From the NCBI GenBank assembly GCA_016930155.1, contig JAFGHL010000092.1, forward strand, positions 1-48,037: a DNA stretch of 48,037 nt, written 5' to 3'. This stretch comes from Dehalococcoidia bacterium (lineage in GTDB: Bacteria > Chloroflexota > Dehalococcoidia > GIF9 > UBA5629). Shown in pieces: positions 1 to 48,037 of this stretch; position 1 is the first letter of the stretch, and the number at the start of each line of letters is the position of its first letter. The translations under genes were made by a program, and so were the position numbers. Below the pieces are notes generated by a model. It did not search any database and had not been told where the DNA came from. It was given only the letters and a program-made list of their open reading frames with translations.

Positions 1-407
1 CTCATTGAATCACAGAACGCCCATGGAGTATGCTTATACAACGGCCGGATTCTAAGCGCTGCTGCTGCTAAACGCGGGGGAAGGTCACAATCATCAAATG
101 ATGTTAATCCATATTTTGCAAGAACGGTATTCTCTATACGTTTTCTTCTTACCGAGCCATATTTATTTGCTACTATTTCAGAAATCTTGCGTACTCCCAT
201 ATGCCCAGTTATTTCTTTCTTAGCATCTTCTATTATTTCAGGTTCATGTATTGACCCAGTAGATAGCACAGAAATAAAATCACCTAGTCTATCCATTTTG
301 GTGTCATGCTCAAACCTTAAAATATTATCACCTCTTGTTACCATCCTATCTGATATTAGGATTATCTCTATCCCCTTATTAGCTTTAGCGGCGATAATTT
401 GTGTCAT
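1..407 (-). CDS. Proteasome-like Ntn-hydrolase family protein, cut by window edge
   Basis: This reading frame is absent from the ORF track because it runs off the left edge. The minus strand reads from ATG at 407 without a stop for 135 codons. An AGGGAGG Shine-Dalgarno lies 6 nt upstream of the ATG. The protein begins MTQIIAAKAN, then ILISDRMVT, a lysine in TKMDRL, then STGSIHE and later VRRKRIENTVLAKYGL. This order (Thr directly after Met, Asp in an SDR motif about 18 residues on, a Lys near residue 36, a Gly-Ser loop, and a charged helix ending in KYGL) matches beta-type proteasome/HslV-like hydrolases, in which Thr1, Asp17 and Lys33 are catalytic. Family assignment is by motif recognition only. 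The C-terminus lies outside the window. The gene sits in the AT-rich left block. Confidence 0.55.
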   Translation of the reverse strand, partial: MTQIIAAKANKGIEIILISDRMVTRGDNILRFEHDTKMDRLGDFISVLSTGSIHEPEIIEDAKKEITGHMGVRKISEIVANKYGSVRRKRIENTVLAKYGLTSFDDCDLPPRLAAAALRIRPLYKHTPWAFCDSM

Positions 408-464
408 CCTTTGCCTCCCTATCCTTATTTGATATTCACTAATAATATTATCATGATAGTGGTT

Positions 465-476
465 TGTATTAATACA
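465..476. repeat. 12-bp perfect palindrome upstream of the Ntn-hydrolase gene
   Basis: TGTATTAATACA is a perfect palindrome about 60 bp upstream of the minus-strand Ntn-hydrolase start, in an AT-rich intergenic region. It could be an operator. No regulator is identified, and an AT-rich palindrome of this size can arise by chance. Confidence 0.3.
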
Positions 477-546
477 TTGCTTGTATGTATAGCGATATTC
501 TTTATCTATAATCATTAAATTACTCCATACATATTACTAATCATTG

Positions 547-574
547 TTGACATGTTCTTTTGTGATGGTACAAT
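547..574 (+). promoter_or_regulatory. Sigma70-type promoter for the small Cys-rich gene
   Basis: TTGACA (547-552) and TACAAT (569-574) are separated by 16 bp and lie about 32 bp upstream of the ATG at 606. The -35 is consensus and the -10 matches 5 of 6. This is the main reason to accept the short ORF at 606-854 as a real gene. Confidence 0.7.
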
Positions 575-605
575 AGTTATAATTTGTGATTGAGAGGTAC
601 AGGGT

Positions 606-854
606 ATGAGTAGCAGGATTAGCAGGGAGGCAAGGCGGATAGCAGTCCGAGACTTTATCCAAAATGGGAAACTCCGTTGTCAATGTAATTATCCTTTTCA
701 TACTAACCATATAGGAACAGGGTGTTCTACTATAGTTAAACGACCGCGTCCCCATATTCGTTGGGGCAGCGATCCACACTTTCTTAAGCAAAGCGACATT
801 ATCATTGTATGTACCCCTTGTTATGTGCAAATTGAGGACGAATATAAGAAATAA
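606..854 (+). CDS. Small Cys/His-rich hypothetical protein
   Basis: 82 aa, family not recognised. It has a basic N-terminus (MSSRISREARRIAVRDF) followed by CQC near residues 25-27, two His residues, a further Cys and a late CTPC. That pattern would suit a small zinc-binding fold such as an HNH-like or zinc-ribbon protein, but no family signature is complete. A near-consensus promoter lies immediately upstream, and a weak GAGG-type ribosome site precedes the ATG. Its 3' end overlaps the convergent gene at 802-1284 by 53 bp, which is unusual but possible for convergent genes in accessory DNA. An antisense ORF (537-830, minus) covers the same DNA and was judged less likely. Confidence 0.5.
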   Translation: MSSRISREARRIAVRDFIQNGKLRCQCNYPFHTNHIGTGCSTIVKRPRPHIRWGSDPHFLKQSDIIIVCTPCYVQIEDEYKK

Positions 855-1284
855 TATTTGTTATTTCATAAATTCGCCTATTCGGGAATTTAAGTAATAT
901 ATATGGAGGATTTACTATTGATTTATCTGCATCCCAAACAAGATGAATGCTGATTTCGTATTCCGGCGTCAGAATTTCATCTTTTTGATAGTGGCGTTTT
1001 GCTAATATAGTAGATAGTTTACAGCAGAATTTATAGAGATAATCAGTATTTTGTGCATCTCCACGACATTCTATGAAGATACTTGCGTAGTGAGAGTTAT
1101 CACCTTGGCAACTTTCAGTCGTCTTGATATTCGGGAATGTATTAAGTAACTCAATCATATCTTTAAGTTGTTCGTCTACATTCTCAAATACATTGAGACT
1201 AATTCGGGCTTTTATTTGCCTATGCGGGGTATAGCCACTTGGTATTAGAGGACAATTCTTACAGTTGTAGGCTCTTTTCCCCAT
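802..1284 (-). CDS. Hypothetical protein with CxxC and SCqG motifs
   Basis: 160 aa, not recognised. The start is supported by GAGGT just upstream of the ATG. Residues 8-11 form CKNC. Residues 50-61 read FPNIKTTESCQG and are followed by a beta-strand-like ASIFIEC segment. A 'T-x-S-C-x-G' turn before a hydrophobic strand recalls small proteins such as the TYW3 fold, but the similarity is too short to name a family. The composition is AT-rich like its neighbours and unlike the GC-rich genes from 1548 onward, which suggests an accessory or transferred origin. Confidence 0.6.
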   Translation of the reverse strand: MGKRAYNCKNCPLIPSGYTPHRQIKARISLNVFENVDEQLKDMIELLNTFPNIKTTESCQGDNSHYASIFIECRGDAQNTDYLYKFCCKLSTILAKRHYQKDEILTPEYEISIHLVWDADKSIVNPPYILLKFPNRRIYEITNIISYIRPQFAHNKGYIQ

Positions 1285-1325
1285 CTACCTCACCCCCCAT
1301 CCATAAAGGGCTGAAAAATAGGGGA

Positions 1326-1386
1326 GTGGGGTGTGGTGCCCCACTTTTGGGGCAGATGGCTGACTTTTAGGACAAGTGGCACTTGT
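1326..1386. repeat. Cluster of inverted repeats in the 1285-1547 gap
   Basis: This 263-bp divergent gap holds three overlapping or adjacent inverted repeats. GTGGGG/CCCCAC spans 1326-1344. TGCCCCA/TGGGGCA spans 1337-1354 with loop CTTT. ACAAGTG-G-CACTTGT spans 1372-1386. The first two share bases and so cannot form together. The core GTGGGGCA recurs, also at about 1385. The cluster could be operator sites or alternative RNA hairpins in the leader of the surface protein gene. No canonical promoter was identified nearby. Confidence 0.45.
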
Positions 1387-1547
1387 GGGGCAAAGCCATG
1401 ACGCACTTCTTAATAATCTGTTAATAATCTTAGTACATAATCAGTTATAGCGCAGGCTTTCAGGGAAGCTTACACGATATCGACAACTATATTGATAGCC
1501 ATTATAATACAATTATAAACGCCCTCCGCCCTACGGATTAAGATCGA

Positions 1548-3722
1548 GTGAACAGCTACAGGCACGTCCTTACCGCAACTTTCAGGATACTGTGCGCCTG
1601 CCTTATTTTGACCTGCCTTTATACAGGCCTATTTTACGGAAGGGTTGATGCGGCGCCACCCGTCATCTCAGGCTCACCGCCCAGCGGCGTGGTGGGTACA
1701 CCCTACAGCACCAGTTTCTCTGCCACCTGCAACAGCACAGCCTGCTCTGCTGGAGCCGTCTGGTCCATTTCCGGCACACCCCCGGGCCTGGTAGCCTCCG
1801 GCAGGACCATTACAGGAACACCGACTGCGCAGGGCACCTACTCAATAGACGTAAGCATCAACGATCCCACCTGGGGTAGCTCCACTGAATCTTACATCAT
1901 CTATATAACTGTACCCGCCCTGACCTTCTCCACCACGAGCATACCCACGGCGGCCGTGAGGCAGGCTTATTCGGCCAGCATCGTCGCCACGGGGGGCACC
2001 GGCACCATCAGCTATGCCATGACCAGCGGCACGCTGCCGTCCGGACTCACCTTCAACAACGGCCAGATATCAGGCACGCCCGCCAGCGGCACGTCGGGAA
2101 GCTATTCCATCACCGTCACAGCCACGGCGGGAAGCTCTACGGCACAGCAGAGTTACACCCTGACCGTTGAGAGAGGAAGTTACGATCTGACCGTCAGCAT
2201 CTCTTCCGGCCTGGAGGAGGGGCAGACCCGTGTTTACCTGAACAATACGCCCAGGGCCACGCTGCGGGGAGGCGAATCGTACAAGATTACCGGGCTGGAT
2301 CCCGACACGACATCGATAATATCGGTGGACAATATAGTAACGCCATCGGGGCGAACCGACATCCAGTACAGGGCGGAGTCCAACTCCGCCTCCGTCAGCG
2401 GCGGGATCAGCCAGTTGCAGTTCACGTACTATCCCGAATACGACATCGAGATCACCAGCAGCCCCACCGGCATAGCATCGATGAGCGGGTCCGGATGGCA
2501 CCGCGAGGGCAAGCCGCTCAACGTCAGCGCACCGCAGGAAGTGGCCAAGGACGCCGAATCCCAGTACAGGTTCGCCTACTGGCTGACGCCGACAGGCGAA
2601 AAGATCAGTTCGGCCACCCTCAATACCGTTGTCGAGGCGGCCGGCAAGTATATTGCGACCTACGACATGTATTACAGGCTTACCGTGGATTCGAAATACG
2701 GCAATACAACGGGGGGAGGGTGGCAGAAGGCCGGCAGCACCGTTAAGTGGAGCGTGTCCCCGGAAGAGGTGGCCATGCCCGGCATCGCCGGCTTCTTCGG
2801 CGGCAAGTTCAAGGCGCTGCTCACCTCGGGTTCCGCGCTTATAGAAGGGCCCAAGACCGTAACCGTGCAGTGGGACCCCGACTACTCGACGCCGGCGGTT
2901 ACCATCCCCATAACCGTGCTGGTAATTGCCGGGCTCATCTACGGCATCTATGCCCTGACCCGCCGCGGCCGCGTACCCCAACCAGTCAACCCCTGGACTA
3001 CACAGGTACAACAACCACCGCCTCCTCCTCCTCCGGTCTATTACCCACCTTATCCTGCCATGCCTCTACCACCACTACAGCCACCTCAGGCCGCCATACC
3101 TCCGCAGACAACTGTGGTCATGATCGGAGAAGGGCTCAAGAAGCCGCAGAGCACGCGCGAGCAGCTCATGGAGAAATTCGGCGAATTGCTGCAAAAATAC
3201 GAGGATGAGCTGTCCCAGGGGCGTGATCTGCCTGCGCCGACCATGCAGGAGCTGCCCGAGATGGCCACCCTGATCGATAAGAAGGAGCTGCCCGCGCCCG
3301 AATACGCCGGAGCCGTTGACTCCACGGCCAGGGAAGAATCGACCGTGGAGGAATGCGGCTCGACCTCCAAGAAGCTGTTGCGCACCGTCGTTACGCAGTG
3401 GAAAAACGCATCCATCAAACCTGTCACGGTGATACCGGGCGATAAGAAAAGCGCGGCGCTGGCGGGCGGAAGGACGGTCACCTGGACTCGTGAGTCATAC
3501 AATGAATGGGAGATGCATATCTGCAAGCTGCCGCTGGGGCACAAGGGCATGCATAAGGGCGTCACCGAGATCGTCTATAGCGTGCTTGACACTATCAGCG
3601 AGGAACGCGACTACGGGCCCAAGCAGCCGCTGAAACCACCCATTCCACACTACACCGACGGCATGCCGGAGATCAATATACCCGCATCGCAGATCATACC
3701 ACCCGACCAGTTGCCGGCCTGA
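1548..3722 (+). CDS. Secreted single-pass protein with Ig-like (He_PIG) domains and cytoplasmic tail
   Basis: 724 aa starting at GTG, with only a weak ribosome site. An N-terminal hydrophobic segment at about residues 12-32 acts as a signal peptide. Two putative-Ig repeats follow (about 37-207), recognisable by phrases such as GTPYSTSF and GLTFNNGQISGTPAS. Residues 210-440 contain beta-rich repeats with FAYW and GGGWQKAGSTV motifs, similar to bacterial-repeat domains of surface proteins. A transmembrane helix at about 450-470 is followed by RRGR, then a run of prolines (about 477-525) and a charged, probably cytoplasmic domain to the C-terminus. Most of the protein is therefore outside, with a substantial inner domain, so a sensory or envelope-anchoring role is possible. 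The next surface protein follows after 52 bp and may be co-transcribed. Confidence 0.8.
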   Translation: MNSYRHVLTATFRILCACLILTCLYTGLFYGRVDAAPPVISGSPPSGVVGTPYSTSFSATCNSTACSAGAVWSISGTPPGLVASGRTITGTPTAQGTYSIDVSINDPTWGSSTESYIIYITVPALTFSTTSIPTAAVRQAYSASIVATGGTGTISYAMTSGTLPSGLTFNNGQISGTPASGTSGSYSITVTATAGSSTAQQSYTLTVERGSYDLTVSISSGLEEGQTRVYLNNTPRATLRGGESYKITGLDPDTTSIISVDNIVTPSGRTDIQYRAESNSASVSGGISQLQFTYYPEYDIEITSSPTGIASMSGSGWHREGKPLNVSAPQEVAKDAESQYRFAYWLTPTGEKISSATLNTVVEAAGKYIATYDMYYRLTVDSKYGNTTGGGWQKAGSTVKWSVSPEEVAMPGIAGFFGGKFKALLTSGSALIEGPKTVTVQWDPDYSTPAVTIPITVLVIAGLIYGIYALTRRGRVPQPVNPWTTQVQQPPPPPPPVYYPPYPAMPLPPLQPPQAAIPPQTTVVMIGEGLKKPQSTREQLMEKFGELLQKYEDELSQGRDLPAPTMQELPEMATLIDKKELPAPEYAGAVDSTAREESTVEECGSTSKKLLRTVVTQWKNASIKPVTVIPGDKKSAALAGGRTVTWTRESYNEWEMHICKLPLGHKGMHKGVTEIVYSVLDTISEERDYGPKQPLKPPIPHYTDGMPEINIPASQIIPPDQLPA

Positions 3723-3774
3723 CCAGCCATAAACTGCACGACCAGCGAAAACGTTTTATAATCATCAATAGCGA

Positions 3775-6411
3775 ATGTTTAATCTCCTGAAACGCATGGC
3801 AAGGCCGTCGCTTGCGGCACTGGCGCTGGCGTTGTCTCTCTCTATCATACCCCTGCCCGCGCAGGCCGGACGCATGATCTGGAGCACGGTGGACACACCC
3901 GGTATCCAGTTCAATGTCGTTTCCAGCCCCGGCGAGATCAACTTCCTGGCCCAGTCCAGGGACGGCCGCACTTTTTATTCTTCGGACACATCGCAGGGCA
4001 GACTATATCGATCGGACGACTCGGGAGTGAGCTGGCTGGAGATCAGCGGCAATCTGATTGCAGCCGGGGCCGGACTTCCAGCCTGGAATATATCCGTCTC
4101 TCCCGACAACCCACAGTTCGTCGCCGTGGTGACCAGTTCCGGCAACCGTCCCAGGCAGGTTTACGTCTCGCAGGATGGAGGGCAAACGTGGAACGACACG
4201 GCCTTCCCCACCGCTGCCGACATCGGCGCGCTGGCAATATCCCCTTACTACGGGATTTGCGATATCGCAGCCGGCACTCGTTCAGGCGGCGCGGGCGATG
4301 TCTATATATACAAGGTCGGCGGCGTGGGCGGCGCCTGGTCCGCGCAGGGATTTAGCGGCGACGTGCTGTCTATATGCTTTCCATCGTCCTACCGGGCTGA
4401 TCCCTCCATAGCCGTGCTTTACTCCACTGCCGCAGGCGCCTTTTTCAACGCGGGCGTACATGATCTGAATGCCAATACCACCAGCTGGGATACGGTCTTC
4501 GGCGGCAACCCGCCCGAGATAACGGTGAGCGGGGCAGGCGGATCACCCAAAGCTGCGCAGATAGTGAGCGGTTGCCTTCAGCTCACAGCCGATTACTCGG
4601 GACAGGCGCCCGCATTGTGCCGGGCCTATATAAGCATCGATGCGCCGGGCGCCAACTCCGGTATATTCAGGGTGGATGACGCCGTGGTCTATCAGCTGAT
4701 GGCCGCGCAGCCCAACCGCCGCATCTCCAGCATAGCCTATTACGGCACCTATTCGGGCGGCAAACTGCTGGCGGGAGCGGTAACCGGTGACGCCGCGCAG
4801 GGTACGGTGTTGACCTGGTTCACCGATACTCCCATGACCTGTCCCACCGCCTGCTGGTACCAGACCGAGAAGCCGCCTACCGGCGCCGCCGCCTCCGGCT
4901 ACGGCAATGCCATTGTGATGTGGTCGCCTGACGGCAGCCGCGCTTTTTGCGGCACCGGGTCGGCGATGCTCAACGGCCCGGCCGCCTGGCCGGGAGGATA
5001 TCTCATCGGCACGCCGCTGGACGAATCCGCCTTCTCACTGAGCAAAGACAACGGTAAGACCTGGAACCAGCTCAGCCTGATAGATACACAGCTTAGCTTT
5101 CTCTCGGACGTGGCCGTCAGGGCGGATTCCAGCGTGATCTACCTGGCCTCGATCAACGATTCCGCCGCAGGCCTGGACAGCATCTGGCGCTCGGGCGGGT
5201 CGGTTACCGGCAAATCCTGGGAGCGCGTGCTCTGCCTGCCCGCGGCCCGCAACGACATCATACTGCGCATGAGCAACTACGGGAACGACAGGGCGATTTT
5301 TATGTCCTCACGCGGCACGGACGACCTGCGACAATCGCAGGACGGCGGACAGACCTGGAAAGCGCAACTTCCTGCAATGAATGTGACCGACTTCTCGGTT
5401 ACTATGATCGATAACACGCGCTATCTGTATGTTATCTCCATATCCTCCATGCGCAGAGCGAACGCTTCAAAGCTGACGCCGCAGTGGTCGCAGCAGGCGC
5501 TCGTTACACTGAACGGCTGCCACACTATCTTTGCCGCTCCCAACGGCATTGTGGTGGTGGGAGGCGACGGCTCCGACAACAGAGTGGCTGCTTCCTCCGA
5601 CGCCGGCCCATTTGCGGTTACGTCGTATTTGCCGTCCTCAGGCAATATCCACGCCGTGCTTGACTACAGGTTCAGCGACACTGCGGTAATATACGCCGCC
5701 GGCGACTCGGCAGACAGCGATATCTACTACTGGCTGATCGGCTACAGCCGCGATTGGGACATTATGGGAGCGCCCTCGTCGGGCTTCCGGGGTCTGGCCC
5801 AGATGGGCACGCTCTATGGAGCCGCAGCCTCCGCGGGTGGCTCCTCCGTCGACAGGACGCTCTATCCTGAGTCGCTGGGGCCTCCTGTAATCGAATGGGA
5901 CATGCTGACCACGGGACTGCCCGCGGGAGTGGTATTTACCCGTGAGCCTGTTTCGCTCAAACTGTCATCGGGCGTCAACCTCTGGGCCATAGACAACAGG
6001 CCGTACGATTATACGGCGGGCACGGGAAGCCTGTGGACTTTCTGCGACTGTCTCTCCCCCTCTCCCCGCTACAGCCTGCCGTCCCCATCGCCTGCACAAC
6101 AGGAGACGGCGCCCCAACCCCTCCCTCCCACAACTCCCGTGATCCCGGCGCCGCAGACCGAAACGCCTGAATCCACTCTGCCGGGCACGTCGGATAATAT
6201 CCAGTCGACACCAGCCACCCCATCGCCAAAGTTTACGACTCCACCCCCGGATACGCCATCGCCTGCAGGCGCCACGGATAACGCCACCCTCAATCTATCC
6301 ACACTATTCACCAACGACATCTATCTATGGATATGCGCCGTAGTGGCTGTCCTGGCCATTGTGCTGATCGTAGTATTGATCGCGAACTCCATCTCGCGCA
6401 GGCGTATTTAA
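3775..6411 (+). CDS. Large exported BNR/beta-propeller protein with C-terminal membrane anchor
   Basis: 878 aa. The signal peptide ends near AQAG (about residue 32). The body contains several Asp-box/BNR-like motifs (SQDGGQTW twice, SKDNGKTW, SDDSGVSW), typical of sialidase-like or photosystem-stability-factor-like beta-propellers. These motifs give the fold, not a substrate. Residues about 760-840 form a Pro/Thr/Ser-rich stalk. A single transmembrane helix at about 846-868 ends in SRRRI, which gives a type I orientation with the propeller outside. Upstream is another membrane-anchored surface protein 52 bp away, so the two may form one envelope complex. There is no obvious strong ribosome site. 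The gene converges on the GTPase-like gene with 28 bp between them. Confidence 0.8.
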   Translation: MFNLLKRMARPSLAALALALSLSIIPLPAQAGRMIWSTVDTPGIQFNVVSSPGEINFLAQSRDGRTFYSSDTSQGRLYRSDDSGVSWLEISGNLIAAGAGLPAWNISVSPDNPQFVAVVTSSGNRPRQVYVSQDGGQTWNDTAFPTAADIGALAISPYYGICDIAAGTRSGGAGDVYIYKVGGVGGAWSAQGFSGDVLSICFPSSYRADPSIAVLYSTAAGAFFNAGVHDLNANTTSWDTVFGGNPPEITVSGAGGSPKAAQIVSGCLQLTADYSGQAPALCRAYISIDAPGANSGIFRVDDAVVYQLMAAQPNRRISSIAYYGTYSGGKLLAGAVTGDAAQGTVLTWFTDTPMTCPTACWYQTEKPPTGAAASGYGNAIVMWSPDGSRAFCGTGSAMLNGPAAWPGGYLIGTPLDESAFSLSKDNGKTWNQLSLIDTQLSFLSDVAVRADSSVIYLASINDSAAGLDSIWRSGGSVTGKSWERVLCLPAARNDIILRMSNYGNDRAIFMSSRGTDDLRQSQDGGQTWKAQLPAMNVTDFSVTMIDNTRYLYVISISSMRRANASKLTPQWSQQALVTLNGCHTIFAAPNGIVVVGGDGSDNRVAASSDAGPFAVTSYLPSSGNIHAVLDYRFSDTAVIYAAGDSADSDIYYWLIGYSRDWDIMGAPSSGFRGLAQMGTLYGAAASAGGSSVDRTLYPESLGPPVIEWDMLTTGLPAGVVFTREPVSLKLSSGVNLWAIDNRPYDYTAGTGSLWTFCDCLSPSPRYSLPSPSPAQQETAPQPLPPTTPVIPAPQTETPESTLPGTSDNIQSTPATPSPKFTTPPPDTPSPAGATDNATLNLSTLFTNDIYLWICAVVAVLAIVLIVVLIANSISRRRI

Positions 6412-6439
6412 AACCTGCATGGCAGTCGCCACCCCACTG

Positions 6440-7453
6440 TTACGCTCCGGGCTGGGGATGGCGCAGCGCACTGCGCCTGGCGATCACCACCTGTGCCGCC
6501 TCGCGCCCTCGCTTCAGCGCCGATAAATAGATAGCCCTGAGATTCTGGGGCTTGAGCTTTTCGCCGTTGGCGCACCACTGATAGATGGCCTGCCCGATGG
6601 TATAGGTACCGGCATAGGCCACGGCAATTTTGGGTATGATGCCAAAGGCCGGTATCAGACCGACCAGCATTCTGGCCAACTGTCTCCAGAGAAAGGCGCC
6701 GCCCACCACGGCGGTCAACTTGGGGGCGGTCTCTTTCCAGTCTGCCGTCATTCCCATAGCCAGTGTTATTTTATAGGCCATGAGCGCCTGGTTCTTGGTC
6801 AGGATCACCATGTCGGCTATATTGAGCGGCAAGTCGAGAAATATGTTGATCTCGGCCAGTCCCGTGGTGAGGCTGTAGGTGCTGTTGACCAGGCATGTAT
6901 CATCGATCAACTTGCGGCAGGCCGCTTCGCGCAGCATAGGGAGATTGCGCGCAAGCTGAACCTCCCGTCCCGGGCAGGCGCGCAGCATGGCCGGCGCCAG
7001 CACCCTGATAAGTGATTCACGGTCCACCGGATTCACAGCCACCGTCTCTGCATCCTGCCATCCCTGAGTATCTATCGCCACATTCTTCCCAACCTGTGCC
7101 GGATCACTCCGGCTGTAACAGACGATTACAGGGATCTTATCCTGTTTCAGCCATTTGAAGACATCTTTCTCACGTCTGCAATCGTCTCCGGGTCCATCGA
7201 TTATTAAAATGGCCAGCGTGCACGTGCCCGCCGGCATCTCGCCGCCCAGGCCGTACTCGCGTACCTGAGGTATAAGTCCGCTTTCCTGCGAACGCGGCCC
7301 GGTGAGCAATTGAGTAACCAGCAGAGATCTCCCCTGAACCTCTTCACCCAGCACCGCCAGGTGAAAGGGTGATTCAGCCTGCCGGCGGATGGCGTTGAGA
7401 TCCACCTCGCGCAGCAGTTTGAAGCCGGCCGCAAGGTCAGGCCACTTAGGCAT
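6440..7453 (-). CDS. Degenerate GTPase with DUF697 (YcjF-like) domain
   Basis: 337 aa with a GGGGAG ribosome site before the ATG. The N-terminal half looks like a small GTPase fold: a strand FHLAVLGEE leads into GEEVQGRS (residues 36-43), where the invariant P-loop Lys is Arg, a second strand reads LAILIIDGPG, and CYSRSDP stands where NKxD would be. The C-terminal part (about 185-330) with GLAEINIFLDLPLNIADMVILTKNQ and amphipathic or transmembrane helices is typical of DUF697, found in YcjF and some Era-like GTPases. Nucleotide binding may be impaired. The product is probably a membrane-associated scaffold or stress protein. The gene is alone on this strand, divergent from the DUF2284 gene. 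Confidence 0.7.
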   Translation of the reverse strand: MPKWPDLAAGFKLLREVDLNAIRRQAESPFHLAVLGEEVQGRSLLVTQLLTGPRSQESGLIPQVREYGLGGEMPAGTCTLAILIIDGPGDDCRREKDVFKWLKQDKIPVIVCYSRSDPAQVGKNVAIDTQGWQDAETVAVNPVDRESLIRVLAPAMLRACPGREVQLARNLPMLREAACRKLIDDTCLVNSTYSLTTGLAEINIFLDLPLNIADMVILTKNQALMAYKITLAMGMTADWKETAPKLTAVVGGAFLWRQLARMLVGLIPAFGIIPKIAVAYAGTYTIGQAIYQWCANGEKLKPQNLRAIYLSALKRGREAAQVVIARRSALRHPQPGA

Positions 7454-7543
7454 ATATACTCCCCATAGCCTAAAGTTTAGCGCAACCTCCGTCTTTATGG
7501 CTATAATCCGGCAACGACGGCATGTTAAAATCTGTATGGCAGA

Positions 7544-7563
7544 GGCGGGTCTTCAGACCCGCC
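7544..7563. repeat. GC-rich perfect hairpin upstream of the DUF2284 gene
   Basis: GGCGGGTC-TTCA-GACCCGCC is a perfect 8-bp stem with a 4-nt loop, 30 bp upstream of the DUF2284 start. It has no T-run and no plus-strand gene upstream, so it is not an obvious terminator. It resembles short dispersed palindromes (REP-like) found in intergenic regions. Only one copy is seen in this window. Confidence 0.5.
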
Positions 7564-7593
7564 CGTATTAAGGCGGCAAGGAGCATTAAAATT

Positions 7594-8256
7594 ATGCAGA
7601 AAAAGAATACTCAGGCTATTCCTCTGTCAATTAAAACGAAGGGGAAAAAGTTGAAAGCCGACCTGGAACTGCTGAGGTCCAAAGCGCTGGAGCTCGGGGC
7701 GGCTGGCGCCGAGATCATCAGGGCCAATCAGCTTGTGGTGGATGAGCGCGTCAGGCTTAAATGCTCGATACCGCGCTGTTTGCGAGTTGGCGAGACGCCG
7801 AACTGTCCCCCACATGCGCCCGACCTCGACCTGGTCAGAAAGGCCTTCGCCAGATACTCATACGGTATATTGATAAAAACCCTGGTGGAACCTCTGGAGG
7901 ACTATGCGCCGGGAAAATCCAGAGACAACAGCGGCACCGATCGCAGCCTGCTCTTTCACCAGAAGACCGCCAAGATCGTTTACGAGATCGAGCGCATGGC
8001 TTACCAGCATGGGTACGCGCTCGCCATGGGCTTGGGAGGCGGATCCTGCAAAGATTACCTCTGCCATGGTCTGGTCTGCCAGTTCATGGATAGCGGGAGA
8101 TGCCGTTTCCCGCTCAGGGCCAGGCCGGCCATGGAGGCGCTGGGCATCGACGTGGTGGATATAATCAGCAAGGTCGGTTGGACTGCTTATCCGCTGCTGG
8201 GCGAGGCCAGCGAGATCCCCTGCGCCACCTCCGTAGGGCTGGTGCTAATCGACTGA
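7594..8256 (+). CDS. DUF2284 predicted metal-binding protein
   Basis: The track starts at 7522, but ATG at 7594 is preceded by AAGGAG about 10 nt upstream, and the longer start would lie before the 7544 hairpin, so 7594 is chosen (220 aa). Cysteines C57, C62 and C71 in CSIPRC and NCPPHAP, and a later cluster GGGSCKDYLCHGLVCQ followed by GRCRFPLRARPAMEALGIDV, are the signature of DUF2284, a family of predicted metal or iron-sulfur binding proteins common in anaerobes. The biochemical role is unknown; links to corrinoid or methyltransferase metabolism are family-level speculation. It is followed after 15 bp by a 53-aa ORF with a strong ribosome site, probably in the same operon. Confidence 0.85.
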   Translation: MQKKNTQAIPLSIKTKGKKLKADLELLRSKALELGAAGAEIIRANQLVVDERVRLKCSIPRCLRVGETPNCPPHAPDLDLVRKAFARYSYGILIKTLVEPLEDYAPGKSRDNSGTDRSLLFHQKTAKIVYEIERMAYQHGYALAMGLGGGSCKDYLCHGLVCQFMDSGRCRFPLRARPAMEALGIDVVDIISKVGWTAYPLLGEASEIPCATSVGLVLID

Positions 8257-8271
8257 AACAAGGAGGACGAT

Positions 8272-8433
8272 ATGGTCAGAAGCGCAATGGAGATAACCGA
8301 GGAATTCCTGTCGGACGATCCCAAAAAATGGGGCAAGCTGGCAAGCGATATCACCTGCCGGCGGCTGGAGCTGCTGCTGCTGCGCGAGATATTAATGGAG
8401 TTAAAGCGGCTGAACCAGGGCAAACCGGATTAG
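8272..8433 (+). CDS. 53-aa hypothetical protein (not in ORF track)
   Basis: An ATG at 8272 preceded by AAGGAGG with ideal spacing opens a 54-codon frame ending in TAG at 8431-8433. The product begins MVRSAMEITEEFLSDDPKKW and continues with a Leu-rich amphipathic helix (CRRLELLLLREILMEL). It is acidic at the N-terminus and helical throughout, and no family is recognised. The 15-bp spacing after the DUF2284 gene suggests co-transcription and perhaps a partner role. The stop lies 9 bp from the convergent diguanylate cyclase gene. Confidence 0.65.
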   Translation: MVRSAMEITEEFLSDDPKKWGKLASDITCRRLELLLLREILMELKRLNQGKPD

Positions 8434-8442
8434 CCGAATTCT

Positions 8443-9783
8443 TCAGCCTTTCCAGAAAGGGTTGTAATATCCTTTGGATTTTTCCTTCGATATTTTGTGC
8501 ATATACATCGATCTGTCTGCCCTGTCCAGCATCTCCTTGATGGAAGCCGTCTCCCCGGGAGTACAAATAACAGTGCCAATACTGAGGGATACGCAATACG
8601 TATGGCTTCCCCGCATGTTCAGAATATCGAGTTGCCTGGCCAGTCGCTGCTTAATCACCGGCGCGCTGTCCTGATCTGTCAGCATAGCTAGAACGACAAA
8701 CTCGTCACCACCCAGGCGGCCGATGATATCTGATTCCCGAAATGTATTCTTGAGTACGCCGGCGGTTTCAAGCAGGGCAATATCACCCTCGGCATGGCCG
8801 AGGTTATCGTTGATCCATTTCATACCGTCCAGGTCAGCGTACAGGAGTAACATGCTGTCTTTGGCACGCTTGCTTATTTTCAACTGCTTGTCGGCAATGT
8901 TGAGAAAACCCCTGCGGTTATACAGTCCGGTAAGCTCATCTATTAATGAAAGCGTGCGGAGCTCTACCTCGCTGCGCTTTAAATTGCGGAACATGAGATC
9001 AAAGGGTTTTGCCAGGCCTGTCTGAATCAGCGCCTTGTAGATCAGGTAAAATGAAATGAGTATCAGCAGGTGCCCCAGCATATTCGAGAAGCCATAAACA
9101 CTTGCATAGGTTGTAAACGCAATTTCAGCGGCTATACTTAGAATTATCGACCCCGCTAACAGCCCCAGTACGAAGCGATCGATTGCTTTCCTCTCAATAA
9201 ACAGAAATATCAGGGAACCCGCAAAGATAAGCGAAATGACATACTCGCTGTAAATTTTAAACGGCGTTAAACCGGCGCCTTCCACGAAGCAGGCGGGAAA
9301 GATGCCCCAGTAAAAAATTGACAGCAGCGCAAGTGCGGTCGCCGCCGCATAAATAGCAAACTCCAGGGGCACATTGACTTTCCTGTTGATAAACACAGGC
9401 GCGATGAGAAAAGACAGCGCAACCATATATCTCATCACGATCCATAACTGGGTAGGCAGATCGGCATCAAAGCCCGGGAAAACGACCATACCCTTGTAGG
9501 CAAGAGTATGAAAGATATCGATAATCGCGATAAATAGAAAACTTATGCCGAGGAAGAGCACACTGTTGTTGTCCTGGAAGCGGCGCGAATTCCAGGCTAT
9601 GAGAAATATGCAGGATGCGACTATGATGGAAAAGATTTCAGCGAGGCTGTGAAACAAAAGGTAACTGTACAGGCTGCACCAGTATAAACCGCCGACCACC
9701 GCACACCATGCCGCTATCTGCAGAAGTACATTTACATACCTGCCGGTTACAGAAGGTCCTGAAGTGACTTCTCCCTCAGCCAT
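8443..9783 (-). CDS. MASE3-domain membrane diguanylate cyclase (GGDEF)
   Basis: The track begins at a TTG (9792). The ATG three codons later (9783) is preferred, giving 446 aa. Residues about 15-255 form seven or eight hydrophobic helices including IIDIFHTLAYKGM and LWIVMRYM, characteristic of the MASE3 sensory domain. A linker leads to a complete GGDEF domain: DELTGLYNRRGF, ADLDGMKWINDNLGHAEGD and RLGGDEFVVLA. RESD lies five residues before GGDEF, matching the RxxD product-inhibition site. It should make cyclic di-GMP from two GTP at the inner membrane in response to an unknown signal. The C-terminus (KGYYNPFWKG) is short and no EAL domain is present. It is monocistronic, convergent with the 53-aa gene. 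Confidence 0.9.
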   Translation of the reverse strand: MAEGEVTSGPSVTGRYVNVLLQIAAWCAVVGGLYWCSLYSYLLFHSLAEIFSIIVASCIFLIAWNSRRFQDNNSVLFLGISFLFIAIIDIFHTLAYKGMVVFPGFDADLPTQLWIVMRYMVALSFLIAPVFINRKVNVPLEFAIYAAATALALLSIFYWGIFPACFVEGAGLTPFKIYSEYVISLIFAGSLIFLFIERKAIDRFVLGLLAGSIILSIAAEIAFTTYASVYGFSNMLGHLLILISFYLIYKALIQTGLAKPFDLMFRNLKRSEVELRTLSLIDELTGLYNRRGFLNIADKQLKISKRAKDSMLLLYADLDGMKWINDNLGHAEGDIALLETAGVLKNTFRESDIIGRLGGDEFVVLAMLTDQDSAPVIKQRLARQLDILNMRGSHTYCVSLSIGTVICTPGETASIKEMLDRADRSMYMHKISKEKSKGYYNPFWKG

Positions 9784-9855
9784 GCAATCCAAATACCCCT
9801 GAATTAATACCGCAGCATCGGTTCAGTTTCAGTCCCCGCTGCGCCGGCTGTTTTA

Positions 9856-10140
9856 TTACCTGCGCAGGCGGCCGCGGTTGCCCCACCATCCACCACCGTA
9901 AGCGGAGATATCGATAATGAATCCCAGTATGACCAGCGCCCAGGCGAAAGGATTGGCCATGCCCATATACAGATAGACAACGACATAGAATATGGCTGTA
10001 TAGGGCAGGAAGATGATTCCCAGTAGCGGGATGATGAAGTTGGAACCGAAGACCCTGGTAATTATATCGGAGAACAGCCACATGCAGACGAGTGCAAAAC
10101 GCGGACCGATCAATAGGAAAAGCGTGACAAAACAACACAT
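9856..10140 (-). CDS. Small membrane protein
   Basis: The track frame starts at 10335, but ATG at 10140 is directly preceded by AGGAGG with ideal spacing, giving 94 aa beginning MCCFVTLFLLIGPRFALVC. Two or three transmembrane helices are visible, with the phrase YMGMANPFAWALVILGFIIDIS, then a Gly/Trp-rich tail (YGGGWWGNRGRLRR). The fold resembles small integral membrane proteins of unknown function. It is divergently arranged with the EamA transporter; the intervening 139 bp presumably hold both promoters. Confidence 0.7.
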   Translation of the reverse strand: MCCFVTLFLLIGPRFALVCMWLFSDIITRVFGSNFIIPLLGIIFLPYTAIFYVVVYLYMGMANPFAWALVILGFIIDISAYGGGWWGNRGRLRR

Positions 10141-10279
10141 GTTGCCTCCTCCTTGCCTGATGTACTGGCGCATTATTATGACAGATTTCAGTTCTTTATG
10201 ACAGTGCCGAATCATGTCGCTTGAACACGGCAGACCTGAATAAAAATGGCCGATGCTATAGAATACACGCAATAAAATT

Positions 10280-11158
10280 ATGACAAACTGGAGATCATCA
10301 CCTTTTGTGGCTCTGGCTGCGCTGGTAGGCATCACCGCGGTCTGGGGCTACACTTTCCTTATCGTGCAGTCGGCCGTCGAATTGATGCCGGTCATGGACT
10401 TTATGGCCTGGCGTTTTGCCGCGGCTGCCTTGGTCATGCTCATTCTGCGGCCGAAATGCCTGCGCGGTATCACCCGTCAGGAACTGCTGCGCGGCGCCGG
10501 ACTCGGTGTCGTGCTCGGCCTCGGGTATATCGCCCAGACTTACGGACTGCTGTACGCCTCCGCGGCTGTGTCCGGATTTATTACCGGCATGTTTGTGGTA
10601 TTGACACCTGTCATGGCATGGATCATCCTTCGCCACAAAACCGACGGGAAGACCTGGCTGCTGGTCGCGCTTGCCACGGTCGGAGTGGCCCTGCTGAGCC
10701 TGTATGGATGGTCGGTCGGCCCCGGAGAATTGCTCACGCTGGGATGCGCCGTGCTGTTCGCCATTCACATTGTCGGCCTGGGCGAATGGTCCCCCTGTTA
10801 CGATCCTTACACCTTTGCCTTCCTGCAGATCGCCACCGTGGGTGTGATATCTATTATCGCCGCCGCACCCGGCGGCATCACTCTGCCACCGGATGTGGAA
10901 GTCTGGACAACCGTCGGCATCACGGCGGTATTCGCAACCGCACTGGCCTTCATCGTGCAGACCTGGGCGCAATCGCTCGTTTCGCCCACGCGGGCCGCTA
11001 TCGTGATGACGATGGAGCCGGTATTTGCCGGATTGTTCGCCGTTATCGTAGGCGGAGAGCAGTTGACGCTGAGGACGCTGCTGGGGGGCGCCTGCATCGT
11101 GGCCGCCATGCTCATCATCAACCTGAGGTCCGTCCGCGCCACTCCCGGACATACCTGA
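10280..11158 (+). CDS. EamA/DMT-superfamily transporter
   Basis: 292 aa with about ten transmembrane helices arranged as two EamA repeats. The first contains ITAVWGYTFLIVQ and FMAWRFAAAALVMLIL; the second contains TALAFIVQTWAQ and AAIVMTMEPVFAGLFAVIVGGE, both typical of drug/metabolite exporters. It probably effluxes amino acids or other small metabolites across the cytoplasmic membrane; substrate unknown. There is no clear ribosome site before the ATG (CAATAAAATT precedes), so the start is less certain, but the N-terminus agrees with family length. Confidence 0.88.
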   Translation: MTNWRSSPFVALAALVGITAVWGYTFLIVQSAVELMPVMDFMAWRFAAAALVMLILRPKCLRGITRQELLRGAGLGVVLGLGYIAQTYGLLYASAAVSGFITGMFVVLTPVMAWIILRHKTDGKTWLLVALATVGVALLSLYGWSVGPGELLTLGCAVLFAIHIVGLGEWSPCYDPYTFAFLQIATVGVISIIAAAPGGITLPPDVEVWTTVGITAVFATALAFIVQTWAQSLVSPTRAAIVMTMEPVFAGLFAVIVGGEQLTLRTLLGGACIVAAMLIINLRSVRATPGHT

Positions 11159-11267
11159 AGCTGCCGCAATCGTTCTATTAACATCCATTTTCTCTTGCCT
11201 CAATAGCAGGCTGGAATCTTTTTATACTATACTGTTAAGCGGAACAGTAATGGGAGAGACGACTCAT

Positions 11268-12173
11268 ATGATTAAACGGTTGTACAGTCACATTAATATA
11301 AAACTCACATTTATTATGCTGTGCTTGCTTCTTGTTTCGGGCGGCTGTTCAGCGCCGGGCCCTGAGGGATTCGCCATTTACCTGACCGAAGGAGATATAC
11401 CCCCTTCCAAGATGCCGATACTGAGCCATGTCGATCTCGCGGAGCAGCCCGTTCTCTCGGCGCAAGACATAATCTCGTATAATGTCATAACGCATGAGAT
11501 TCTACTGACTGCGGATGCCTTCGATCGCATCTGCAGTCTGGCTGTGCCGACCAGCGGCAGTTCGTTCATGGTCTGCATCGACCGTCAACCGATATACTGG
11601 GGCGCCTTCTGGACGCCGTTATCGTCCCAGTCATTCGGCGGCATCACTATTATGAAACCGCTCGGCTCCCAGTATACAAAGACCATACAGATTGAGCGGG
11701 GTTATCCGTCAGCGTCTTTCTTCAGCGGCGAAGACCCCAGGAACAATCTGGAGATAATGAGGTCGCTGCAGCAGGCCGGCAGATTATCGGTCATAACATC
11801 GGCTTCTCCTGTGGAAACGCTTCCGCATTCCCTTAAAGGATACGAGCTGTATTCCTGGCCGATAAATGGCCTGTGGCATTTCACACTGGTTACGGGCACC
11901 AACCGCGATAAAACACTGGATGAGATAATCAGCACGGAAAACATAGTGTCCGCAGAGGGATGGGTACATGTGCAAGTGGCAGGATTGGATGCGCTAAAAA
12001 CCCTTCTCGGCAGGCTTCCTCAAAACGAGCATGTCTTCTGGCTTGCGGGGCCGCGGTCGGAGCAAACTCCGCAATCGAACATTAACATCATGCTGCCCGC
12101 ATCAGAGATTATCGACACTATCAAGGATCACGCCAGGCAGTATGGTTTAAACCTCGTGGCGCAGTCTCCATAA
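11268..12173 (+). CDS. Putative lipoprotein
   Basis: 301 aa from ATG 11268, which has GGGAGAG upstream; the track's 11250 start adds six residues and is an alternative. A basic N-terminus and hydrophobic stretch FIMLCLLLVSGGCS form a lipoprotein signal, with Cys as the lipidation site. The mature part is beta-rich and contains no motif I recognise. Hydrophilic character and good codon use support a real exported protein. It is separated by 167 bp from the aspartate decarboxylase gene, which has its own promoter candidate. Confidence 0.7.
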   Translation: MIKRLYSHINIKLTFIMLCLLLVSGGCSAPGPEGFAIYLTEGDIPPSKMPILSHVDLAEQPVLSAQDIISYNVITHEILLTADAFDRICSLAVPTSGSSFMVCIDRQPIYWGAFWTPLSSQSFGGITIMKPLGSQYTKTIQIERGYPSASFFSGEDPRNNLEIMRSLQQAGRLSVITSASPVETLPHSLKGYELYSWPINGLWHFTLVTGTNRDKTLDEIISTENIVSAEGWVHVQVAGLDALKTLLGRLPQNEHVFWLAGPRSEQTPQSNINIMLPASEIIDTIKDHARQYGLNLVAQSP

Positions 12174-12195
12174 TGCATCACAGCATAACATCACA

Positions 12196-12224
12196 TTGAC
12201 AAAGAAATTATGCAATAATATCCT
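12196..12224 (+). promoter_or_regulatory. Candidate promoter for the asd-aspT operon
   Basis: TTGACA (12196-12201) and TATCCT (12219-12224) are spaced by 17 bp, upstream of the aspartate decarboxylase ATG at 12341. A second TTGACA occurs at 12266-12271 inside an imperfect inverted repeat (TACGCA/TGCGTTA), which may be an alternative promoter or an operator in the leader. Confidence 0.5.
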
Positions 12225-12340
12225 ACTATTAGAGGCAAGGACGTCTGTGATAGGGCCGGTACGCATTGACATGTGCGTTACGAATAAAAGTATTAACAAA
12301 TACCGATACTATTAATTAGCAGTTTATTAAGGGAGGCAGT

Positions 12341-13936
12341 ATGAAGCCGTCTGAGGAGAAGCGCTATGAGAAACTCAGTCCATTTGAGCTGAAAGATAAG
12401 CTCATAAAAATCGCAGGTACGAACAATGAGCGTATGATGATGAATGCCGGGCGGGGTAATCCAAACTGGATAGCCGTTACGCCACGATCAGCCTTCTATG
12501 AAATGGGTATTTTTGCCAACGAAGAAGCTCTACGCAACGTGGATTTGCCTGCAGTGGGCATGTCGCCTTTAAAGCCCGGCTCGGCTATCAGATTAAGACA
12601 TTACCTGGACCAGCATCAATCCTCACCCGGCGCCAGATTACTGCGTGAGTCACTGGATTATATCAGGGATGTGCTCACGATAGACGAGGACGACTTCACC
12701 TACGAGATGGTGGATGGCATCCTGGGCGACCACTATCCCGAGCCGGACAGGATGTTGTCGATCTGTGAGAAGGTAGTACAAAAATATCTTGACCAGGAGA
12801 TGTTCGAGGGCAATCCCCCGCCAGGCAACTTCGACCTGTTCGCCACCGAAGGCGGCACGGCCGCCATGGACTATATTTTCACCAGCCTTATGGAGAACCA
12901 CCTATTACACAAAGGGGACACTATTGCGATCGGTACGCCGATCTTCACACCTTACATTGAGATACCCCGGCTGAATGACTATGAGTTTGTTGAGCTCGAG
13001 ATAAAACAGAACGAGGATAAATACTGGCAGTATCCTGAGCAGGAAATAAACAAACTGGCCGACCCGGCCGTCAAGGCCTTCTTTCTGGTGCATCCCTCCA
13101 ATCCCACATCGGTAGCCATGGATGATTCTACGCTGAAGATGATCGCTGATTTAGTACACACCAGACGCAAAGACCTGATCATACTTACCGATGATGTATA
13201 TGGCACCTTTGTCAACGGGTTCCGGTCTATTGCAGCTGTGGCGCCGCGCAATACCATACTCGTATATTCGTTCTCCAAGTACTTCGGCGCCACGGGCTGG
13301 AGACTCGGGATCATAGGAATCCACCAGGATAATGCCTTCGATAAAATGATAGCAGCTTTGCCCGCGGAAACAAGGGCCGGTTTGCGTCAGCGTTACAGCA
13401 CTGTGGTGCTTGAACCCGATAAAATGAAGCTGATAGACCGAATGGTGGCAGACAGTAGATCGGTGGCTTTGCACCATACCGCCGGATTATCGACCCCCCA
13501 GCAGGTGATGATGACGCTGTTTTCACTCTATTGCCTGCTGGATAAGGAAAATGTCTACAAGAGAGTGGCTCAATATATAGTCGCGCACAGGTTTTCTACG
13601 CTCTATGACTCCCTGGGGATACCGGCGCCGGAGAACAAATACGACGCTCATTACTACACCACTATAGACGTACCTGCCCTGGCCAGACAACGCTACGGCG
13701 AGGAATTCACCCGTTATCTGGTTAACAAACACCAGCCCATAGATTTCGTGGTGAGACTGGCTGAAGATAAATCCATCGTGTTAATGGACGGCGGCGGATT
13801 CGACGCGCCGGAAATGTCGGTTAGAGTATCACTGGCCAACCTTCCCAACACTACCTATGCGGCCATAGGTAAAGGGATCAGCGAGCTTCTCGACACGTAC
13901 TACAACGAATGGCGGCAATCGAAGCGTAAATCATAG
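12341..13936 (+). CDS. asd: Aspartate 4-decarboxylase (bifunctional aspartate transaminase)
   Basis: 531 aa, with GGGAGG 4 nt before the ATG. This is a PLP fold-type I aminotransferase-like protein of the length typical for L-aspartate beta-decarboxylase (about 530 aa). Diagnostic stretches are MMMNAGRGNPNW at the N-terminus, FDLFATEGGTAAMDYIF, HPSNPTSVAM, and the PLP-lysine motif SFSKYFGATGWRLG with Lys313. It converts L-aspartate to L-alanine and CO2, consuming a cytoplasmic proton. The downstream gene encodes the matching aspartate:alanine exchanger (35 bp apart), so the pair should form a proton-motive metabolic cycle. Identification is by whole-protein resemblance and genomic pairing. 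Confidence 0.93.
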   Translation: MKPSEEKRYEKLSPFELKDKLIKIAGTNNERMMMNAGRGNPNWIAVTPRSAFYEMGIFANEEALRNVDLPAVGMSPLKPGSAIRLRHYLDQHQSSPGARLLRESLDYIRDVLTIDEDDFTYEMVDGILGDHYPEPDRMLSICEKVVQKYLDQEMFEGNPPPGNFDLFATEGGTAAMDYIFTSLMENHLLHKGDTIAIGTPIFTPYIEIPRLNDYEFVELEIKQNEDKYWQYPEQEINKLADPAVKAFFLVHPSNPTSVAMDDSTLKMIADLVHTRRKDLIILTDDVYGTFVNGFRSIAAVAPRNTILVYSFSKYFGATGWRLGIIGIHQDNAFDKMIAALPAETRAGLRQRYSTVVLEPDKMKLIDRMVADSRSVALHHTAGLSTPQQVMMTLFSLYCLLDKENVYKRVAQYIVAHRFSTLYDSLGIPAPENKYDAHYYTTIDVPALARQRYGEEFTRYLVNKHQPIDFVVRLAEDKSIVLMDGGGFDAPEMSVRVSLANLPNTTYAAIGKGISELLDTYYNEWRQSKRKS

Positions 13937-13971
13937 TTGTTTTACACTGACGAAAACAGGGGGTAGCTCAC

Positions 13972-15654
13972 GTGGAACTTATCGTCAATATCTGCCGCAA
14001 TAACCCTCAGATTGTCCTTTTCCTGGCCATGGCCATCGGCTATGCTCTTGGCAAAATCAAATTTTTCGGTATAAGCCTGGGCGCCACAACGTGTACGCTG
14101 CTGGCCGCGCTGGTACTGGGACAAATGAACGTTGAAGTGTCCCCGCTGTTAAAAACAGTATGCTTTGCGCTGTTTATGTTTGCCATCGGTTACAGGGTGG
14201 GGCCGCAGTTCTTCGGTGCGCTGAAAAAAGACGGCCTGAACTATCTCTGGATATCACTCGTCGTATGCTTTGTGGGACTTGCCGCCGCAATCTTTCTCGG
14301 CAAGCTATTGGATTTCGACCAGGGCACCACGGCCGGCCTGTTCGCCGGCTCGATGACCCAGTCGGCCGCCATCGGCACAGCCGAAGGCGCCATTGCCCAA
14401 CTGCCCATCAGTGAAGCGCAGAAAACCCTGCTCGATACGAATGTGGCCGTGGCCTACGCCATCACTTACGTCTTTGGAACGGCCGGTACCATAGTATTTC
14501 TGAAAATGATCCCCCGCATGATGCGTATAAACTTGAAGCAGGAGGCCCGGAAGCTGGAAGAGCAGATGAACGGTGGCGCCGCCGCGGCGGATAAACCGGA
14601 GCTGTTTTCCTGGTCCAGGCAGCTTGAACTGCGCGCTTATCAAATACCGGCAAACGGCATAGCCGCTAAAACAGTCAGCCAGCTGGAGGCTCAATTTCCC
14701 GAGAAGGTTTACGTAACCAGGATCAAGCGTAACAGCGGAGCTATCAAGGTGGAGCCCGATACACTCATCCAGGCTAATGACCTGATCGCTCTGTCAGGCA
14801 ATGCCAGATCGCTGCTGGCAGCGCCGCGGTTGATAGGCCCTGAGATTGATAATGCCGACATTGCTGAAGTTTTGGGCGAGGTGCTGGAGGTCTGCATCCT
14901 GAATAAGAAGGTTGTTGGCCAAACGCTGGGCGAACTCAGCAAGAGCAAGCAGGCACACGGCATATTCCTGAGCCGGGTAACACGCCAGGGCCATGAAATT
15001 CCGATAACTCGAGATACGGAAGTGCATAAGTGCGACGTCTTCCAGCTAATTGGCGTAAGAGAGGATGTGGAGAGGGTGGTCAACTACCTCGGCTATCCCG
15101 AGCGACCGACCAATATTACCGACCTTGTTATGCTGGGCCTGGGTATAGTTCTCGGCACATTGCTGGGATTGATCGTATTGCACATAGGTGACCTGCCGAT
15201 TACGCTGGGAGTGGGTGGGGGCGTGCTGGTATCGGGACTGGTCTTCGGCTGGCTGCGCTCGATACACCCGACTTTCGGGCAGATTCCCGGGGGAGCCCAA
15301 TGGCTGCTTTCAGACCTGGGGCTTAACCTGTTCATCGCCTGTGTTGGGGTATCTGCCGCAGTACAGGCGGTGCAGGCCTTCGAGACCACCGGATTGAGTG
15401 TATTCCTTGCGGGCGTGGCATTATCTCTGCTGCCAATCATACTCGGCCTGCTTTTCGGCCGATATATACTGAAAATGAATATCGTATTGCTGCTGGGAGC
15501 GGTCTCCGGTGCAAGGGTGATAACGGCAGCACTAAACACACTGCAGGAAGACGCTGAGAGTACTGCTCCCGCCCTTGGCTACGCGGTGCCTTACGCTTTC
15601 AGCAACGTGATCCTTACGGTGTTTGGCAGCGTAATAATAAACGTAATGACCTGA
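13972..15654 (+). CDS. aspT: Aspartate:alanine antiporter
   Basis: 560 aa starting at GTG with GGGGGT upstream. It shows the AspT/YidE architecture: an N-terminal block of about five helices (SMTQSAAIGTAEGAI, GYALGKIKFFGISLGA), a central hydrophilic region (about 190-385) with two TrkA-C-like segments (SQLEAQFPEKVYVTRI, IQANDLIALSG), and a second helix block ending FGSVIINVMT. AspT exchanges extracellular aspartate(1-) for intracellular alanine(0); with the decarboxylase this generates membrane potential and consumes protons. It sits 35 bp downstream of asd and is presumably co-transcribed. Confidence 0.93.
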   Translation: MELIVNICRNNPQIVLFLAMAIGYALGKIKFFGISLGATTCTLLAALVLGQMNVEVSPLLKTVCFALFMFAIGYRVGPQFFGALKKDGLNYLWISLVVCFVGLAAAIFLGKLLDFDQGTTAGLFAGSMTQSAAIGTAEGAIAQLPISEAQKTLLDTNVAVAYAITYVFGTAGTIVFLKMIPRMMRINLKQEARKLEEQMNGGAAAADKPELFSWSRQLELRAYQIPANGIAAKTVSQLEAQFPEKVYVTRIKRNSGAIKVEPDTLIQANDLIALSGNARSLLAAPRLIGPEIDNADIAEVLGEVLEVCILNKKVVGQTLGELSKSKQAHGIFLSRVTRQGHEIPITRDTEVHKCDVFQLIGVREDVERVVNYLGYPERPTNITDLVMLGLGIVLGTLLGLIVLHIGDLPITLGVGGGVLVSGLVFGWLRSIHPTFGQIPGGAQWLLSDLGLNLFIACVGVSAAVQAVQAFETTGLSVFLAGVALSLLPIILGLLFGRYILKMNIVLLLGAVSGARVITAALNTLQEDAESTAPALGYAVPYAFSNVILTVFGSVIINVMT

Positions 15655-15680
15655 GAAAGGCCGGGACGCGCTCACAACCA

Positions 15681-16592
15681 TCACCACATGTGCACCCATT
15701 TCCTGATCTCCGTCATGATTATTATGGTCTTTTTCTCAACGCCCTCCAGCGAATTGATGCGTTTGTTGAGAAATTCTGAGAAAGCTTCTATCGATTCAAA
15801 CCATGCCCATATGCCTATATCGTAATTGCCGGCTACCAAAAGGACCTGCCGGACCTCGTCCATAGCGGAGAAGTAGCCTGCAATGCGATCAAGAGCGCCG
15901 TTGTCGACTTTCAGGGCGATTACGGAAGTTACCATTTTACCTAAACGAACATTGGGGAAAGCCTGTATATGTATTACGTTACTACTTAATAGATTATTGA
16001 TTCTGCGTCTGATGGTTGCAGCACTGATATTGAGGCTTTTGGCCAGGCGGGTATTGCTCTGATGCGCATTCTTTTCAAGAGCTGTAATTATTTTTATATC
16101 GATATCATCCACCGGCTTGCCAATCATTTGACCACTGCCGCGAGTACCGGGAAGATTAATAAAGGCATACTTCCTATATTCCGTACAAATTGAGGTGTCG
16201 GTTTCCAGCACACCCTTCAGCGTGTATAACACGGTGTTTAAAAACCTTGAATAGGCCTCAACGGTAACAAACCAGCAGATCATAACCATGTTATAGTAGC
16301 CGGCGGCCAATGCCAGAAATCCAACCTCCCCTTGTTTTGTCAGAATATCAGCCGTATGTGATATGGCGTTATTATCAACTTTCAATAATATCGCTACGGT
16401 AAGTGAAGTCCTGGCACGGTTGATCTGCACTGCTTGTATACGTATGATATCCTCCCGGATCAGCCTGTTTACCCTGCGACGAACCGTAGGCGCACACATA
16501 TTAAGCGTTCCGGCCAGCTCCGCGCTGCTTACACAGGCATCCTTCTCCAGGGCAGCAATTATTTTTTTATCGATATCATCCATTTGCTTCAT
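15681..16592 (-). CDS. Tandem AsnC/Lrp-type transcriptional regulator (module 1)
   Basis: The start is set at the third Met of the track ORF (16592), which aligns with the paralogue at 28259; both are then exactly 303 aa. The protein is a head-to-tail duplication: winged HTH (DDIDKKIIAALEKDACVSS, APTVRRRVNRLI) plus a RAM-like effector domain, then a second HTH (DDIDIKIITALEKNAHQSN, AATIRRRINNLL) plus a second effector domain ending IRKWVHMW. It lacks the WPYN-type motif of AsnC-fold siroheme decarboxylases. It is divergent from the CoA-transferase pair and most likely controls it. A promoter at 16601-16629 would place the transcript start within a few bases of the ATG. Confidence 0.85.
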   Translation of the reverse strand: MKQMDDIDKKIIAALEKDACVSSAELAGTLNMCAPTVRRRVNRLIREDIIRIQAVQINRARTSLTVAILLKVDNNAISHTADILTKQGEVGFLALAAGYYNMVMICWFVTVEAYSRFLNTVLYTLKGVLETDTSICTEYRKYAFINLPGTRGSGQMIGKPVDDIDIKIITALEKNAHQSNTRLAKSLNISAATIRRRINNLLSSNVIHIQAFPNVRLGKMVTSVIALKVDNGALDRIAGYFSAMDEVRQVLLVAGNYDIGIWAWFESIEAFSEFLNKRINSLEGVEKKTIIIMTEIRKWVHMW

Positions 16593-16600
16593 GGCCTTCA

Positions 16601-16629
16601 TTAGTATCATATACTACTTATGCTGTAAA
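16601..16629 (-). promoter_or_regulatory. Promoter of module 1 AsnC regulator
   Basis: On the minus strand TTTACA (16629-16624) and TACTAA (16606-16601) are separated by 17 bp. The surrounding sequence TTGATCATTTCATTTACAG is repeated almost unchanged upstream of the paralogous regulator (28209-28227). Together with identical spacing to the divergent promoter this supports function. Confidence 0.6.
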
Positions 16630-16697
16630 TGAAATGATCAATTTGTTCATTTTTCATATCAATCCGATAATTTTGCTATATATTATTGAACAAATCA

Positions 16698-16725
16698 TTG
16701 ACTTGCCAAAAAACAGTGTTATCAT
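16698..16725 (+). promoter_or_regulatory. Promoter of module 1 CoA-transferase pair
   Basis: TTGACT (16698-16703) and TATCAT (16720-16725) are spaced 16 bp. The context ATCATTGACTTG and ATGCAAATACC is conserved in module 2. TTGAACAAATCA immediately upstream overlaps a region likely bound by the divergent regulator. Confidence 0.6.
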
Positions 16726-16790
16726 GCAAATACCTGTAAAAATTCATCACAACCGCAAAGTACAACGCTACTGTATTCTGGAGCAGGCAG

Positions 16791-18032
16791 ATGAATTCAC
16801 TACTTGACAGGATTAGAGTATTAGATCTGACCGACGACAGGGGTTTTCTCTGCGGGCGGATACTCGCAGAGATGGGTGCCGATGTTATAAAGGTTGAAAA
16901 ACCCGGAGGCGATCCCGCGCGCAATATCGGCTCGTTCTATCACGATGAGAATGATCCCGAGAAAAACTTGAACTGGTTCGCGTACAATTTGAACAAACGG
17001 GGCATAACGCTTGATATCGCTTCAAATGATGGGTGGACGATCTTCCTCAAGTTAATCAAAAAGTCAGATATTGTAATTGAGTCATTTCCTGCCGGTTACA
17101 TGCAGCAAATGGGGCTTGATTACGTAGTACTTAAAGCGATGAATCCTCGAATAATTATGACCTCCATCACACCTTTCGGGCAGACAGGCCCTTACAGGGA
17201 TTTTGCTGCTTCCGATATCGTCGTTCAGGCCATGAGCGGCTACCTGCATCTTTGCGGGGACCCCGGCCACCCCCCGGTGCGTATAAGCATCCCGCAGGCA
17301 TACCTGCATGCCTGCGGCGAAGCTGCCATAGCTACAATGATGGCGCTTTATCATCGGGAAAGCAGCGGAGAAGGACAGTATGTGGATGTTTCAGCGCAAC
17401 AGAGCATAGTCAGGAATACTGTAAATGCTGTCCCTTTATGGCTGACCTATGGTGAAATACTGGAGCGCTCCGGAGCATTCAGAGTCGGGCTCGGCAAAAA
17501 CCTGCGTGCGAGGCAAACGTGGGCCTGCAAAGATGGCTTTGTTAACTTTCTGTTCGTGGGAGGGATATTAGCGTCGGTAGCCGGGTCTTCGGGATTAACC
17601 GATTGGCTCGAGGAAGAGGGCATTTCAACCGATTATAAGAATAGATTGAAAGATTTCGATATATCCAAATTTACGCAGGAAGAGTGGGAGCAGATGGAGG
17701 CCCCGGTGGTAAAACTGTTCATGAAATATACAAAACAAGAGCTGTTTGACGAGGGTAATAAAAGGAGGGTCAGTATCTGTCCGGTTCATTCTCCCGAAGA
17801 GGTGGTGAACTACCCGCAACTGGAAGCCAGAGGATTCTGGACGGAGATCAGGCATGAGGAACTCGGCGCCGCAATCAAATATCCCGGAAGCTGCATCAGA
17901 TCCACTGCGATGCCTGCCGGTCAACTTCGCAGGGCGCCGCTTATCGGTGAGCATAACGTGGATGTCTATCACGGTGAGCTGGGACTATCCGAAGACGAGA
18001 TCGCAAGATTAAAGCAACTAAAAATAATTTAA
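16791..18032 (+). CDS. Family III (CaiB/BaiF) CoA-transferase subunit lacking catalytic Asp, module 1
   Basis: 413 aa, GGAG 9 nt before the ATG. CaiB/BaiF fold from start to end: RVLDLTDDRGFLCGRILAEMGADVIKVEKP, NLNKRGITLD, TPFGQTGPY, CGDPGHPP, GEGQYVDVSAQQS, C-terminal RAPLIGEHN. Anchored on the ALYHR..GEGQ segment, the position of the formyl-CoA transferase nucleophile (Asp169) is Tyr171. The protein is therefore probably not catalytic alone and acts with the Asp-containing partner 12 bp downstream, in the manner of two-subunit enzymes such as benzylsuccinate CoA-transferase BbsEF. It has a close paralogue at 26748-27992. The acid substrate is unknown. Confidence 0.88.
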   Translation: MNSLLDRIRVLDLTDDRGFLCGRILAEMGADVIKVEKPGGDPARNIGSFYHDENDPEKNLNWFAYNLNKRGITLDIASNDGWTIFLKLIKKSDIVIESFPAGYMQQMGLDYVVLKAMNPRIIMTSITPFGQTGPYRDFAASDIVVQAMSGYLHLCGDPGHPPVRISIPQAYLHACGEAAIATMMALYHRESSGEGQYVDVSAQQSIVRNTVNAVPLWLTYGEILERSGAFRVGLGKNLRARQTWACKDGFVNFLFVGGILASVAGSSGLTDWLEEEGISTDYKNRLKDFDISKFTQEEWEQMEAPVVKLFMKYTKQELFDEGNKRRVSICPVHSPEEVVNYPQLEARGFWTEIRHEELGAAIKYPGSCIRSTAMPAGQLRRAPLIGEHNVDVYHGELGLSEDEIARLKQLKII

Positions 18033-18044
18033 TATGAAGTAATT

Positions 18045-19250
18045 ATGAGCAAACTGCCGCTGGAAGGAGTCAAGGTCCTTGATTTTACCTGGGTGATCGC
18101 AGGGCCACTTATTACGAAATGCCTTGCCGATTACGGTGCGACCGTGGTGAGAGTCGAATCCATGGCTCGCCCCTGTTTTCTGCGTGTATCGGGACCGTTT
18201 AAGGACCGTGTTGTCGGACCCGACAACACCACCTACTTCGCTTATTTTAATCCAAATAAATACAGCGCCTCTTTAAACCTGAAAAAACCGGTGGGGCTGC
18301 GGACAGCCCGGAAGCTGGCTGATTGGGCGGACATAATAGTGGATAATTACGTGCCGGGCAAACTGGCAAAACTCGGACTGGATTACGAGAGCGTAAAAAA
18401 AATAAACCCGGATATTATAATGCTCAGCACTTCGGGACAGGGCCAGTCGGGGCCGATGGCGGGAATCCCGATGACAGGCATGATCCTGGTAGCGCTCACT
18501 GGATTCATGTTCTTCAGCGGTTGGCCGGGCGAAGAAAGCACTCAGCCATTTGGGCCTGTGAACGATTTTATCACCCCTTCATTCGGCGTCCCGGCAATCC
18601 TGGCTGCTCTCCGTCACAGGAAATTGACCGGCGAGGGGCAATCCATAGATCTGTCACAACTTGAAGCCGGAATCCAATTTCTGGCGCCCGGCATACTGGA
18701 TTACACCGCTAACGACAGGCAAATCGGAAACGTCGGTAATTCGTCTCCTGATGCCGCTCCACATGGAGTCTACCCCTGCGCTGACAACAGGTGGTGCGCC
18801 ATAGCGGTTTTTTCAGACAACGAATGGAAATCGCTCTGTACGGCCCTGGAGCATACCGAGGCGGCCGACGATCCTTTGTTCAGCACTTTCCCAGGCAGGA
18901 AAAGAAACGAAGATGAACTCAATAAAATGGTCGGCCAATGGACCATCAAACATACTCCTGAATATATCATGCTCACGCTTCAGCGCGCCGGTGTACAGGC
19001 GGGAGTGGTAAAGAACTCCAGGGACGTCTGCGAAGACCCTCAGCTTAAAGCGCGCAATCATTTCTGGAACATGAACCATCCCGTCATGGAAGATTGCATC
19101 TGCTTTGGTGAGCCTTCCATACTATCGGAAACCCCCGCCCGGCTGCTCAGGCCCTCCCCCTGTTTGGGCGAACATACCGAATTTGTCGCTACCGAGTTCC
19201 TGAATATGTCCGGGCAAGAGCTTATCGAACTTTTATCAGATGAAAGCTGA
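18045..19250 (+). CDS. Family III CoA-transferase catalytic subunit, module 1
   Basis: 401 aa, start 12 bp after the partner gene with a weak ribosome site, so translational coupling is likely. CaiB/BaiF landmarks: GVKVLDFTWVIAGPLITKCLADYGATVVRVE, NPNKYSASLNLK, GQGQSGPMAG, GEGQSIDLSQLEAG. In PVNDFITP Asp174 falls at the catalytic position, in contrast with its partner. The reaction would move CoA from a donor acyl-CoA to a carboxylic acid through an Asp-CoA anhydride intermediate. It is closely related to the gene at 25530-26735 and to the fossil at 30688-30864. A 12-bp perfect palindrome GACTCGCGAGTC (19249-19260) overlaps the stop region. Confidence 0.9.
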   Translation: MSKLPLEGVKVLDFTWVIAGPLITKCLADYGATVVRVESMARPCFLRVSGPFKDRVVGPDNTTYFAYFNPNKYSASLNLKKPVGLRTARKLADWADIIVDNYVPGKLAKLGLDYESVKKINPDIIMLSTSGQGQSGPMAGIPMTGMILVALTGFMFFSGWPGEESTQPFGPVNDFITPSFGVPAILAALRHRKLTGEGQSIDLSQLEAGIQFLAPGILDYTANDRQIGNVGNSSPDAAPHGVYPCADNRWCAIAVFSDNEWKSLCTALEHTEAADDPLFSTFPGRKRNEDELNKMVGQWTIKHTPEYIMLTLQRAGVQAGVVKNSRDVCEDPQLKARNHFWNMNHPVMEDCICFGEPSILSETPARLLRPSPCLGEHTEFVATEFLNMSGQELIELLSDES

Positions 19251-19321
19251 CTCGCGAGTCGTCCCCAAAAGAGGCATTTTCCTTCCGATTGTGGTAAACC
19301 GGCTGTTAATTAGAAAAAATA

Positions 19322-19855
19322 TCAGGGTAACGCCGCATCCGTCCAGCGGTCATAATGCACCCTCTCCTCCCTGAACCTGTCCTCACCATGCGGTTTTTCA
19401 TCAGCATATCCGAGGGAAACCAGCGCTATAGGAATAACGTGCTCCGGTATATCAAGTAACTTTCTTGTCTTTTCTATGCGCTCCTGCACCGGGAAAATTC
19501 CCACCCAGACCGCTCCCAACCCCAGGGCATGGGCAGCCAGCAGGATATTCATCGTAGCGGCAGCGCAGTCGAGCGGACCCCGGCCGGCGTTGACTTCAAA
19601 GGTTGGATCCTCACAAACCAGTATGGCCAGAGCCGCCTGGTCAAGCATATATGAGAATGTATGGATTTTGGATACCCGGCTGAGGATTGTACGGTCTTTG
19701 ATCACCACAAACTGCCAGGGTTGCTCGTTAGCTGAAGAAGGCGCAGCCATTGCCGCCTGTAACAATTGCTTCACGACGTCAGCGGCCACCGGCCTGTCAG
19801 TGTATTTTCGGATGCTCCTGCGTGTCAATATACATTCGATGGTATCCATGCACAT
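19322..19855 (-). CDS. Nitroreductase-family flavoprotein
   Basis: 177 aa. N-terminal ILTRRSIRKYTDRPV, AAMAAPSSANEQPWQFVVI, mid-domain DCAAATMNILLAAHALGLGAVWVG and C-terminal IPIALVSLGYADEKP are classical nitroreductase FMN-binding features. It is likely an NAD(P)H-dependent reductase of an enoyl, quinone or nitro substrate; substrate unknown. The start may be the second Met (MDTIECIL), which matches family N-termini better. It lies last in the minus-strand gene train from module 2 and converges with the module 1 CoA-transferase, so it may provide a redox step in the same pathway. Confidence 0.88.
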   Translation of the reverse strand: MCMDTIECILTRRSIRKYTDRPVAADVVKQLLQAAMAAPSSANEQPWQFVVIKDRTILSRVSKIHTFSYMLDQAALAILVCEDPTFEVNAGRGPLDCAAATMNILLAAHALGLGAVWVGIFPVQERIEKTRKLLDIPEHVIPIALVSLGYADEKPHGEDRFREERVHYDRWTDAALP

Positions 19856-19898
19856 CTCACCCTATCCACAGATTATATTTACAGTTCCGGGCATATCT

Positions 19899-20249
19899 TC
19901 ACATAGGAGGTTTGGCCGGCTTGAACCCGTCCGACGCCTCAACCGGCATGAAAAGCATGCCCAGGCACATGGCTTTCCCGGTCTCATCGAACCTGAGGGT
20001 GGAGGTGGCGCCGCCGCCCAGGGCTTTATACATGACCACCTGCAGAGCGTCGATGTTGGGCATCTCGTATACCTTGACTTCGCCTTTGACCAGATCTTTG
20101 TAATGGTCCTTGACCTTTTGCGGCGTAACCTGCTTTTTTATGATCTCGTAGTTCTCTTTATTGAACGCTATTATCCCCACGTTGGAGATATCGCCTTTAT
20201 CGCCGCTGCGGACATAAGCCAGTTCTTTAATCAGTACTTTCTTGCTCAT
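19899..20249 (-). CDS. AtuA-like ferredoxin-fold subunit
   Basis: The track starts at 20315, but ATG at 20249 (MSKKVLIKELAYVRSGDKGD) with GAGG upstream follows the preceding stop by 2 bp and gives the normal length, 116 aa. The phrases AYVRSGDKGDISNVGIIAF and ALGGGATSTLRFDETGKAMC are typical of the small C-terminal domain of AtuA (acyclic terpene utilisation) family proteins. In many genomes this domain is fused to the large one; here it is a separate subunit. No reaction is firmly established for the family outside terpene catabolism. Confidence 0.85.
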   Translation of the reverse strand: MSKKVLIKELAYVRSGDKGDISNVGIIAFNKENYEIIKKQVTPQKVKDHYKDLVKGEVKVYEMPNIDALQVVMYKALGGGATSTLRFDETGKAMCLGMLFMPVEASDGFKPAKPPM

Positions 20250-20251
20250 CT

Positions 20252-21616
20252 TTATTCTAGCCTCTTCATAATAAAACTTGTTGGAACTTCTTCGCGTGGT
20301 ATCAGTGTCGGCCACAACGATATGTAGCTTCTCGGCTTTGAGGGAACGGACACTGTAAAACCCACCGGCGACATGTCCAGGAAAGACACGGCTATCATGC
20401 CCGCCTCGAGCGGGTTTTTACCCCTGGCCGCTACCCGCAGGCAGAGTTCATTAATCTGGTCTTCATCCGGCATGGGGACTATGGACTTGAGTATCGAATT
20501 TATACCAACGTAGTCGATCTGCACGTCCACGTCCTCACGCTTCATACCGTATTTGGCCAGGTTCTTCCAGCCCAGCTCCTCTACTCTTTTCGCTTTGGTC
20601 AAAGCTTTAGGCGCAGAGATGTAGTTCATGGTCTCCGCTATAAATCCTCCCGGATAACCTATAATCACCTTGAGTGTATCAGGCCTGCGTTTGCCGGTCA
20701 TATTGCTCAGCCTGACCCTGTTGTTGCCCAGGTCCTCCACCTTAACCGCCGTCATATCGGCCACGCCGTCCGGCATAATGTAGTTTTTAGGATCATGCAC
20801 CTCATAAACCAGCTGGCTTTTGACGGTCCATTCGTTGAGCAGGCCGCCTCCCGATGACGGCATCTCCAGTATCGCTGTACCATCCTCGCAAACCTCGGCC
20901 AGCGGGTAGACGATCTCATTCGGCTTTGGTACGTGTTCCCACACCGGGCTGGCCACTCCCGTAACGAAATCGGCGCATTCCAGCGTGTGTCCGATGGTTA
21001 TGGCGGCGCCAATGCGCGGCCAGTATGCGTCTTCAAATTTCCATCCGAACTCGTGCATCATAGGCGCCACGAAAAGCGCGCTGTCCGAACACCTTCCTGC
21101 CACTACCACGTCGGCGCCGGCTTCCAGGGCGGCGATAATGGAATCGGAACCGATGTAAGCATTGGCGATCAGGATATTGTCTTTGATCTGGCTGATATCG
21201 TCCTCGCCCGTCTCCAGGTTGGTGAATTTCCATCCTTTCTTGAGCAGCTCATCGATCCTGCCAGCAATGTTGTCGCCTTTGATCACGGCAACTTTCAAGC
21301 CCTGGATATTGCTTTCAGCGGCTATCTTGAGTATCTGGTCCGCCGCAGCTTCAGGATTGACGCCGCCGCCGTTGGTGATGATTTTAACACCCCTCTTGTG
21401 AGCTTCAGGCAATACCTGCTTCATACCATCGATGTGCTGGGTCAGGTAGCCCTTGGTGGGATCCTTCTGCTGGTTCTTGGACATGATGGACATGGTTAGC
21501 TCGGCCAGCTGGTCGAAGCAGATGTAATTTAAATTTCCTTCCCTGACGAGCCTCAGGGCTTCTCCCGTCTTGGAAGGCGCGTAGCCCGAACCCGCTCCGA
21601 TCCTGATTTTCTTCAC
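20252..21616 (-). CDS. AtuA-like (DUF1446) protein, large subunit
   Basis: 454 aa from GTG with AAGGAG upstream. It matches the acyclic terpene utilisation AtuA/DUF1446 family: IRIGAGSGYAPSKTGEALRLV, ITNGGGVNPEAAA, VVVAGRCSDSALFVAPMMHEFGW, IGHTLECADFVTGV, PSSGGGLLNEWTVKSQLVYEVHDP. AtuA was described in the citronellol/geraniol degradation cluster, but relatives occur in many acyl-CoA catabolic operons. Its small partner follows after 2 bp. Location downstream of a TRAP transporter and crotonase suggests a role in breakdown of the imported acid. This is context inference, not a proven reaction. Confidence 0.87.
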   Translation of the reverse strand: MKKIRIGAGSGYAPSKTGEALRLVREGNLNYICFDQLAELTMSIMSKNQQKDPTKGYLTQHIDGMKQVLPEAHKRGVKIITNGGGVNPEAAADQILKIAAESNIQGLKVAVIKGDNIAGRIDELLKKGWKFTNLETGEDDISQIKDNILIANAYIGSDSIIAALEAGADVVVAGRCSDSALFVAPMMHEFGWKFEDAYWPRIGAAITIGHTLECADFVTGVASPVWEHVPKPNEIVYPLAEVCEDGTAILEMPSSGGGLLNEWTVKSQLVYEVHDPKNYIMPDGVADMTAVKVEDLGNNRVRLSNMTGKRRPDTLKVIIGYPGGFIAETMNYISAPKALTKAKRVEELGWKNLAKYGMKREDVDVQIDYVGINSILKSIVPMPDEDQINELCLRVAARGKNPLEAGMIAVSFLDMSPVGFTVSVPSKPRSYISLWPTLIPREEVPTSFIMKRLE

Positions 21617-21646
21617 TTTAACGCTCCTTCTAAATTCATTGATTGA

Positions 21647-22462
21647 CTAAATACCTTTAAATACGGGCTTTCTCTTCTCGAGAAAAGCCTTTGTGCCTTC
21701 TCTGAAATCCTCTGTATTAAAGCAGATGTTCATTGCCAGGTTTTCGTTAAATAACTGCCTGGTTAACTCCTCATTGAACAAACGGTAAACCGTGCGATGG
21801 GTCAACTCGATCGACACCGAGGGCATCGCGGCTATTTTGCCCGCAAAGTCAAGGGCTGTTTTCATCAACTCTTCATGTGGAACAACCTGTGTAACAAGGC
21901 TTATCCGCTTTGCCTCGGCCGCGTCGATTGCCTCACCAGTATAAAATAGCTTCAGTGCATTATCAACCCCCACTATCCTCGGCAGCCAGTAACTTGCGCC
22001 CGCATCCGGCATTAATCCTATTCTTACCCATGAAGCTACGAATCTGGCTTTTTCTGAAGCTATGCGGAAGTCACACAACAGCGCCAGCGAAAGGCCCGAG
22101 GCGGCAGCGACACCGTTAACAGCGGCAATTACGGGTTTCCCCAGGTCCATAATCGCGTGGGGCATCACAATCATGCCGGGTTCCAGAAGCTCTGAGCGGG
22201 ATTTCTCCAGCGCTTTATAACCGCCGTCTCCTATCCGTTCTTTGAGCCGGCCGGCAGCATCAGCGCCGGCGCAGAAGCCTTCGCCGCTGCCCGTGATAAT
22301 CAGCACCTTGATATCATCCCTTTTTCTGGCCTGCTCCAGTATCTTGACAAAGCTCTCACCCATCGTGCTGGTGATCGCATTTCTCCTCTCCGGCCGATTG
22401 AGAGTGATAACGCCAATCCCGTTGTCGCATTCGAATAACAGTTCGTCTGTCGGATTATCCAT
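21647..22462 (-). CDS. Enoyl-CoA hydratase/isomerase (crotonase), PaaG-like
   Basis: The track extends to 22783 through the upstream TRAP gene. ATG at 22460-22462 has AGGAGG 9 nt upstream and gives 271 aa. Crotonase features are LNRPERRNAIT, the oxyanion-hole phrases GSGEGFCAGAD and AVNGVAAASGLSLALLCDFRIAS, and IGLMPDAGASYWLPRIVG. The last resembles PaaG isomerases (GLIPDxGG..LPR), where the Asp is catalytic, rather than hydratases with a Glu there. The likely activity is double-bond isomerisation or hydration of an acyl-CoA produced by the CoA-transferases. It lies 17 bp downstream of the TRAP permease gene. Confidence 0.9.
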   Translation of the reverse strand: MDNPTDELLFECDNGIGVITLNRPERRNAITSTMGESFVKILEQARKRDDIKVLIITGSGEGFCAGADAAGRLKERIGDGGYKALEKSRSELLEPGMIVMPHAIMDLGKPVIAAVNGVAAASGLSLALLCDFRIASEKARFVASWVRIGLMPDAGASYWLPRIVGVDNALKLFYTGEAIDAAEAKRISLVTQVVPHEELMKTALDFAGKIAAMPSVSIELTHRTVYRLFNEELTRQLFNENLAMNICFNTEDFREGTKAFLEKRKPVFKGI

Positions 22463-22479
22463 TGTTTGCATCCTCCTGT

Positions 22480-23784
22480 TCAGTTGCGCATCATATCGGG
22501 CAGGAACGTTGCCACCTGCGGGAAAAAGAAAACAATGAGCACGCCCACGATTATCAGTGCGACAAACGGCGCCGTCCCCATAATGATTCTTTTCATGGGG
22601 ATATCCGGAGCTATAGTCTTCATCACGAACAGGTTCAGCCCGACGGGAGGCGTCAGGTTGCCTATCATCATACACATTGTGACTAAAACCCCGTACCAGA
22701 TAAAGTCGATGTTCAGGATTCTCATAACCGGGACCAGCGTCGGCAGGGTGAGCACCAGAATCCCGGCAGGATCGAGCAGGCAACCGAGTAAAACGAAAAT
22801 AAACATGGTCAGTATCACAAAGGCGGTATTTGATATACCGCTCTTGACTATGGTTTCAGCGATCAGTTGCGGTATACCCAGGTAAGTGAGCAGATATGAA
22901 AAGGTAAAGGCGGAAAACAGGATGAAAATAATGAAGCATGAGATCCGGGCCGCGCTGAATAAAACGTCCCGCAGGCTGCGCCAGGTCAGCTTTCTGTATA
23001 CGGCTGCGATAACCAGGGAGAGAAAAGCGCCCACGCAGGCGCTTTCGGTCGGCGTGCAGATACCTGCATAGATTGACCCCAGCACACCTACCGCGATCAA
23101 TATGAATACCCAGATGTTCTTCAGCGATGCAAACCGGTCACGCCAGGTAACGTCGGACATGGCAGGTTCCACATCCTGAGGCCTGAATTTTGCGTAGACC
23201 AGAATATAAATAACGAAAACTACTGTGGTTACCATTCCGGGCAAGATACCCGCGATAAACAATTTACCGATGGATTCCTCGGTCAGCAGGCCGTATATGA
23301 TGAACATTGCGCTGGGGGGAATGATAATGCTCAGGGTTCCGGCGGCCGCAATTATGCCGGCCGCAAAACCGCCGTTATATCCGTGTTTCTTGAGTTGCGG
23401 CATAGCCGCCAGCCCTATGGTAGCGGTGCCTCCGGAACTGCTGCCGCAGCAGGCTCCGAACAACATGCCCGCAACTGAAGCTGTTGCCCCGAGGCCGCCG
23501 CGCACCCGGTTAAACCATTTGCTCCCCGCATCAAACGCCTGTTCGGCTACGCCGCTTTTGCTTAAAAGCTCCGCCATGACGACAAACATTGGAACCAGTA
23601 CCAGTGTAGAGTCCGTGCCGAATTTATAACTTATCACCGCCAATTGTGATAAGGCGTTTGGTCCTATGAAAATCCAGATCCCCAGCAGGCTGCTCAGGCC
23701 AATCGCAAAGGCGATCGGCATACCGACAAGAATCAACAAAACCAGAAAGGCGAACAGCAGTATCCCGATGATGCCAATGTCCAC
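22480..23784 (-). CDS. dctM: TRAP transporter large permease (DctM)
   Basis: 434 aa, GTG start sharing one base with the dctQ stop (TAGTG). About twelve hydrophobic helices with DctM signatures: LVGMPIAFAIGLSSLLGI, LVPMFVVMAELLSKSG, GACCGSSSGGTATIGLAAMP, IIPPSAMFIIYGLLTEESIGKLFIAGILPG, TPTESACVGAF, LTPPVGLNLFV. It couples sodium or proton gradient to uptake of an organic acid delivered by the periplasmic or lipid-anchored binding protein. It sits between dctQ and the crotonase in a minus-strand operon. Confidence 0.93.
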   Translation of the reverse strand: MDIGIIGILLFAFLVLLILVGMPIAFAIGLSSLLGIWIFIGPNALSQLAVISYKFGTDSTLVLVPMFVVMAELLSKSGVAEQAFDAGSKWFNRVRGGLGATASVAGMLFGACCGSSSGGTATIGLAAMPQLKKHGYNGGFAAGIIAAAGTLSIIIPPSAMFIIYGLLTEESIGKLFIAGILPGMVTTVVFVIYILVYAKFRPQDVEPAMSDVTWRDRFASLKNIWVFILIAVGVLGSIYAGICTPTESACVGAFLSLVIAAVYRKLTWRSLRDVLFSAARISCFIIFILFSAFTFSYLLTYLGIPQLIAETIVKSGISNTAFVILTMFIFVLLGCLLDPAGILVLTLPTLVPVMRILNIDFIWYGVLVTMCMMIGNLTPPVGLNLFVMKTIAPDIPMKRIIMGTAPFVALIIVGVLIVFFFPQVATFLPDMMRN

Positions 23785-24311
23785 TATATTTCTTCTTCCA
23801 CTTTATTTGCCGTATCCGGCAGTATGCCTGCTATGGCACCGGCAAGCAGCAGGATGTATTGAAAGAGTAAAACGAGCAGCCCGAAAGGGATCACCGCATA
23901 AAAAGGCCATAACGTTACTTCCAGTCTCGTTCTTGAAACCCAATGCAGGCTGTAGCTATCCCATGCCAGCGCCGCGCTCTTCCACAGCCATAAGGCGACA
24001 AACACAATCCCCAGTACATCAACGATGATTGCCAGTACTTTTCTGGGCTGCGGCTTCAGCAGCGTGGGGATCAGATCTATCTTGATGTGACCGCCCGTTT
24101 CAAGTGTGTATGCCGCCGATAGGAAAGTAGCCGTTAAAAGTATGTACGAAGATATTTCCAGAGTCCAGGCCGTTGGCGCTTTTAACGCATATCGTACAAC
24201 GACCTCATATACGGTTAGAAATATGATGATGAGGAACCCGATACCTGAGATGGAGGCGCAGATTTTATTGAATTTACTCAGCGCCGGCTGTATTCTGAAA
24301 TTATTTATCAC
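23784..24311 (-). CDS. dctQ: TRAP transporter small permease (DctQ)
   Basis: 175 aa from GTG. Four transmembrane helices with the DctQ pattern: SGIGFLIIIFLTVYEVVVRYALKAPTAW (R-Y-x-x-x-x-P-x-x-W), then TATFLSAAYTLETGGHIKIDLI. It forms the membrane complex with DctM, whose start overlaps this stop by one base, so translation is probably coupled. It lies 60 bp downstream of the binding-protein gene, a gap with only a weak hairpin. Confidence 0.9.
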   Translation of the reverse strand: MINNFRIQPALSKFNKICASISGIGFLIIIFLTVYEVVVRYALKAPTAWTLEISSYILLTATFLSAAYTLETGGHIKIDLIPTLLKPQPRKVLAIIVDVLGIVFVALWLWKSAALAWDSYSLHWVSRTRLEVTLWPFYAVIPFGLLVLLFQYILLLAGAIAGILPDTANKVEEEI

Positions 24312-24371
24312 AGCTATTTAATTCCATATATATTTTTTATCAGGGAAGCGTGTCCTGTCGGACTAGACCTG

Positions 24372-25433
24372 CTAATAACCCGCACCGTGTTTCCTGTATA
24401 TGTCTGTAAGCTGCTGCGCCTCAGGGCTGGATGCAGCATATTTGTCCCAGATGGCTTTAGCCGGCGCTTTCCAGAGCTTGATTTCATCCGGGGTCGGGAC
24501 ATACATGGTCTCTCCCATTTCAGGTAATTCCTTGCGGCCTTTCTCGATATTTGCACCGTTTACCTGCAAAACAACTCTCATGAACTCGGGAGTGACCTTA
24601 CCGATCGCTTCCTGGTCTGCGCTCGATATCTTGTTCCACTTGTCCTTATTTATGTAGAACAGGAAGCCTCCGGTTCCGATGTCAAGGTCACAATAATACG
24701 GGGCGACTTCGGGCAACTTGAAAGCCACCATGGACGGAACTGAAAGAAGCGTGCCGTCCGAAACACCGTATTGTATGGACTGGTACATTTCGGACGTCGG
24801 GAGGGTAACCGTGCTGCATCCCCAACCGGATATCAGCTCATCCATGGCGCCACCGGCGGATCTGATTTTGAGCCCTTTGGCTTCGGCAGGTACATGGACC
24901 GCTTTCTTTGTTGCCAGGCCGTATGCCGACGGGGCGCATGCATACCAGTTAATATGAATATTGTATTTTTCAAAACCTTTCTGGATTATGGGCAATCCTT
25001 CCTCAGCCGCCGCCAAATTGCTTTCTATATCAGATATTCCCACCCAGGGAAGCGCCCCAACATTGGCAAGAGGTACCTGGCCGACCACATAGTTGATTAC
25101 GGTCATGGCTGCGTCCACGCTGCCGCTGTTTACCGCAGCCAGCTCTTCCGCGCCCGGGCAAAGCGATTCGCCCGGATTGACAACGATTTTCACTCTTCCT
25201 TCAGTGGCTTGCAGGACTGCCGCGGCATATAATTGCGCTATAGTGGCATATGTATTACCCGCCGGGTACATGGTTGCAGCCACAAGGGTGATCGGCTCCT
25301 GCACGGCTGCTTGAGACGCATCGGTTTCCGATGGTTTGGTTGTCTGAGCTGCGGGCGCTCCGGCGCAGGCAGCGGAAATATATAGAATTACCAATGCCAG
25401 CGCGCATATGGTGACGATTGCTTTGTTTCTCAT
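24372..25433 (-). CDS. dctP: TRAP transporter substrate-binding protein (DctP)
   Basis: 353 aa with GGAGG upstream of the ATG. The N-terminal hydrophobic signal ends at ISAACAG, a plausible though imperfect lipobox, followed by a Thr/Ser/Gln-rich linker. The mature region shows DctP features: GRVKIVVNPGESLCPGAEELAAV (binding-site region), GLKIRSAGGAMDELISGWGCSTVTLPTSEMYQSIQYGVSDGT, and KWNKISSADQEAI. The substrate would be an organic acid; the usual carboxylate-binding Arg may be the one in KIRSAGG. It lies 96 bp downstream of the CoA-transferase pair on the same strand, suggesting that the acid imported is the one activated to its CoA thioester. Confidence 0.9.
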   Translation of the reverse strand: MRNKAIVTICALALVILYISAACAGAPAAQTTKPSETDASQAAVQEPITLVAATMYPAGNTYATIAQLYAAAVLQATEGRVKIVVNPGESLCPGAEELAAVNSGSVDAAMTVINYVVGQVPLANVGALPWVGISDIESNLAAAEEGLPIIQKGFEKYNIHINWYACAPSAYGLATKKAVHVPAEAKGLKIRSAGGAMDELISGWGCSTVTLPTSEMYQSIQYGVSDGTLLSVPSMVAFKLPEVAPYYCDLDIGTGGFLFYINKDKWNKISSADQEAIGKVTPEFMRVVLQVNGANIEKGRKELPEMGETMYVPTPDEIKLWKAPAKAIWDKYAASSPEAQQLTDIYRKHGAGY

Positions 25434-25529
25434 TGATACCCTCCATCTGTATTGTTCTCGTCATTTTCTATCATTGTCTTTTACAAAGTTGATTCATCTT
25501 CTAATTTACCATATGCGCCTCCTCAAATA

Positions 25530-26735
25530 TCAGGATCCTTCACTGGTTAACAATTTTATCAATTCATCTTCTGAAAGAGATAAAATCTCGCTGGCTACAA
25601 GCTCCGTATGCTCACCCAGGCAGGGAGCCGGCATACGGGGTTGCGCCGGCGTCTCCGACAGTATTGCCGCCTCGCCCAGATGCAGACAATCACCTATCGC
25701 AGGATGCTGCATAAGCCAGAAATGGTTGCGCGCTTTCAACTGCGGGTCTTCACACACATCTTTAGCGCTCTCCACGATGCCTGCCTGCACTCCTGCCGTC
25801 TGCAGCAGGCTCATTACGCTTTCAGGCGTCCTCTTTTTTGTCCATTGCCCGACCAGATCGTTAAGCTCCTCTTCGTTTTTCTTCCTGTTCTCTAATATAT
25901 CGAACTTTGGATTGTCAGCCAAAGAAGGATCGCCCATGGCGGCGCAAAAAGACCTCCACTCGGCAGAGGAGAATACCGCTATTGCACACCATCTGTTATC
26001 CAGACAGGGATAAACGCCATGCGGCGCCGCATACGGCGAAGTGTTGCCGACATTTTCCGGCAATCTGCTATTAGCAGTGTAATCCAGCATACCCGGCTCA
26101 AGGAACTGAATGCCCGCTTCCAGTTGCGAGATATCAATAAACTGCCCCTCACCCATTTTGCCCCGATATCTCAGTGCCGCCATGATAGCAGCAAGGCAGA
26201 AATAGGGAGTGACAAAATCATTGACCGGGCCAAAGGGTTGAACGCAATCCCGTCCCGGCCACCCGCTGAAACTATTGAACCCGGAAAGCGCTACCAGGAC
26301 GTTGCCTGACGTAGGCATCGGCGCCATCGGCCCGGTTTCCCCGAATCCCGAGGTGTTCAACATAATCACATCCGGATTGGTTACTCTTACTGTGTCATAA
26401 TCAAGGCCCAATCTCTTCATCACACCGGGTACGTAGTTGGTGACAACGATATCCGCCCAGTCTGCAAGCTTCCGGGCGACGTTGAGCCCGGCGGAACTTT
26501 TAAGATTCAATGCGATACTGTATTTGTTAGGATTATAATAAGCAAAATAGGCCGAATTATCGGGGCCGTTACCGTTTTTAAAAGGGGCGGAAGACCTGGT
26601 AAAACAGGGGCGTGTAATGGTTTCCACCCGTACAACTTTCGCGCCGTAATCAGCCAGGCCCTTCGTCACCAGTGGGCCTGCTATGACCCAGGTTAAATCA
26701 AGAACCTTTACTCCATCCAGCGCCTGCTTTCCCAT
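25530..26735 (-). CDS. Family III CoA-transferase catalytic subunit, module 2
   Basis: The track starts at 26747. Alignment with the module 1 paralogue favours the internal ATG at 26735 (MGKQALDGVKVLDLTW), giving 401 aa, identical in length to module 1. The full CaiB/BaiF fold is present with NPNKYSIALNLKS, GFGETGPMAPM and GEGQFIDISQLEAG. Asp173 in PVNDFVTP occupies the nucleophile position. The partner gene stops immediately before the track ATG (TGAATG), so the two are translationally coupled. Together they probably form a heteromeric CoA-transferase. Substrate unknown; it may differ from module 1. Confidence 0.9.
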   Translation of the reverse strand: MGKQALDGVKVLDLTWVIAGPLVTKGLADYGAKVVRVETITRPCFTRSSAPFKNGNGPDNSAYFAYYNPNKYSIALNLKSSAGLNVARKLADWADIVVTNYVPGVMKRLGLDYDTVRVTNPDVIMLNTSGFGETGPMAPMPTSGNVLVALSGFNSFSGWPGRDCVQPFGPVNDFVTPYFCLAAIMAALRYRGKMGEGQFIDISQLEAGIQFLEPGMLDYTANSRLPENVGNTSPYAAPHGVYPCLDNRWCAIAVFSSAEWRSFCAAMGDPSLADNPKFDILENRKKNEEELNDLVGQWTKKRTPESVMSLLQTAGVQAGIVESAKDVCEDPQLKARNHFWLMQHPAIGDCLHLGEAAILSETPAQPRMPAPCLGEHTELVASEILSLSEDELIKLLTSEGS

Positions 26736-26747
26736 ACCGTTTTCCAT

Positions 26748-27992
26748 TCAAATTATTTTGTGCAGTTTAAATTTGTCGATCTCCGCCGGCGATAAGCCGA
26801 GCTCACCGCAAAAGACCTCCAGATTGTGCTCGCCGATCAGAGGCGCCCTTCTAAATTTAATGGCGGGCATCGCAGGGAACCGCATACAACCGGCGGGATA
26901 CTTGATCACACAGCCGAGTTCCGGATGTTCCACATCCACCCAGAAATTTCTTTCCCTGAGCTGAAAAAAATCCACCACCTCCGCCGGATTTAATACCGGA
27001 CAGATAGGCATGTGCCTTTTCAAGGCTTCCCTGAATAGCTCCTTTTTAGTATATCTCGCAAAAAACTCGGCTACCGGGGCTTCGAGTTGCTCCCACTCTT
27101 CCTGTGTAAACCTGGTTACGTCAAAGTTGTCCCAATCCATCTCCTCTCTCTGTTTGGTGGACAGGCCTTCTTCTTTGAGCCATTCAGCAAGTATTTTGTT
27201 CATTACCGCTCCCGGCGCACCCCCGAATATGACGAAATTAACCAGACCGTCTTTGCATGGCCATGTTTGGCGAGCACGGGTGCCGCTGCCCAACCCCACC
27301 CTGTATGCGCCTGACCTTTCCAAAATCATCCCATAATTAAACCACAGGGAGTTAGCGTTTACCGTGTTCCTGACCATGCTCTGTTGCGCCGATACATCGA
27401 TATACTGCCCTTCTCCTGTGACGTCCCTGTGGTAAAGGGCAATTAAAGCAGCCACCGCCGCTTCCCCGCCTGCAAATAAAGGCGATTGCGGCAAACTAAC
27501 GCGTAACGGGGGACGGTCAGGATCTCCGCAGATATATAAATATCCACTCATCCCCTGGACGATAAGATCCGAACCTGTGAATTTGTTGTAAGGCCCGGTC
27601 TGCCCGAAAGGCGTGATAGACGCCATGATAATGTCCGCCCTGACTTTCCTCAGCTCGGGATAGTCCAGACCTATCTCTTTCATATATCCGACTGGATAGG
27701 ATTCCACAACGATATCAGACTTTTTCACAAGCTGCTTGAAAAGCTCCCGGCCATCCCCGGTTGTGATATCGAGGGTTATACCTCTCTTATTCAGGTTATA
27801 AGCAAACCAGGTCAGGCTTTTCTCGGGATCAGGTATATCGTGATAAAAGGGGCCTATACTGCGGGAAGCATCGCCTCCCGGCCTTTCAACCTTTATAACA
27901 TCAGCCCCCAGCTCGGCAATCATCCGTCCACATAGAAAACCATTTTCGTCGGTCAGGTCAAGCACGCGTATGCCATCAAGTAGCGTTTTCAT
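26748..27992 (-). CDS. Family III CoA-transferase subunit lacking catalytic Asp, module 2
   Basis: ATG 27992 (MKTLLDGIRVLDL) aligns exactly with the module 1 start; the track's 28001 adds three residues. 414 aa. CaiB/BaiF features are GFLCGRMIAELGADVIKVERPGG, NLNKRGITLD, TPFGQTGPY, CGDPDRPP, GEGQYIDVSAQQS and RAPLIGEHN. At the nucleophile position it has Pro171 (LPQSPLFAGGEA), while the module 1 homologue has Tyr171. Both alpha-type subunits have thus lost Asp in different ways while the partners keep it. It is the first gene of a minus-strand train reaching the nitroreductase at 19322. Confidence 0.88.
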   Translation of the reverse strand: MKTLLDGIRVLDLTDENGFLCGRMIAELGADVIKVERPGGDASRSIGPFYHDIPDPEKSLTWFAYNLNKRGITLDITTGDGRELFKQLVKKSDIVVESYPVGYMKEIGLDYPELRKVRADIIMASITPFGQTGPYNKFTGSDLIVQGMSGYLYICGDPDRPPLRVSLPQSPLFAGGEAAVAALIALYHRDVTGEGQYIDVSAQQSMVRNTVNANSLWFNYGMILERSGAYRVGLGSGTRARQTWPCKDGLVNFVIFGGAPGAVMNKILAEWLKEEGLSTKQREEMDWDNFDVTRFTQEEWEQLEAPVAEFFARYTKKELFREALKRHMPICPVLNPAEVVDFFQLRERNFWVDVEHPELGCVIKYPAGCMRFPAMPAIKFRRAPLIGEHNLEVFCGELGLSPAEIDKFKLHKII

Positions 27993-28124
27993 CAGGCCCA
28001 TTCTCTATAACGAAAAGCTTAAATACGAGACTACCACCAACCATGTTTTCTATTGCTATGCCTTAGAGTCCCATCCCGGTATTTGGCCGTAGCCGAAACA
28101 GTATCTCCAGTTATGGATATATGC

Positions 28125-28152
28125 ATGTTATCATTAATTTCATACAAGTCAA
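28125..28152 (-). promoter_or_regulatory. Promoter of module 2 CoA-transferase/TRAP operon
   Basis: On the minus strand TTGACT (28152-28147) and TAACAT (28130-28125) are spaced 16 bp. Flanks ATCATTGACTTG and ATGCATATATCC match the module 1 promoter. The leader to the ATG at 27992 is about 125 nt. This promoter lies inside the track ORF 28031-28216, which is therefore rejected. Confidence 0.6.
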
Positions 28153-28220
28153 TGATATGTTTATCTTCATCTAATATTTTTATCATATTGATCAATAAAC
28201 TATTATCTTTGATCATTTTA

Positions 28221-28250
28221 TTTACAGTACTCAGTAATATATGGTATTAA
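28221..28250 (+). promoter_or_regulatory. Promoter of module 2 AsnC regulator
   Basis: TTTACA (28221-28226) and TATTAA (28245-28250) are spaced 18 bp. The preceding TTGATCATTTTATTTACAG (28209-28227) differs from the module 1 element at a single position. A further TTGATCAA palindrome lies at 28189-28196. The predicted transcript start is within a few bases of the ATG at 28259. Confidence 0.6.
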
Positions 28251-28258
28251 TATTGATT

Positions 28259-29170
28259 ATGCATCAGCTGGACGAAATCGATAAGAAAATAATCAGCGTG
28301 CTGGAAGTAGACGCTCATATGAGCAGTATGCAAATGTCAAAACAGCTCAATGTATGCGCTCCAACTATTCGTCGCAGGATAAACAGGCTTATAAAAAACG
28401 ATATTATGCGAATACAGGCGGTTCAAATTAATCGTGCCAAAATATCGATAGCAGTTACCATTTTGCTCAAAGTGGAAAGCAATGCGATCACCCGGACGGC
28501 TGATTTATTAGCGAGTCAGAAAGAAGTGGGTTTCATAGTATTGACTGCCGGCTATTTCAACATAGTCTGCCTGGGCTGGTTCGAATCTGTAGAATCCTAT
28601 TCCAGGTTTTTAAATACAATACTTTATCCAATAAACGGCGTACTCGATATGGACACTTTGATTTGCACTGAATACAGGAAATATGCGTTCATTAAAATGA
28701 ACGGAGCTGCCAATCAAATCAAACCGGCTAATAAGCCGGTTGATGACATCGATATGAGAATAATCGAAGCGCTGGAAAAAGATGCACGCCAAAAGAGCAC
28801 CAGGCTGGCAAAAAGTCTCAATATTAGCGCTCCCACCATCAGATGCAGGATAAACGACCTGCTGAATAATAATATTATTCATATACAGGCTTTCCCAAAC
28901 TTGCGTATGGGTAAAACAATTGCAGCTGTAATAGCCTTGAAAGTAGCTAACGGCGCAGTTAACCGCATTGCAGATTGTCTATGTGATCTGAATGAAGTCA
29001 GACAGGTATTACTATACTCAGGCACTTACGACATAGGTGTATGGGCCTGGTTTGAATCTATCGAAGCTTTCTCCGAGTTCCTGAAGAATGTTATCAATCC
29101 TCTGGAAGGTGTTGAAAAAAAGGAAATTTCCATTCAAACAGAGATCAGGAAATGGGTACATATGTGGTAA
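28259..29170 (+). CDS. Tandem AsnC/Lrp-type transcriptional regulator (module 2)
   Basis: 303 aa from ATG 28259; the track's 28241 ATG lies upstream of or within the predicted -10. There are two consecutive HTH-plus-effector units: DEIDKKIISVLEVDAHMSS with APTIRRRINRLI, and DDIDMRIIEALEKDARQKS with APTIRCRINDLL. The C-terminus IRKWVHMW is identical to module 1. The ATG has no Shine-Dalgarno (ATATTGATT precedes), consistent with a leaderless or near-leaderless mRNA. It is divergent from the CoA-transferase/TRAP operon, so it is probably its regulator, perhaps sensing the acid or its CoA ester. An MFS carrier follows after 45 bp. Confidence 0.86.
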   Translation: MHQLDEIDKKIISVLEVDAHMSSMQMSKQLNVCAPTIRRRINRLIKNDIMRIQAVQINRAKISIAVTILLKVESNAITRTADLLASQKEVGFIVLTAGYFNIVCLGWFESVESYSRFLNTILYPINGVLDMDTLICTEYRKYAFIKMNGAANQIKPANKPVDDIDMRIIEALEKDARQKSTRLAKSLNISAPTIRCRINDLLNNNIIHIQAFPNLRMGKTIAAVIALKVANGAVNRIADCLCDLNEVRQVLLYSGTYDIGVWAWFESIEAFSEFLKNVINPLEGVEKKEISIQTEIRKWVHMW

Positions 29171-29175
29171 TAATA

Positions 29176-29199
29176 TCTGCGCAGAGATAGCTGCGCAGA
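29176..29199. repeat. Perfect 9-bp inverted repeat between regulator and MFS gene
   Basis: TCTGCGCAG-AGATAG-CTGCGCAGA lies 5 bp after the regulator stop and just before the MFS start. There is no T-run downstream, so it is a poor intrinsic terminator. It could cap the 3' end of the regulator mRNA or act as an operator. Confidence 0.5.
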
Positions 29200-29215
29200 A
29201 TGAGAGTTACCTGCA

Positions 29216-30526
29216 TTGAGATCAACTGATTGTCCGCACAATTTCAACGGCACACGCAAACCTCTTTTTTATGGTTGGATCATTGTAATTGTTTGCGCCA
29301 TCCAGCAGGCCCTGCAAAACGGCATACAGTATAGTTTCGGAATTTTTTTTAAGCCCCTGGTTGCAGATTTCGGGTGGACCCGCGCTTCCCTTTCCGGCGT
29401 ATACGCTTTGTCCATGATCAGCGGAGGACTGTTTGCCATACCCGCCGGGTGGCTGGCGGATAGAATCGGCCCTGCTAAAATAGCGTTAATCTACGGCACC
29501 CTGATCGGCCTGGGACTGATATTGAGCAGCCGGATCACCGACCTGGTACAACTTTATATTACATATGGCGTTATTTTCGGTATCGGCACCGGCGGAGTAT
29601 TTGCCGTTAGCAGCGGCATCACAGCCCGCTGGTTCTTCAAGAAACGCGGCCTCGCGTTAGGTATTGTCTCGGCAGGCGTTGGCTTCGGCATTCTCGTCAT
29701 GCCGCCGGCAAACGAATATTTAATTCGCGCTATCGGCTGGTCGAACTCTTACCTGATTATCGGGATCATGGCTTTGATCATTTTTATCGCAACCGCCCTG
29801 TTTTTGCGGCGTGATCCGAAAGACATAGGTTGTTTACCTTACGGCGCTGTGAAACCCGAACCGGAGGATACGCTTATTCAGGGACAAAAACCATATCACC
29901 CGGCGTTCGACGGGGGGATGACATTATGGAACGCCTGTTTCACCCCATCCCTCTGGATACTTATTTTCACCGCAGTTCTTGTCGGCGTCTGTACGCAAAT
30001 GATCTCGCTGCATCTGGTTAACTACGCTACCGACATCGGGATATCCCCGCTGACGGCTGCAACGATCATCTCCGTTATAGGGATTGGCGGCATCTTCGGC
30101 CGCCTACTGATTGGAAGCGGCTCGGACAGGATCGGTAATATTAATGCCATGATCCTGTGTATGGTGATACAAACCGCCAGCCTGATCTGGTTAATTTTCT
30201 CCAGCGACCTATGGATGCTCTATGTCTTTGCCGCGTTATTCAGCTTTGCCTTCGGTGGAGAAGTGCCTTTGTTGACACTGCTGGTCAGTGAGCAATTCGG
30301 CCTCCGGGCAGTGTCGGCCCTGGTAGGAGTTATGTTGCTTGCTACACGCCTCGGCGCTGCCCTGGGTTCCTGGATGGGCGGCCGGATATTCGATGCCACT
30401 GACAGCTATATTGTTGCTTTTATTATTGCATCGGCAGCCAGTACGATAGCAATGGTCGCTGTAATTGCCCTGAAGAAAATGAAAAAAAGCCTTTTCTCCC
30501 GGACAACAACCGGTCCGCAGGGCTGA
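29216..30526 (+). CDS. MFS transporter, monocarboxylate/oxalate-formate type
   Basis: 436 aa, apparently starting at TTG since no in-frame ATG occurs before the first helix. Twelve transmembrane helices. The N-terminal YGWIIVIVCAIQQALQNGIQYSFGIFFKPLVADFGWTRA segment, the loop GWLADRIGP and MISLHLVNYATDIGIS are typical of the monocarboxylate/OFA-like MFS group. Position directly after the regulator suggests it imports or exchanges a carboxylate handled by the CoA-transferases. Substrate unknown. A hairpin with TTACTGC/GCAGTAA arms follows at 30574-30590. Confidence 0.85.
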   Translation: MRSTDCPHNFNGTRKPLFYGWIIVIVCAIQQALQNGIQYSFGIFFKPLVADFGWTRASLSGVYALSMISGGLFAIPAGWLADRIGPAKIALIYGTLIGLGLILSSRITDLVQLYITYGVIFGIGTGGVFAVSSGITARWFFKKRGLALGIVSAGVGFGILVMPPANEYLIRAIGWSNSYLIIGIMALIIFIATALFLRRDPKDIGCLPYGAVKPEPEDTLIQGQKPYHPAFDGGMTLWNACFTPSLWILIFTAVLVGVCTQMISLHLVNYATDIGISPLTAATIISVIGIGGIFGRLLIGSGSDRIGNINAMILCMVIQTASLIWLIFSSDLWMLYVFAALFSFAFGGEVPLLTLLVSEQFGLRAVSALVGVMLLATRLGAALGSWMGGRIFDATDSYIVAFIIASAASTIAMVAVIALKKMKKSLFSRTTTGPQG

Positions 30527-30573
30527 CGGGTATGCTGATTGAGACAGATGCGATTAGAAGCCGCAAATACTCA

Positions 30574-30590
30574 TTACTGCCGGGCAGTAA
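30574..30590 (+). terminator. Possible weak terminator hairpin after MFS gene
   Basis: TTACTGC-CGG-GCAGTAA is a perfect 7-bp stem 47 bp after the MFS stop. It lacks a T-run, so its termination activity is doubtful. Confidence 0.3.
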
Positions 30591-30687
30591 AGCCTCGAGA
30601 TATAAGTTGAGGTAGTCTATGTTAACTCAAGCGCAGTCATTGATTGAGCTGCGGAGACGGCAGTATAATGGAGATCGGCCGCTCCGG

Positions 30688-30864
30688 AGTATGAAGCATC
30701 CCGTTATGGAAGATTATATTTGCTCTGGTGGGCCTGCTGTACTATCGGAAACTCCCACCCGGCTGCTCAGGCTGATCCCATGTTTGGACAAACATACGAG
30801 ATTTGTTATTCCCGGGTTTCTGAATATAGCCGGGCAGGAGCTTTTCGAGCTTTTATCAGATGCA
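30688..30864 (+). pseudogene. C-terminal remnant of a third CoA-transferase catalytic subunit
   Basis: Inside the track ORF 30619-30888 the translation MKHPVMEDYICSGGPAVLSE, TRLLRLIPCLDKHT and AGQELFELLSDA matches the last ~60 residues of the module 1 subunit (NHPVMEDCICFGEPSILSE, GQELIELLSDE) at roughly 70 percent by eye. It is somewhat less like module 2. The DNA is also recognisably similar. Nothing upstream of about 30688 resembles the rest of the enzyme, so this is a truncated fossil, probably left by recombination or deletion. It is closer to module 1 although it lies beyond module 2. Confidence 0.8.
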
Positions 30865-30934
30865 CACCGATCCCCCGGGCACAGGTAACAGGTTCAGGCA
30901 AGCGCAAAATCAAATATCGAAAGAGAGGGCTGTT

Positions 30935-32305
30935 ATGGATGCAAGTTATACACTGGCTGACAATGTCGCGAATGTCACCATGAGGGACCTTCCCCCGGAA
31001 GTGGTGGATATAACCAGGAAATGCATACTGGATACATTCGGATGTATATTGGCCGGCTCCGGTTTGTCCCCCGATAGCGTAAATGTAATCGACCTGTTCA
31101 TCCAGGCAGGTGGGAATAAAGAGTCCACAATAATAGGCTTCAACAAAAAGCTGCCTTCATGGTCGGCTGCCTTTGCCAATGGCGTGCTGGCTCATGCACT
31201 TGACTACGACGATATAGTTGACGAAGCCGGGGTCCATCCCAGCTTATGCACCATCCCCGCTACCCTCGCGCTGGCCGAGAAGGTGGGTGGCGTCACAGGA
31301 AAGGAGTTTATCACTGCCATCGCCCTGGGAAACGATCTGATATGCCGGCTGGGGACTGCGATCAAAAGGAAGCAGGAAGGATTATCGCTGGGATTCCGCC
31401 CTGCCCCGGTGCTGGGTATTTTCGGCGCAGCGGCTGCGGCAGGCAAGATTCTGAAACTCGACCGGGAACAGATTGTGGATGCCCTTGGAATCGCCTTCCA
31501 TCAGGCTGCCGCAGGGACATTCGAGGTGTTCCTGAGCCCCGGTGATCCTAAAATAAGGGAGCTCTACGGCGGTAGCATAGGAATGCAGGCAGCCCTGGCA
31601 GCGCTGATGGCGCAAAAAGGAGTCACAGGCATTAAAACGAGCTTCGAAGGACCGGCGGGGCTGTTTAACCTGTATTTCCAAGGCAAGTACGACAGGGATT
31701 ACCTGGTAGGCGATTTGGGCACGAGATACGATGGCGTAAACGTAGGATTGAAGGCCTGGTCGGCCAACAGAATCATGCATAATCACGTACAGGCGGCTCT
31801 GGAATTAACACGTGAGCATAACATTAACCCCACGGATATAGAGCAAGTCACTCTTTATGTTACGGACATACAAAAAAGATACGCCGGAGCAGACAGGAAG
31901 AAACCGGCCACCAGCACGGAAGCAAGGATCAGCCTGCCGTTTTGTGTGAGTGCTGCGATCGCCCATCAGGAACTTAGTATCAAGAGCTTTACCCCCGATG
32001 GGCTATCGGATAAGGTTACATTGATGCTGGCTGAAAAAATAATGGCCGAGGATACCAGCTACGGTGAGGTCAAGTCCTTTTTCGCGCCGGGCAAAGTGTC
32101 CATCAGGCTCAAATCGGGAGATACCTACACAAACCAGGTCGACCACCCCTTCGGGCATCCACGCAATCCCATGCGCCTGGAAGATGTCGAAAGGAAATTC
32201 AAAGACTGTGCTATGTACTCAAGGCGCCCCGGGGAAGCGATGCGCTTATGGCGGACGCTGAATGAGCTGGAAACAGTCAAGGATGTCAGGACGATTACCG
32301 GTTAA
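30935..32305 (+). CDS. MmgE/PrpD family protein
   Basis: ATG 30935 with GAGAGGG upstream is preferred over the track's 30860, giving 456 aa. Family landmarks are LPPEVVDITRKCILDTFGCILAGSG, FANGVLAHALDYDDI near residue 90, GNDLICRLG and GLKAWSANRIMHNHVQAA, then a C-terminal domain with DHPFGHPRNPM. MmgE/PrpD enzymes include 2-methylcitrate dehydratase and cis-aconitate decarboxylase; the family is broad and the substrate here is open. It follows the CoA-transferase fossil, hinting that an ancestral cluster joined CoA-transferase and MmgE/PrpD genes. Confidence 0.88.
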   Translation: MDASYTLADNVANVTMRDLPPEVVDITRKCILDTFGCILAGSGLSPDSVNVIDLFIQAGGNKESTIIGFNKKLPSWSAAFANGVLAHALDYDDIVDEAGVHPSLCTIPATLALAEKVGGVTGKEFITAIALGNDLICRLGTAIKRKQEGLSLGFRPAPVLGIFGAAAAAGKILKLDREQIVDALGIAFHQAAAGTFEVFLSPGDPKIRELYGGSIGMQAALAALMAQKGVTGIKTSFEGPAGLFNLYFQGKYDRDYLVGDLGTRYDGVNVGLKAWSANRIMHNHVQAALELTREHNINPTDIEQVTLYVTDIQKRYAGADRKKPATSTEARISLPFCVSAAIAHQELSIKSFTPDGLSDKVTLMLAEKIMAEDTSYGEVKSFFAPGKVSIRLKSGDTYTNQVDHPFGHPRNPMRLEDVERKFKDCAMYSRRPGEAMRLWRTLNELETVKDVRTITG

Positions 32306-32486
32306 TTCTCCTGGCTTAAACTAATACTAAAACTGTCACAAAGCTGTGAGCAACACCATTATAAAAGATGGAATGAACGGTCTAAGTCTGCACCTATCGT
32401 TAAAGAAATGATAAGATAACGATCAAAAATCCTCTTTGTTTGCTTAAAATCTATCTATGACAAACAGGAACACCGGAAGAATTGAA

Positions 32487-33356
32487 ATGAAGTCGTCGAG
32501 AACCGCGGCTTTCACATGTTTATCAAGAGCAGCCTCGTTTATGGACGAAAGAGAGTGCTACGCAGGGCCGGACCGCATTGCTTATTTGCTGGTTCCCACG
32601 TTCTTTAAACTGCTGATAAAATTAAAATGGCCTTTTGATCTCTTCAAGCGGTTTTTTTTCGCCAAGGGTATATATGAATATGTGATAGCCAGAACCAAAT
32701 ACTTTGATGCAGTATTCATAGATTCCCTTGAAAAAGGTTTTGACCAGATAGTGATTTTCGGCGCGGGATTTGATAGCCGGGCACTACGTTTCCATTATTT
32801 GAATAAGGGTAATACCATATTGTTTGAGCTTGATGCTCCCATAACTCAACAGAACAAGCTGAAAGCATATTTATCGAAGGGCTTATTTATCCCGCAAAAC
32901 CTCGTTTTCGTACCTATTGATTTTAACAAGGAAAGCCTGGCAGAGAAGACCGCCGGGGCCGGGTTCATTGCAGGTAAAAAAACCCTGTTCATGCTGGAAG
33001 GCGTCACAATGTATCTGTCTCAAGATGCCATACAAAGCACCTTCCGTTTTATTGCAGATGTCTCAGCCAAGGGAAGTATGATCGTCTTTGACTATATTTA
33101 TGGCGGCGTTCTACGCAAAGAGAACAGACTCTACGGAGAAAAAAATATCTATAAGACGGTGGCGGGCGTCGGCGAGGAGTGGACGTTTGCCTTTGAAGAG
33201 AACGAGATTGCTGAGTTCCTGGACAAGTACGGGTTCCAGCAAAATGACCACAGCAGCCCATCAAAGCTCGAAGACAGGTTTTTCCGGAATTCCAGCGGCG
33301 TTATGGCAGGGAAGATCAACGGTACTCACGCGATCGTAACAGGTATCAAGATGTGA
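32487..33356 (+). CDS. LCM-type class I SAM-dependent methyltransferase (TIGR00027-like)
   Basis: ATG 32487 (MKSSRTAAFTCLSRAASF) has GGAAG upstream and matches family N-termini better than the track's 32457; 289 aa. Features are SRTAxxTCLSRAAS, FDQIVIFGAGFDSRALRF (SAM-binding motif I), LFELDAPITQQNK and FMLEGVTMYLS, the last diagnostic of leucine carboxyl methyltransferase/PPM-type enzymes. It probably O-methylates a carboxyl group of a small molecule or protein. Substrate unknown. It converges with the next methyltransferase gene, 27 bp away. Confidence 0.87.
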   Translation: MKSSRTAAFTCLSRAASFMDERECYAGPDRIAYLLVPTFFKLLIKLKWPFDLFKRFFFAKGIYEYVIARTKYFDAVFIDSLEKGFDQIVIFGAGFDSRALRFHYLNKGNTILFELDAPITQQNKLKAYLSKGLFIPQNLVFVPIDFNKESLAEKTAGAGFIAGKKTLFMLEGVTMYLSQDAIQSTFRFIADVSAKGSMIVFDYIYGGVLRKENRLYGEKNIYKTVAGVGEEWTFAFEENEIAEFLDKYGFQQNDHSSPSKLEDRFFRNSSGVMAGKINGTHAIVTGIKM

Positions 33357-33383
33357 TGCAGCCGCCAGTGGTTAGCATTCCAT

Positions 33384-34079
33384 TTATATTGTACAGGATG
33401 TTATCTCCGTGATTTGTCCGGTTGCGGGAACCGCTGACAGCCCATGTCCTTTGCGGGCGATGACTGTTTGAAGAAAATATGGGAATGAAGTCCTGATCTG
33501 GAAACTGGTAATGCCCGTCCTGCGAAATATTGCTTCAATCTCTTGAGCGCTATAAGCGGCCCTGAAAGAATCAAGCTCCCCCCATTTCACGGGCAACGAG
33601 CACAACCATTCTATCCTGCGGAAATCCAGGATATACAGCGCGCCGCCGGGCTGCACAGCATCCCACAGATTGCGGATAGATACGTCGGGATCTTTCCAGT
33701 GGTGTAAAGAGAAAGTCGTATAAACCAGGGCAAATGTGCCCAATTTACGCATGAATTGCTCATCGCCGACATCGCCCGGAAGGCAATGTATTCTTTTTTC
33801 CAGTTGCTTTTCCCGGATAAATTCCTCGGCGACCGCTATCATGTCGGGCGAGATATCAACTGCGGTGATCTCACTGTCAGGTTTACGCCGCGCAATCATC
33901 ATCGCAAGAAACCCGGGCCCTGAACCCATTTCAAGATAGCGGCCCGAGATGTTCAGCCCCTCGATATTTTTAATCATATTGCCATACATCAGCCCGGCAT
34001 ATTTACCAATGGATAGCGCGTATGATCTCGCATTTTCCAATCCATCAATCGCCTCTTTATGCTCCATTCTTTCAGCCAT
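33384..34079 (-). CDS. Class I SAM-dependent methyltransferase
   Basis: 231 aa, AAGGAGG ribosome site. Motif I YLEMGSGPGFLAMMIARR, ITAVDISPDMIAVAEEFI, LPGDVGDE, and the post-motif FALVYTTFSLHHWKDPDVSIRNLWDAVQPGG indicate a UbiE/Methyltransf_11-like small-molecule methyltransferase. Its substrate cannot be inferred. The gene lies downstream of tetR on the same strand (165 bp gap with a terminator), so it is probably transcribed separately. Confidence 0.85.
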   Translation of the reverse strand: MAERMEHKEAIDGLENARSYALSIGKYAGLMYGNMIKNIEGLNISGRYLEMGSGPGFLAMMIARRKPDSEITAVDISPDMIAVAEEFIREKQLEKRIHCLPGDVGDEQFMRKLGTFALVYTTFSLHHWKDPDVSIRNLWDAVQPGGALYILDFRRIEWLCSLPVKWGELDSFRAAYSAQEIEAIFRRTGITSFQIRTSFPYFLQTVIARKGHGLSAVPATGQITEITSCTI

Positions 34080-34216
34080 TTTGACCTCCTTTGTAAATTC
34101 ATTAATTTACCTGCATTTAGCCGCACATATGAGAATAGCCCGCGCTCAAGGTCTGTAATCTTTCAGAATCAGTTCCACCATATATTAGTTAGTCCTTACA
34201 AAGTTATTAAGTTGTT

Positions 34217-34246
34217 AAAAAAGGCTGCCGCTTAAGACAACCTTTT
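34217..34246 (-). terminator. Intrinsic terminator after tetR
   Basis: On the minus strand AAAAGGTTG and CAGCCTTTT form a 9-bp stem (one G-U pair) followed by T residues. It overlaps the stop codon of the TetR gene. Confidence 0.6.
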
Positions 34247-34886
34247 ATTGGCGAGCCTTACTTTTCTTAAGGCCTCCAATGAATATCTCAATAAGAGTTT
34301 CCACCACCTTATCGTCCGAGAAGGGCAGCGGAGGACCGGTTATCGCCACCGACTTATCGGCGATATGCATAAAAACCGCATCGATAAAAAGCCTCGCAGC
34401 GATCCCGGCATTGGTTTTCACGAATACCCCCTCATTTATTCTTTTTTGAATGTAATCGGTTATCAGCGTGATCATAAGAGGCTCGGTTTCATCAGACCTG
34501 GTCAGCTCCCAGAAATGGCCGCCTTCGATTGAGCTGAAAATAGCCAGTTTCATTATCCTGGGATCTTCACGATTGTGCTTGATGAAATGCAAAGCAAGCG
34601 TGCGGAAGAATCCGGCATCATCGTCTGTTTTTTTCAACTGTTTTACAAGTTCGCCACTGACCGGATGCGCATGAAACAATTTGGCCAGCGCCGCCCGTAT
34701 CAGCTCGTCCTTGGTCTTGAAATGCTGAAATATAAGCGTCTCACTGATGCCGGCGGCCTCGGCAATTTCACGTGTCCGCGTGCCGGCAAAGCCCTTCTGA
34801 GCAAAGATAGTCAGGGCGATATCAATAATCTGCGCCTTTCTGTTTTCGCCACTGAGACGCTCCCTGTCCTGCTTCTCTGATCGCAT
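34245..34886 (-). CDS. TetR/AcrR-family repressor
   Basis: 213 aa. The N-terminal HTH is typical: RKAQIIDIALTIFAQKGFAGTRTREIAEAAGISETLIFQHFKTKDELI. The C-terminal ligand-binding domain is variable and ends in GGLKKSKARQ. A promoter at 34919-34946 is followed at once by ATTAGTAA-TTAC-TTACTAAT, which indicates autoregulation. The same operator lies upstream of the DHA2-type drug exporter 8 kb away (42939-42956), so this protein probably represses that pump too, releasing it upon binding a toxic compound. Confidence 0.9.
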   Translation of the reverse strand: MRSEKQDRERLSGENRKAQIIDIALTIFAQKGFAGTRTREIAEAAGISETLIFQHFKTKDELIRAALAKLFHAHPVSGELVKQLKKTDDDAGFFRTLALHFIKHNREDPRIMKLAIFSSIEGGHFWELTRSDETEPLMITLITDYIQKRINEGVFVKTNAGIAARLFIDAVFMHIADKSVAITGPPLPFSDDKVVETLIEIFIGGLKKSKARQ

Positions 34887-34898
34887 AACCCACCTGAT

Positions 34899-34918
34899 AT
34901 TAGTAATTACTTACTAAT
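34899..34918. promoter_or_regulatory. TetR operator 1 (autoregulatory)
   Basis: ATTAGTAA-TTAC-TTACTAAT has perfect 8-bp arms and lies between the tetR -10 element and its start codon. The same sequence with 7-bp arms occurs upstream of the exporter gene. Confidence 0.7.
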
Positions 34919-34946
34919 GTTATACCAGGGCGGAGGACGCTGTCAA
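34919..34946 (-). promoter_or_regulatory. Promoter of tetR
   Basis: On the minus strand TTGACA (34946-34941) and TATAAC (34924-34919) are spaced 16 bp. The operator follows immediately, where bound repressor would block initiation. Confidence 0.65.
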
Positions 34947-35054
34947 GTCATTGTAAGCCTTCGTAACATATTGAAGTTTTAGGAGGGGGTCAAAAAATGG
35001 CGCTGTCTGCGCATTAATCCGGGGACCAACAATCGGTTATATACAGGATATAGA

Positions 35055-35630
35055 CTATTGGTGAAATTTCGGTATACCTATCCATCTGGGGGTTCTATCC
35101 ATATATTCAACGTAGGACTGGCCGAATTTCCGGCAGCAATACTGCTCTTCCTGAATCATCTGCAGCCGCTGCAGGAAAAAGGTGATCACCGTGATGAGCA
35201 AAAATAGCCACGAAGCGGCGGCGATGCTGACACCCAGATAGACAAGAATCATGGAAAGGTACATGGGATGCCGGGAAAAGCGGTAAATGCCTGCAGTAAA
35301 CGGCGTATCTGGCGCCGTCCGCACGACGATTAATGTCGCCCATACAAGAATCAACAATCCTATAACAAATACTCCCAGCCCAACGTAAAACCACGCCGTT
35401 CCCATCTTCAGCGGCAGAAAGATGGAATACAGGGTGGCGCCTATCCAGAAGATCTGCGTTACCCAGCCCGACACTCTCCCTCTCAGGTCTTTTTTAAACT
35501 CCTCGGGATGGCTGGTCCTCTCGCCGATTTGTCCGGGTAACACGAGCACGGCAATCCATTGCAAAGGATAAATCACCATGAACAACCAGGCGTTGCATAC
35601 ACCTATCTCGAACGATGGCATGAGTGACAT
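35055..35630 (-). CDS. Isoprenylcysteine carboxyl methyltransferase (ICMT)-like membrane protein
   Basis: 191 aa with about five transmembrane helices. YRFSRHPMYLSMILVYLGVSIAAAS is the hallmark RHPxY segment of ICMT/PEMT-type phospholipid or isoprenyl methyltransferases, and the C-terminal RLQMIQEEQYCCRKFGQSYVEYMDRTPRWIG has the E..L...FG..Y.eY....R..P pattern. It probably methylates a lipid or thiol substrate with SAM. The start codon is tentative because the ribosome site is weak. A 134-bp gap separates it from the tetR promoter region. Confidence 0.85.
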   Translation of the reverse strand: MSLMPSFEIGVCNAWLFMVIYPLQWIAVLVLPGQIGERTSHPEEFKKDLRGRVSGWVTQIFWIGATLYSIFLPLKMGTAWFYVGLGVFVIGLLILVWATLIVVRTAPDTPFTAGIYRFSRHPMYLSMILVYLGVSIAAASWLFLLITVITFFLQRLQMIQEEQYCCRKFGQSYVEYMDRTPRWIGIPKFHQ

Positions 35631-35731
35631 GATTGATTATTATACCCTTTTCACGCTATCAATATTCAAGCAAAGGCAACAGGCGCATATCAAAAGAGTT
35701 TCATAATTTGCACATCACCATTTAATATGCA

Positions 35732-35753
35732 ATAATTAAGCCAGCTTAATTAT
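35732..35753. promoter_or_regulatory. DtxR-family operator upstream of the feo operon
   Basis: A perfect 10-bp inverted repeat, ATAATTAAGC and GCTTAATTAT separated by CA, lies 29-50 bp upstream of the preferred start of the DtxR-like gene and overlaps the track's upstream ATG. The size and symmetry suit an iron- or manganese-dependent DtxR/MntR repressor dimer and suggest autoregulation of the whole operon. Confidence 0.7.
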
Positions 35754-35781
35754 GATGGCTCGATCATTTGGAGATATTAAG

Positions 35782-36426
35782 ATGGAAAGCGAACGGATAG
35801 AGGAATACCTGGAAGCCATATACAAAAGGCAAGGCAGGGAGACCCCTGTTTCCACTTCGTCGCTGGCTGCCGACCTGGGCGTATCACAGCCTGCAGTTAC
35901 GGATATGCTGCGAACCCTGGAAAACAAGGGGTTGATCGACTACAAATCGAGGAGAGGGGCTGCGCTTACGCGCTTGGGTGAGCGAAGTGCGCTGGCAGTA
36001 ATAAGGCGTCACCGCCTTTGGGAAAGATTCCTGACTGATGTTCTGGGCATGAAATGGGACAAGGTTCATAAAGAAGCCTGCCGCCTGGAACATGCCACCT
36101 CCCCCGACATTGAGAAGGAGTTATCGAGCATACTACGCGGTATCGATACCTGTCCACACGGGCATTTCATACCGGATAAAAATGGAAATATCAAGCCGGA
36201 AAAAACCACGCTGCTGTCTGACTTCCGCCCACCACGCAAGGTGCGCATACTGGCTATCGACAATGAAGATCCCAAGTTATTGAGGAAGGTGGAGAAGTTG
36301 GGCCTGCGGCCGGGCGCGGTTGTCAGCGTATTGAAAAAAAACAAGGACGGCTCGCTCGATATTGAATTCCAGAATGCGAAATTTACGCTGGACAACGCCA
36401 CATCCTCCGTCCTGACAGCTGAGTAG
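35782..36426 (+). CDS. DtxR/MntR-family metal-dependent repressor with FeoA-like domain
   Basis: ATG 35782 (MESERIEEYLEAIYKRQ) has GGAG 8 nt upstream. The track's 35752 start lies inside the palindromic operator and is unlikely. 214 aa: HTH (TSSLAADLGVSQPAVTDMLRTLENKGLI), dimerisation and metal-binding region with H/E/C residues (WERFLTDVLGMKWDKVHKEACRLEHATS, and DTCPHGHFIP), and a C-terminal SH3/FeoA-like domain (about 145-214). It presumably senses Fe2+ or Mn2+ and represses feoAB, which follow in the same operon. The feoA gene begins 9 bp after its stop. Confidence 0.9.
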   Translation: MESERIEEYLEAIYKRQGRETPVSTSSLAADLGVSQPAVTDMLRTLENKGLIDYKSRRGAALTRLGERSALAVIRRHRLWERFLTDVLGMKWDKVHKEACRLEHATSPDIEKELSSILRGIDTCPHGHFIPDKNGNIKPEKTTLLSDFRPPRKVRILAIDNEDPKLLRKVEKLGLRPGAVVSVLKKNKDGSLDIEFQNAKFTLDNATSSVLTAE

Positions 36427-36435
36427 GTGCCTGCG

Positions 36436-36696
36436 ATGTTATCTCCCAACCAAGAAATCTTAATTGCTCTGGGCGAGCTTCCTCCCGGTGAAATTGCGGT
36501 GATCAAGACCTGCGGGGGCGGGCGAGGATCCATGGGAAGGTGCCTGTCATTGGGCTTCACGCCGGGCAGCGTCATTAAAATGTTAGAAAACTATCGCCGC
36601 GGTCCCGTACTGGTAAGGGTGCATGATACTGAAGTGGCAATCGGCAGGCAACTCGCTGAAAAAATAATAGTAATACGAAAGGGAGCCTCGTCATAG
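36436..36696 (+). CDS. feoA: FeoA ferrous iron transport accessory protein
   Basis: ATG 36436 preceded by AGGTG is chosen over GTG 36427; 86 aa. The SH3-like FeoA pattern is visible: LGELPPGEIAVIKTCGGGRGSMGRCLSLGFTPGSVIKML, then VRVHDTEVAIGRQLAEKIIV. It interacts with FeoB to promote Fe2+ uptake. The stop TAG overlaps the apparent ATA start of feoB, in the way ATGA overlaps normally couple genes. Confidence 0.9.
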   Translation: MLSPNQEILIALGELPPGEIAVIKTCGGGRGSMGRCLSLGFTPGSVIKMLENYRRGPVLVRVHDTEVAIGRQLAEKIIVIRKGASS

Positions 36697-38693
36697 AAAG
36701 CACCGGGACTAAAGAAATTACGGTCGCCCTGGCCGGCGCGCCCAACGTGGGCAAAAGCACCATTTTCAACCTGCTGACCGGCCTTTCTCAGCATGTCGGC
36801 AACTGGCCGGGTAAAACGGTTGAACATAAAACAGGTGTATTTCGCCAGGGCGAACTTACGATGAACATCATCGATCTGCCCGGCACATACAGCCTTACCG
36901 CCAATTCGGTAGAGGAACAGATAGCCCGGGATTACCTGGTACATGATGATCCCGATGTGGTGGTGGCTGTTCTGAATGCTGCCAGCCTGGAACGAAATCT
37001 TTACCTTGTAGCCGAGCTGATAGAGCTTGCCCCACGCCTGGTAATTGCGCTGAACATGCTTGATGTAGCCGAGCAACAGGGTATTAAAATCGATACCGAG
37101 GCTCTGTCACGAACACTGAATATACCGGTTGTACCTATCGTAGCCCGCGCCAACCGGGGCATGCGTGAGCTGGTTAATCAGATCGAACAGGAGTACGGCA
37201 CGGCCGCCGGCCTGCCTGATGTAAAGCACATTGAATACGGTAATGAGATAACAGGCGTGATAGACCATGTTAATAGCCTGCTGGATGACGGGATAACCAC
37301 TCCATACCCGAAACATTGGACGGCCATGAAACTGCTCGAAGGCGACAAACAAATCAGCAAGCTGATCAGGGCGCGTATGCCGGCAGAACGTTGGCCGGTG
37401 CTCGATTCGTATTTGAGCGAACACGAGTCGGCAGCTGTCACTATCGCCATGCTGCGCTTCGAATGGATTGAAAGGATGATGGCGATAGCGCAGCAAAAAC
37501 ACCACGTAGGCCAGGTTTCTCTAACTGAAAAAATCGACCGCGCCGCCACACATCCCATATTAGGCCTCTTCATGCTTTTAGCCATTCTGGGAGCCATGTA
37601 CTGGCTGGTCTTTAGTATCGGCGTCCCCATGCAGGAATTCCTCGATATCAATTTGATTGTGAGGACGCGGGATTTTATATACACACTTTCATGTATGCCG
37701 CAATGGCTCCAGGGCTTTCTGGCCGACGGCGTTTTGAGCGGCGCAGGGACAGTCCTCACATTTATACCCATACTTTTCTTCTTCTTTGCAGCATGGGCAT
37801 TTTTAGAAGACACCGGCTATACGGCCCGGGCCGCGTTTGTAACAGACCGGTTTATGCATACTCTTGGGCTGCATGGCAAGTCATGCATGCCGCTGGTACT
37901 GGGCCTCGGCTGCAATGTGCCCGCTATCCTGGGTACACGCATTATAGACTCGCCTCGCGCCCGCCTGCTCACCATACTGCTGACACCGCTCGTACCCTGC
38001 ACAGGCAGAATGGCTGTAATAGCCATCATTGCCGCTGCATTCTTCGGCAGCGCAGCTGCATTGATAACAATCGGGATTATCATATTCAGCTTAATAATGA
38101 TGACTGTAGTCGGAGTGATACTCAACAAATTCGTTTTACGGGGAAAGAGCAGCGCATTGATCATGGAATTGCCGCTTTACCATGTGCCCGACCTTAAACT
38201 TATCGGCATTGTAACCTGGCAGAACATACTTGCGTTTATCAAGCGCGCCGGCACTGTGATACTGGCCGTCTCCATCCTGGTTTGGCTGCTGTCGGTAATC
38301 CCTAACGGGGATATCAACGACAGCCTGCTGGCGGAGATCGGCAAATGGCTCGAGCCTGTGGGGCGATTGATGGGACTAAACTGGCAAATGATGGTGGCGC
38401 TTCTATCCAGCTTCGTGGCCAAGGAAAATACCATCGCTACCCTGGGCGTGATTCTGAGCGGCAGCGGCGGCGATTTCACTCAGCAAATCAAGACCATTTT
38501 AACTCCGGCCGCAGCAATAGCCTTCCTGGTGGTACAGGTGCTGTTCATACCATGCGTGGCTACAATTTCCGCCATCCGACAGGAGACTGGAGGCTGGAAA
38601 TGGCCGATACTCGTACTGATCTTTCAAATGGTCCTGTCGTTTGCTATAGCTATACCGGTATACCAGGTGTTGAGGCTGTTCCCGGGCATGTAG
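36693..38693 (+). CDS. feoB: FeoB ferrous iron transporter, apparently starting at ATA
   Basis: 666 aa. The track starts at GTG 36747, which would delete the beginning of the P-loop. The open frame reaches back to a stop at 36657 but contains no ATG, GTG or TTG. ATA at 36693 has GGGAG 7 nt upstream and overlaps the feoA stop. G domain: VALAGAPNVGKST (G1), DLPGTYSL (G3), NMLD (G4). The membrane part has two Gate domains with about eight helices, including PLVLGLGCNVPAI and LTPLVPCTGRMAVI, and SFVAKENTIATLGV. It is a GTP-dependent Fe2+ permease in the inner membrane. An ATT/ATA start or a sequence error must be weighed. Confidence 0.9.
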   Translation: MESTGTKEITVALAGAPNVGKSTIFNLLTGLSQHVGNWPGKTVEHKTGVFRQGELTMNIIDLPGTYSLTANSVEEQIARDYLVHDDPDVVVAVLNAASLERNLYLVAELIELAPRLVIALNMLDVAEQQGIKIDTEALSRTLNIPVVPIVARANRGMRELVNQIEQEYGTAAGLPDVKHIEYGNEITGVIDHVNSLLDDGITTPYPKHWTAMKLLEGDKQISKLIRARMPAERWPVLDSYLSEHESAAVTIAMLRFEWIERMMAIAQQKHHVGQVSLTEKIDRAATHPILGLFMLLAILGAMYWLVFSIGVPMQEFLDINLIVRTRDFIYTLSCMPQWLQGFLADGVLSGAGTVLTFIPILFFFFAAWAFLEDTGYTARAAFVTDRFMHTLGLHGKSCMPLVLGLGCNVPAILGTRIIDSPRARLLTILLTPLVPCTGRMAVIAIIAAAFFGSAAALITIGIIIFSLIMMTVVGVILNKFVLRGKSSALIMELPLYHVPDLKLIGIVTWQNILAFIKRAGTVILAVSILVWLLSVIPNGDINDSLLAEIGKWLEPVGRLMGLNWQMMVALLSSFVAKENTIATLGVILSGSGGDFTQQIKTILTPAAAIAFLVVQVLFIPCVATISAIRQETGGWKWPILVLIFQMVLSFAIAIPVYQVLRLFPGM

Positions 38694-38732
38694 CAGGCAG
38701 GTCCGCAAAACAATCATTGAAAGGAGACGGCC

Positions 38733-39308
38733 ATGTCTAAAATTTTTAATGAAAGAGAAGATATGAGATTAGGCAAATTTGAATATCATGCAATGAACAA
38801 TCCGCTCCGAAGGTGGGTGCAGAAACATATCGAGTTCAAGATATTTAAAGACCAGTTAACGAAAGCCCGCATTGAACTGAATAGCAAAGCAATCATGGAT
38901 GGGGGATGCGGATCGGGATACGGCACCGAGCTTATTCTAAGTGAATTCCATCCATCACGCATTGTTGCTTTCGACTTTATGCCGGAGCAGATCAGCCTGG
39001 CAAAAAAGCGCGGCCTTAAAGTCGATTTTACCGTCGGGGACCTGACGATTATTGATGCAAATGATGAAACCTTTGATGCTGTCTTCATATTCGGCGTCCT
39101 TCATCATATTCCGCAATGGATAGAAGCGCTGATGCAAATATCGAGGGTACTTAAACCCGGTGGAATTCTTATGATAGAGGAACCCAGATACAGGTTCGAC
39201 TGGAGCGATTTCGAATCGGGTATTGAGCAGGCAAATTTGGAAATTGTCGACCTGAAAACATCATTGGCCGGCTACTTTCATTTCTATCTGTGCAGAAAAC
39301 CTGACTGA
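38733..39308 (+). CDS. Class I SAM-dependent methyltransferase
   Basis: 191 aa, AAGGAGA ribosome site. Motif I is AIMDGGCGSGYGTELIL, then IVAFDFMPEQISLAKKRG, VGDLTIID, and DAVFIFGVLHHIPQWIEALMQISRVLKPGGILMIEE. It is a small Methyltransf_11-like enzyme. It lies 39 bp downstream of feoB on the same strand; co-transcription is possible but a functional link to iron uptake is not evident. Confidence 0.85.
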   Translation: MSKIFNEREDMRLGKFEYHAMNNPLRRWVQKHIEFKIFKDQLTKARIELNSKAIMDGGCGSGYGTELILSEFHPSRIVAFDFMPEQISLAKKRGLKVDFTVGDLTIIDANDETFDAVFIFGVLHHIPQWIEALMQISRVLKPGGILMIEEPRYRFDWSDFESGIEQANLEIVDLKTSLAGYFHFYLCRKPD

Positions 39309-39370
39309 AACCTTTGCTTTGCGGATTATCCAAATTCACAAATGCTCTTTGATCCCCCCGGTTTGATCAC

Positions 39371-39399
39371 TTGACAACACCCTTAACCTTATCTATAAT
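39371..39399 (+). promoter_or_regulatory. Consensus sigma70 promoter of the PadR gene
   Basis: TTGACA (39371-39376) and TATAAT (39394-39399) with exactly 17 bp spacing, a fully consensus promoter, lie 60 bp upstream of the PadR start. Confidence 0.85.
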
Positions 39400-39400
39400 A

Positions 39401-39420
39401 TATCAAGATATATCTTGATA
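39401..39420. promoter_or_regulatory. PadR operator palindrome
   Basis: TATCAAGATA directly followed by its reverse complement TATCTTGATA makes a perfect 20-bp palindrome at the predicted transcription start, consistent with autorepression by PadR. Confidence 0.8.
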
Positions 39421-39457
39421 ATACTAATTATATCGAAACGAGCAAGAGGAGACAGAA

Positions 39458-39970
39458 ATGTTCAGAGGCCATTTCTACGGACGTGAGCGGTTTTTCCGTG
39501 GCTTCGGTCATGAAAGCCCTTTCAGCAAGGGGGATCTTAAATATGTGGTGCTTGACCTGTTGAAAGACAAGCCCAGGTACGGGTATGAAGTTATACGCGC
39601 GCTTGAGCAGCGCTCGCATGGCTTTTATACGCCGAGCCCCGGTGTAGTCTACCCGACATTACAAATGCTCGAGGAGATGGGCTATGCCGGCGCCGCGGAG
39701 CGAGACGGAAAGAAAATTTACACCATTACCGAGGAAGGCCGTAAATTTTTAACGGAGCAAAAAGACCTCACCGATGAAGTCAAGCGCCATATGAATCATC
39801 ACTGGAATCCCGAGAACATAGCTGCTTTAACTTTAATGATGCGTGAATTCGGTGAACTGGCGAGGGTTGTGCACTACCAGGCGCGCCGTATAGCTCCCGA
39901 TAAAATGCAGCGTATACGTGAGGTGGTCTCCCGCGCTGCGGTGGAGATCAAATCAATCCTGGAAGAATAA
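39458..39970 (+). CDS. PadR-family transcriptional regulator
   Basis: 170 aa, GAGGAGA ribosome site. After a basic/aromatic leader (MFRGHFYGRERFFRGFGHES) comes the PadR winged helix: LKYVVLDLLKDKPRYGYEVIRALEQRSHGFYTPSPGVVYPTLQMLEEMGYAG and KKIYTITEEGRKFL. A C-terminal helical region serves dimerisation. It is expressed from a consensus promoter and probably represses itself through the adjoining palindrome; PadR proteins commonly respond to phenolics or drugs. The HicB-like gene follows 15 bp later. Confidence 0.92.
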   Translation: MFRGHFYGRERFFRGFGHESPFSKGDLKYVVLDLLKDKPRYGYEVIRALEQRSHGFYTPSPGVVYPTLQMLEEMGYAGAAERDGKKIYTITEEGRKFLTEQKDLTDEVKRHMNHHWNPENIAALTLMMREFGELARVVHYQARRIAPDKMQRIREVVSRAAVEIKSILEE

Positions 39971-39985
39971 AGTGTGTGGAGGCAT

Positions 39986-40183
39986 ATGACCGTGTCAAGG
40001 AAAAATGAAATCCACGTAGAATTGGATGAGATAACTCACGATTACTATGCTGTCTGGGAGCCTATAGCCATGGGCGCAGGTAAAACGATTAAGGAGGCGC
40101 TGGATGACCTGAGGCAGGCAGCGCATTTCGGTATAGATATATGCATCAATTTAAAGTTGAAAGATATCGACCTTTCACTGTAA
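39986..40183 (+). CDS. Small HicB-like protein
   Basis: 65 aa from ATG 39986, preceded by GGAGG with short spacing; GTG 39974 and GTG 39992 are alternatives. IHVELDEITHDYYAVWEPIAMGAGKTIKEALDDLRQAAHFGIDICI resembles the HicB/DUF1902-type partial RNase H fold (strand-strand-helix with 'T-x-x-E-A-L-x-x-L'). No HicA toxin ORF is present next to it, so it is not a complete toxin-antitoxin pair. It sits directly after padR and converges with the DUF4405 gene. Confidence 0.55.
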   Translation: MTVSRKNEIHVELDEITHDYYAVWEPIAMGAGKTIKEALDDLRQAAHFGIDICINLKLKDIDLSL

Positions 40184-40199
40184 AGCAGACCGCCATAAG

Positions 40200-40676
40200 T
40201 TATTCAGATGCTGCCGGGCTTATGCGCCAGGGTCCGCCGAAAAAATGGGGCTCGTTACTTACGCCACCCAGTTCTTTTTGTATACGCTCGGATTCATTGT
40301 AGGTAGTTTCCCGATAAATGCCACTAAACTCATCCCTCCTGGGCAAGTCCCTTGTAGCGTAATAGGGCGCGAGACACACAAACAGAAAAATGATTGCCAC
40401 GAGAGATAAGAGCAGCAGCGATCCCCTTTTAAAGTACTTATTAGTCAACGATTTTATCCAGCCCCAGTACAGTACGAGATGAAGGACTATCACGATGATA
40501 AATAAAAGGGATGCTCCCCAATGTAATGTGCCCCATGTATAGCGTGTGAGGCCCAAAACAGTAGTACCTGTCAATTCGGCTGGGAAACGATGAAGAATTA
40601 TGCCGGTAAACACCTGGCTCAATAACACTATAAGTATGAGTATATCCGCAATGTAGTTGGTCAATGCCCGTTTCAC
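40200..40676 (-). CDS. DUF4405 / cytochrome b-like membrane protein
   Basis: 158 aa from GTG with GGGAGG upstream. Three hydrophobic helices (about 8-28, 55-75, 88-106) carry paired histidines (GIILHRFP, GTLHWGA, IVLHLVLYWGW) that could ligate haem as in DUF4405 or cytochrome b561-like proteins. A hydrophilic tail follows with a Phe/Gly-rich end (EPHFFGGPWR). It is possibly a small electron-transfer membrane subunit, but no partner redox gene is adjacent. It lies 46 bp downstream of a methyltransferase gene on the same strand. Confidence 0.7.
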   Translation of the reverse strand: MKRALTNYIADILILIVLLSQVFTGIILHRFPAELTGTTVLGLTRYTWGTLHWGASLLFIIVIVLHLVLYWGWIKSLTNKYFKRGSLLLLSLVAIIFLFVCLAPYYATRDLPRRDEFSGIYRETTYNESERIQKELGGVSNEPHFFGGPWRISPAASE

Positions 40677-40722
40677 AATTCTTCGCCTCCCGACTTATTT
40701 TTATAAATAGTCATGCTTAACC

Positions 40723-41298
40723 TCAGGTATTATGCTTGTTAACAAATATGAAAATCCGGCCTTTTCTCTCATTGCTGACGAATCCGGCTCTTTCAACATC
40801 TTCAATTAAGCCGGCGGCGGAGCCTGTTGTTTTTTCAAAAGACAGCAGCCCTCCCGGTTTAAGGATACGGTGCATTTCAGATAGCACTCGACTGAGGCCT
40901 CCGGAAATGTAGCGGAGACCGAAAACAAAGCATAGGTCAATGCTGCTATCCGGTAATCCGCTGGACGCAGCATTTATCAGCATCGGTTTAACATTCCGTA
41001 TTCCCTGGCTGCGAATCTTTTGCTCTACTCTTGCAATGGCCAGCGGGTTAACATCCGTTGCGTAGACAATGCCCGCATCTCCCACTATTTTCGCGGCCGG
41101 AATTGTGAAGAAGCCCGGTCCACACCCAACTTCCATCACTTTCTGTCCCTGGATCAATCCTGCAGCTTCCAGCAGCCTGTAGGGATCTTTAAGACGCGGC
41201 AGCAAGGGATTGTCGTGCATCAGGCTTATCATCCAGAAAGACAAGCGAGATGTATGCAGATCATTGAAATGATTTTTTCCCTTAAATTTTGTGCTCAT
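40723..41298 (-). CDS. Class I SAM-dependent methyltransferase
   Basis: 191 aa, AAGGAAGGA ribosome site. KVMEVGCGPGFFTIPAAKIVGDAGIVYATDVNPLAIARVEQKI is motif I to II; DLCFVFGLRYI and MHRILKPGGLLSFEK follow. It is a paralogue of the protein at 47154 (GCGTGFFTIPAARLIGDGGSLVAIDV). These GFFTIPAA enzymes are small and their substrates unassigned. The gene lies between the exporter and the DUF4405 gene on the minus strand. Confidence 0.85.
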   Translation of the reverse strand: MSTKFKGKNHFNDLHTSRLSFWMISLMHDNPLLPRLKDPYRLLEAAGLIQGQKVMEVGCGPGFFTIPAAKIVGDAGIVYATDVNPLAIARVEQKIRSQGIRNVKPMLINAASSGLPDSSIDLCFVFGLRYISGGLSRVLSEMHRILKPGGLLSFEKTTGSAAGLIEDVERAGFVSNERKGRIFIFVNKHNT

Positions 41299-41366
41299 AA
41301 TTAATCCTTCCTTTAACCGATCGATTTGCCATGATTATTTCCATCCAGCCGGTAAGTGTGCCCGGC

Positions 41367-42917
41367 TTACGCGTCAGCTTTTTCCTGTTTTAGATCGCGT
41401 ACAGGCATGAACCTGAGCGTCATCACAGCGCCGGCCAGGCCAAGGGCACATATCATCAGTAATACTACCCGCCAGCCATCCATGTAACTCTGTCCCGCCA
41501 GTAATGCTATATCTCCCTGGATGTTCTCAGGAAGCGTACCTGCAATTTTCACTGCGGCTCCCACCGACTCCACGGCAATCCCGTAAATTCGATCCGGGAC
41601 AGACGAAAAAGCAGCAAGCGCCGCCGCCATCTGCAACTTATATACGCTGCTGAGCGCCGAGCCTATTGCAGCAACGCCCAGCGCCCCTCCAATTTGTAAT
41701 GAGACATTGCCAATAGCCGAACCGACACCCGCGCGGCCTGCCGGCACTGCACCCAGCACGGCATTCAGAGAAGGTGTCATGATGTTACCTAAAAAGAAAC
41801 TCAGGGCGAATATCAGCACACCGATCTGCCAGTAAGCAGTATCTATCTGCCAGAATGAGATAACAAAGGCCACGGCTGCCATGCCCAGGAAACCGGATGC
41901 TACGACATACTTTGTACCCCGGAGTCTGACAAAGCGGTTGCTCAGCACCGAGCCTGAAGCGTAGCCTAAAGCAATCGGCAGAAACCGTATACCTGTCTCC
42001 AACGGGGAATAGTTTTTAACAAATTGCATATACATCGTGAGTACGAAAAGCACCCCGAACATAGTGACAGCCATCAAGCCAATGCTACCGGCTCCCATGG
42101 ACAGGCTCGGGTTACGGAAAAGCCCGATATCCAGCATGGGTGCAACAGCCTTCTTTTCCCATTGGACAAACAGGTATCCAAGAATTATGGCGCCTGCCAG
42201 ACAGACCATCACTACCGGATTTGCCCAGCCCCAGTCGCTACCCTTGATTAGTCCGAAAACCAGTACAAACAATGTTAGGGCGGACAATAAGGTACCCGGG
42301 ATATCGAGCCTGCGGGGCATGGGATCGCAGCTATTGGGCACAAGGAACCATCCGGCAATCAGCGCCGTAGCCACAATCGGCACATTAATGAAGAAGACAG
42401 CATTCCAATCAAACTGCTCGATCAGCATTCCACCCAGGAGCGGACCCAGGGCCACTCCTACGCCATTCATGGCGCCCCATATTCCAATAGCCTTGCTACG
42501 CTCTTCTTCCGGGAATATGTTCGTAATTATCGCCAGAGTTGCCGGCATTATCATAGCAGCGCCTGCGCCCATGAAGACACGCGCCAGTATCAGTTGCCAG
42601 GCTGAGACGGAAAACACAGCAGCCAGGCTGGCTATCCCGAACACAGTCATACCGGCGCGCAGCATTGTTGCCCGCCCTATGCGGTCGCTGAGCGTACCCA
42701 TCGTAAGCAGTAACATGGCAAATGAAAGAATGTAGGCATCTACGATCCACTGAAGCTCCGACACGGTGGCGCCAAATTCACGCTGTATGGTCGGCAGCGC
42801 CACGTTAAGTATGGTGTGGTCAATAACAACGATCAGGATCGCCAGCGCCAGCACGGAGAAAGCCCACCATCGGCGACCGTAGATCCGTTCCTCATCCAAT
42901 GCCCGATTTATAATCAT
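41367..42917 (-). CDS. DHA2-family (EmrB/QacA) 14-TM drug exporter
   Basis: 516 aa with GGGAGG upstream. About 14 transmembrane helices. LAILIVVIDHTILNVALPTIQREFGATVSELQWIVDAYIL is the N-terminal DHA2 signature, GTLSDRIGRATML is motif A, and MGAGAAMIMPATLAIITNIFP is motif C-like. It probably expels hydrophobic drugs by proton antiport. A tetR-type operator lies 22 bp upstream of the ATG, a second one overlaps the start of the transcript, and an intrinsic terminator is inside the leader. Regulation is therefore probably repression plus attenuation. No membrane-fusion partner is adjacent. Confidence 0.92.
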   Translation of the reverse strand: MIINRALDEERIYGRRWWAFSVLALAILIVVIDHTILNVALPTIQREFGATVSELQWIVDAYILSFAMLLLTMGTLSDRIGRATMLRAGMTVFGIASLAAVFSVSAWQLILARVFMGAGAAMIMPATLAIITNIFPEEERSKAIGIWGAMNGVGVALGPLLGGMLIEQFDWNAVFFINVPIVATALIAGWFLVPNSCDPMPRRLDIPGTLLSALTLFVLVFGLIKGSDWGWANPVVMVCLAGAIILGYLFVQWEKKAVAPMLDIGLFRNPSLSMGAGSIGLMAVTMFGVLFVLTMYMQFVKNYSPLETGIRFLPIALGYASGSVLSNRFVRLRGTKYVVASGFLGMAAVAFVISFWQIDTAYWQIGVLIFALSFFLGNIMTPSLNAVLGAVPAGRAGVGSAIGNVSLQIGGALGVAAIGSALSSVYKLQMAAALAAFSSVPDRIYGIAVESVGAAVKIAGTLPENIQGDIALLAGQSYMDGWRVVLLMICALGLAGAVMTLRFMPVRDLKQEKADA

Positions 42918-42938
42918 TATACTGATACCTCCCTAATT

Positions 42939-42956
42939 TTAGTAATTACTTACTAA
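42939..42956. promoter_or_regulatory. TetR operator 2 upstream of exporter
   Basis: TTAGTAA-TTAC-TTACTAA is identical over 18 bases to the core of the tetR autoregulatory operator at 34899-34918. It lies in the exporter leader, just upstream of the ribosome site. Confidence 0.7.
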
Positions 42957-43026
42957 GTTTTTCTGCTCTTAAAAAAGGCGCGCGGGCCGCTAATCCCGGC
43001 GCGCCCAGATATTCACTCACCATCAT
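42946..43026 (-). CDS. Possible 26-codon leader peptide of the exporter (tentative)
   Basis: On the minus strand ATGATG at 43026-43021 opens a 26-codon frame (MMVSEYLGAPGLAARAPFLR...) that runs through the leader terminator and stops at TAA 42948-42946. It starts about 15 nt after the predicted transcript start and has no Shine-Dalgarno. A ribosome stalled or moving here could disrupt the hairpin. The hairpin's GC content forces Ala/Arg/Gly/Pro codons, so the ORF may be chance. Confidence 0.3.
   Translation of the reverse strand: MMVSEYLGAPGLAARAPFLRAEKLSK
42971..43005 (-). terminator. Intrinsic terminator inside the exporter 5' leader (attenuator)
   Basis: On the minus strand GGCGCGCCGGG, loop ATTAGCGG, CCCGCGCGCC and a run of six T form a classical Rho-independent terminator with a 10-bp GC stem and one bulged C. 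It lies between the exporter promoter (43048-43076) and the exporter start codon, and no minus-strand gene lies immediately upstream to be terminated. Most transcripts should therefore stop here unless an antiterminating event occurs. Confidence 0.75.
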
Positions 43027-43028
43027 TA

Positions 43029-43046
43029 TTACTAAGTACTTACTAA
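43029..43046. promoter_or_regulatory. Third, degenerate TetR operator
   Basis: TTACTAAGTACTTACTAA read on the minus strand matches the TetR operator at 16 of 18 positions. It adjoins the exporter -10 element and would cover the transcription start. Confidence 0.55.
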
Positions 43047-43047
43047 T

Positions 43048-43076
43048 AATATATCACCTTGATTTTCTTTTGTCAA
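43048..43076 (-). promoter_or_regulatory. Promoter of the drug exporter
   Basis: On the minus strand TTGACA (43076-43071) and TATATT (43053-43048) with 17 bp spacing. The layout (promoter then operator) is the same as at tetR. Confidence 0.7.
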
Positions 43077-43267
43077 GACCCCCCCAGCCCACACGGGGAA
43101 AAGTATACATCTCCATCTGCTCTGTGGCGGGTCATTGGTGACAGTTCCCGAACTTTTCTTTGCGAAGAGGTAGTTGATTCCTGGCATACAGCAGTTACTT
43201 TTGGATTATTCGAGTATCACAAAATGACTTGATCGTGTCCTTTACTTTTGTTTATCCTAATATTACA

Positions 43268-43291
43268 ATAAGTTTATTAGTGAATACTTAT
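43268..43291. promoter_or_regulatory. Candidate ArsR operator
   Basis: ATAAGT and ACTTAT are separated by 12 bp, 25-48 bp upstream of the preferred ArsR start. ArsR-family operators are commonly AT-rich imperfect inverted repeats of this type. The rest of the 43077-43267 stretch shows no gene; it holds a short GTGACAGTTCCCGAAC motif seen again in inverse form near 47890. Confidence 0.4.
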
Positions 43292-43315
43292 AGTATTTTG
43301 CATGGAGTAGCTAAA

Positions 43316-43645
43316 GTGAGCAGTATTGAGGATCAGGCAAATCTATTTGGTATCTTGGCCGACCCCACACGACTCAAGTTGCTAAGGCTACTCTCTCAGC
43401 AGCAAGCGTCAAGGGCACTTTGTGTCAATGCCCTGGCCTCCCAATTGGGTGTTTCGCAATCAGCCATCTCGCAGCATCTCAGAGTGCTAAAATCGGCTGA
43501 CCTGGTCAAAGGGGAAAGGCGCGGCTATCGTATTCATTATTTCCTGAACAAGGCAGCGTTAGTTCAGGCTCAGAAACAAATATCTGGAGTTCTCCCTTTT
43601 AGAGATAGGGAAATTGACGGAAAGGGCGCAGGTGGAGCGAGATAA
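43316..43645 (+). CDS. ArsR-family transcriptional regulator
   Basis: GTG 43316 preceded by GGAG at 8 nt is chosen (109 aa); the track's 43229 adds a poorly conserved leader. Winged-helix features are QANLFGILADPTRLKLLRLLSQ, VNALASQLGVSQSAISQHLRVLKSADLVKGERRGYRIHYFLN. No clear metal-binding Cys pair (ELCVCDL) is present, although a single Cys (ALCVNAL) sits at the equivalent helix. The signal is therefore uncertain. The stop overlaps the ABC ATPase start by 14 bp, indicating coupled expression and control of that exporter. Confidence 0.88.
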   Translation: MSSIEDQANLFGILADPTRLKLLRLLSQQQASRALCVNALASQLGVSQSAISQHLRVLKSADLVKGERRGYRIHYFLNKAALVQAQKQISGVLPFRDREIDGKGAGGAR

Positions 43646-44624
43646 CTTACCGGCTATTGTGGTTACAAACCTCACCAAGCGATTTGGTGAAGTCTTTGCA
43701 GTAAACGACATCAGTTTTCGGGTTAACAAGGGCGAGCTATTCGGCTTTCTCGGACCCAACGGCGCCGGTAAAACGACCACCATTAATATGCTTACCGGCT
43801 TATCCAGATCGGATGCAGGTAAGATTACTATTGGCGGGATAGACTGTACTCGCAATCCCAAAGCGGCTCAACACCTGACAGGTATTGTTCCCGACGAAAG
43901 CAACCTCTATCCTGAGCTGACTGGATTCGAAAACCTTGATTTCTGCGCAGCGCTCTACGGCATACGAAAAAACGAACGTGAGGCATGGTCACGAGAGCTA
44001 TTAGATACATTCGGCCTGGCCGATGCCGCCAAGCGCAAATTTGCCAATTATTCCAAGGGGATGAAACGTAAGCTCACTTTTGCTGCCGGCATAATCCACC
44101 GACCGCCCATACTGTTTCTCGACGAACCGACTACGGGAATTGATGTAGCCAGCGCTCGTCAGGTGCGGCAGATAATTGCCGATCTCCACAATAAAGGAAC
44201 GACGATCTTTCTCACCACACACTACATCGAGGAGGCTGAACGGCTCTGTGAACGGATTGCATTCATTGTAAATGGTAGAATCGTCCAGACTGACCGCACT
44301 GCAAACCTTTTGCAGCCTTTGATGGGGAAACACGTGATTATTTTCTCTGTTTCCGATTTGGAAAACCGCCTGATCAAAGAAATGGCCTCAGATTTTCCTC
44401 AATATCAATTCCAATCAGTCGCATCCAACCAGATAAGTATCGAATCAATCGAACCAGTCAACATCGGTCCGTTAGTGCGCTTTTTAGAAGAACGCAAGAT
44501 CCAAGTTACCGAAGCCCGCAGACACGCTCCCTCTCTTGAAGATGTTTTCGTCCAGGTTACCGGCATCGAAGCGGGACTAATGCGCAAGGAGAAGGAAAAA
44601 GCTGGAGGCGGGGGGAATCAGTGA
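43632..44624 (+). CDS. ABC transporter ATP-binding protein (ABC-2/DrrA type)
   Basis: GTG 43632 has GGAAAGGG 5-6 nt upstream and is preferred over the track's TTG 43614; 330 aa. Walker A is FGFLGPNGAGKTTTINML; the signature region is ANYSKGMKRKLTFAAGI; Walker B is ILFLDEPTTGID; the H-loop is LTTHYIEEAERLC. The C-terminal DUF4162-like extension (SLEDVFVQVTG) is typical of DrrA/CcmA-like exporter ATPases. It energises the permease whose start overlaps its stop by four bases (GTGA). Probably expels a drug, lipid or peptide sensed by the ArsR protein. Confidence 0.93.
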   Translation: MERDNLPAIVVTNLTKRFGEVFAVNDISFRVNKGELFGFLGPNGAGKTTTINMLTGLSRSDAGKITIGGIDCTRNPKAAQHLTGIVPDESNLYPELTGFENLDFCAALYGIRKNEREAWSRELLDTFGLADAAKRKFANYSKGMKRKLTFAAGIIHRPPILFLDEPTTGIDVASARQVRQIIADLHNKGTTIFLTTHYIEEAERLCERIAFIVNGRIVQTDRTANLLQPLMGKHVIIFSVSDLENRLIKEMASDFPQYQFQSVASNQISIESIEPVNIGPLVRFLEERKIQVTEARRHAPSLEDVFVQVTGIEAGLMRKEKEKAGGGGNQ

Positions 44625-45358
44625 AACGCTGGATCGCTTTCTCGAACATCTTTATCAAGGATATGCGGACTTATTACCTTAAGCCCCCCAACATCAGCTG
44701 GGGCATTATATTCCCACTGGCCTGGACGGGAATGTTTTTTATCAGGTCAGGGAGCGGATTGGAAAGCGTACTGGAACTCCTGCCGGGCGTAGTGACTATC
44801 GCCATACTGTTCGGCACTACTTCGTTGTTGTCAGTGACCATTACCTTCGAGAGACGAAGTCGGTCGTTTGAAAGGTTGCTTCTCGCACCTATCTCTCTTG
44901 AATTACTTATGCTGGCCAAGACCTCCGGAGCTATCCTCTTCGGTATCGTCAATGCGTTTGTCCCTATAGCAATCGCTGCATTTCTGGCAGATCTGTCGGG
45001 AATCGCCTGGTCTTCGGTTGTACCTGCCATAATCCTCATTAGTATCGTATCGACCTTCCTCGGGCTTTTTATATCGGTCTCTGTAAGCGAGGTATTTGAA
45101 GCGCAGACCTTTTCAAACTTCTTCCGATTCCCGATGATATTCCTGTGCGGACTATTCTTCCCGATATTATCGCTGCCCGTATTCATTCGCCCTCTTTCTT
45201 ATGTATTGCCTGTGATGTACGGTGTTGATATTCTCCATGGGGCGGTTAACAGCGAACACATCATGTCTTTCACCCTTGATTTCCTTATACTCTGTACATT
45301 CTGTGTTGTTCTATTTGTATTGAGCCTGTTTAATATAAAGCGGAAGTGGATTACTTGA
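44621..45358 (+). CDS. ABC-2 type permease
   Basis: 245 aa from GTG overlapping the ATPase stop. Six transmembrane helices in the ABC-2 pattern, with TITFERRSRSFERLLLAPISLELLMLAKTSGAILFG and the C-terminal SYVLPVMYGVDILHGAV, similar to DrrB/NodJ-type permeases. Together with the ATPase it forms a homodimeric-permease exporter. No terminator with T-run follows; the 210-bp gap downstream is rich in hairpins. Confidence 0.92.
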   Translation: MKRWIAFSNIFIKDMRTYYLKPPNISWGIIFPLAWTGMFFIRSGSGLESVLELLPGVVTIAILFGTTSLLSVTITFERRSRSFERLLLAPISLELLMLAKTSGAILFGIVNAFVPIAIAAFLADLSGIAWSSVVPAIILISIVSTFLGLFISVSVSEVFEAQTFSNFFRFPMIFLCGLFFPILSLPVFIRPLSYVLPVMYGVDILHGAVNSEHIMSFTLDFLILCTFCVVLFVLSLFNIKRKWIT

Positions 45359-45568
45359 CCGCGGGCGCAGCATGAGCTCTCAGATAAATCCGGCTTCCGG
45401 CTATTTTGGTTACACCGCGAAATTTGGACCTTGAATCCACCTTTTTGGAAGGCTTTTACTCGGAAGAACCTGCCTCCGAGTAGCCCGGAATACAAGGATG
45501 CGAAACATCCTTGTCCGGAGAGTGTCTGAGGACGATGTGCTAATGGGATACCCGGGTGCTCATATATC
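45359..45568. other. Hairpin-rich convergent intergenic region
   Basis: This non-coding 210 bp separates convergent genes. It contains ACAAGGATG-CGAAA-CATCCTTGT, a perfect 9-bp stem, TACTCGG...CCGAGTA, and GTCC/GGAC flanks that could extend the first hairpin. No coding signature was seen; the minus ORF 45199-45624 is poor. It may be a bidirectional transcription terminator region, a structured RNA or a decayed mobile element end. Confidence 0.4.
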
Positions 45569-45865
45569 CTATATACCGTCAAACCATCCGTAGTAATATT
45601 TTCGCAGGTACTCTTCATGAGCATATGTTACGGCGACGTCCTCCTCTCTAAAAGAATACCTGTAATCATTACAGTAACCCATTAGCAACTTATACGCCCA
45701 ATTCAGTTTCTTCATAATTTCAGTCTCATCAACACCACCACTATGCTTATCGGGATGATAACGGTGGGCAAGTCTTTTATAAGCACTTTCAATATCCTTT
45801 AGAGATGCTGTATCGCGCAGCCCCAGAAATTTTCGTGCCTCATCTATCTCATCAAAATTAGCCAT
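45569..45865 (-). CDS. J-domain (DnaJ-like) protein
   Basis: ATG 45865 (MANFDEIDEARKFLGL) is preferred over the track's 45922, giving 98 aa. A complete J domain: EARKFLGLRDTASLKDIESAYKRLAHRYHPDKHSGG, with the HPD motif that stimulates DnaK ATPase, then MKKLNWAYKLLMGYCNDYRYSF. There is no G/F or zinc domain, so it is a type III co-chaperone whose short C-terminal tail (HEEYLRKYYYGWFDGI) may define the client. It lies 13 bp downstream of a methyltransferase gene, suggesting co-expression. Confidence 0.88.
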   Translation of the reverse strand: MANFDEIDEARKFLGLRDTASLKDIESAYKRLAHRYHPDKHSGGVDETEIMKKLNWAYKLLMGYCNDYRYSFREEDVAVTYAHEEYLRKYYYGWFDGI

Positions 45866-45878
45866 AACCTCAATTATC

Positions 45879-46592
45879 CTACCTTGGCAGTGCCCCTCCG
45901 CTGCCTTTCTTCCCGGCCACAATTATCACAAACCCGGCGGAGGGCGAAAAGCCGTCCCGTGGTAATTCTACCTGTTCTACCTTGCCCGGATCTTGGAAAA
46001 GCGTCGAAATAACTGTCTCAACCAGGAAACCAGCTTGTTCCATCAATATCACCACTTCATCATAATTGTAAAAGTTAGCATACTTATAGAATCGATGGCC
46101 CTTTTTCTTCTTCTGCACGTAGAATTTACCCCAGGGGCTCTCTCTCAGTACCAGGCCCAATACTACCTTACCTTCGGGCGACAAAACACGGAGAGTTTCC
46201 TTCAAGACATTAAGGGGCGAGTGGAAAAAGCAGAAGGTCATGATAAAGAATGCGGTACCGAAGGATGCCGTATCAAATGGTTGCTGCTCTCCTTTACCTA
46301 AAAGTGCGGTGATTCCCCGCTTTCTGGCTATCTCAAGCAGTTTGATAGAAGGGTCCAGCCCTATCTCTATACCCAAAGCATAAGCGAAGCGGCCGCTACC
46401 TATCCCGATTTCAACCCAGGGTTTGGGCAGGGAAGCCAGAATTTTTTGGAAAGCTTGCACCTCGGTGGCGAATATGAGCTTGCCATCTACTTCATACCAC
46501 TCGTCGTAAACTGAAGACAGGGAGTCAAACAATGCTGCTCCGGCGCAGGGAGTTTCAGTTTTATTTGGAGATAGCTGTCTGTGTTTTTTCAT
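45879..46592 (-). CDS. Class I SAM-dependent methyltransferase
   Basis: 237 aa with AAGGAGGGAG ribosome site. FDSLSSVYDEWYEVDGKLIFATEVQAFQKIL and WVEIGIGSGRFAYALGIEIGLDPSIKLLEIARKRG (motif I to II) plus VLKETLRVLSPEGKVVLGLV identify a Methyltransf_11-type enzyme. The N-terminal YDxWYxxxxG pattern is typical of a group found in anaerobes. Substrate unassigned. It is followed by the J-domain gene. Confidence 0.87.
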   Translation of the reverse strand: MKKHRQLSPNKTETPCAGAALFDSLSSVYDEWYEVDGKLIFATEVQAFQKILASLPKPWVEIGIGSGRFAYALGIEIGLDPSIKLLEIARKRGITALLGKGEQQPFDTASFGTAFFIMTFCFFHSPLNVLKETLRVLSPEGKVVLGLVLRESPWGKFYVQKKKKGHRFYKYANFYNYDEVVILMEQAGFLVETVISTLFQDPGKVEQVELPRDGFSPSAGFVIIVAGKKGSGGALPR

Positions 46593-46640
46593 ATTCTCCC
46601 TCCTTATCAGGATAGACCGATAGTATTTTATTTGGCAAGA

Positions 46641-46709
46641 TCAAAACCAGCCGGAAACAAATTCGCTCTTGCCGGTATTCATCCGGATGGTATGCTTCGT
46701 TGCAATCAT
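46641..46709 (-). pseudogene. 5' remnant of ilvH (acetolactate synthase small subunit)
   Basis: On the minus strand an ATG overlapping the ilvB remnant's TGA stop (ATGA) reads MIATKHTIRMNTGKSEFVSGWF then a stop. IlvH/IlvN proteins begin with a KHTIxVLVEN..GVLxRVSGLF pattern, so KHTI and FVSGWF look like a damaged copy. Only 22 codons remain; the rest of the gene is missing before the methyltransferase promoter region. Confidence 0.5.
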
Positions 46710-46936
46710 GCTTCTACCTCCTTTACCGGCATCTCCATAAGCTGGGCCAGGGACGCTCCCGGGGGTACCATTGGATAAACGTTTTCCTCGGGCTCTATCA
46801 CAAAATCTATGAGGAAAGGGCCCCGATATTTCATTGCCTTTTGAATGGAAGGAATCACTTCTTCTCTGTGCTCAACTCTCAGTGCCGGTATGCCAAATGA
46901 ATCAGCAAACTTAATAAGATGGTTGACTGATAATGC
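46706..46936 (-). pseudogene. C-terminal remnant of ilvB (acetolactate synthase large subunit)
   Basis: The minus-strand frame between stops at 46939-46937 and 46708-46706 reads VNHLIKFADSFGIPALRVEHREEV, then PFLIDFVIEPEENVYPMVPPGASLAQL. This is the conserved C-terminal end of IlvB-type thiamine-diphosphate enzymes (FGIPxLRV..REEV, DFVxxPEENVYPMVPPGASL). The preceding ~480 residues of a full protein are absent, because unrelated sequence begins at about 46937. It does not appear in the ORF track. It is a fossil of an ilvBH operon. Confidence 0.85.
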
Positions 46937-47153
46937 TCAAAACGCATCCGCACAATCCAAGCAAATGCACCTAATATCTATACTACAGGTGAAAGCCTAT
47001 AATGGTAATAGTTTTATTGCCATAAATTGCGCAATGTTGGATCAACAATGATCTATTTGTTATTATTAGCATATGCGAATTTCACGCAATACGTCGCCTG
47101 AAAAGGTTAGCTAGCCAATAATACCGGCATTCAGGTACGAGAGGAATGGGGAT

Positions 47154-47705
47154 ATGAAAACCGAAGCAATTGCAAAGTCAGCAATTGGCAGTCTGATCAT
47201 CAAAGCATTGGGTGCTGCAATGGAGAGCCGGTTTCGCTATCGCTTTTTCAGCCCCATCAGTATTCTAAGAGGGACTGATAATCTGCGTGGGCATATCGTT
47301 TTGGAAATCGGATGCGGTACCGGATTTTTTACGATACCGGCAGCCCGGTTGATTGGCGATGGGGGCTCCCTGGTTGCTATTGATGTGCTGTCAGCTTCGG
47401 TTGAACTTGTCTCCAGAAAAATACAAGCTGCCAATTTGAAAAACGTCCGCGTGATTAAAGCCGATGCACTGGCTACGGGCCTGGATGCCGAAAGCTTTGA
47501 TACCGCGCTATTATTCGGCGTGATACCATCTCCAATGTTGCCTTTGTATCAGCTCGTACCTGAAATGCACCGCGTTCTCAAAGCAGAAGGGACCTTGGCT
47601 GTATGGCCCCCAATTCCTGGTTGGTTGCCAAAATCAATCCTTCGATCTGGTTTATTCTTGTATTCAAACAGACGAAACGGTGTATATAACTTCACGCGAA
47701 CCTGA
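47154..47705 (+). CDS. Class I SAM-dependent methyltransferase
   Basis: 183 aa. IVLEIGCGTGFFTIPAARLIGDGGSLVAIDVLSASVELVSRKI is motif I to II; VIKADALATGLDAESFDTALLFGV and MHRVLKAEGTLAVWP follow, and the C-terminus NRRNGVYNFTRT is typical of this group. Paralogous to the protein at 40723. The upstream gap 46940-47153 shows no further gene. Downstream to the tRNA (47706-47931) no convincing coding sequence was found. Confidence 0.83.
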   Translation: MKTEAIAKSAIGSLIIKALGAAMESRFRYRFFSPISILRGTDNLRGHIVLEIGCGTGFFTIPAARLIGDGGSLVAIDVLSASVELVSRKIQAANLKNVRVIKADALATGLDAESFDTALLFGVIPSPMLPLYQLVPEMHRVLKAEGTLAVWPPIPGWLPKSILRSGLFLYSNRRNGVYNFTRT

Positions 47706-47931
47706 TATTAATAACTGCTTGAGACAGGCTGCGGGACGCCCCTGTTTGAAAGTAATTTGTCATGGAACGACATCCACATTCCCTACATCTCAGTTCTTCG
47801 AAAGGCCGCCACATCACAAAAGCCCGGATTGTATAATTTGGAATTTTTTATTCAGCCAATCTTGGCGCCAATAGTAAGCGATGCAGATGGTTCGGGAACT
47901 GTCCACACTGGTTTTGATTTTAGCTTCATCG

Positions 47932-48004
47932 TGGACCTGGGGAGATTCGAACTCCCGACCTCCTGAATGCAAATCAGGCGCTCTCCCAATTGAGCTACAG
48001 GCCC
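47932..48004 (-). tRNA. tRNA-Ala (TGC)
   Basis: On the minus strand 73 nt fold as a complete cloverleaf: acceptor GGGCCTG/CAGGTCC with discriminator A, D arm GCTCAATTGGGAGAGC, anticodon stem CCTGA/TCAGG around loop TTTGCAT (anticodon TGC), and T arm GGGAGTTCGAATCTCCC. CCA is not encoded. The nearby ORF ending in GRFELPTS is an artefact of reading this tRNA in reverse. Confidence 0.95.
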
Positions 48005-48037
48005 GCAGACCTAATATTATACTAAGCAGAACATCAG

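Follow-up and report, generated by a model that had tools for sequence, protein, structure and literature searches.

Described lyases and CoA-transferases

Proteins of the AtuA (DUF1446) family occur widely, mostly with no assigned role, and the small protein that partners them carries the annotation hypothetical. Structures have been solved for the two-part enzyme CmlAB (9erq/9evf), with 9evf entitled "Citramalate lyase - ADP - pyruvate complex" (PDB entry). The ADP may reflect the use of ATP or a CoA-like site. To judge from length, family and context, these structures are probably those of E. coli O157:H7 ECs_0760/ECs_0759. The two proteins have 456 and 105 amino acids, the lengths of the 9evf chains, and belong to the AtuA family (ECs_0760 matches PF07287) and to DUF4387. 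Their genes are placed between a methylaspartate ammonia-lyase gene and a fumarase gene, the latter being the mesaconase FumD (PMC4682846), and glutamate mutase is a further neighbour of CmlAB in E. coli. This context fits citramalate cleavage. The AtuA protein of the terpene pathway is likewise assigned as an acetate-releasing lyase (PMC4847356), making a thiolase unnecessary for that release. Its operon contains a crotonase, and the pathway includes a geranyl-CoA carboxylase, a ligase and an acyl-CoA dehydrogenase (ACAD).

Three other systems combine related parts. BbsEF (9fn0) is the benzylsuccinate CoA-transferase, in which two subunit types occur and the catalytic Asp is found in the B type only. 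In the anaerobes N47 and NaphS2 a CoA-transferase gene lies beside a two-gene AtuA-like lyase (thnP-thnQ-thnS). Plasmid pPABY7 of Salipiger abyssi (WP_076706342 to WP_076706349) joins a TRAP system and two CoA-transferases to an AtuA pair.

Organization and conservation of the island

The window, a stretch of 48,037 nucleotides from a Dehalococcoidia genome, contains nine minus-strand genes running from CaiB_A2 to a nitroreductase (28001-19322) with intergenic gaps of at most 96 bp (Table 1). All of the genes named in the preliminary description of this co-directional operon were found, and family searches back each label. As a frame the operon was drawn too narrowly, leaving out a paralogous CaiB pair, the Lrp regulators, an MFS carrier and a PrpD gene. 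It is embedded in an island of about 17 kb (15.7-32.3 kb of the window) that adds a second, inverted copy of the double-Lrp regulator and CaiB pair, the carrier and a MmgE/PrpD-family protein whose closest solved structures are iminodisuccinate epimerase and cis-aconitate decarboxylase.

Table 1. Features of the island, in operon order followed by the flanking genes and promoter regions
Feature	Position	Strand	Basis or remark
CaiB_A2, family III CoA-transferase subunit	26748-28001	-	sequence and structure-database searches
CaiB_B2, family III CoA-transferase subunit	25530-26747	-	0-bp gap after CaiB_A2
DctP, TRAP solute-binding protein	24372-25433	-	family search; 96-bp gap after CaiB_B2
DctQ, TRAP small permease	23784-24311	-	family search; 60-bp gap after DctP
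DctM, TRAP large permease	22480-23784	-	family search; 1-bp overlap with DctQ
Crotonase-fold enzyme (ECH_1)	21647-22471, start ATG 22471	-	family search; 8-bp gap after DctM
AtuA large subunit (PF07287)	20252-21616	-	416 bits; 30-bp gap after crotonase
AtuFd small subunit (PF23544, AtuA_ferredoxin)	19899-20249	-	4-bp ATGA overlap with AtuA
Small nitroreductase-family flavoprotein	19322-19855	-	family search; 43-bp gap after AtuFd
Lrp1, double-length Lrp/AsnC regulator, Lrp2 paralogue	15681-16610	-	family search
Lrp1/CaiB_A1 divergent promoter region	16611-16790	.	motif core 16694-16728
CaiB_A1, CaiB_A2 paralogue	16791-18032	+	sequence comparison
CaiB_B1, CaiB_B2 paralogue (66%)	18045-19250	+	sequence comparison
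CaiB_A2/Lrp2 divergent promoter region	28002-28240	.	TGATCAAT elements; core ATCATTGACTTG..ATAACATGCA 28122-28156
Lrp2, double-length Lrp/AsnC regulator with the HTH and the ligand-binding unit each present twice	28241-29170	+	
MFS transporter, lactate / oxalate-formate type	29216-30526	+	family search
Remnant of a CaiB_B gene (decayed 3' end), 80% to CaiB_B1, upstream of PrpD	30683-30862	+	
MmgE/PrpD-family protein	30860-32305	+	family and structure search

A second MAG, which represents another species of the genus, keeps the order DctP-DctQ-DctM-crotonase-AtuA-AtuFd, with proteins that are 91-95% identical. It also keeps the order CaiB_B2-CaiB_A2/Lrp2-MFS. Every gene tested has a dN/dS of 0.04-0.13 between the two species, and the island genes are under purifying selection. 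The preserved order and the low dN/dS argue against a chance assembly of the operon. The nitroreductase is not a fixed operon member. Its orthologue (89% identical) sits after PrpD in the sister genome, where PrpD directly follows CaiB_B1, so that its place within the island differs between species. The gene itself is present as first described; its proposed role as the reduction step derives from position. A recent transfer of the TRAP-AtuA module was rejected, as the control genes vary equally in synonymous divergence.

Separate promoters under unrelated regulation had been named beforehand as the observation that would speak against a single pathway. Instead, both CaiB promoter regions carry a common motif, which occurs only twice in the whole window, and they adjoin the paralogous regulators Lrp1 and Lrp2. 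At the CaiB_A2/Lrp2 region the motif comprises TGATCAAT elements and a promoter-like core. An internal promoter ahead of DctP was also considered; the CaiB motif is not found there.

The CoA-transferase subunits match the chains of BbsEF one-to-one, CaiB_A2 with 9fn0_A and CaiB_B2 with 9fn0_B. CaiB_A2 has Gln at the catalytic Asp position (LPQS) and CaiB_B2 keeps the Asp (PVNDF), the arrangement of a benzylsuccinate-type heteromeric family III enzyme. The resemblance to benzylsuccinate CoA-transferase seen earlier holds for the subunits, and the match indicates subunit type, not substrate. In contrast to the bbs genes, the island has two paralogous pairs, and the genes downstream are entirely unlike.

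The AtuA-AtuFd pair and the crotonase

AtuA and AtuFd are encoded by adjacent genes and score 416 and 95 bits against PF07287 and PF23544, above the curated cut-offs of 22.8 and 27, placing them in the two-part AtuA / AtuA_ferredoxin family. The AtuA model (pLDDT 88) has a single PDB fold match below E 0.001, which is 9evf_A (TM 0.70, E 6e-28). A sequence profile search with AtuA also finds citramalate lyase 9erq (E 1.3e-7), and hhalign of the AtuA alignment against ECs_0760 gives a probability of 97%. For AtuFd the sequence search against the PDB returned no match and fold comparison alone succeeded: with E below 0.001, 9evf_B (TM 0.66/0.71) is the only PDB chain to match its model (pLDDT 87.5). 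That the two proteins land independently on both chains of one solved lyase strongly supports the relation and yields an assayable enzyme prediction. As in CmlAB, an AtuA-family large subunit is paired with a small subunit of about 105-117 amino acids, with the motifs GR..D..F..P, EC(A) and YE.DP in common.

The differences are nonetheless considerable. Identity to citramalate lyase is 17-22%, and AtuFd belongs to PF23544, not to the DUF4387 family of the citramalate lyase small subunit (hhalign probability 14%), so that transfer of the substrate is unsafe. A DUF4387 search of the genome gave no match, but neither did its control, which leaves this negative with little weight. The gene neighbours of CmlAB differ as well, with no CaiB, TRAP or crotonase genes among them. 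In the AtuA tree the window protein is nearer to carboxylase- or thiolase-linked homologues than to citrate-carrier ones, a placement that speaks for a CoA ester as the substrate and weakens the case for free C5 acids. Judging from these models, AtuA-AtuFd most likely forms a carbon-carbon lyase that would cut a tertiary beta-hydroxy acid, free or as CoA ester, and release an acetyl unit. Such a cleavage would need no thiolase for that carbon-carbon cut, and would answer the missing thiolase of the operon. Thiolase-dependent beta-oxidation within the operon was rejected, as no thiolase or ACAD gene is present there. This much had been noted at the outset, and it is true of the operon; the genome has many thiolase-family matches.

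In the crotonase, the positions of rat ECHS1 Glu144/Glu164 are occupied by Ser and Trp. Its MPDAGASY segment aligns with LVPDAG / LVPDSG of 2ej5 and 6sl9, bringing an Asp, with a Trp before it, to the PaaG position. Because the Glu pair of hydratases is absent and the PaaG-type Asp is kept, the enzyme is probably a double-bond isomerase, as originally suggested, and not a classical hydratase. Without hydratase residues in the crotonase, the hydration step has no enzyme inside the operon. A 4-chlorobenzoyl-CoA dehalogenase was also considered. Its Trp and Asp positions are found in the crotonase, going by what we take to be fragments of the reference sequence, and serve as a lead only. The position presumed by hand comparison to be the catalytic His90 is not His, and the better PDB matches are PaaG-like, so this assignment was rejected.

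A proposed dicarboxylate pathway and its alternatives

With moderate confidence we propose that the island serves the inducible catabolism of a branched unsaturated or hydroxylated dicarboxylate through CoA chemistry and an AtuA-pair lyase, a specific prediction about the metabolism of uncultured Dehalococcoidia. The TRAP system would import the acid and the BbsEF-type CaiB pair would activate it with CoA from another acyl-CoA, uptake and activation being the two steps of the earlier scheme that the TRAP genes and the CaiB subunits bear out. Of the 18 named AtuA-pair loci read, 15 have a transporter gene directly beside the pair, which also favours this reading. The crotonase would then shift the double bond. 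The hydroxyl group may come from the PrpD-family enzyme or from the atypical crotonase, or may already be on the imported acid. AtuA-AtuFd would act as a CmlAB-type heteromeric lyase with retro-aldol/retro-Claisen chemistry, and its products would be an oxo-acid or 3-oxoacyl-CoA together with an acetyl fragment, released either as acetate or in an activated form. The order of these steps is conjectural, and our best guess at the substrate is a branched C5-C6 dicarboxylate such as itaconate, mesaconate, citramalate or 3-methylglutaconate.

A terpenoid-type route of the Atu/Liu kind is unlikely. Here an activated 3-methyl-branched longer acid would be carboxylated by an enzyme encoded elsewhere, and the AtuA pair would cut the 3-hydroxy-3-alkylglutaryl-CoA. 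Outside the family, carboxylase-linked proteins of Chloroflexota are among the closest relatives of AtuA, and biotin-dependent acyl-CoA carboxylase genes, the mark of atu operons, lie on C86 of the same genome. The island has PF07287 and a crotonase in common with the terpene pathway, but it contains no carboxylase, ligase or ACAD, and its AtuA consists of two separate chains. The C86 operon, with carboxylase, ligase and ACAD, already has a crotonase and a fused AtuA of its own, to which the island AtuA is about 32-34% identical. The TRAP system and dicarboxylate-type CoA-transferase also suit a soluble dicarboxylate better. The terpenoid-acid lead of the preliminary description is weakened by these findings.

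Still less probable is an aromatic-derived 2-substituted succinate (benzylsuccinate-like) or a thn-like ring degradation, in which the AtuA pair would act on a ring-opened dicarboxylate. The CaiB pair is closest to BbsEF among solved structures, and in the naphthalene thn operon the CoA-transferase gene adjoins two AtuA-like lyase genes (PMC12016498). However, the CaiB match speaks to subunit type, and the genes of the island include no other bbs-like genes, aryl-CoA reductase or radical synthase; the thn operon, likened here by gene content only, serves ring degradation and also encodes reductases and thiolases.

It is least likely that the AtuA pair, TRAP and CaiB genes have separate functions and are neighbours by accident: in close members of the family the AtuA pair occurs apart from this operon, by itself in several genomes, and the nitroreductase and PrpD change place, but the very short gaps with coupled starts, the order kept in the sister species and the analogous Salipiger plasmid, even with its TAXI-type TRAP and with MaoC hydratases and a CoA-ester lyase in place of the crotonase, speak against it.

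The proposed dicarboxylate pathway can be extended, tentatively and with less than even confidence, to AtuA-AtuFd as a second citramalate-lyase branch that replaces thiolysis in an undescribed anaerobic dicarboxylate pathway, the citrate-carrier pairs of Proteobacteria being free 3-hydroxy-3-methylglutarate lyases. So read, the pathway would combine two paralogous benzylsuccinate-type CoA-transferases with an AtuA-AtuFd whose substrates would be tertiary beta-hydroxy dicarboxylates, either free or linked to CoA. In Budvicia and Azospirillum thermophilum a citrate-type carrier and an AtuA pair occur with a 3-oxoacid CoA-transferase, and with an additional thiolase in Budvicia, as would be expected for the conversion of 3-hydroxy-3-methylglutarate to acetate and acetoacetate. 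This arrangement speaks for the lyase role in the proposed pathway as well.

Layout and conservation of the island

The window corresponds to contig C8 in a 2.6 Mb MAG (98% complete, 7.95% contamination) whose nearest named relative is the Dehalococcoidia MAG STA_11 (AtuA identity 94%). All nine co-directional operon genes of the preliminary description are present, separated by gaps or small overlaps of 0, 96, 60, -1, 8, 30, -4 and 43 bp, and their labels agree with Pfam and NCBIfam. That description is correct as far as it goes, but the unit is larger and includes a second regulator and CaiB pair as well as PrpD. The operon is a real unit. In the sister genome, read piecewise from short contigs, the order DctP-DctQ-DctM-crotonase-AtuA-AtuFd is kept at 91-95% identity and CaiB_B2-CaiB_A2 diverges from Lrp2-MFS as in the window. 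The dN/dS values of 0.04-0.13 across all genes tested indicate constraint.

The second regulator and CaiB pair lie inverted at 15.7-19.3 kb and are paralogous to the first set (CaiB_B1 and CaiB_B2 share 66% identity), the two copies flanking the TRAP-crotonase-AtuA genes. Lrp1 and Lrp2 are each built of two complete Lrp units. CaiB_A1 and CaiB_A2 share an upstream arrangement in which TGATCAAT elements accompany a promoter-like core made of ATCATTGACTTG and then TTATCATGCA or ATAACATGCA; only these two places have the core in full. In the sister genome the second CaiB pair is followed directly by a PrpD-family gene and nitroreductase; in the window PrpD is located behind the MFS gene. A decayed CaiB_B end before PrpD is a scar of a former CaiB_B-PrpD adjacency and of an old rearrangement. 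PrpD and nitroreductase are thus island members that are mobile within it. Its parts are already known; their arrangement in the island is new.

Coordinates of features in the window and of AtuA loci elsewhere
Feature	Location	Length	Remark
Lrp-CaiB_A-CaiB_B copy	window 15681-19250		inverted relative to the other copy
Lrp-CaiB_A-CaiB_B copy	window 25530-29170
Crotonase	window 21647-22471
Decayed CaiB_B 3' end	window 30683-30862	180 bp	precedes PrpD; 80% identity to CaiB_B1
Aspartate genes	window 12341-15654 (+)		both above NCBIfam cut-offs
Fused AtuA operon, contig C86	L028 5252-14542
Budvicia aquatica	L018 8663-14297
Azospirillum thermophilum	L073 5634-10080
Family genome	L024 1568-4205		Amidohydro_2
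Family genome	L008 18-2667

AtuA as a probable citramalate-lyase-type enzyme

The main value of the island lies in assigning its two-part AtuA protein to a citramalate-lyase-type enzyme. The AtuA model (AlphaFold, pLDDT 88) has 9evf chain A as its sole PDB neighbour at E < 0.001 (TM 0.70) and the AtuFd model has only chain B (TM 0.66/0.71), these being models of single subunits compared with one solved enzyme, titled 'Citramalate lyase - ADP - pyruvate complex'. A sequence profile from 19 AtuA proteins also retrieves citramalate lyase (9erq, E 1.3e-7). From length, family and context, we infer that ECs_0760/0759 of E. coli O157:H7 are the proteins of 9erq/9evf; they have 456 and 105 residues, the 9evf chain lengths, and are flanked by genes for methylaspartate ammonia-lyase on one side and a fumarase on the other. 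In this cluster a DUF1446 gene was noted as unexplained and the fate of citramalate left open (PMC4682846). For the terpene-pathway AtuA, the assigned reaction is cleavage of 3-hydroxy-3-isohexenylglutaryl-CoA with release of acetate (PMC4847356). Since both enzymes take an acetyl unit off a tertiary beta-hydroxy acid, the window pair would be expected to do the same.

Neighbourhoods elsewhere are consistent with a lyase role. A transporter gene directly adjoins the pair at 15 of 18 named loci, a hand-picked rather than random set (Budvicia and 17 plasmid loci). These are citrate-type carriers in Budvicia, Azospirillum, Mycetohabitans and Paraburkholderia, and tricarboxylate, TRAP or ABC systems at others; several loci carry acyl-CoA carboxylases. 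In Budvicia aquatica and Azospirillum thermophilum a citrate-type carrier and the AtuA pair are followed by a 3-oxoacid CoA-transferase, with a thiolase in Budvicia. This suggests use of free 3-hydroxy-3-methylglutarate, whose splitting to acetate and acetoacetate would call for these enzymes. The nearest analogue of the window is Salipiger abyssi, with TRAP genes, two CoA-transferases, hydratases, a CoA-ester lyase and the AtuA pair. Two other family genomes have the pair downstream of an amidohydrolase gene, which recalls thnN and thnQ/thnS of the naphthalene operon.

Substrate and remaining steps

In the AtuA tree the window clusters first with pairs from its own family that stand alone, and next with carboxylase- or thiolase-linked homologues (fork support 89/86), not with the citrate-carrier group, a position that mildly favours a CoA-ester substrate. 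Our best guess is a branched C5-C6 dicarboxylate. Degradation of terpenoid acids by the island is less likely: no carboxylase gene was found in it, and the same genome already has a putative Atu/Liu-like operon on another contig, C86. There the genes run carboxyltransferase, biotin carboxylase, biotin carrier, crotonase, a second AtuA to which the small domain is fused, acyl-CoA ligase and ACAD (carrier and ligase named by Pfam, carboxyltransferase, biotin carboxylase and ACAD by eye from N-terminal sequences).

The pathway first proposed, of uptake, CoA activation, isomerisation and reduction, is partly right. The best solved relatives of CaiB_A2 and CaiB_B2 are chains A and B, respectively, of benzylsuccinate CoA-transferase. 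CaiB_A2 is probably non-catalytic, as it has LPQ in the catalytic Asp region where CaiB_B2 has PVNDF. The crotonase has Ser and Trp at the hydratase Glu positions (against reference fragments) and retains the Asp in MPDAG like PaaG-type enzymes, and is therefore more likely an isomerase than a hydratase. Against 4-chlorobenzoyl-CoA dehalogenase, a Trp and an Asp of the crotonase align with Trp137 and Asp145, and by hand comparison no equivalent of His90 is present. With an isomerase, hydration becomes the weakest point of the scheme. The hydroxyl may be added by the PrpD-family enzyme, which among solved structures is closest to iminodisuccinate epimerase and cis-aconitate decarboxylase, or the hydroxy acid may be imported directly. 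The scheme assigns no step to the nitroreductase.

In this Dehalococcoidia MAG an aspartate 4-decarboxylase gene also lies beside one for an aspartate:alanine antiporter, the classical proton-motive decarboxylation pair.

Follow-up and report, generated by a model that had tools for sequence, protein, structure and literature searches.

What decides whether a transcript that starts at a drug-exporter promoter reaches the exporter gene, when an intrinsic terminator stands between the two? The locus that raises this question lies on the minus strand of a contig from a Dehalococcoidia bacterium (Chloroflexota), and the whole 48,037-nucleotide stretch that was analysed is called the window below. 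An earlier sequence-only reading had likened the terminator to an attenuator, possibly with a leader peptide, that responds to ribosome stalling, in combination with TetR repression. Our analysis suggests that the terminator is coupled to a repressor rather than controlled by ribosomes.

The exporter leader and its terminator

The leader and the genes that follow it comprise, in the direction of transcription, the following features.

43048–43076, minus strand: exporter promoter TTGACA-17-TATATT, of the sigma-70 type, matching 11/12 consensus positions, with a TG-extended -10 element
43029–43046, minus strand: operator O1, TTAGTAAGTACTTAGTAA, an 18-bp palindrome lying over the predicted transcript start and sharing its motif with the tetR-promoter operator
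42946–43026, minus strand: 26-codon frame MMVSEYLGAPGLAARAPFLRAEKLSK, judged non-functional as a leader peptide
42977–43005, minus strand: terminator hairpin GGCGCGCCGGGATTAGCGGCCCGCGCGCC, with a 10-bp GC stem (7+3 bp with one bulge)
42971–42976, minus strand: U-tract (T6) directly 3' of the hairpin
42957–42970, minus strand: 14-nt spacer from the U-tract to O2, equal in length to that in the tetR–methyltransferase gap
42939–42956, minus strand: operator O2, TTAGTAAGTAATTACTAA, with the same sequence as the operator of the tetR promoter and immediately 5' of the exporter ribosome-binding site
42926–42936, minus strand: exporter Shine–Dalgarno sequence TTAGGGAGGTA, pairing with the anti-Shine–Dalgarno at -11.4 kcal/mol
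41367–42917, minus strand: DHA2-family MFS multidrug exporter of 516 aa (TIGR00711 efflux_EmrB, 230.5 bits, cut-off 230.2)
40723–41298, minus strand: SAM methyltransferase (Pfam Methyltransf_25) downstream of the exporter, with which it is likely co-transcribed

The exporter scores just above the cut-off of the efflux_EmrB model and below those of the SmvA-, LfrA- and QacA-like models. Its transcript is predicted to start at about 43041 on the minus strand, and the 36 nt upstream of the hairpin have little structure. The GC-rich hairpin and the U-tract that follows it are the two hallmarks of an intrinsic terminator, and the hairpin with its tail (43005–42977 plus tail) folds at -20.5 kcal/mol. 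The sequence-only reading was thus right in placing a 10-bp GC hairpin with T6 on the minus strand between the exporter promoter and the start codon. In a survey of 795 kb of the 2.6 Mb genome, with crude gene calling (ORFs of at least 90 codons), 43 terminators were counted (dG <= -12, at least four Ts). Only one of these, that of the exporter leader, lies in a divergent-gene leader, and most of the other non-coding ones stand at gene ends; no coding-region match in the same 795 kb combined at least six Ts with dG <= -15. The terminator of the exporter leader is real and beyond chance.

O2 is placed as a roadblock would be: counted from the predicted transcript start, it spans roughly +86 to +103 and hence lies in the transcribed region, and a promoter scan of the window detected no promoter there. 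Since O2 has no promoter of its own, its position within the transcript makes sense only if it acts on elongation or serves as an additional repressor site. Looping between O1 and O2 was considered and rejected; their centres are 90 bp apart, or 8.6 turns, which is unfavourable, and looping is unneeded.

The TetR regulator and its operators

The repressor gene and its control region lie elsewhere in the window.

34919–34946, minus strand: tetR promoter TTGACA-16-TATAAC
34900–34917, minus strand: tetR-promoter operator TTAGTAAGTAATTACTAA, directly behind the promoter, with a footprint in genomes G006 and G279
34245–34886, minus strand: cognate TetR-family repressor gene (TetR_N, PF00440, 4.3e-15), 8 kb from the exporter

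Ten matches to the operator motif are present in the window against 0.9 expected. The genome has only three perfect matches to the form TTANTAANTNNTTANTAA, namely O1, O2 and 34900–34917, all of them in a promoter or leader of tetR or the exporter. The orthologous TetR of G006, a genome of the same genus, is 84–85% identical and has the operator TTAGTAAGTAGTTACTAA at the same place; the homologue of G279, from another family of the class, is 41–43% identical and has TTAGTAAGCGATTACTTA on its tetR promoter, with a second operator before a ferredoxin–cytochrome–DHA2 exporter operon. The recognition-helix region is closely similar among these homologues. The gene thus has the features of a TetR-family autorepressor, with a TetR_N helix-turn-helix and a palindromic operator on its own promoter that is kept in orthologues. 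Because the operator is kept at the tetR promoters of homologues and the recognition helix is similar, we assign O1 and O2 with good confidence, on motif evidence, as predicted sites of the TetR encoded at 34245–34886. The earlier proposal that the exporter is under TetR repression is supported in this respect, as the cognate tetR, 8 kb away, carries the same 18-bp operator and O1 lies over the predicted transcript start.

Two further operator-like sequences were observed. On the plus strand at 43273–43293, after the divergent arsR–ABC transporter promoter, TTATTAGTGAATACTTATAG is 88% like part of O1; it could be either a weak site for TetR or an operator of the ArsR-type regulator itself. At 4845–4862 of locus L116, after another TetR gene of the same genome, there is a perfect palindrome, TTAATAACCGGTTATTAA, with no T-run or module.

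The exporter block and its probable origin

The exporter block (about 40.2–47 kb) is absent from the corresponding place in G006, and the most similar exporters from other genomes (59% and 55%, both in Desulfobacterota) have different leaders and operators. From these two facts it follows that the exporter was probably acquired and then placed under the resident TetR. When positions 40200–47000 were compared with L056, the synteny with G006 stopped around the block, which contains genes for a cytochrome-like protein, the methyltransferase, the exporter, ArsR, an ABC transporter and a DnaJ-like protein, with a tRNA at 47932–48004; it looks like an insertion in this lineage.

DHA2 exporters were also seen in tetR–ferredoxin–(cytochrome c)–exporter operons of Desulfobacterota and of a Dehalococcoidia-class genome (L022, L023 and L079), and a small ferredoxin adjoining an MFS exporter is unusual. 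In another member of the class (G133, locus L154), a hairpin with T6, AAAATCCACTATCTGAAGTGGATTTTTT, lies about 55 nt 5' of a DHA2 exporter start, behind a weak promoter-like sequence and with no operator visible.

A second module between tetR and a methyltransferase gene

A comparable series of elements follows tetR itself.

34223–34247, minus strand: second terminator hairpin, directly after tetR and overlapping its stop codon
34217–34222, minus strand: T6 U-tract of the second module
34185–34202, minus strand: operator O3, TTTGTAAGGACTAACTAA, degenerate, 14 nt past the second U-tract
33384–34079, minus strand: methyltransferase gene downstream of tetR, syntenic in G006

The second hairpin (34247–34223) folds at -13.3 kcal/mol (z -4.2), and none of 200 shuffles was as good. 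The window therefore holds the series of hairpin, T6, 14 nt and operator twice, with the same T6-to-operator distance in both modules. In G006, O3 and its flank are nearly unchanged and the rest of the tetR–methyltransferase gap has diverged; O3 is kept there, but the T-run and hairpin are not.

Similar arrangements in other loci

TetR–DHA2 exporter units of Chloroflexota were gathered via the exporter or via the TetR, and operators were found in them by an unbiased search for repeated palindromes and by inspection of the tetR–exporter gaps. An operator lies immediately 5' of the first gene of the exporter operon in six loci (G279, G604, G637, G444, G416 and PMV_1.47), and in all six a T6–8 run is found 8–11 nt before it. 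The distance is 11 nt for the TTAGTAAG-type operators of G279, G444 and G416, and 8–9 nt for the other operator types of G637, G604 and PMV_1.47, values that vary with the operator edge drawn. Hairpins are weak or absent in these six loci, and good hairpins are found only in the two window modules. In G444 (73% GC) and G416 (65% GC), T6 occurs about once per 8 kb, and the single run of each locus is the one before the operator.

Runs of at least six Ts occur in six of nine co-directional tetR–exporter pairs, compared with 2/88 other same-strand gaps of those loci and 7/153 in the genome of the window; the binomial probability is about 1e-8 to 7e-7, and serves as a guide only because part of the T-run pattern had been seen before counting. 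In the other three pairs (L022, L023 and L029), which lack a T-run, no TetR operator could be recognised between the two genes, and the tetR-promoter copies of the same operators are not preceded by a T-run. Across 121 Chloroflexota genomes, the pattern T6-N5-16-TTANTNAGTNATNAC gave three sites, all three before such exporters (the window, G444 and G416) and all three known beforehand; the A6 control of this search gave one unrelated AT-rich site.

Two other kinds of hairpin were noticed. Several viral contigs (L204, L205, L208, L209, L211 and L231) carry terminator-like hairpins and T-runs that are followed after about 9–12 nt by the palindrome AGTTAGTTAGTNATAACTAACT, of which a single stretch contains up to eight copies; this is possibly a stoperator-like system. 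Streptomyces hairpins with T5 before exporters were rejected as candidates, as they follow the upstream gene, 5' of the exporter's own promoter, and are ordinary 3' terminators.

A proposed repressor-gated terminator

The promoter, both operators, the terminator, the exact spacing, the cognate regulator and the recurrence in other loci are solid as readings of the sequence. From their arrangement we propose, judging the case to be evenly balanced, that the leader is a repressor-gated terminator, in which O2-bound TetR would keep the polymerase at the U-tract and commit it to termination. TetR at O1 would prevent transcription from starting at the exporter promoter. Any polymerase that got past this block would transcribe the GC hairpin and the six Us and, with TetR still on O2, the edge of which is 14 bp past the U-tract, would be halted. 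The RNA 3' end would then be at 42970, some 7 nt past the base of the hairpin, and the hybrid would contain six U. Being weak, this rU:dA hybrid would let the RNA go at the very position where intrinsic terminators normally release it. A ligand that removes TetR would both open initiation and lift the roadblock at the terminator, so that read-through would rise. The second module would uncouple tetR from the downstream methyltransferase in the same way.

TetR binding, polymerase stalling and TetR-dependent termination are what we infer in this scheme, and its geometry is drawn from other roadblocks. When E. coli RNA polymerase stalls at an EcoRI(E111Q) roadblock, its RNA ends 14 nt before the obstacle (PMC5499547). 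With Reb1 or Nsi1 in its path, Pol I stops 15 bp ahead of the protein, and a roadblock combined with a hairpin about 8 nt behind the RNA end leads to fast release (PMC12366685). The distance assumed for a TetR dimer is an extrapolation from these three proteins, EcoRI, Reb1 and Nsi1.

Some points speak against gating. The hairpin is strong and may be an efficient terminator even when TetR is absent, in which case expression after induction would have a ceiling. The spacing in the six other loci is 8–11 nt rather than 14, and their hairpins are weak or absent. G006 retains O3 but not the T-run and hairpin.

Alternative explanations

The main rival is that the terminator and O2 act independently. 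The terminator would be a plain constitutive one that trims leaky transcripts to a fixed fraction with no interplay with TetR, which would block initiation at O1; O2 would be an ordinary second repressor site or roadblock. We regard this as doubtful, though a serious contender. It draws on the completeness of the terminator and its stability of -20.5 kcal/mol, and on G006, where O3 persists without a terminator and so can work alone. However, it leaves unexplained why two unrelated terminators have an identical 14-nt spacing to an operator, and why hairpin-less T-runs stand 8–11 nt before operators in six loci; the repeated spacing speaks against it.

The T-tract might instead be a DNA-shape or promoter element, bending the DNA for TetR or forming part of a cryptic exporter promoter. 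The six loci that have T-runs without good hairpins would fit this explanation, but the tetR-promoter copies of the operators have no T-run, the promoter scan of the window gave no consensus match at O2, and inspection of the other loci by hand yielded no convincing one; we consider it very improbable.

Very improbable as well, in our judgement, is attenuation by a leader peptide, in which drug-stalled ribosomes would prevent the terminator from forming. The 26-codon frame on which the sequence-only reading had built this proposal is indeed present, from ATG 43026 to the stop at 42946: it begins about 15 nt past the predicted transcript start, passes through the terminator and ends inside O2. 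Control of this kind is known for drug exporters, for example bmrCD (PMC4191407). Nevertheless, no Shine–Dalgarno sequence was found at the ATG or GTG starts of the frame (duplex +0.6 kcal/mol versus -11.4 for the exporter), the leader upstream of it is 15 nt long, and its length is at chance level, since ATG frames of at least 26 codons occur in 4.4% of shuffled leaders and in 11% when any start codon is allowed. The best fold with the 5' arm of the terminator sequestered upstream reaches -11.2 kcal/mol versus -25.3 with the terminator, so the leader is without a competing antiterminator; in this check the terminator was never out-competed. No homologue of the leader as a whole, and with it no copy of the frame, was found in other genomes or plasmids, and Rfam gave no leader match at the gathering score (best E in the leader, 0.21). 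A working leader peptide, and with it ribosome-stalling attenuation, is thus not borne out.

Antitermination by a trans factor or a ligand-binding RNA is common among leader terminators, and an unrecognised second factor or riboswitch-like element could act here; with a weakly structured leader of 36 nt before the hairpin, no Rfam family and no competing fold, this is the least probable explanation.

Comparison with known systems

Autoregulated TetR–DHA2 pairs of the LfrR–LfrA, SmvR–SmvA and QacR–QacA types combine a TetR repressor, a DHA2 exporter and palindromic operators. Here, by comparison, the exporter lies 8 kb from tetR and the operators flank a terminator. The ribosome-mediated attenuators of bmrBCD (PMC4191407) and mefE/mel (PMC4335068) likewise have a terminator in the leader of an exporter gene, but they depend on a leader ORF that is translated and on an antiterminator, neither of which the present leader has.

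Roadblock repression by DNA-bound repressors is known for PurR at purB, for CodY and CcpA in Bacillus and for LacI (PMC10310618, PMC4132739). As in those systems, a repressor site lies in the transcribed region downstream of the promoter and is expected to stop elongation; clearance of the stalled polymerase is ascribed there to Mfd or Rho, whereas an intrinsic terminator or a U-tract occupies the predicted stall position here. In the stoperators of cluster A mycobacteriophages (PMC9283540), one repressor serves both promoters and downstream sites that halt elongation, but the sites are asymmetric phage sites and are not known to include a terminator or U-tract. A comparable layout is that of the Pol I terminator with Reb1 or Nsi1, which has an RNA hairpin, a T-rich tract and a roadblock about 15 bp downstream (PMC12366685); that terminator is eukaryotic and constitutive, whereas the present one is bacterial and its roadblock would be a ligand-controlled TetR.

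Our search of the open-access literature found no description of an intrinsic terminator with a bacterial repressor positioned to gate it. More tentatively than for the single leader, we suggest a general bacterial element in which a TetR-type repressor 8–14 nt past a U-tract would switch intrinsic termination on and off. With similar caution, one ligand would free both initiation and termination in this element, which would recur across Chloroflexota between tetR and exporter genes and be reinforced by a hairpin here. The signature T6, 8–14 nt, operator is offered for searches. If TetR does set termination as well as initiation, the effects of one repressor and one ligand would multiply over two layers of control, a property that would account for how little of a costly exporter is made in the basal state, and the leader would be a bacterial counterpart of the Pol I terminator with its hairpin, T-tract and roadblock.
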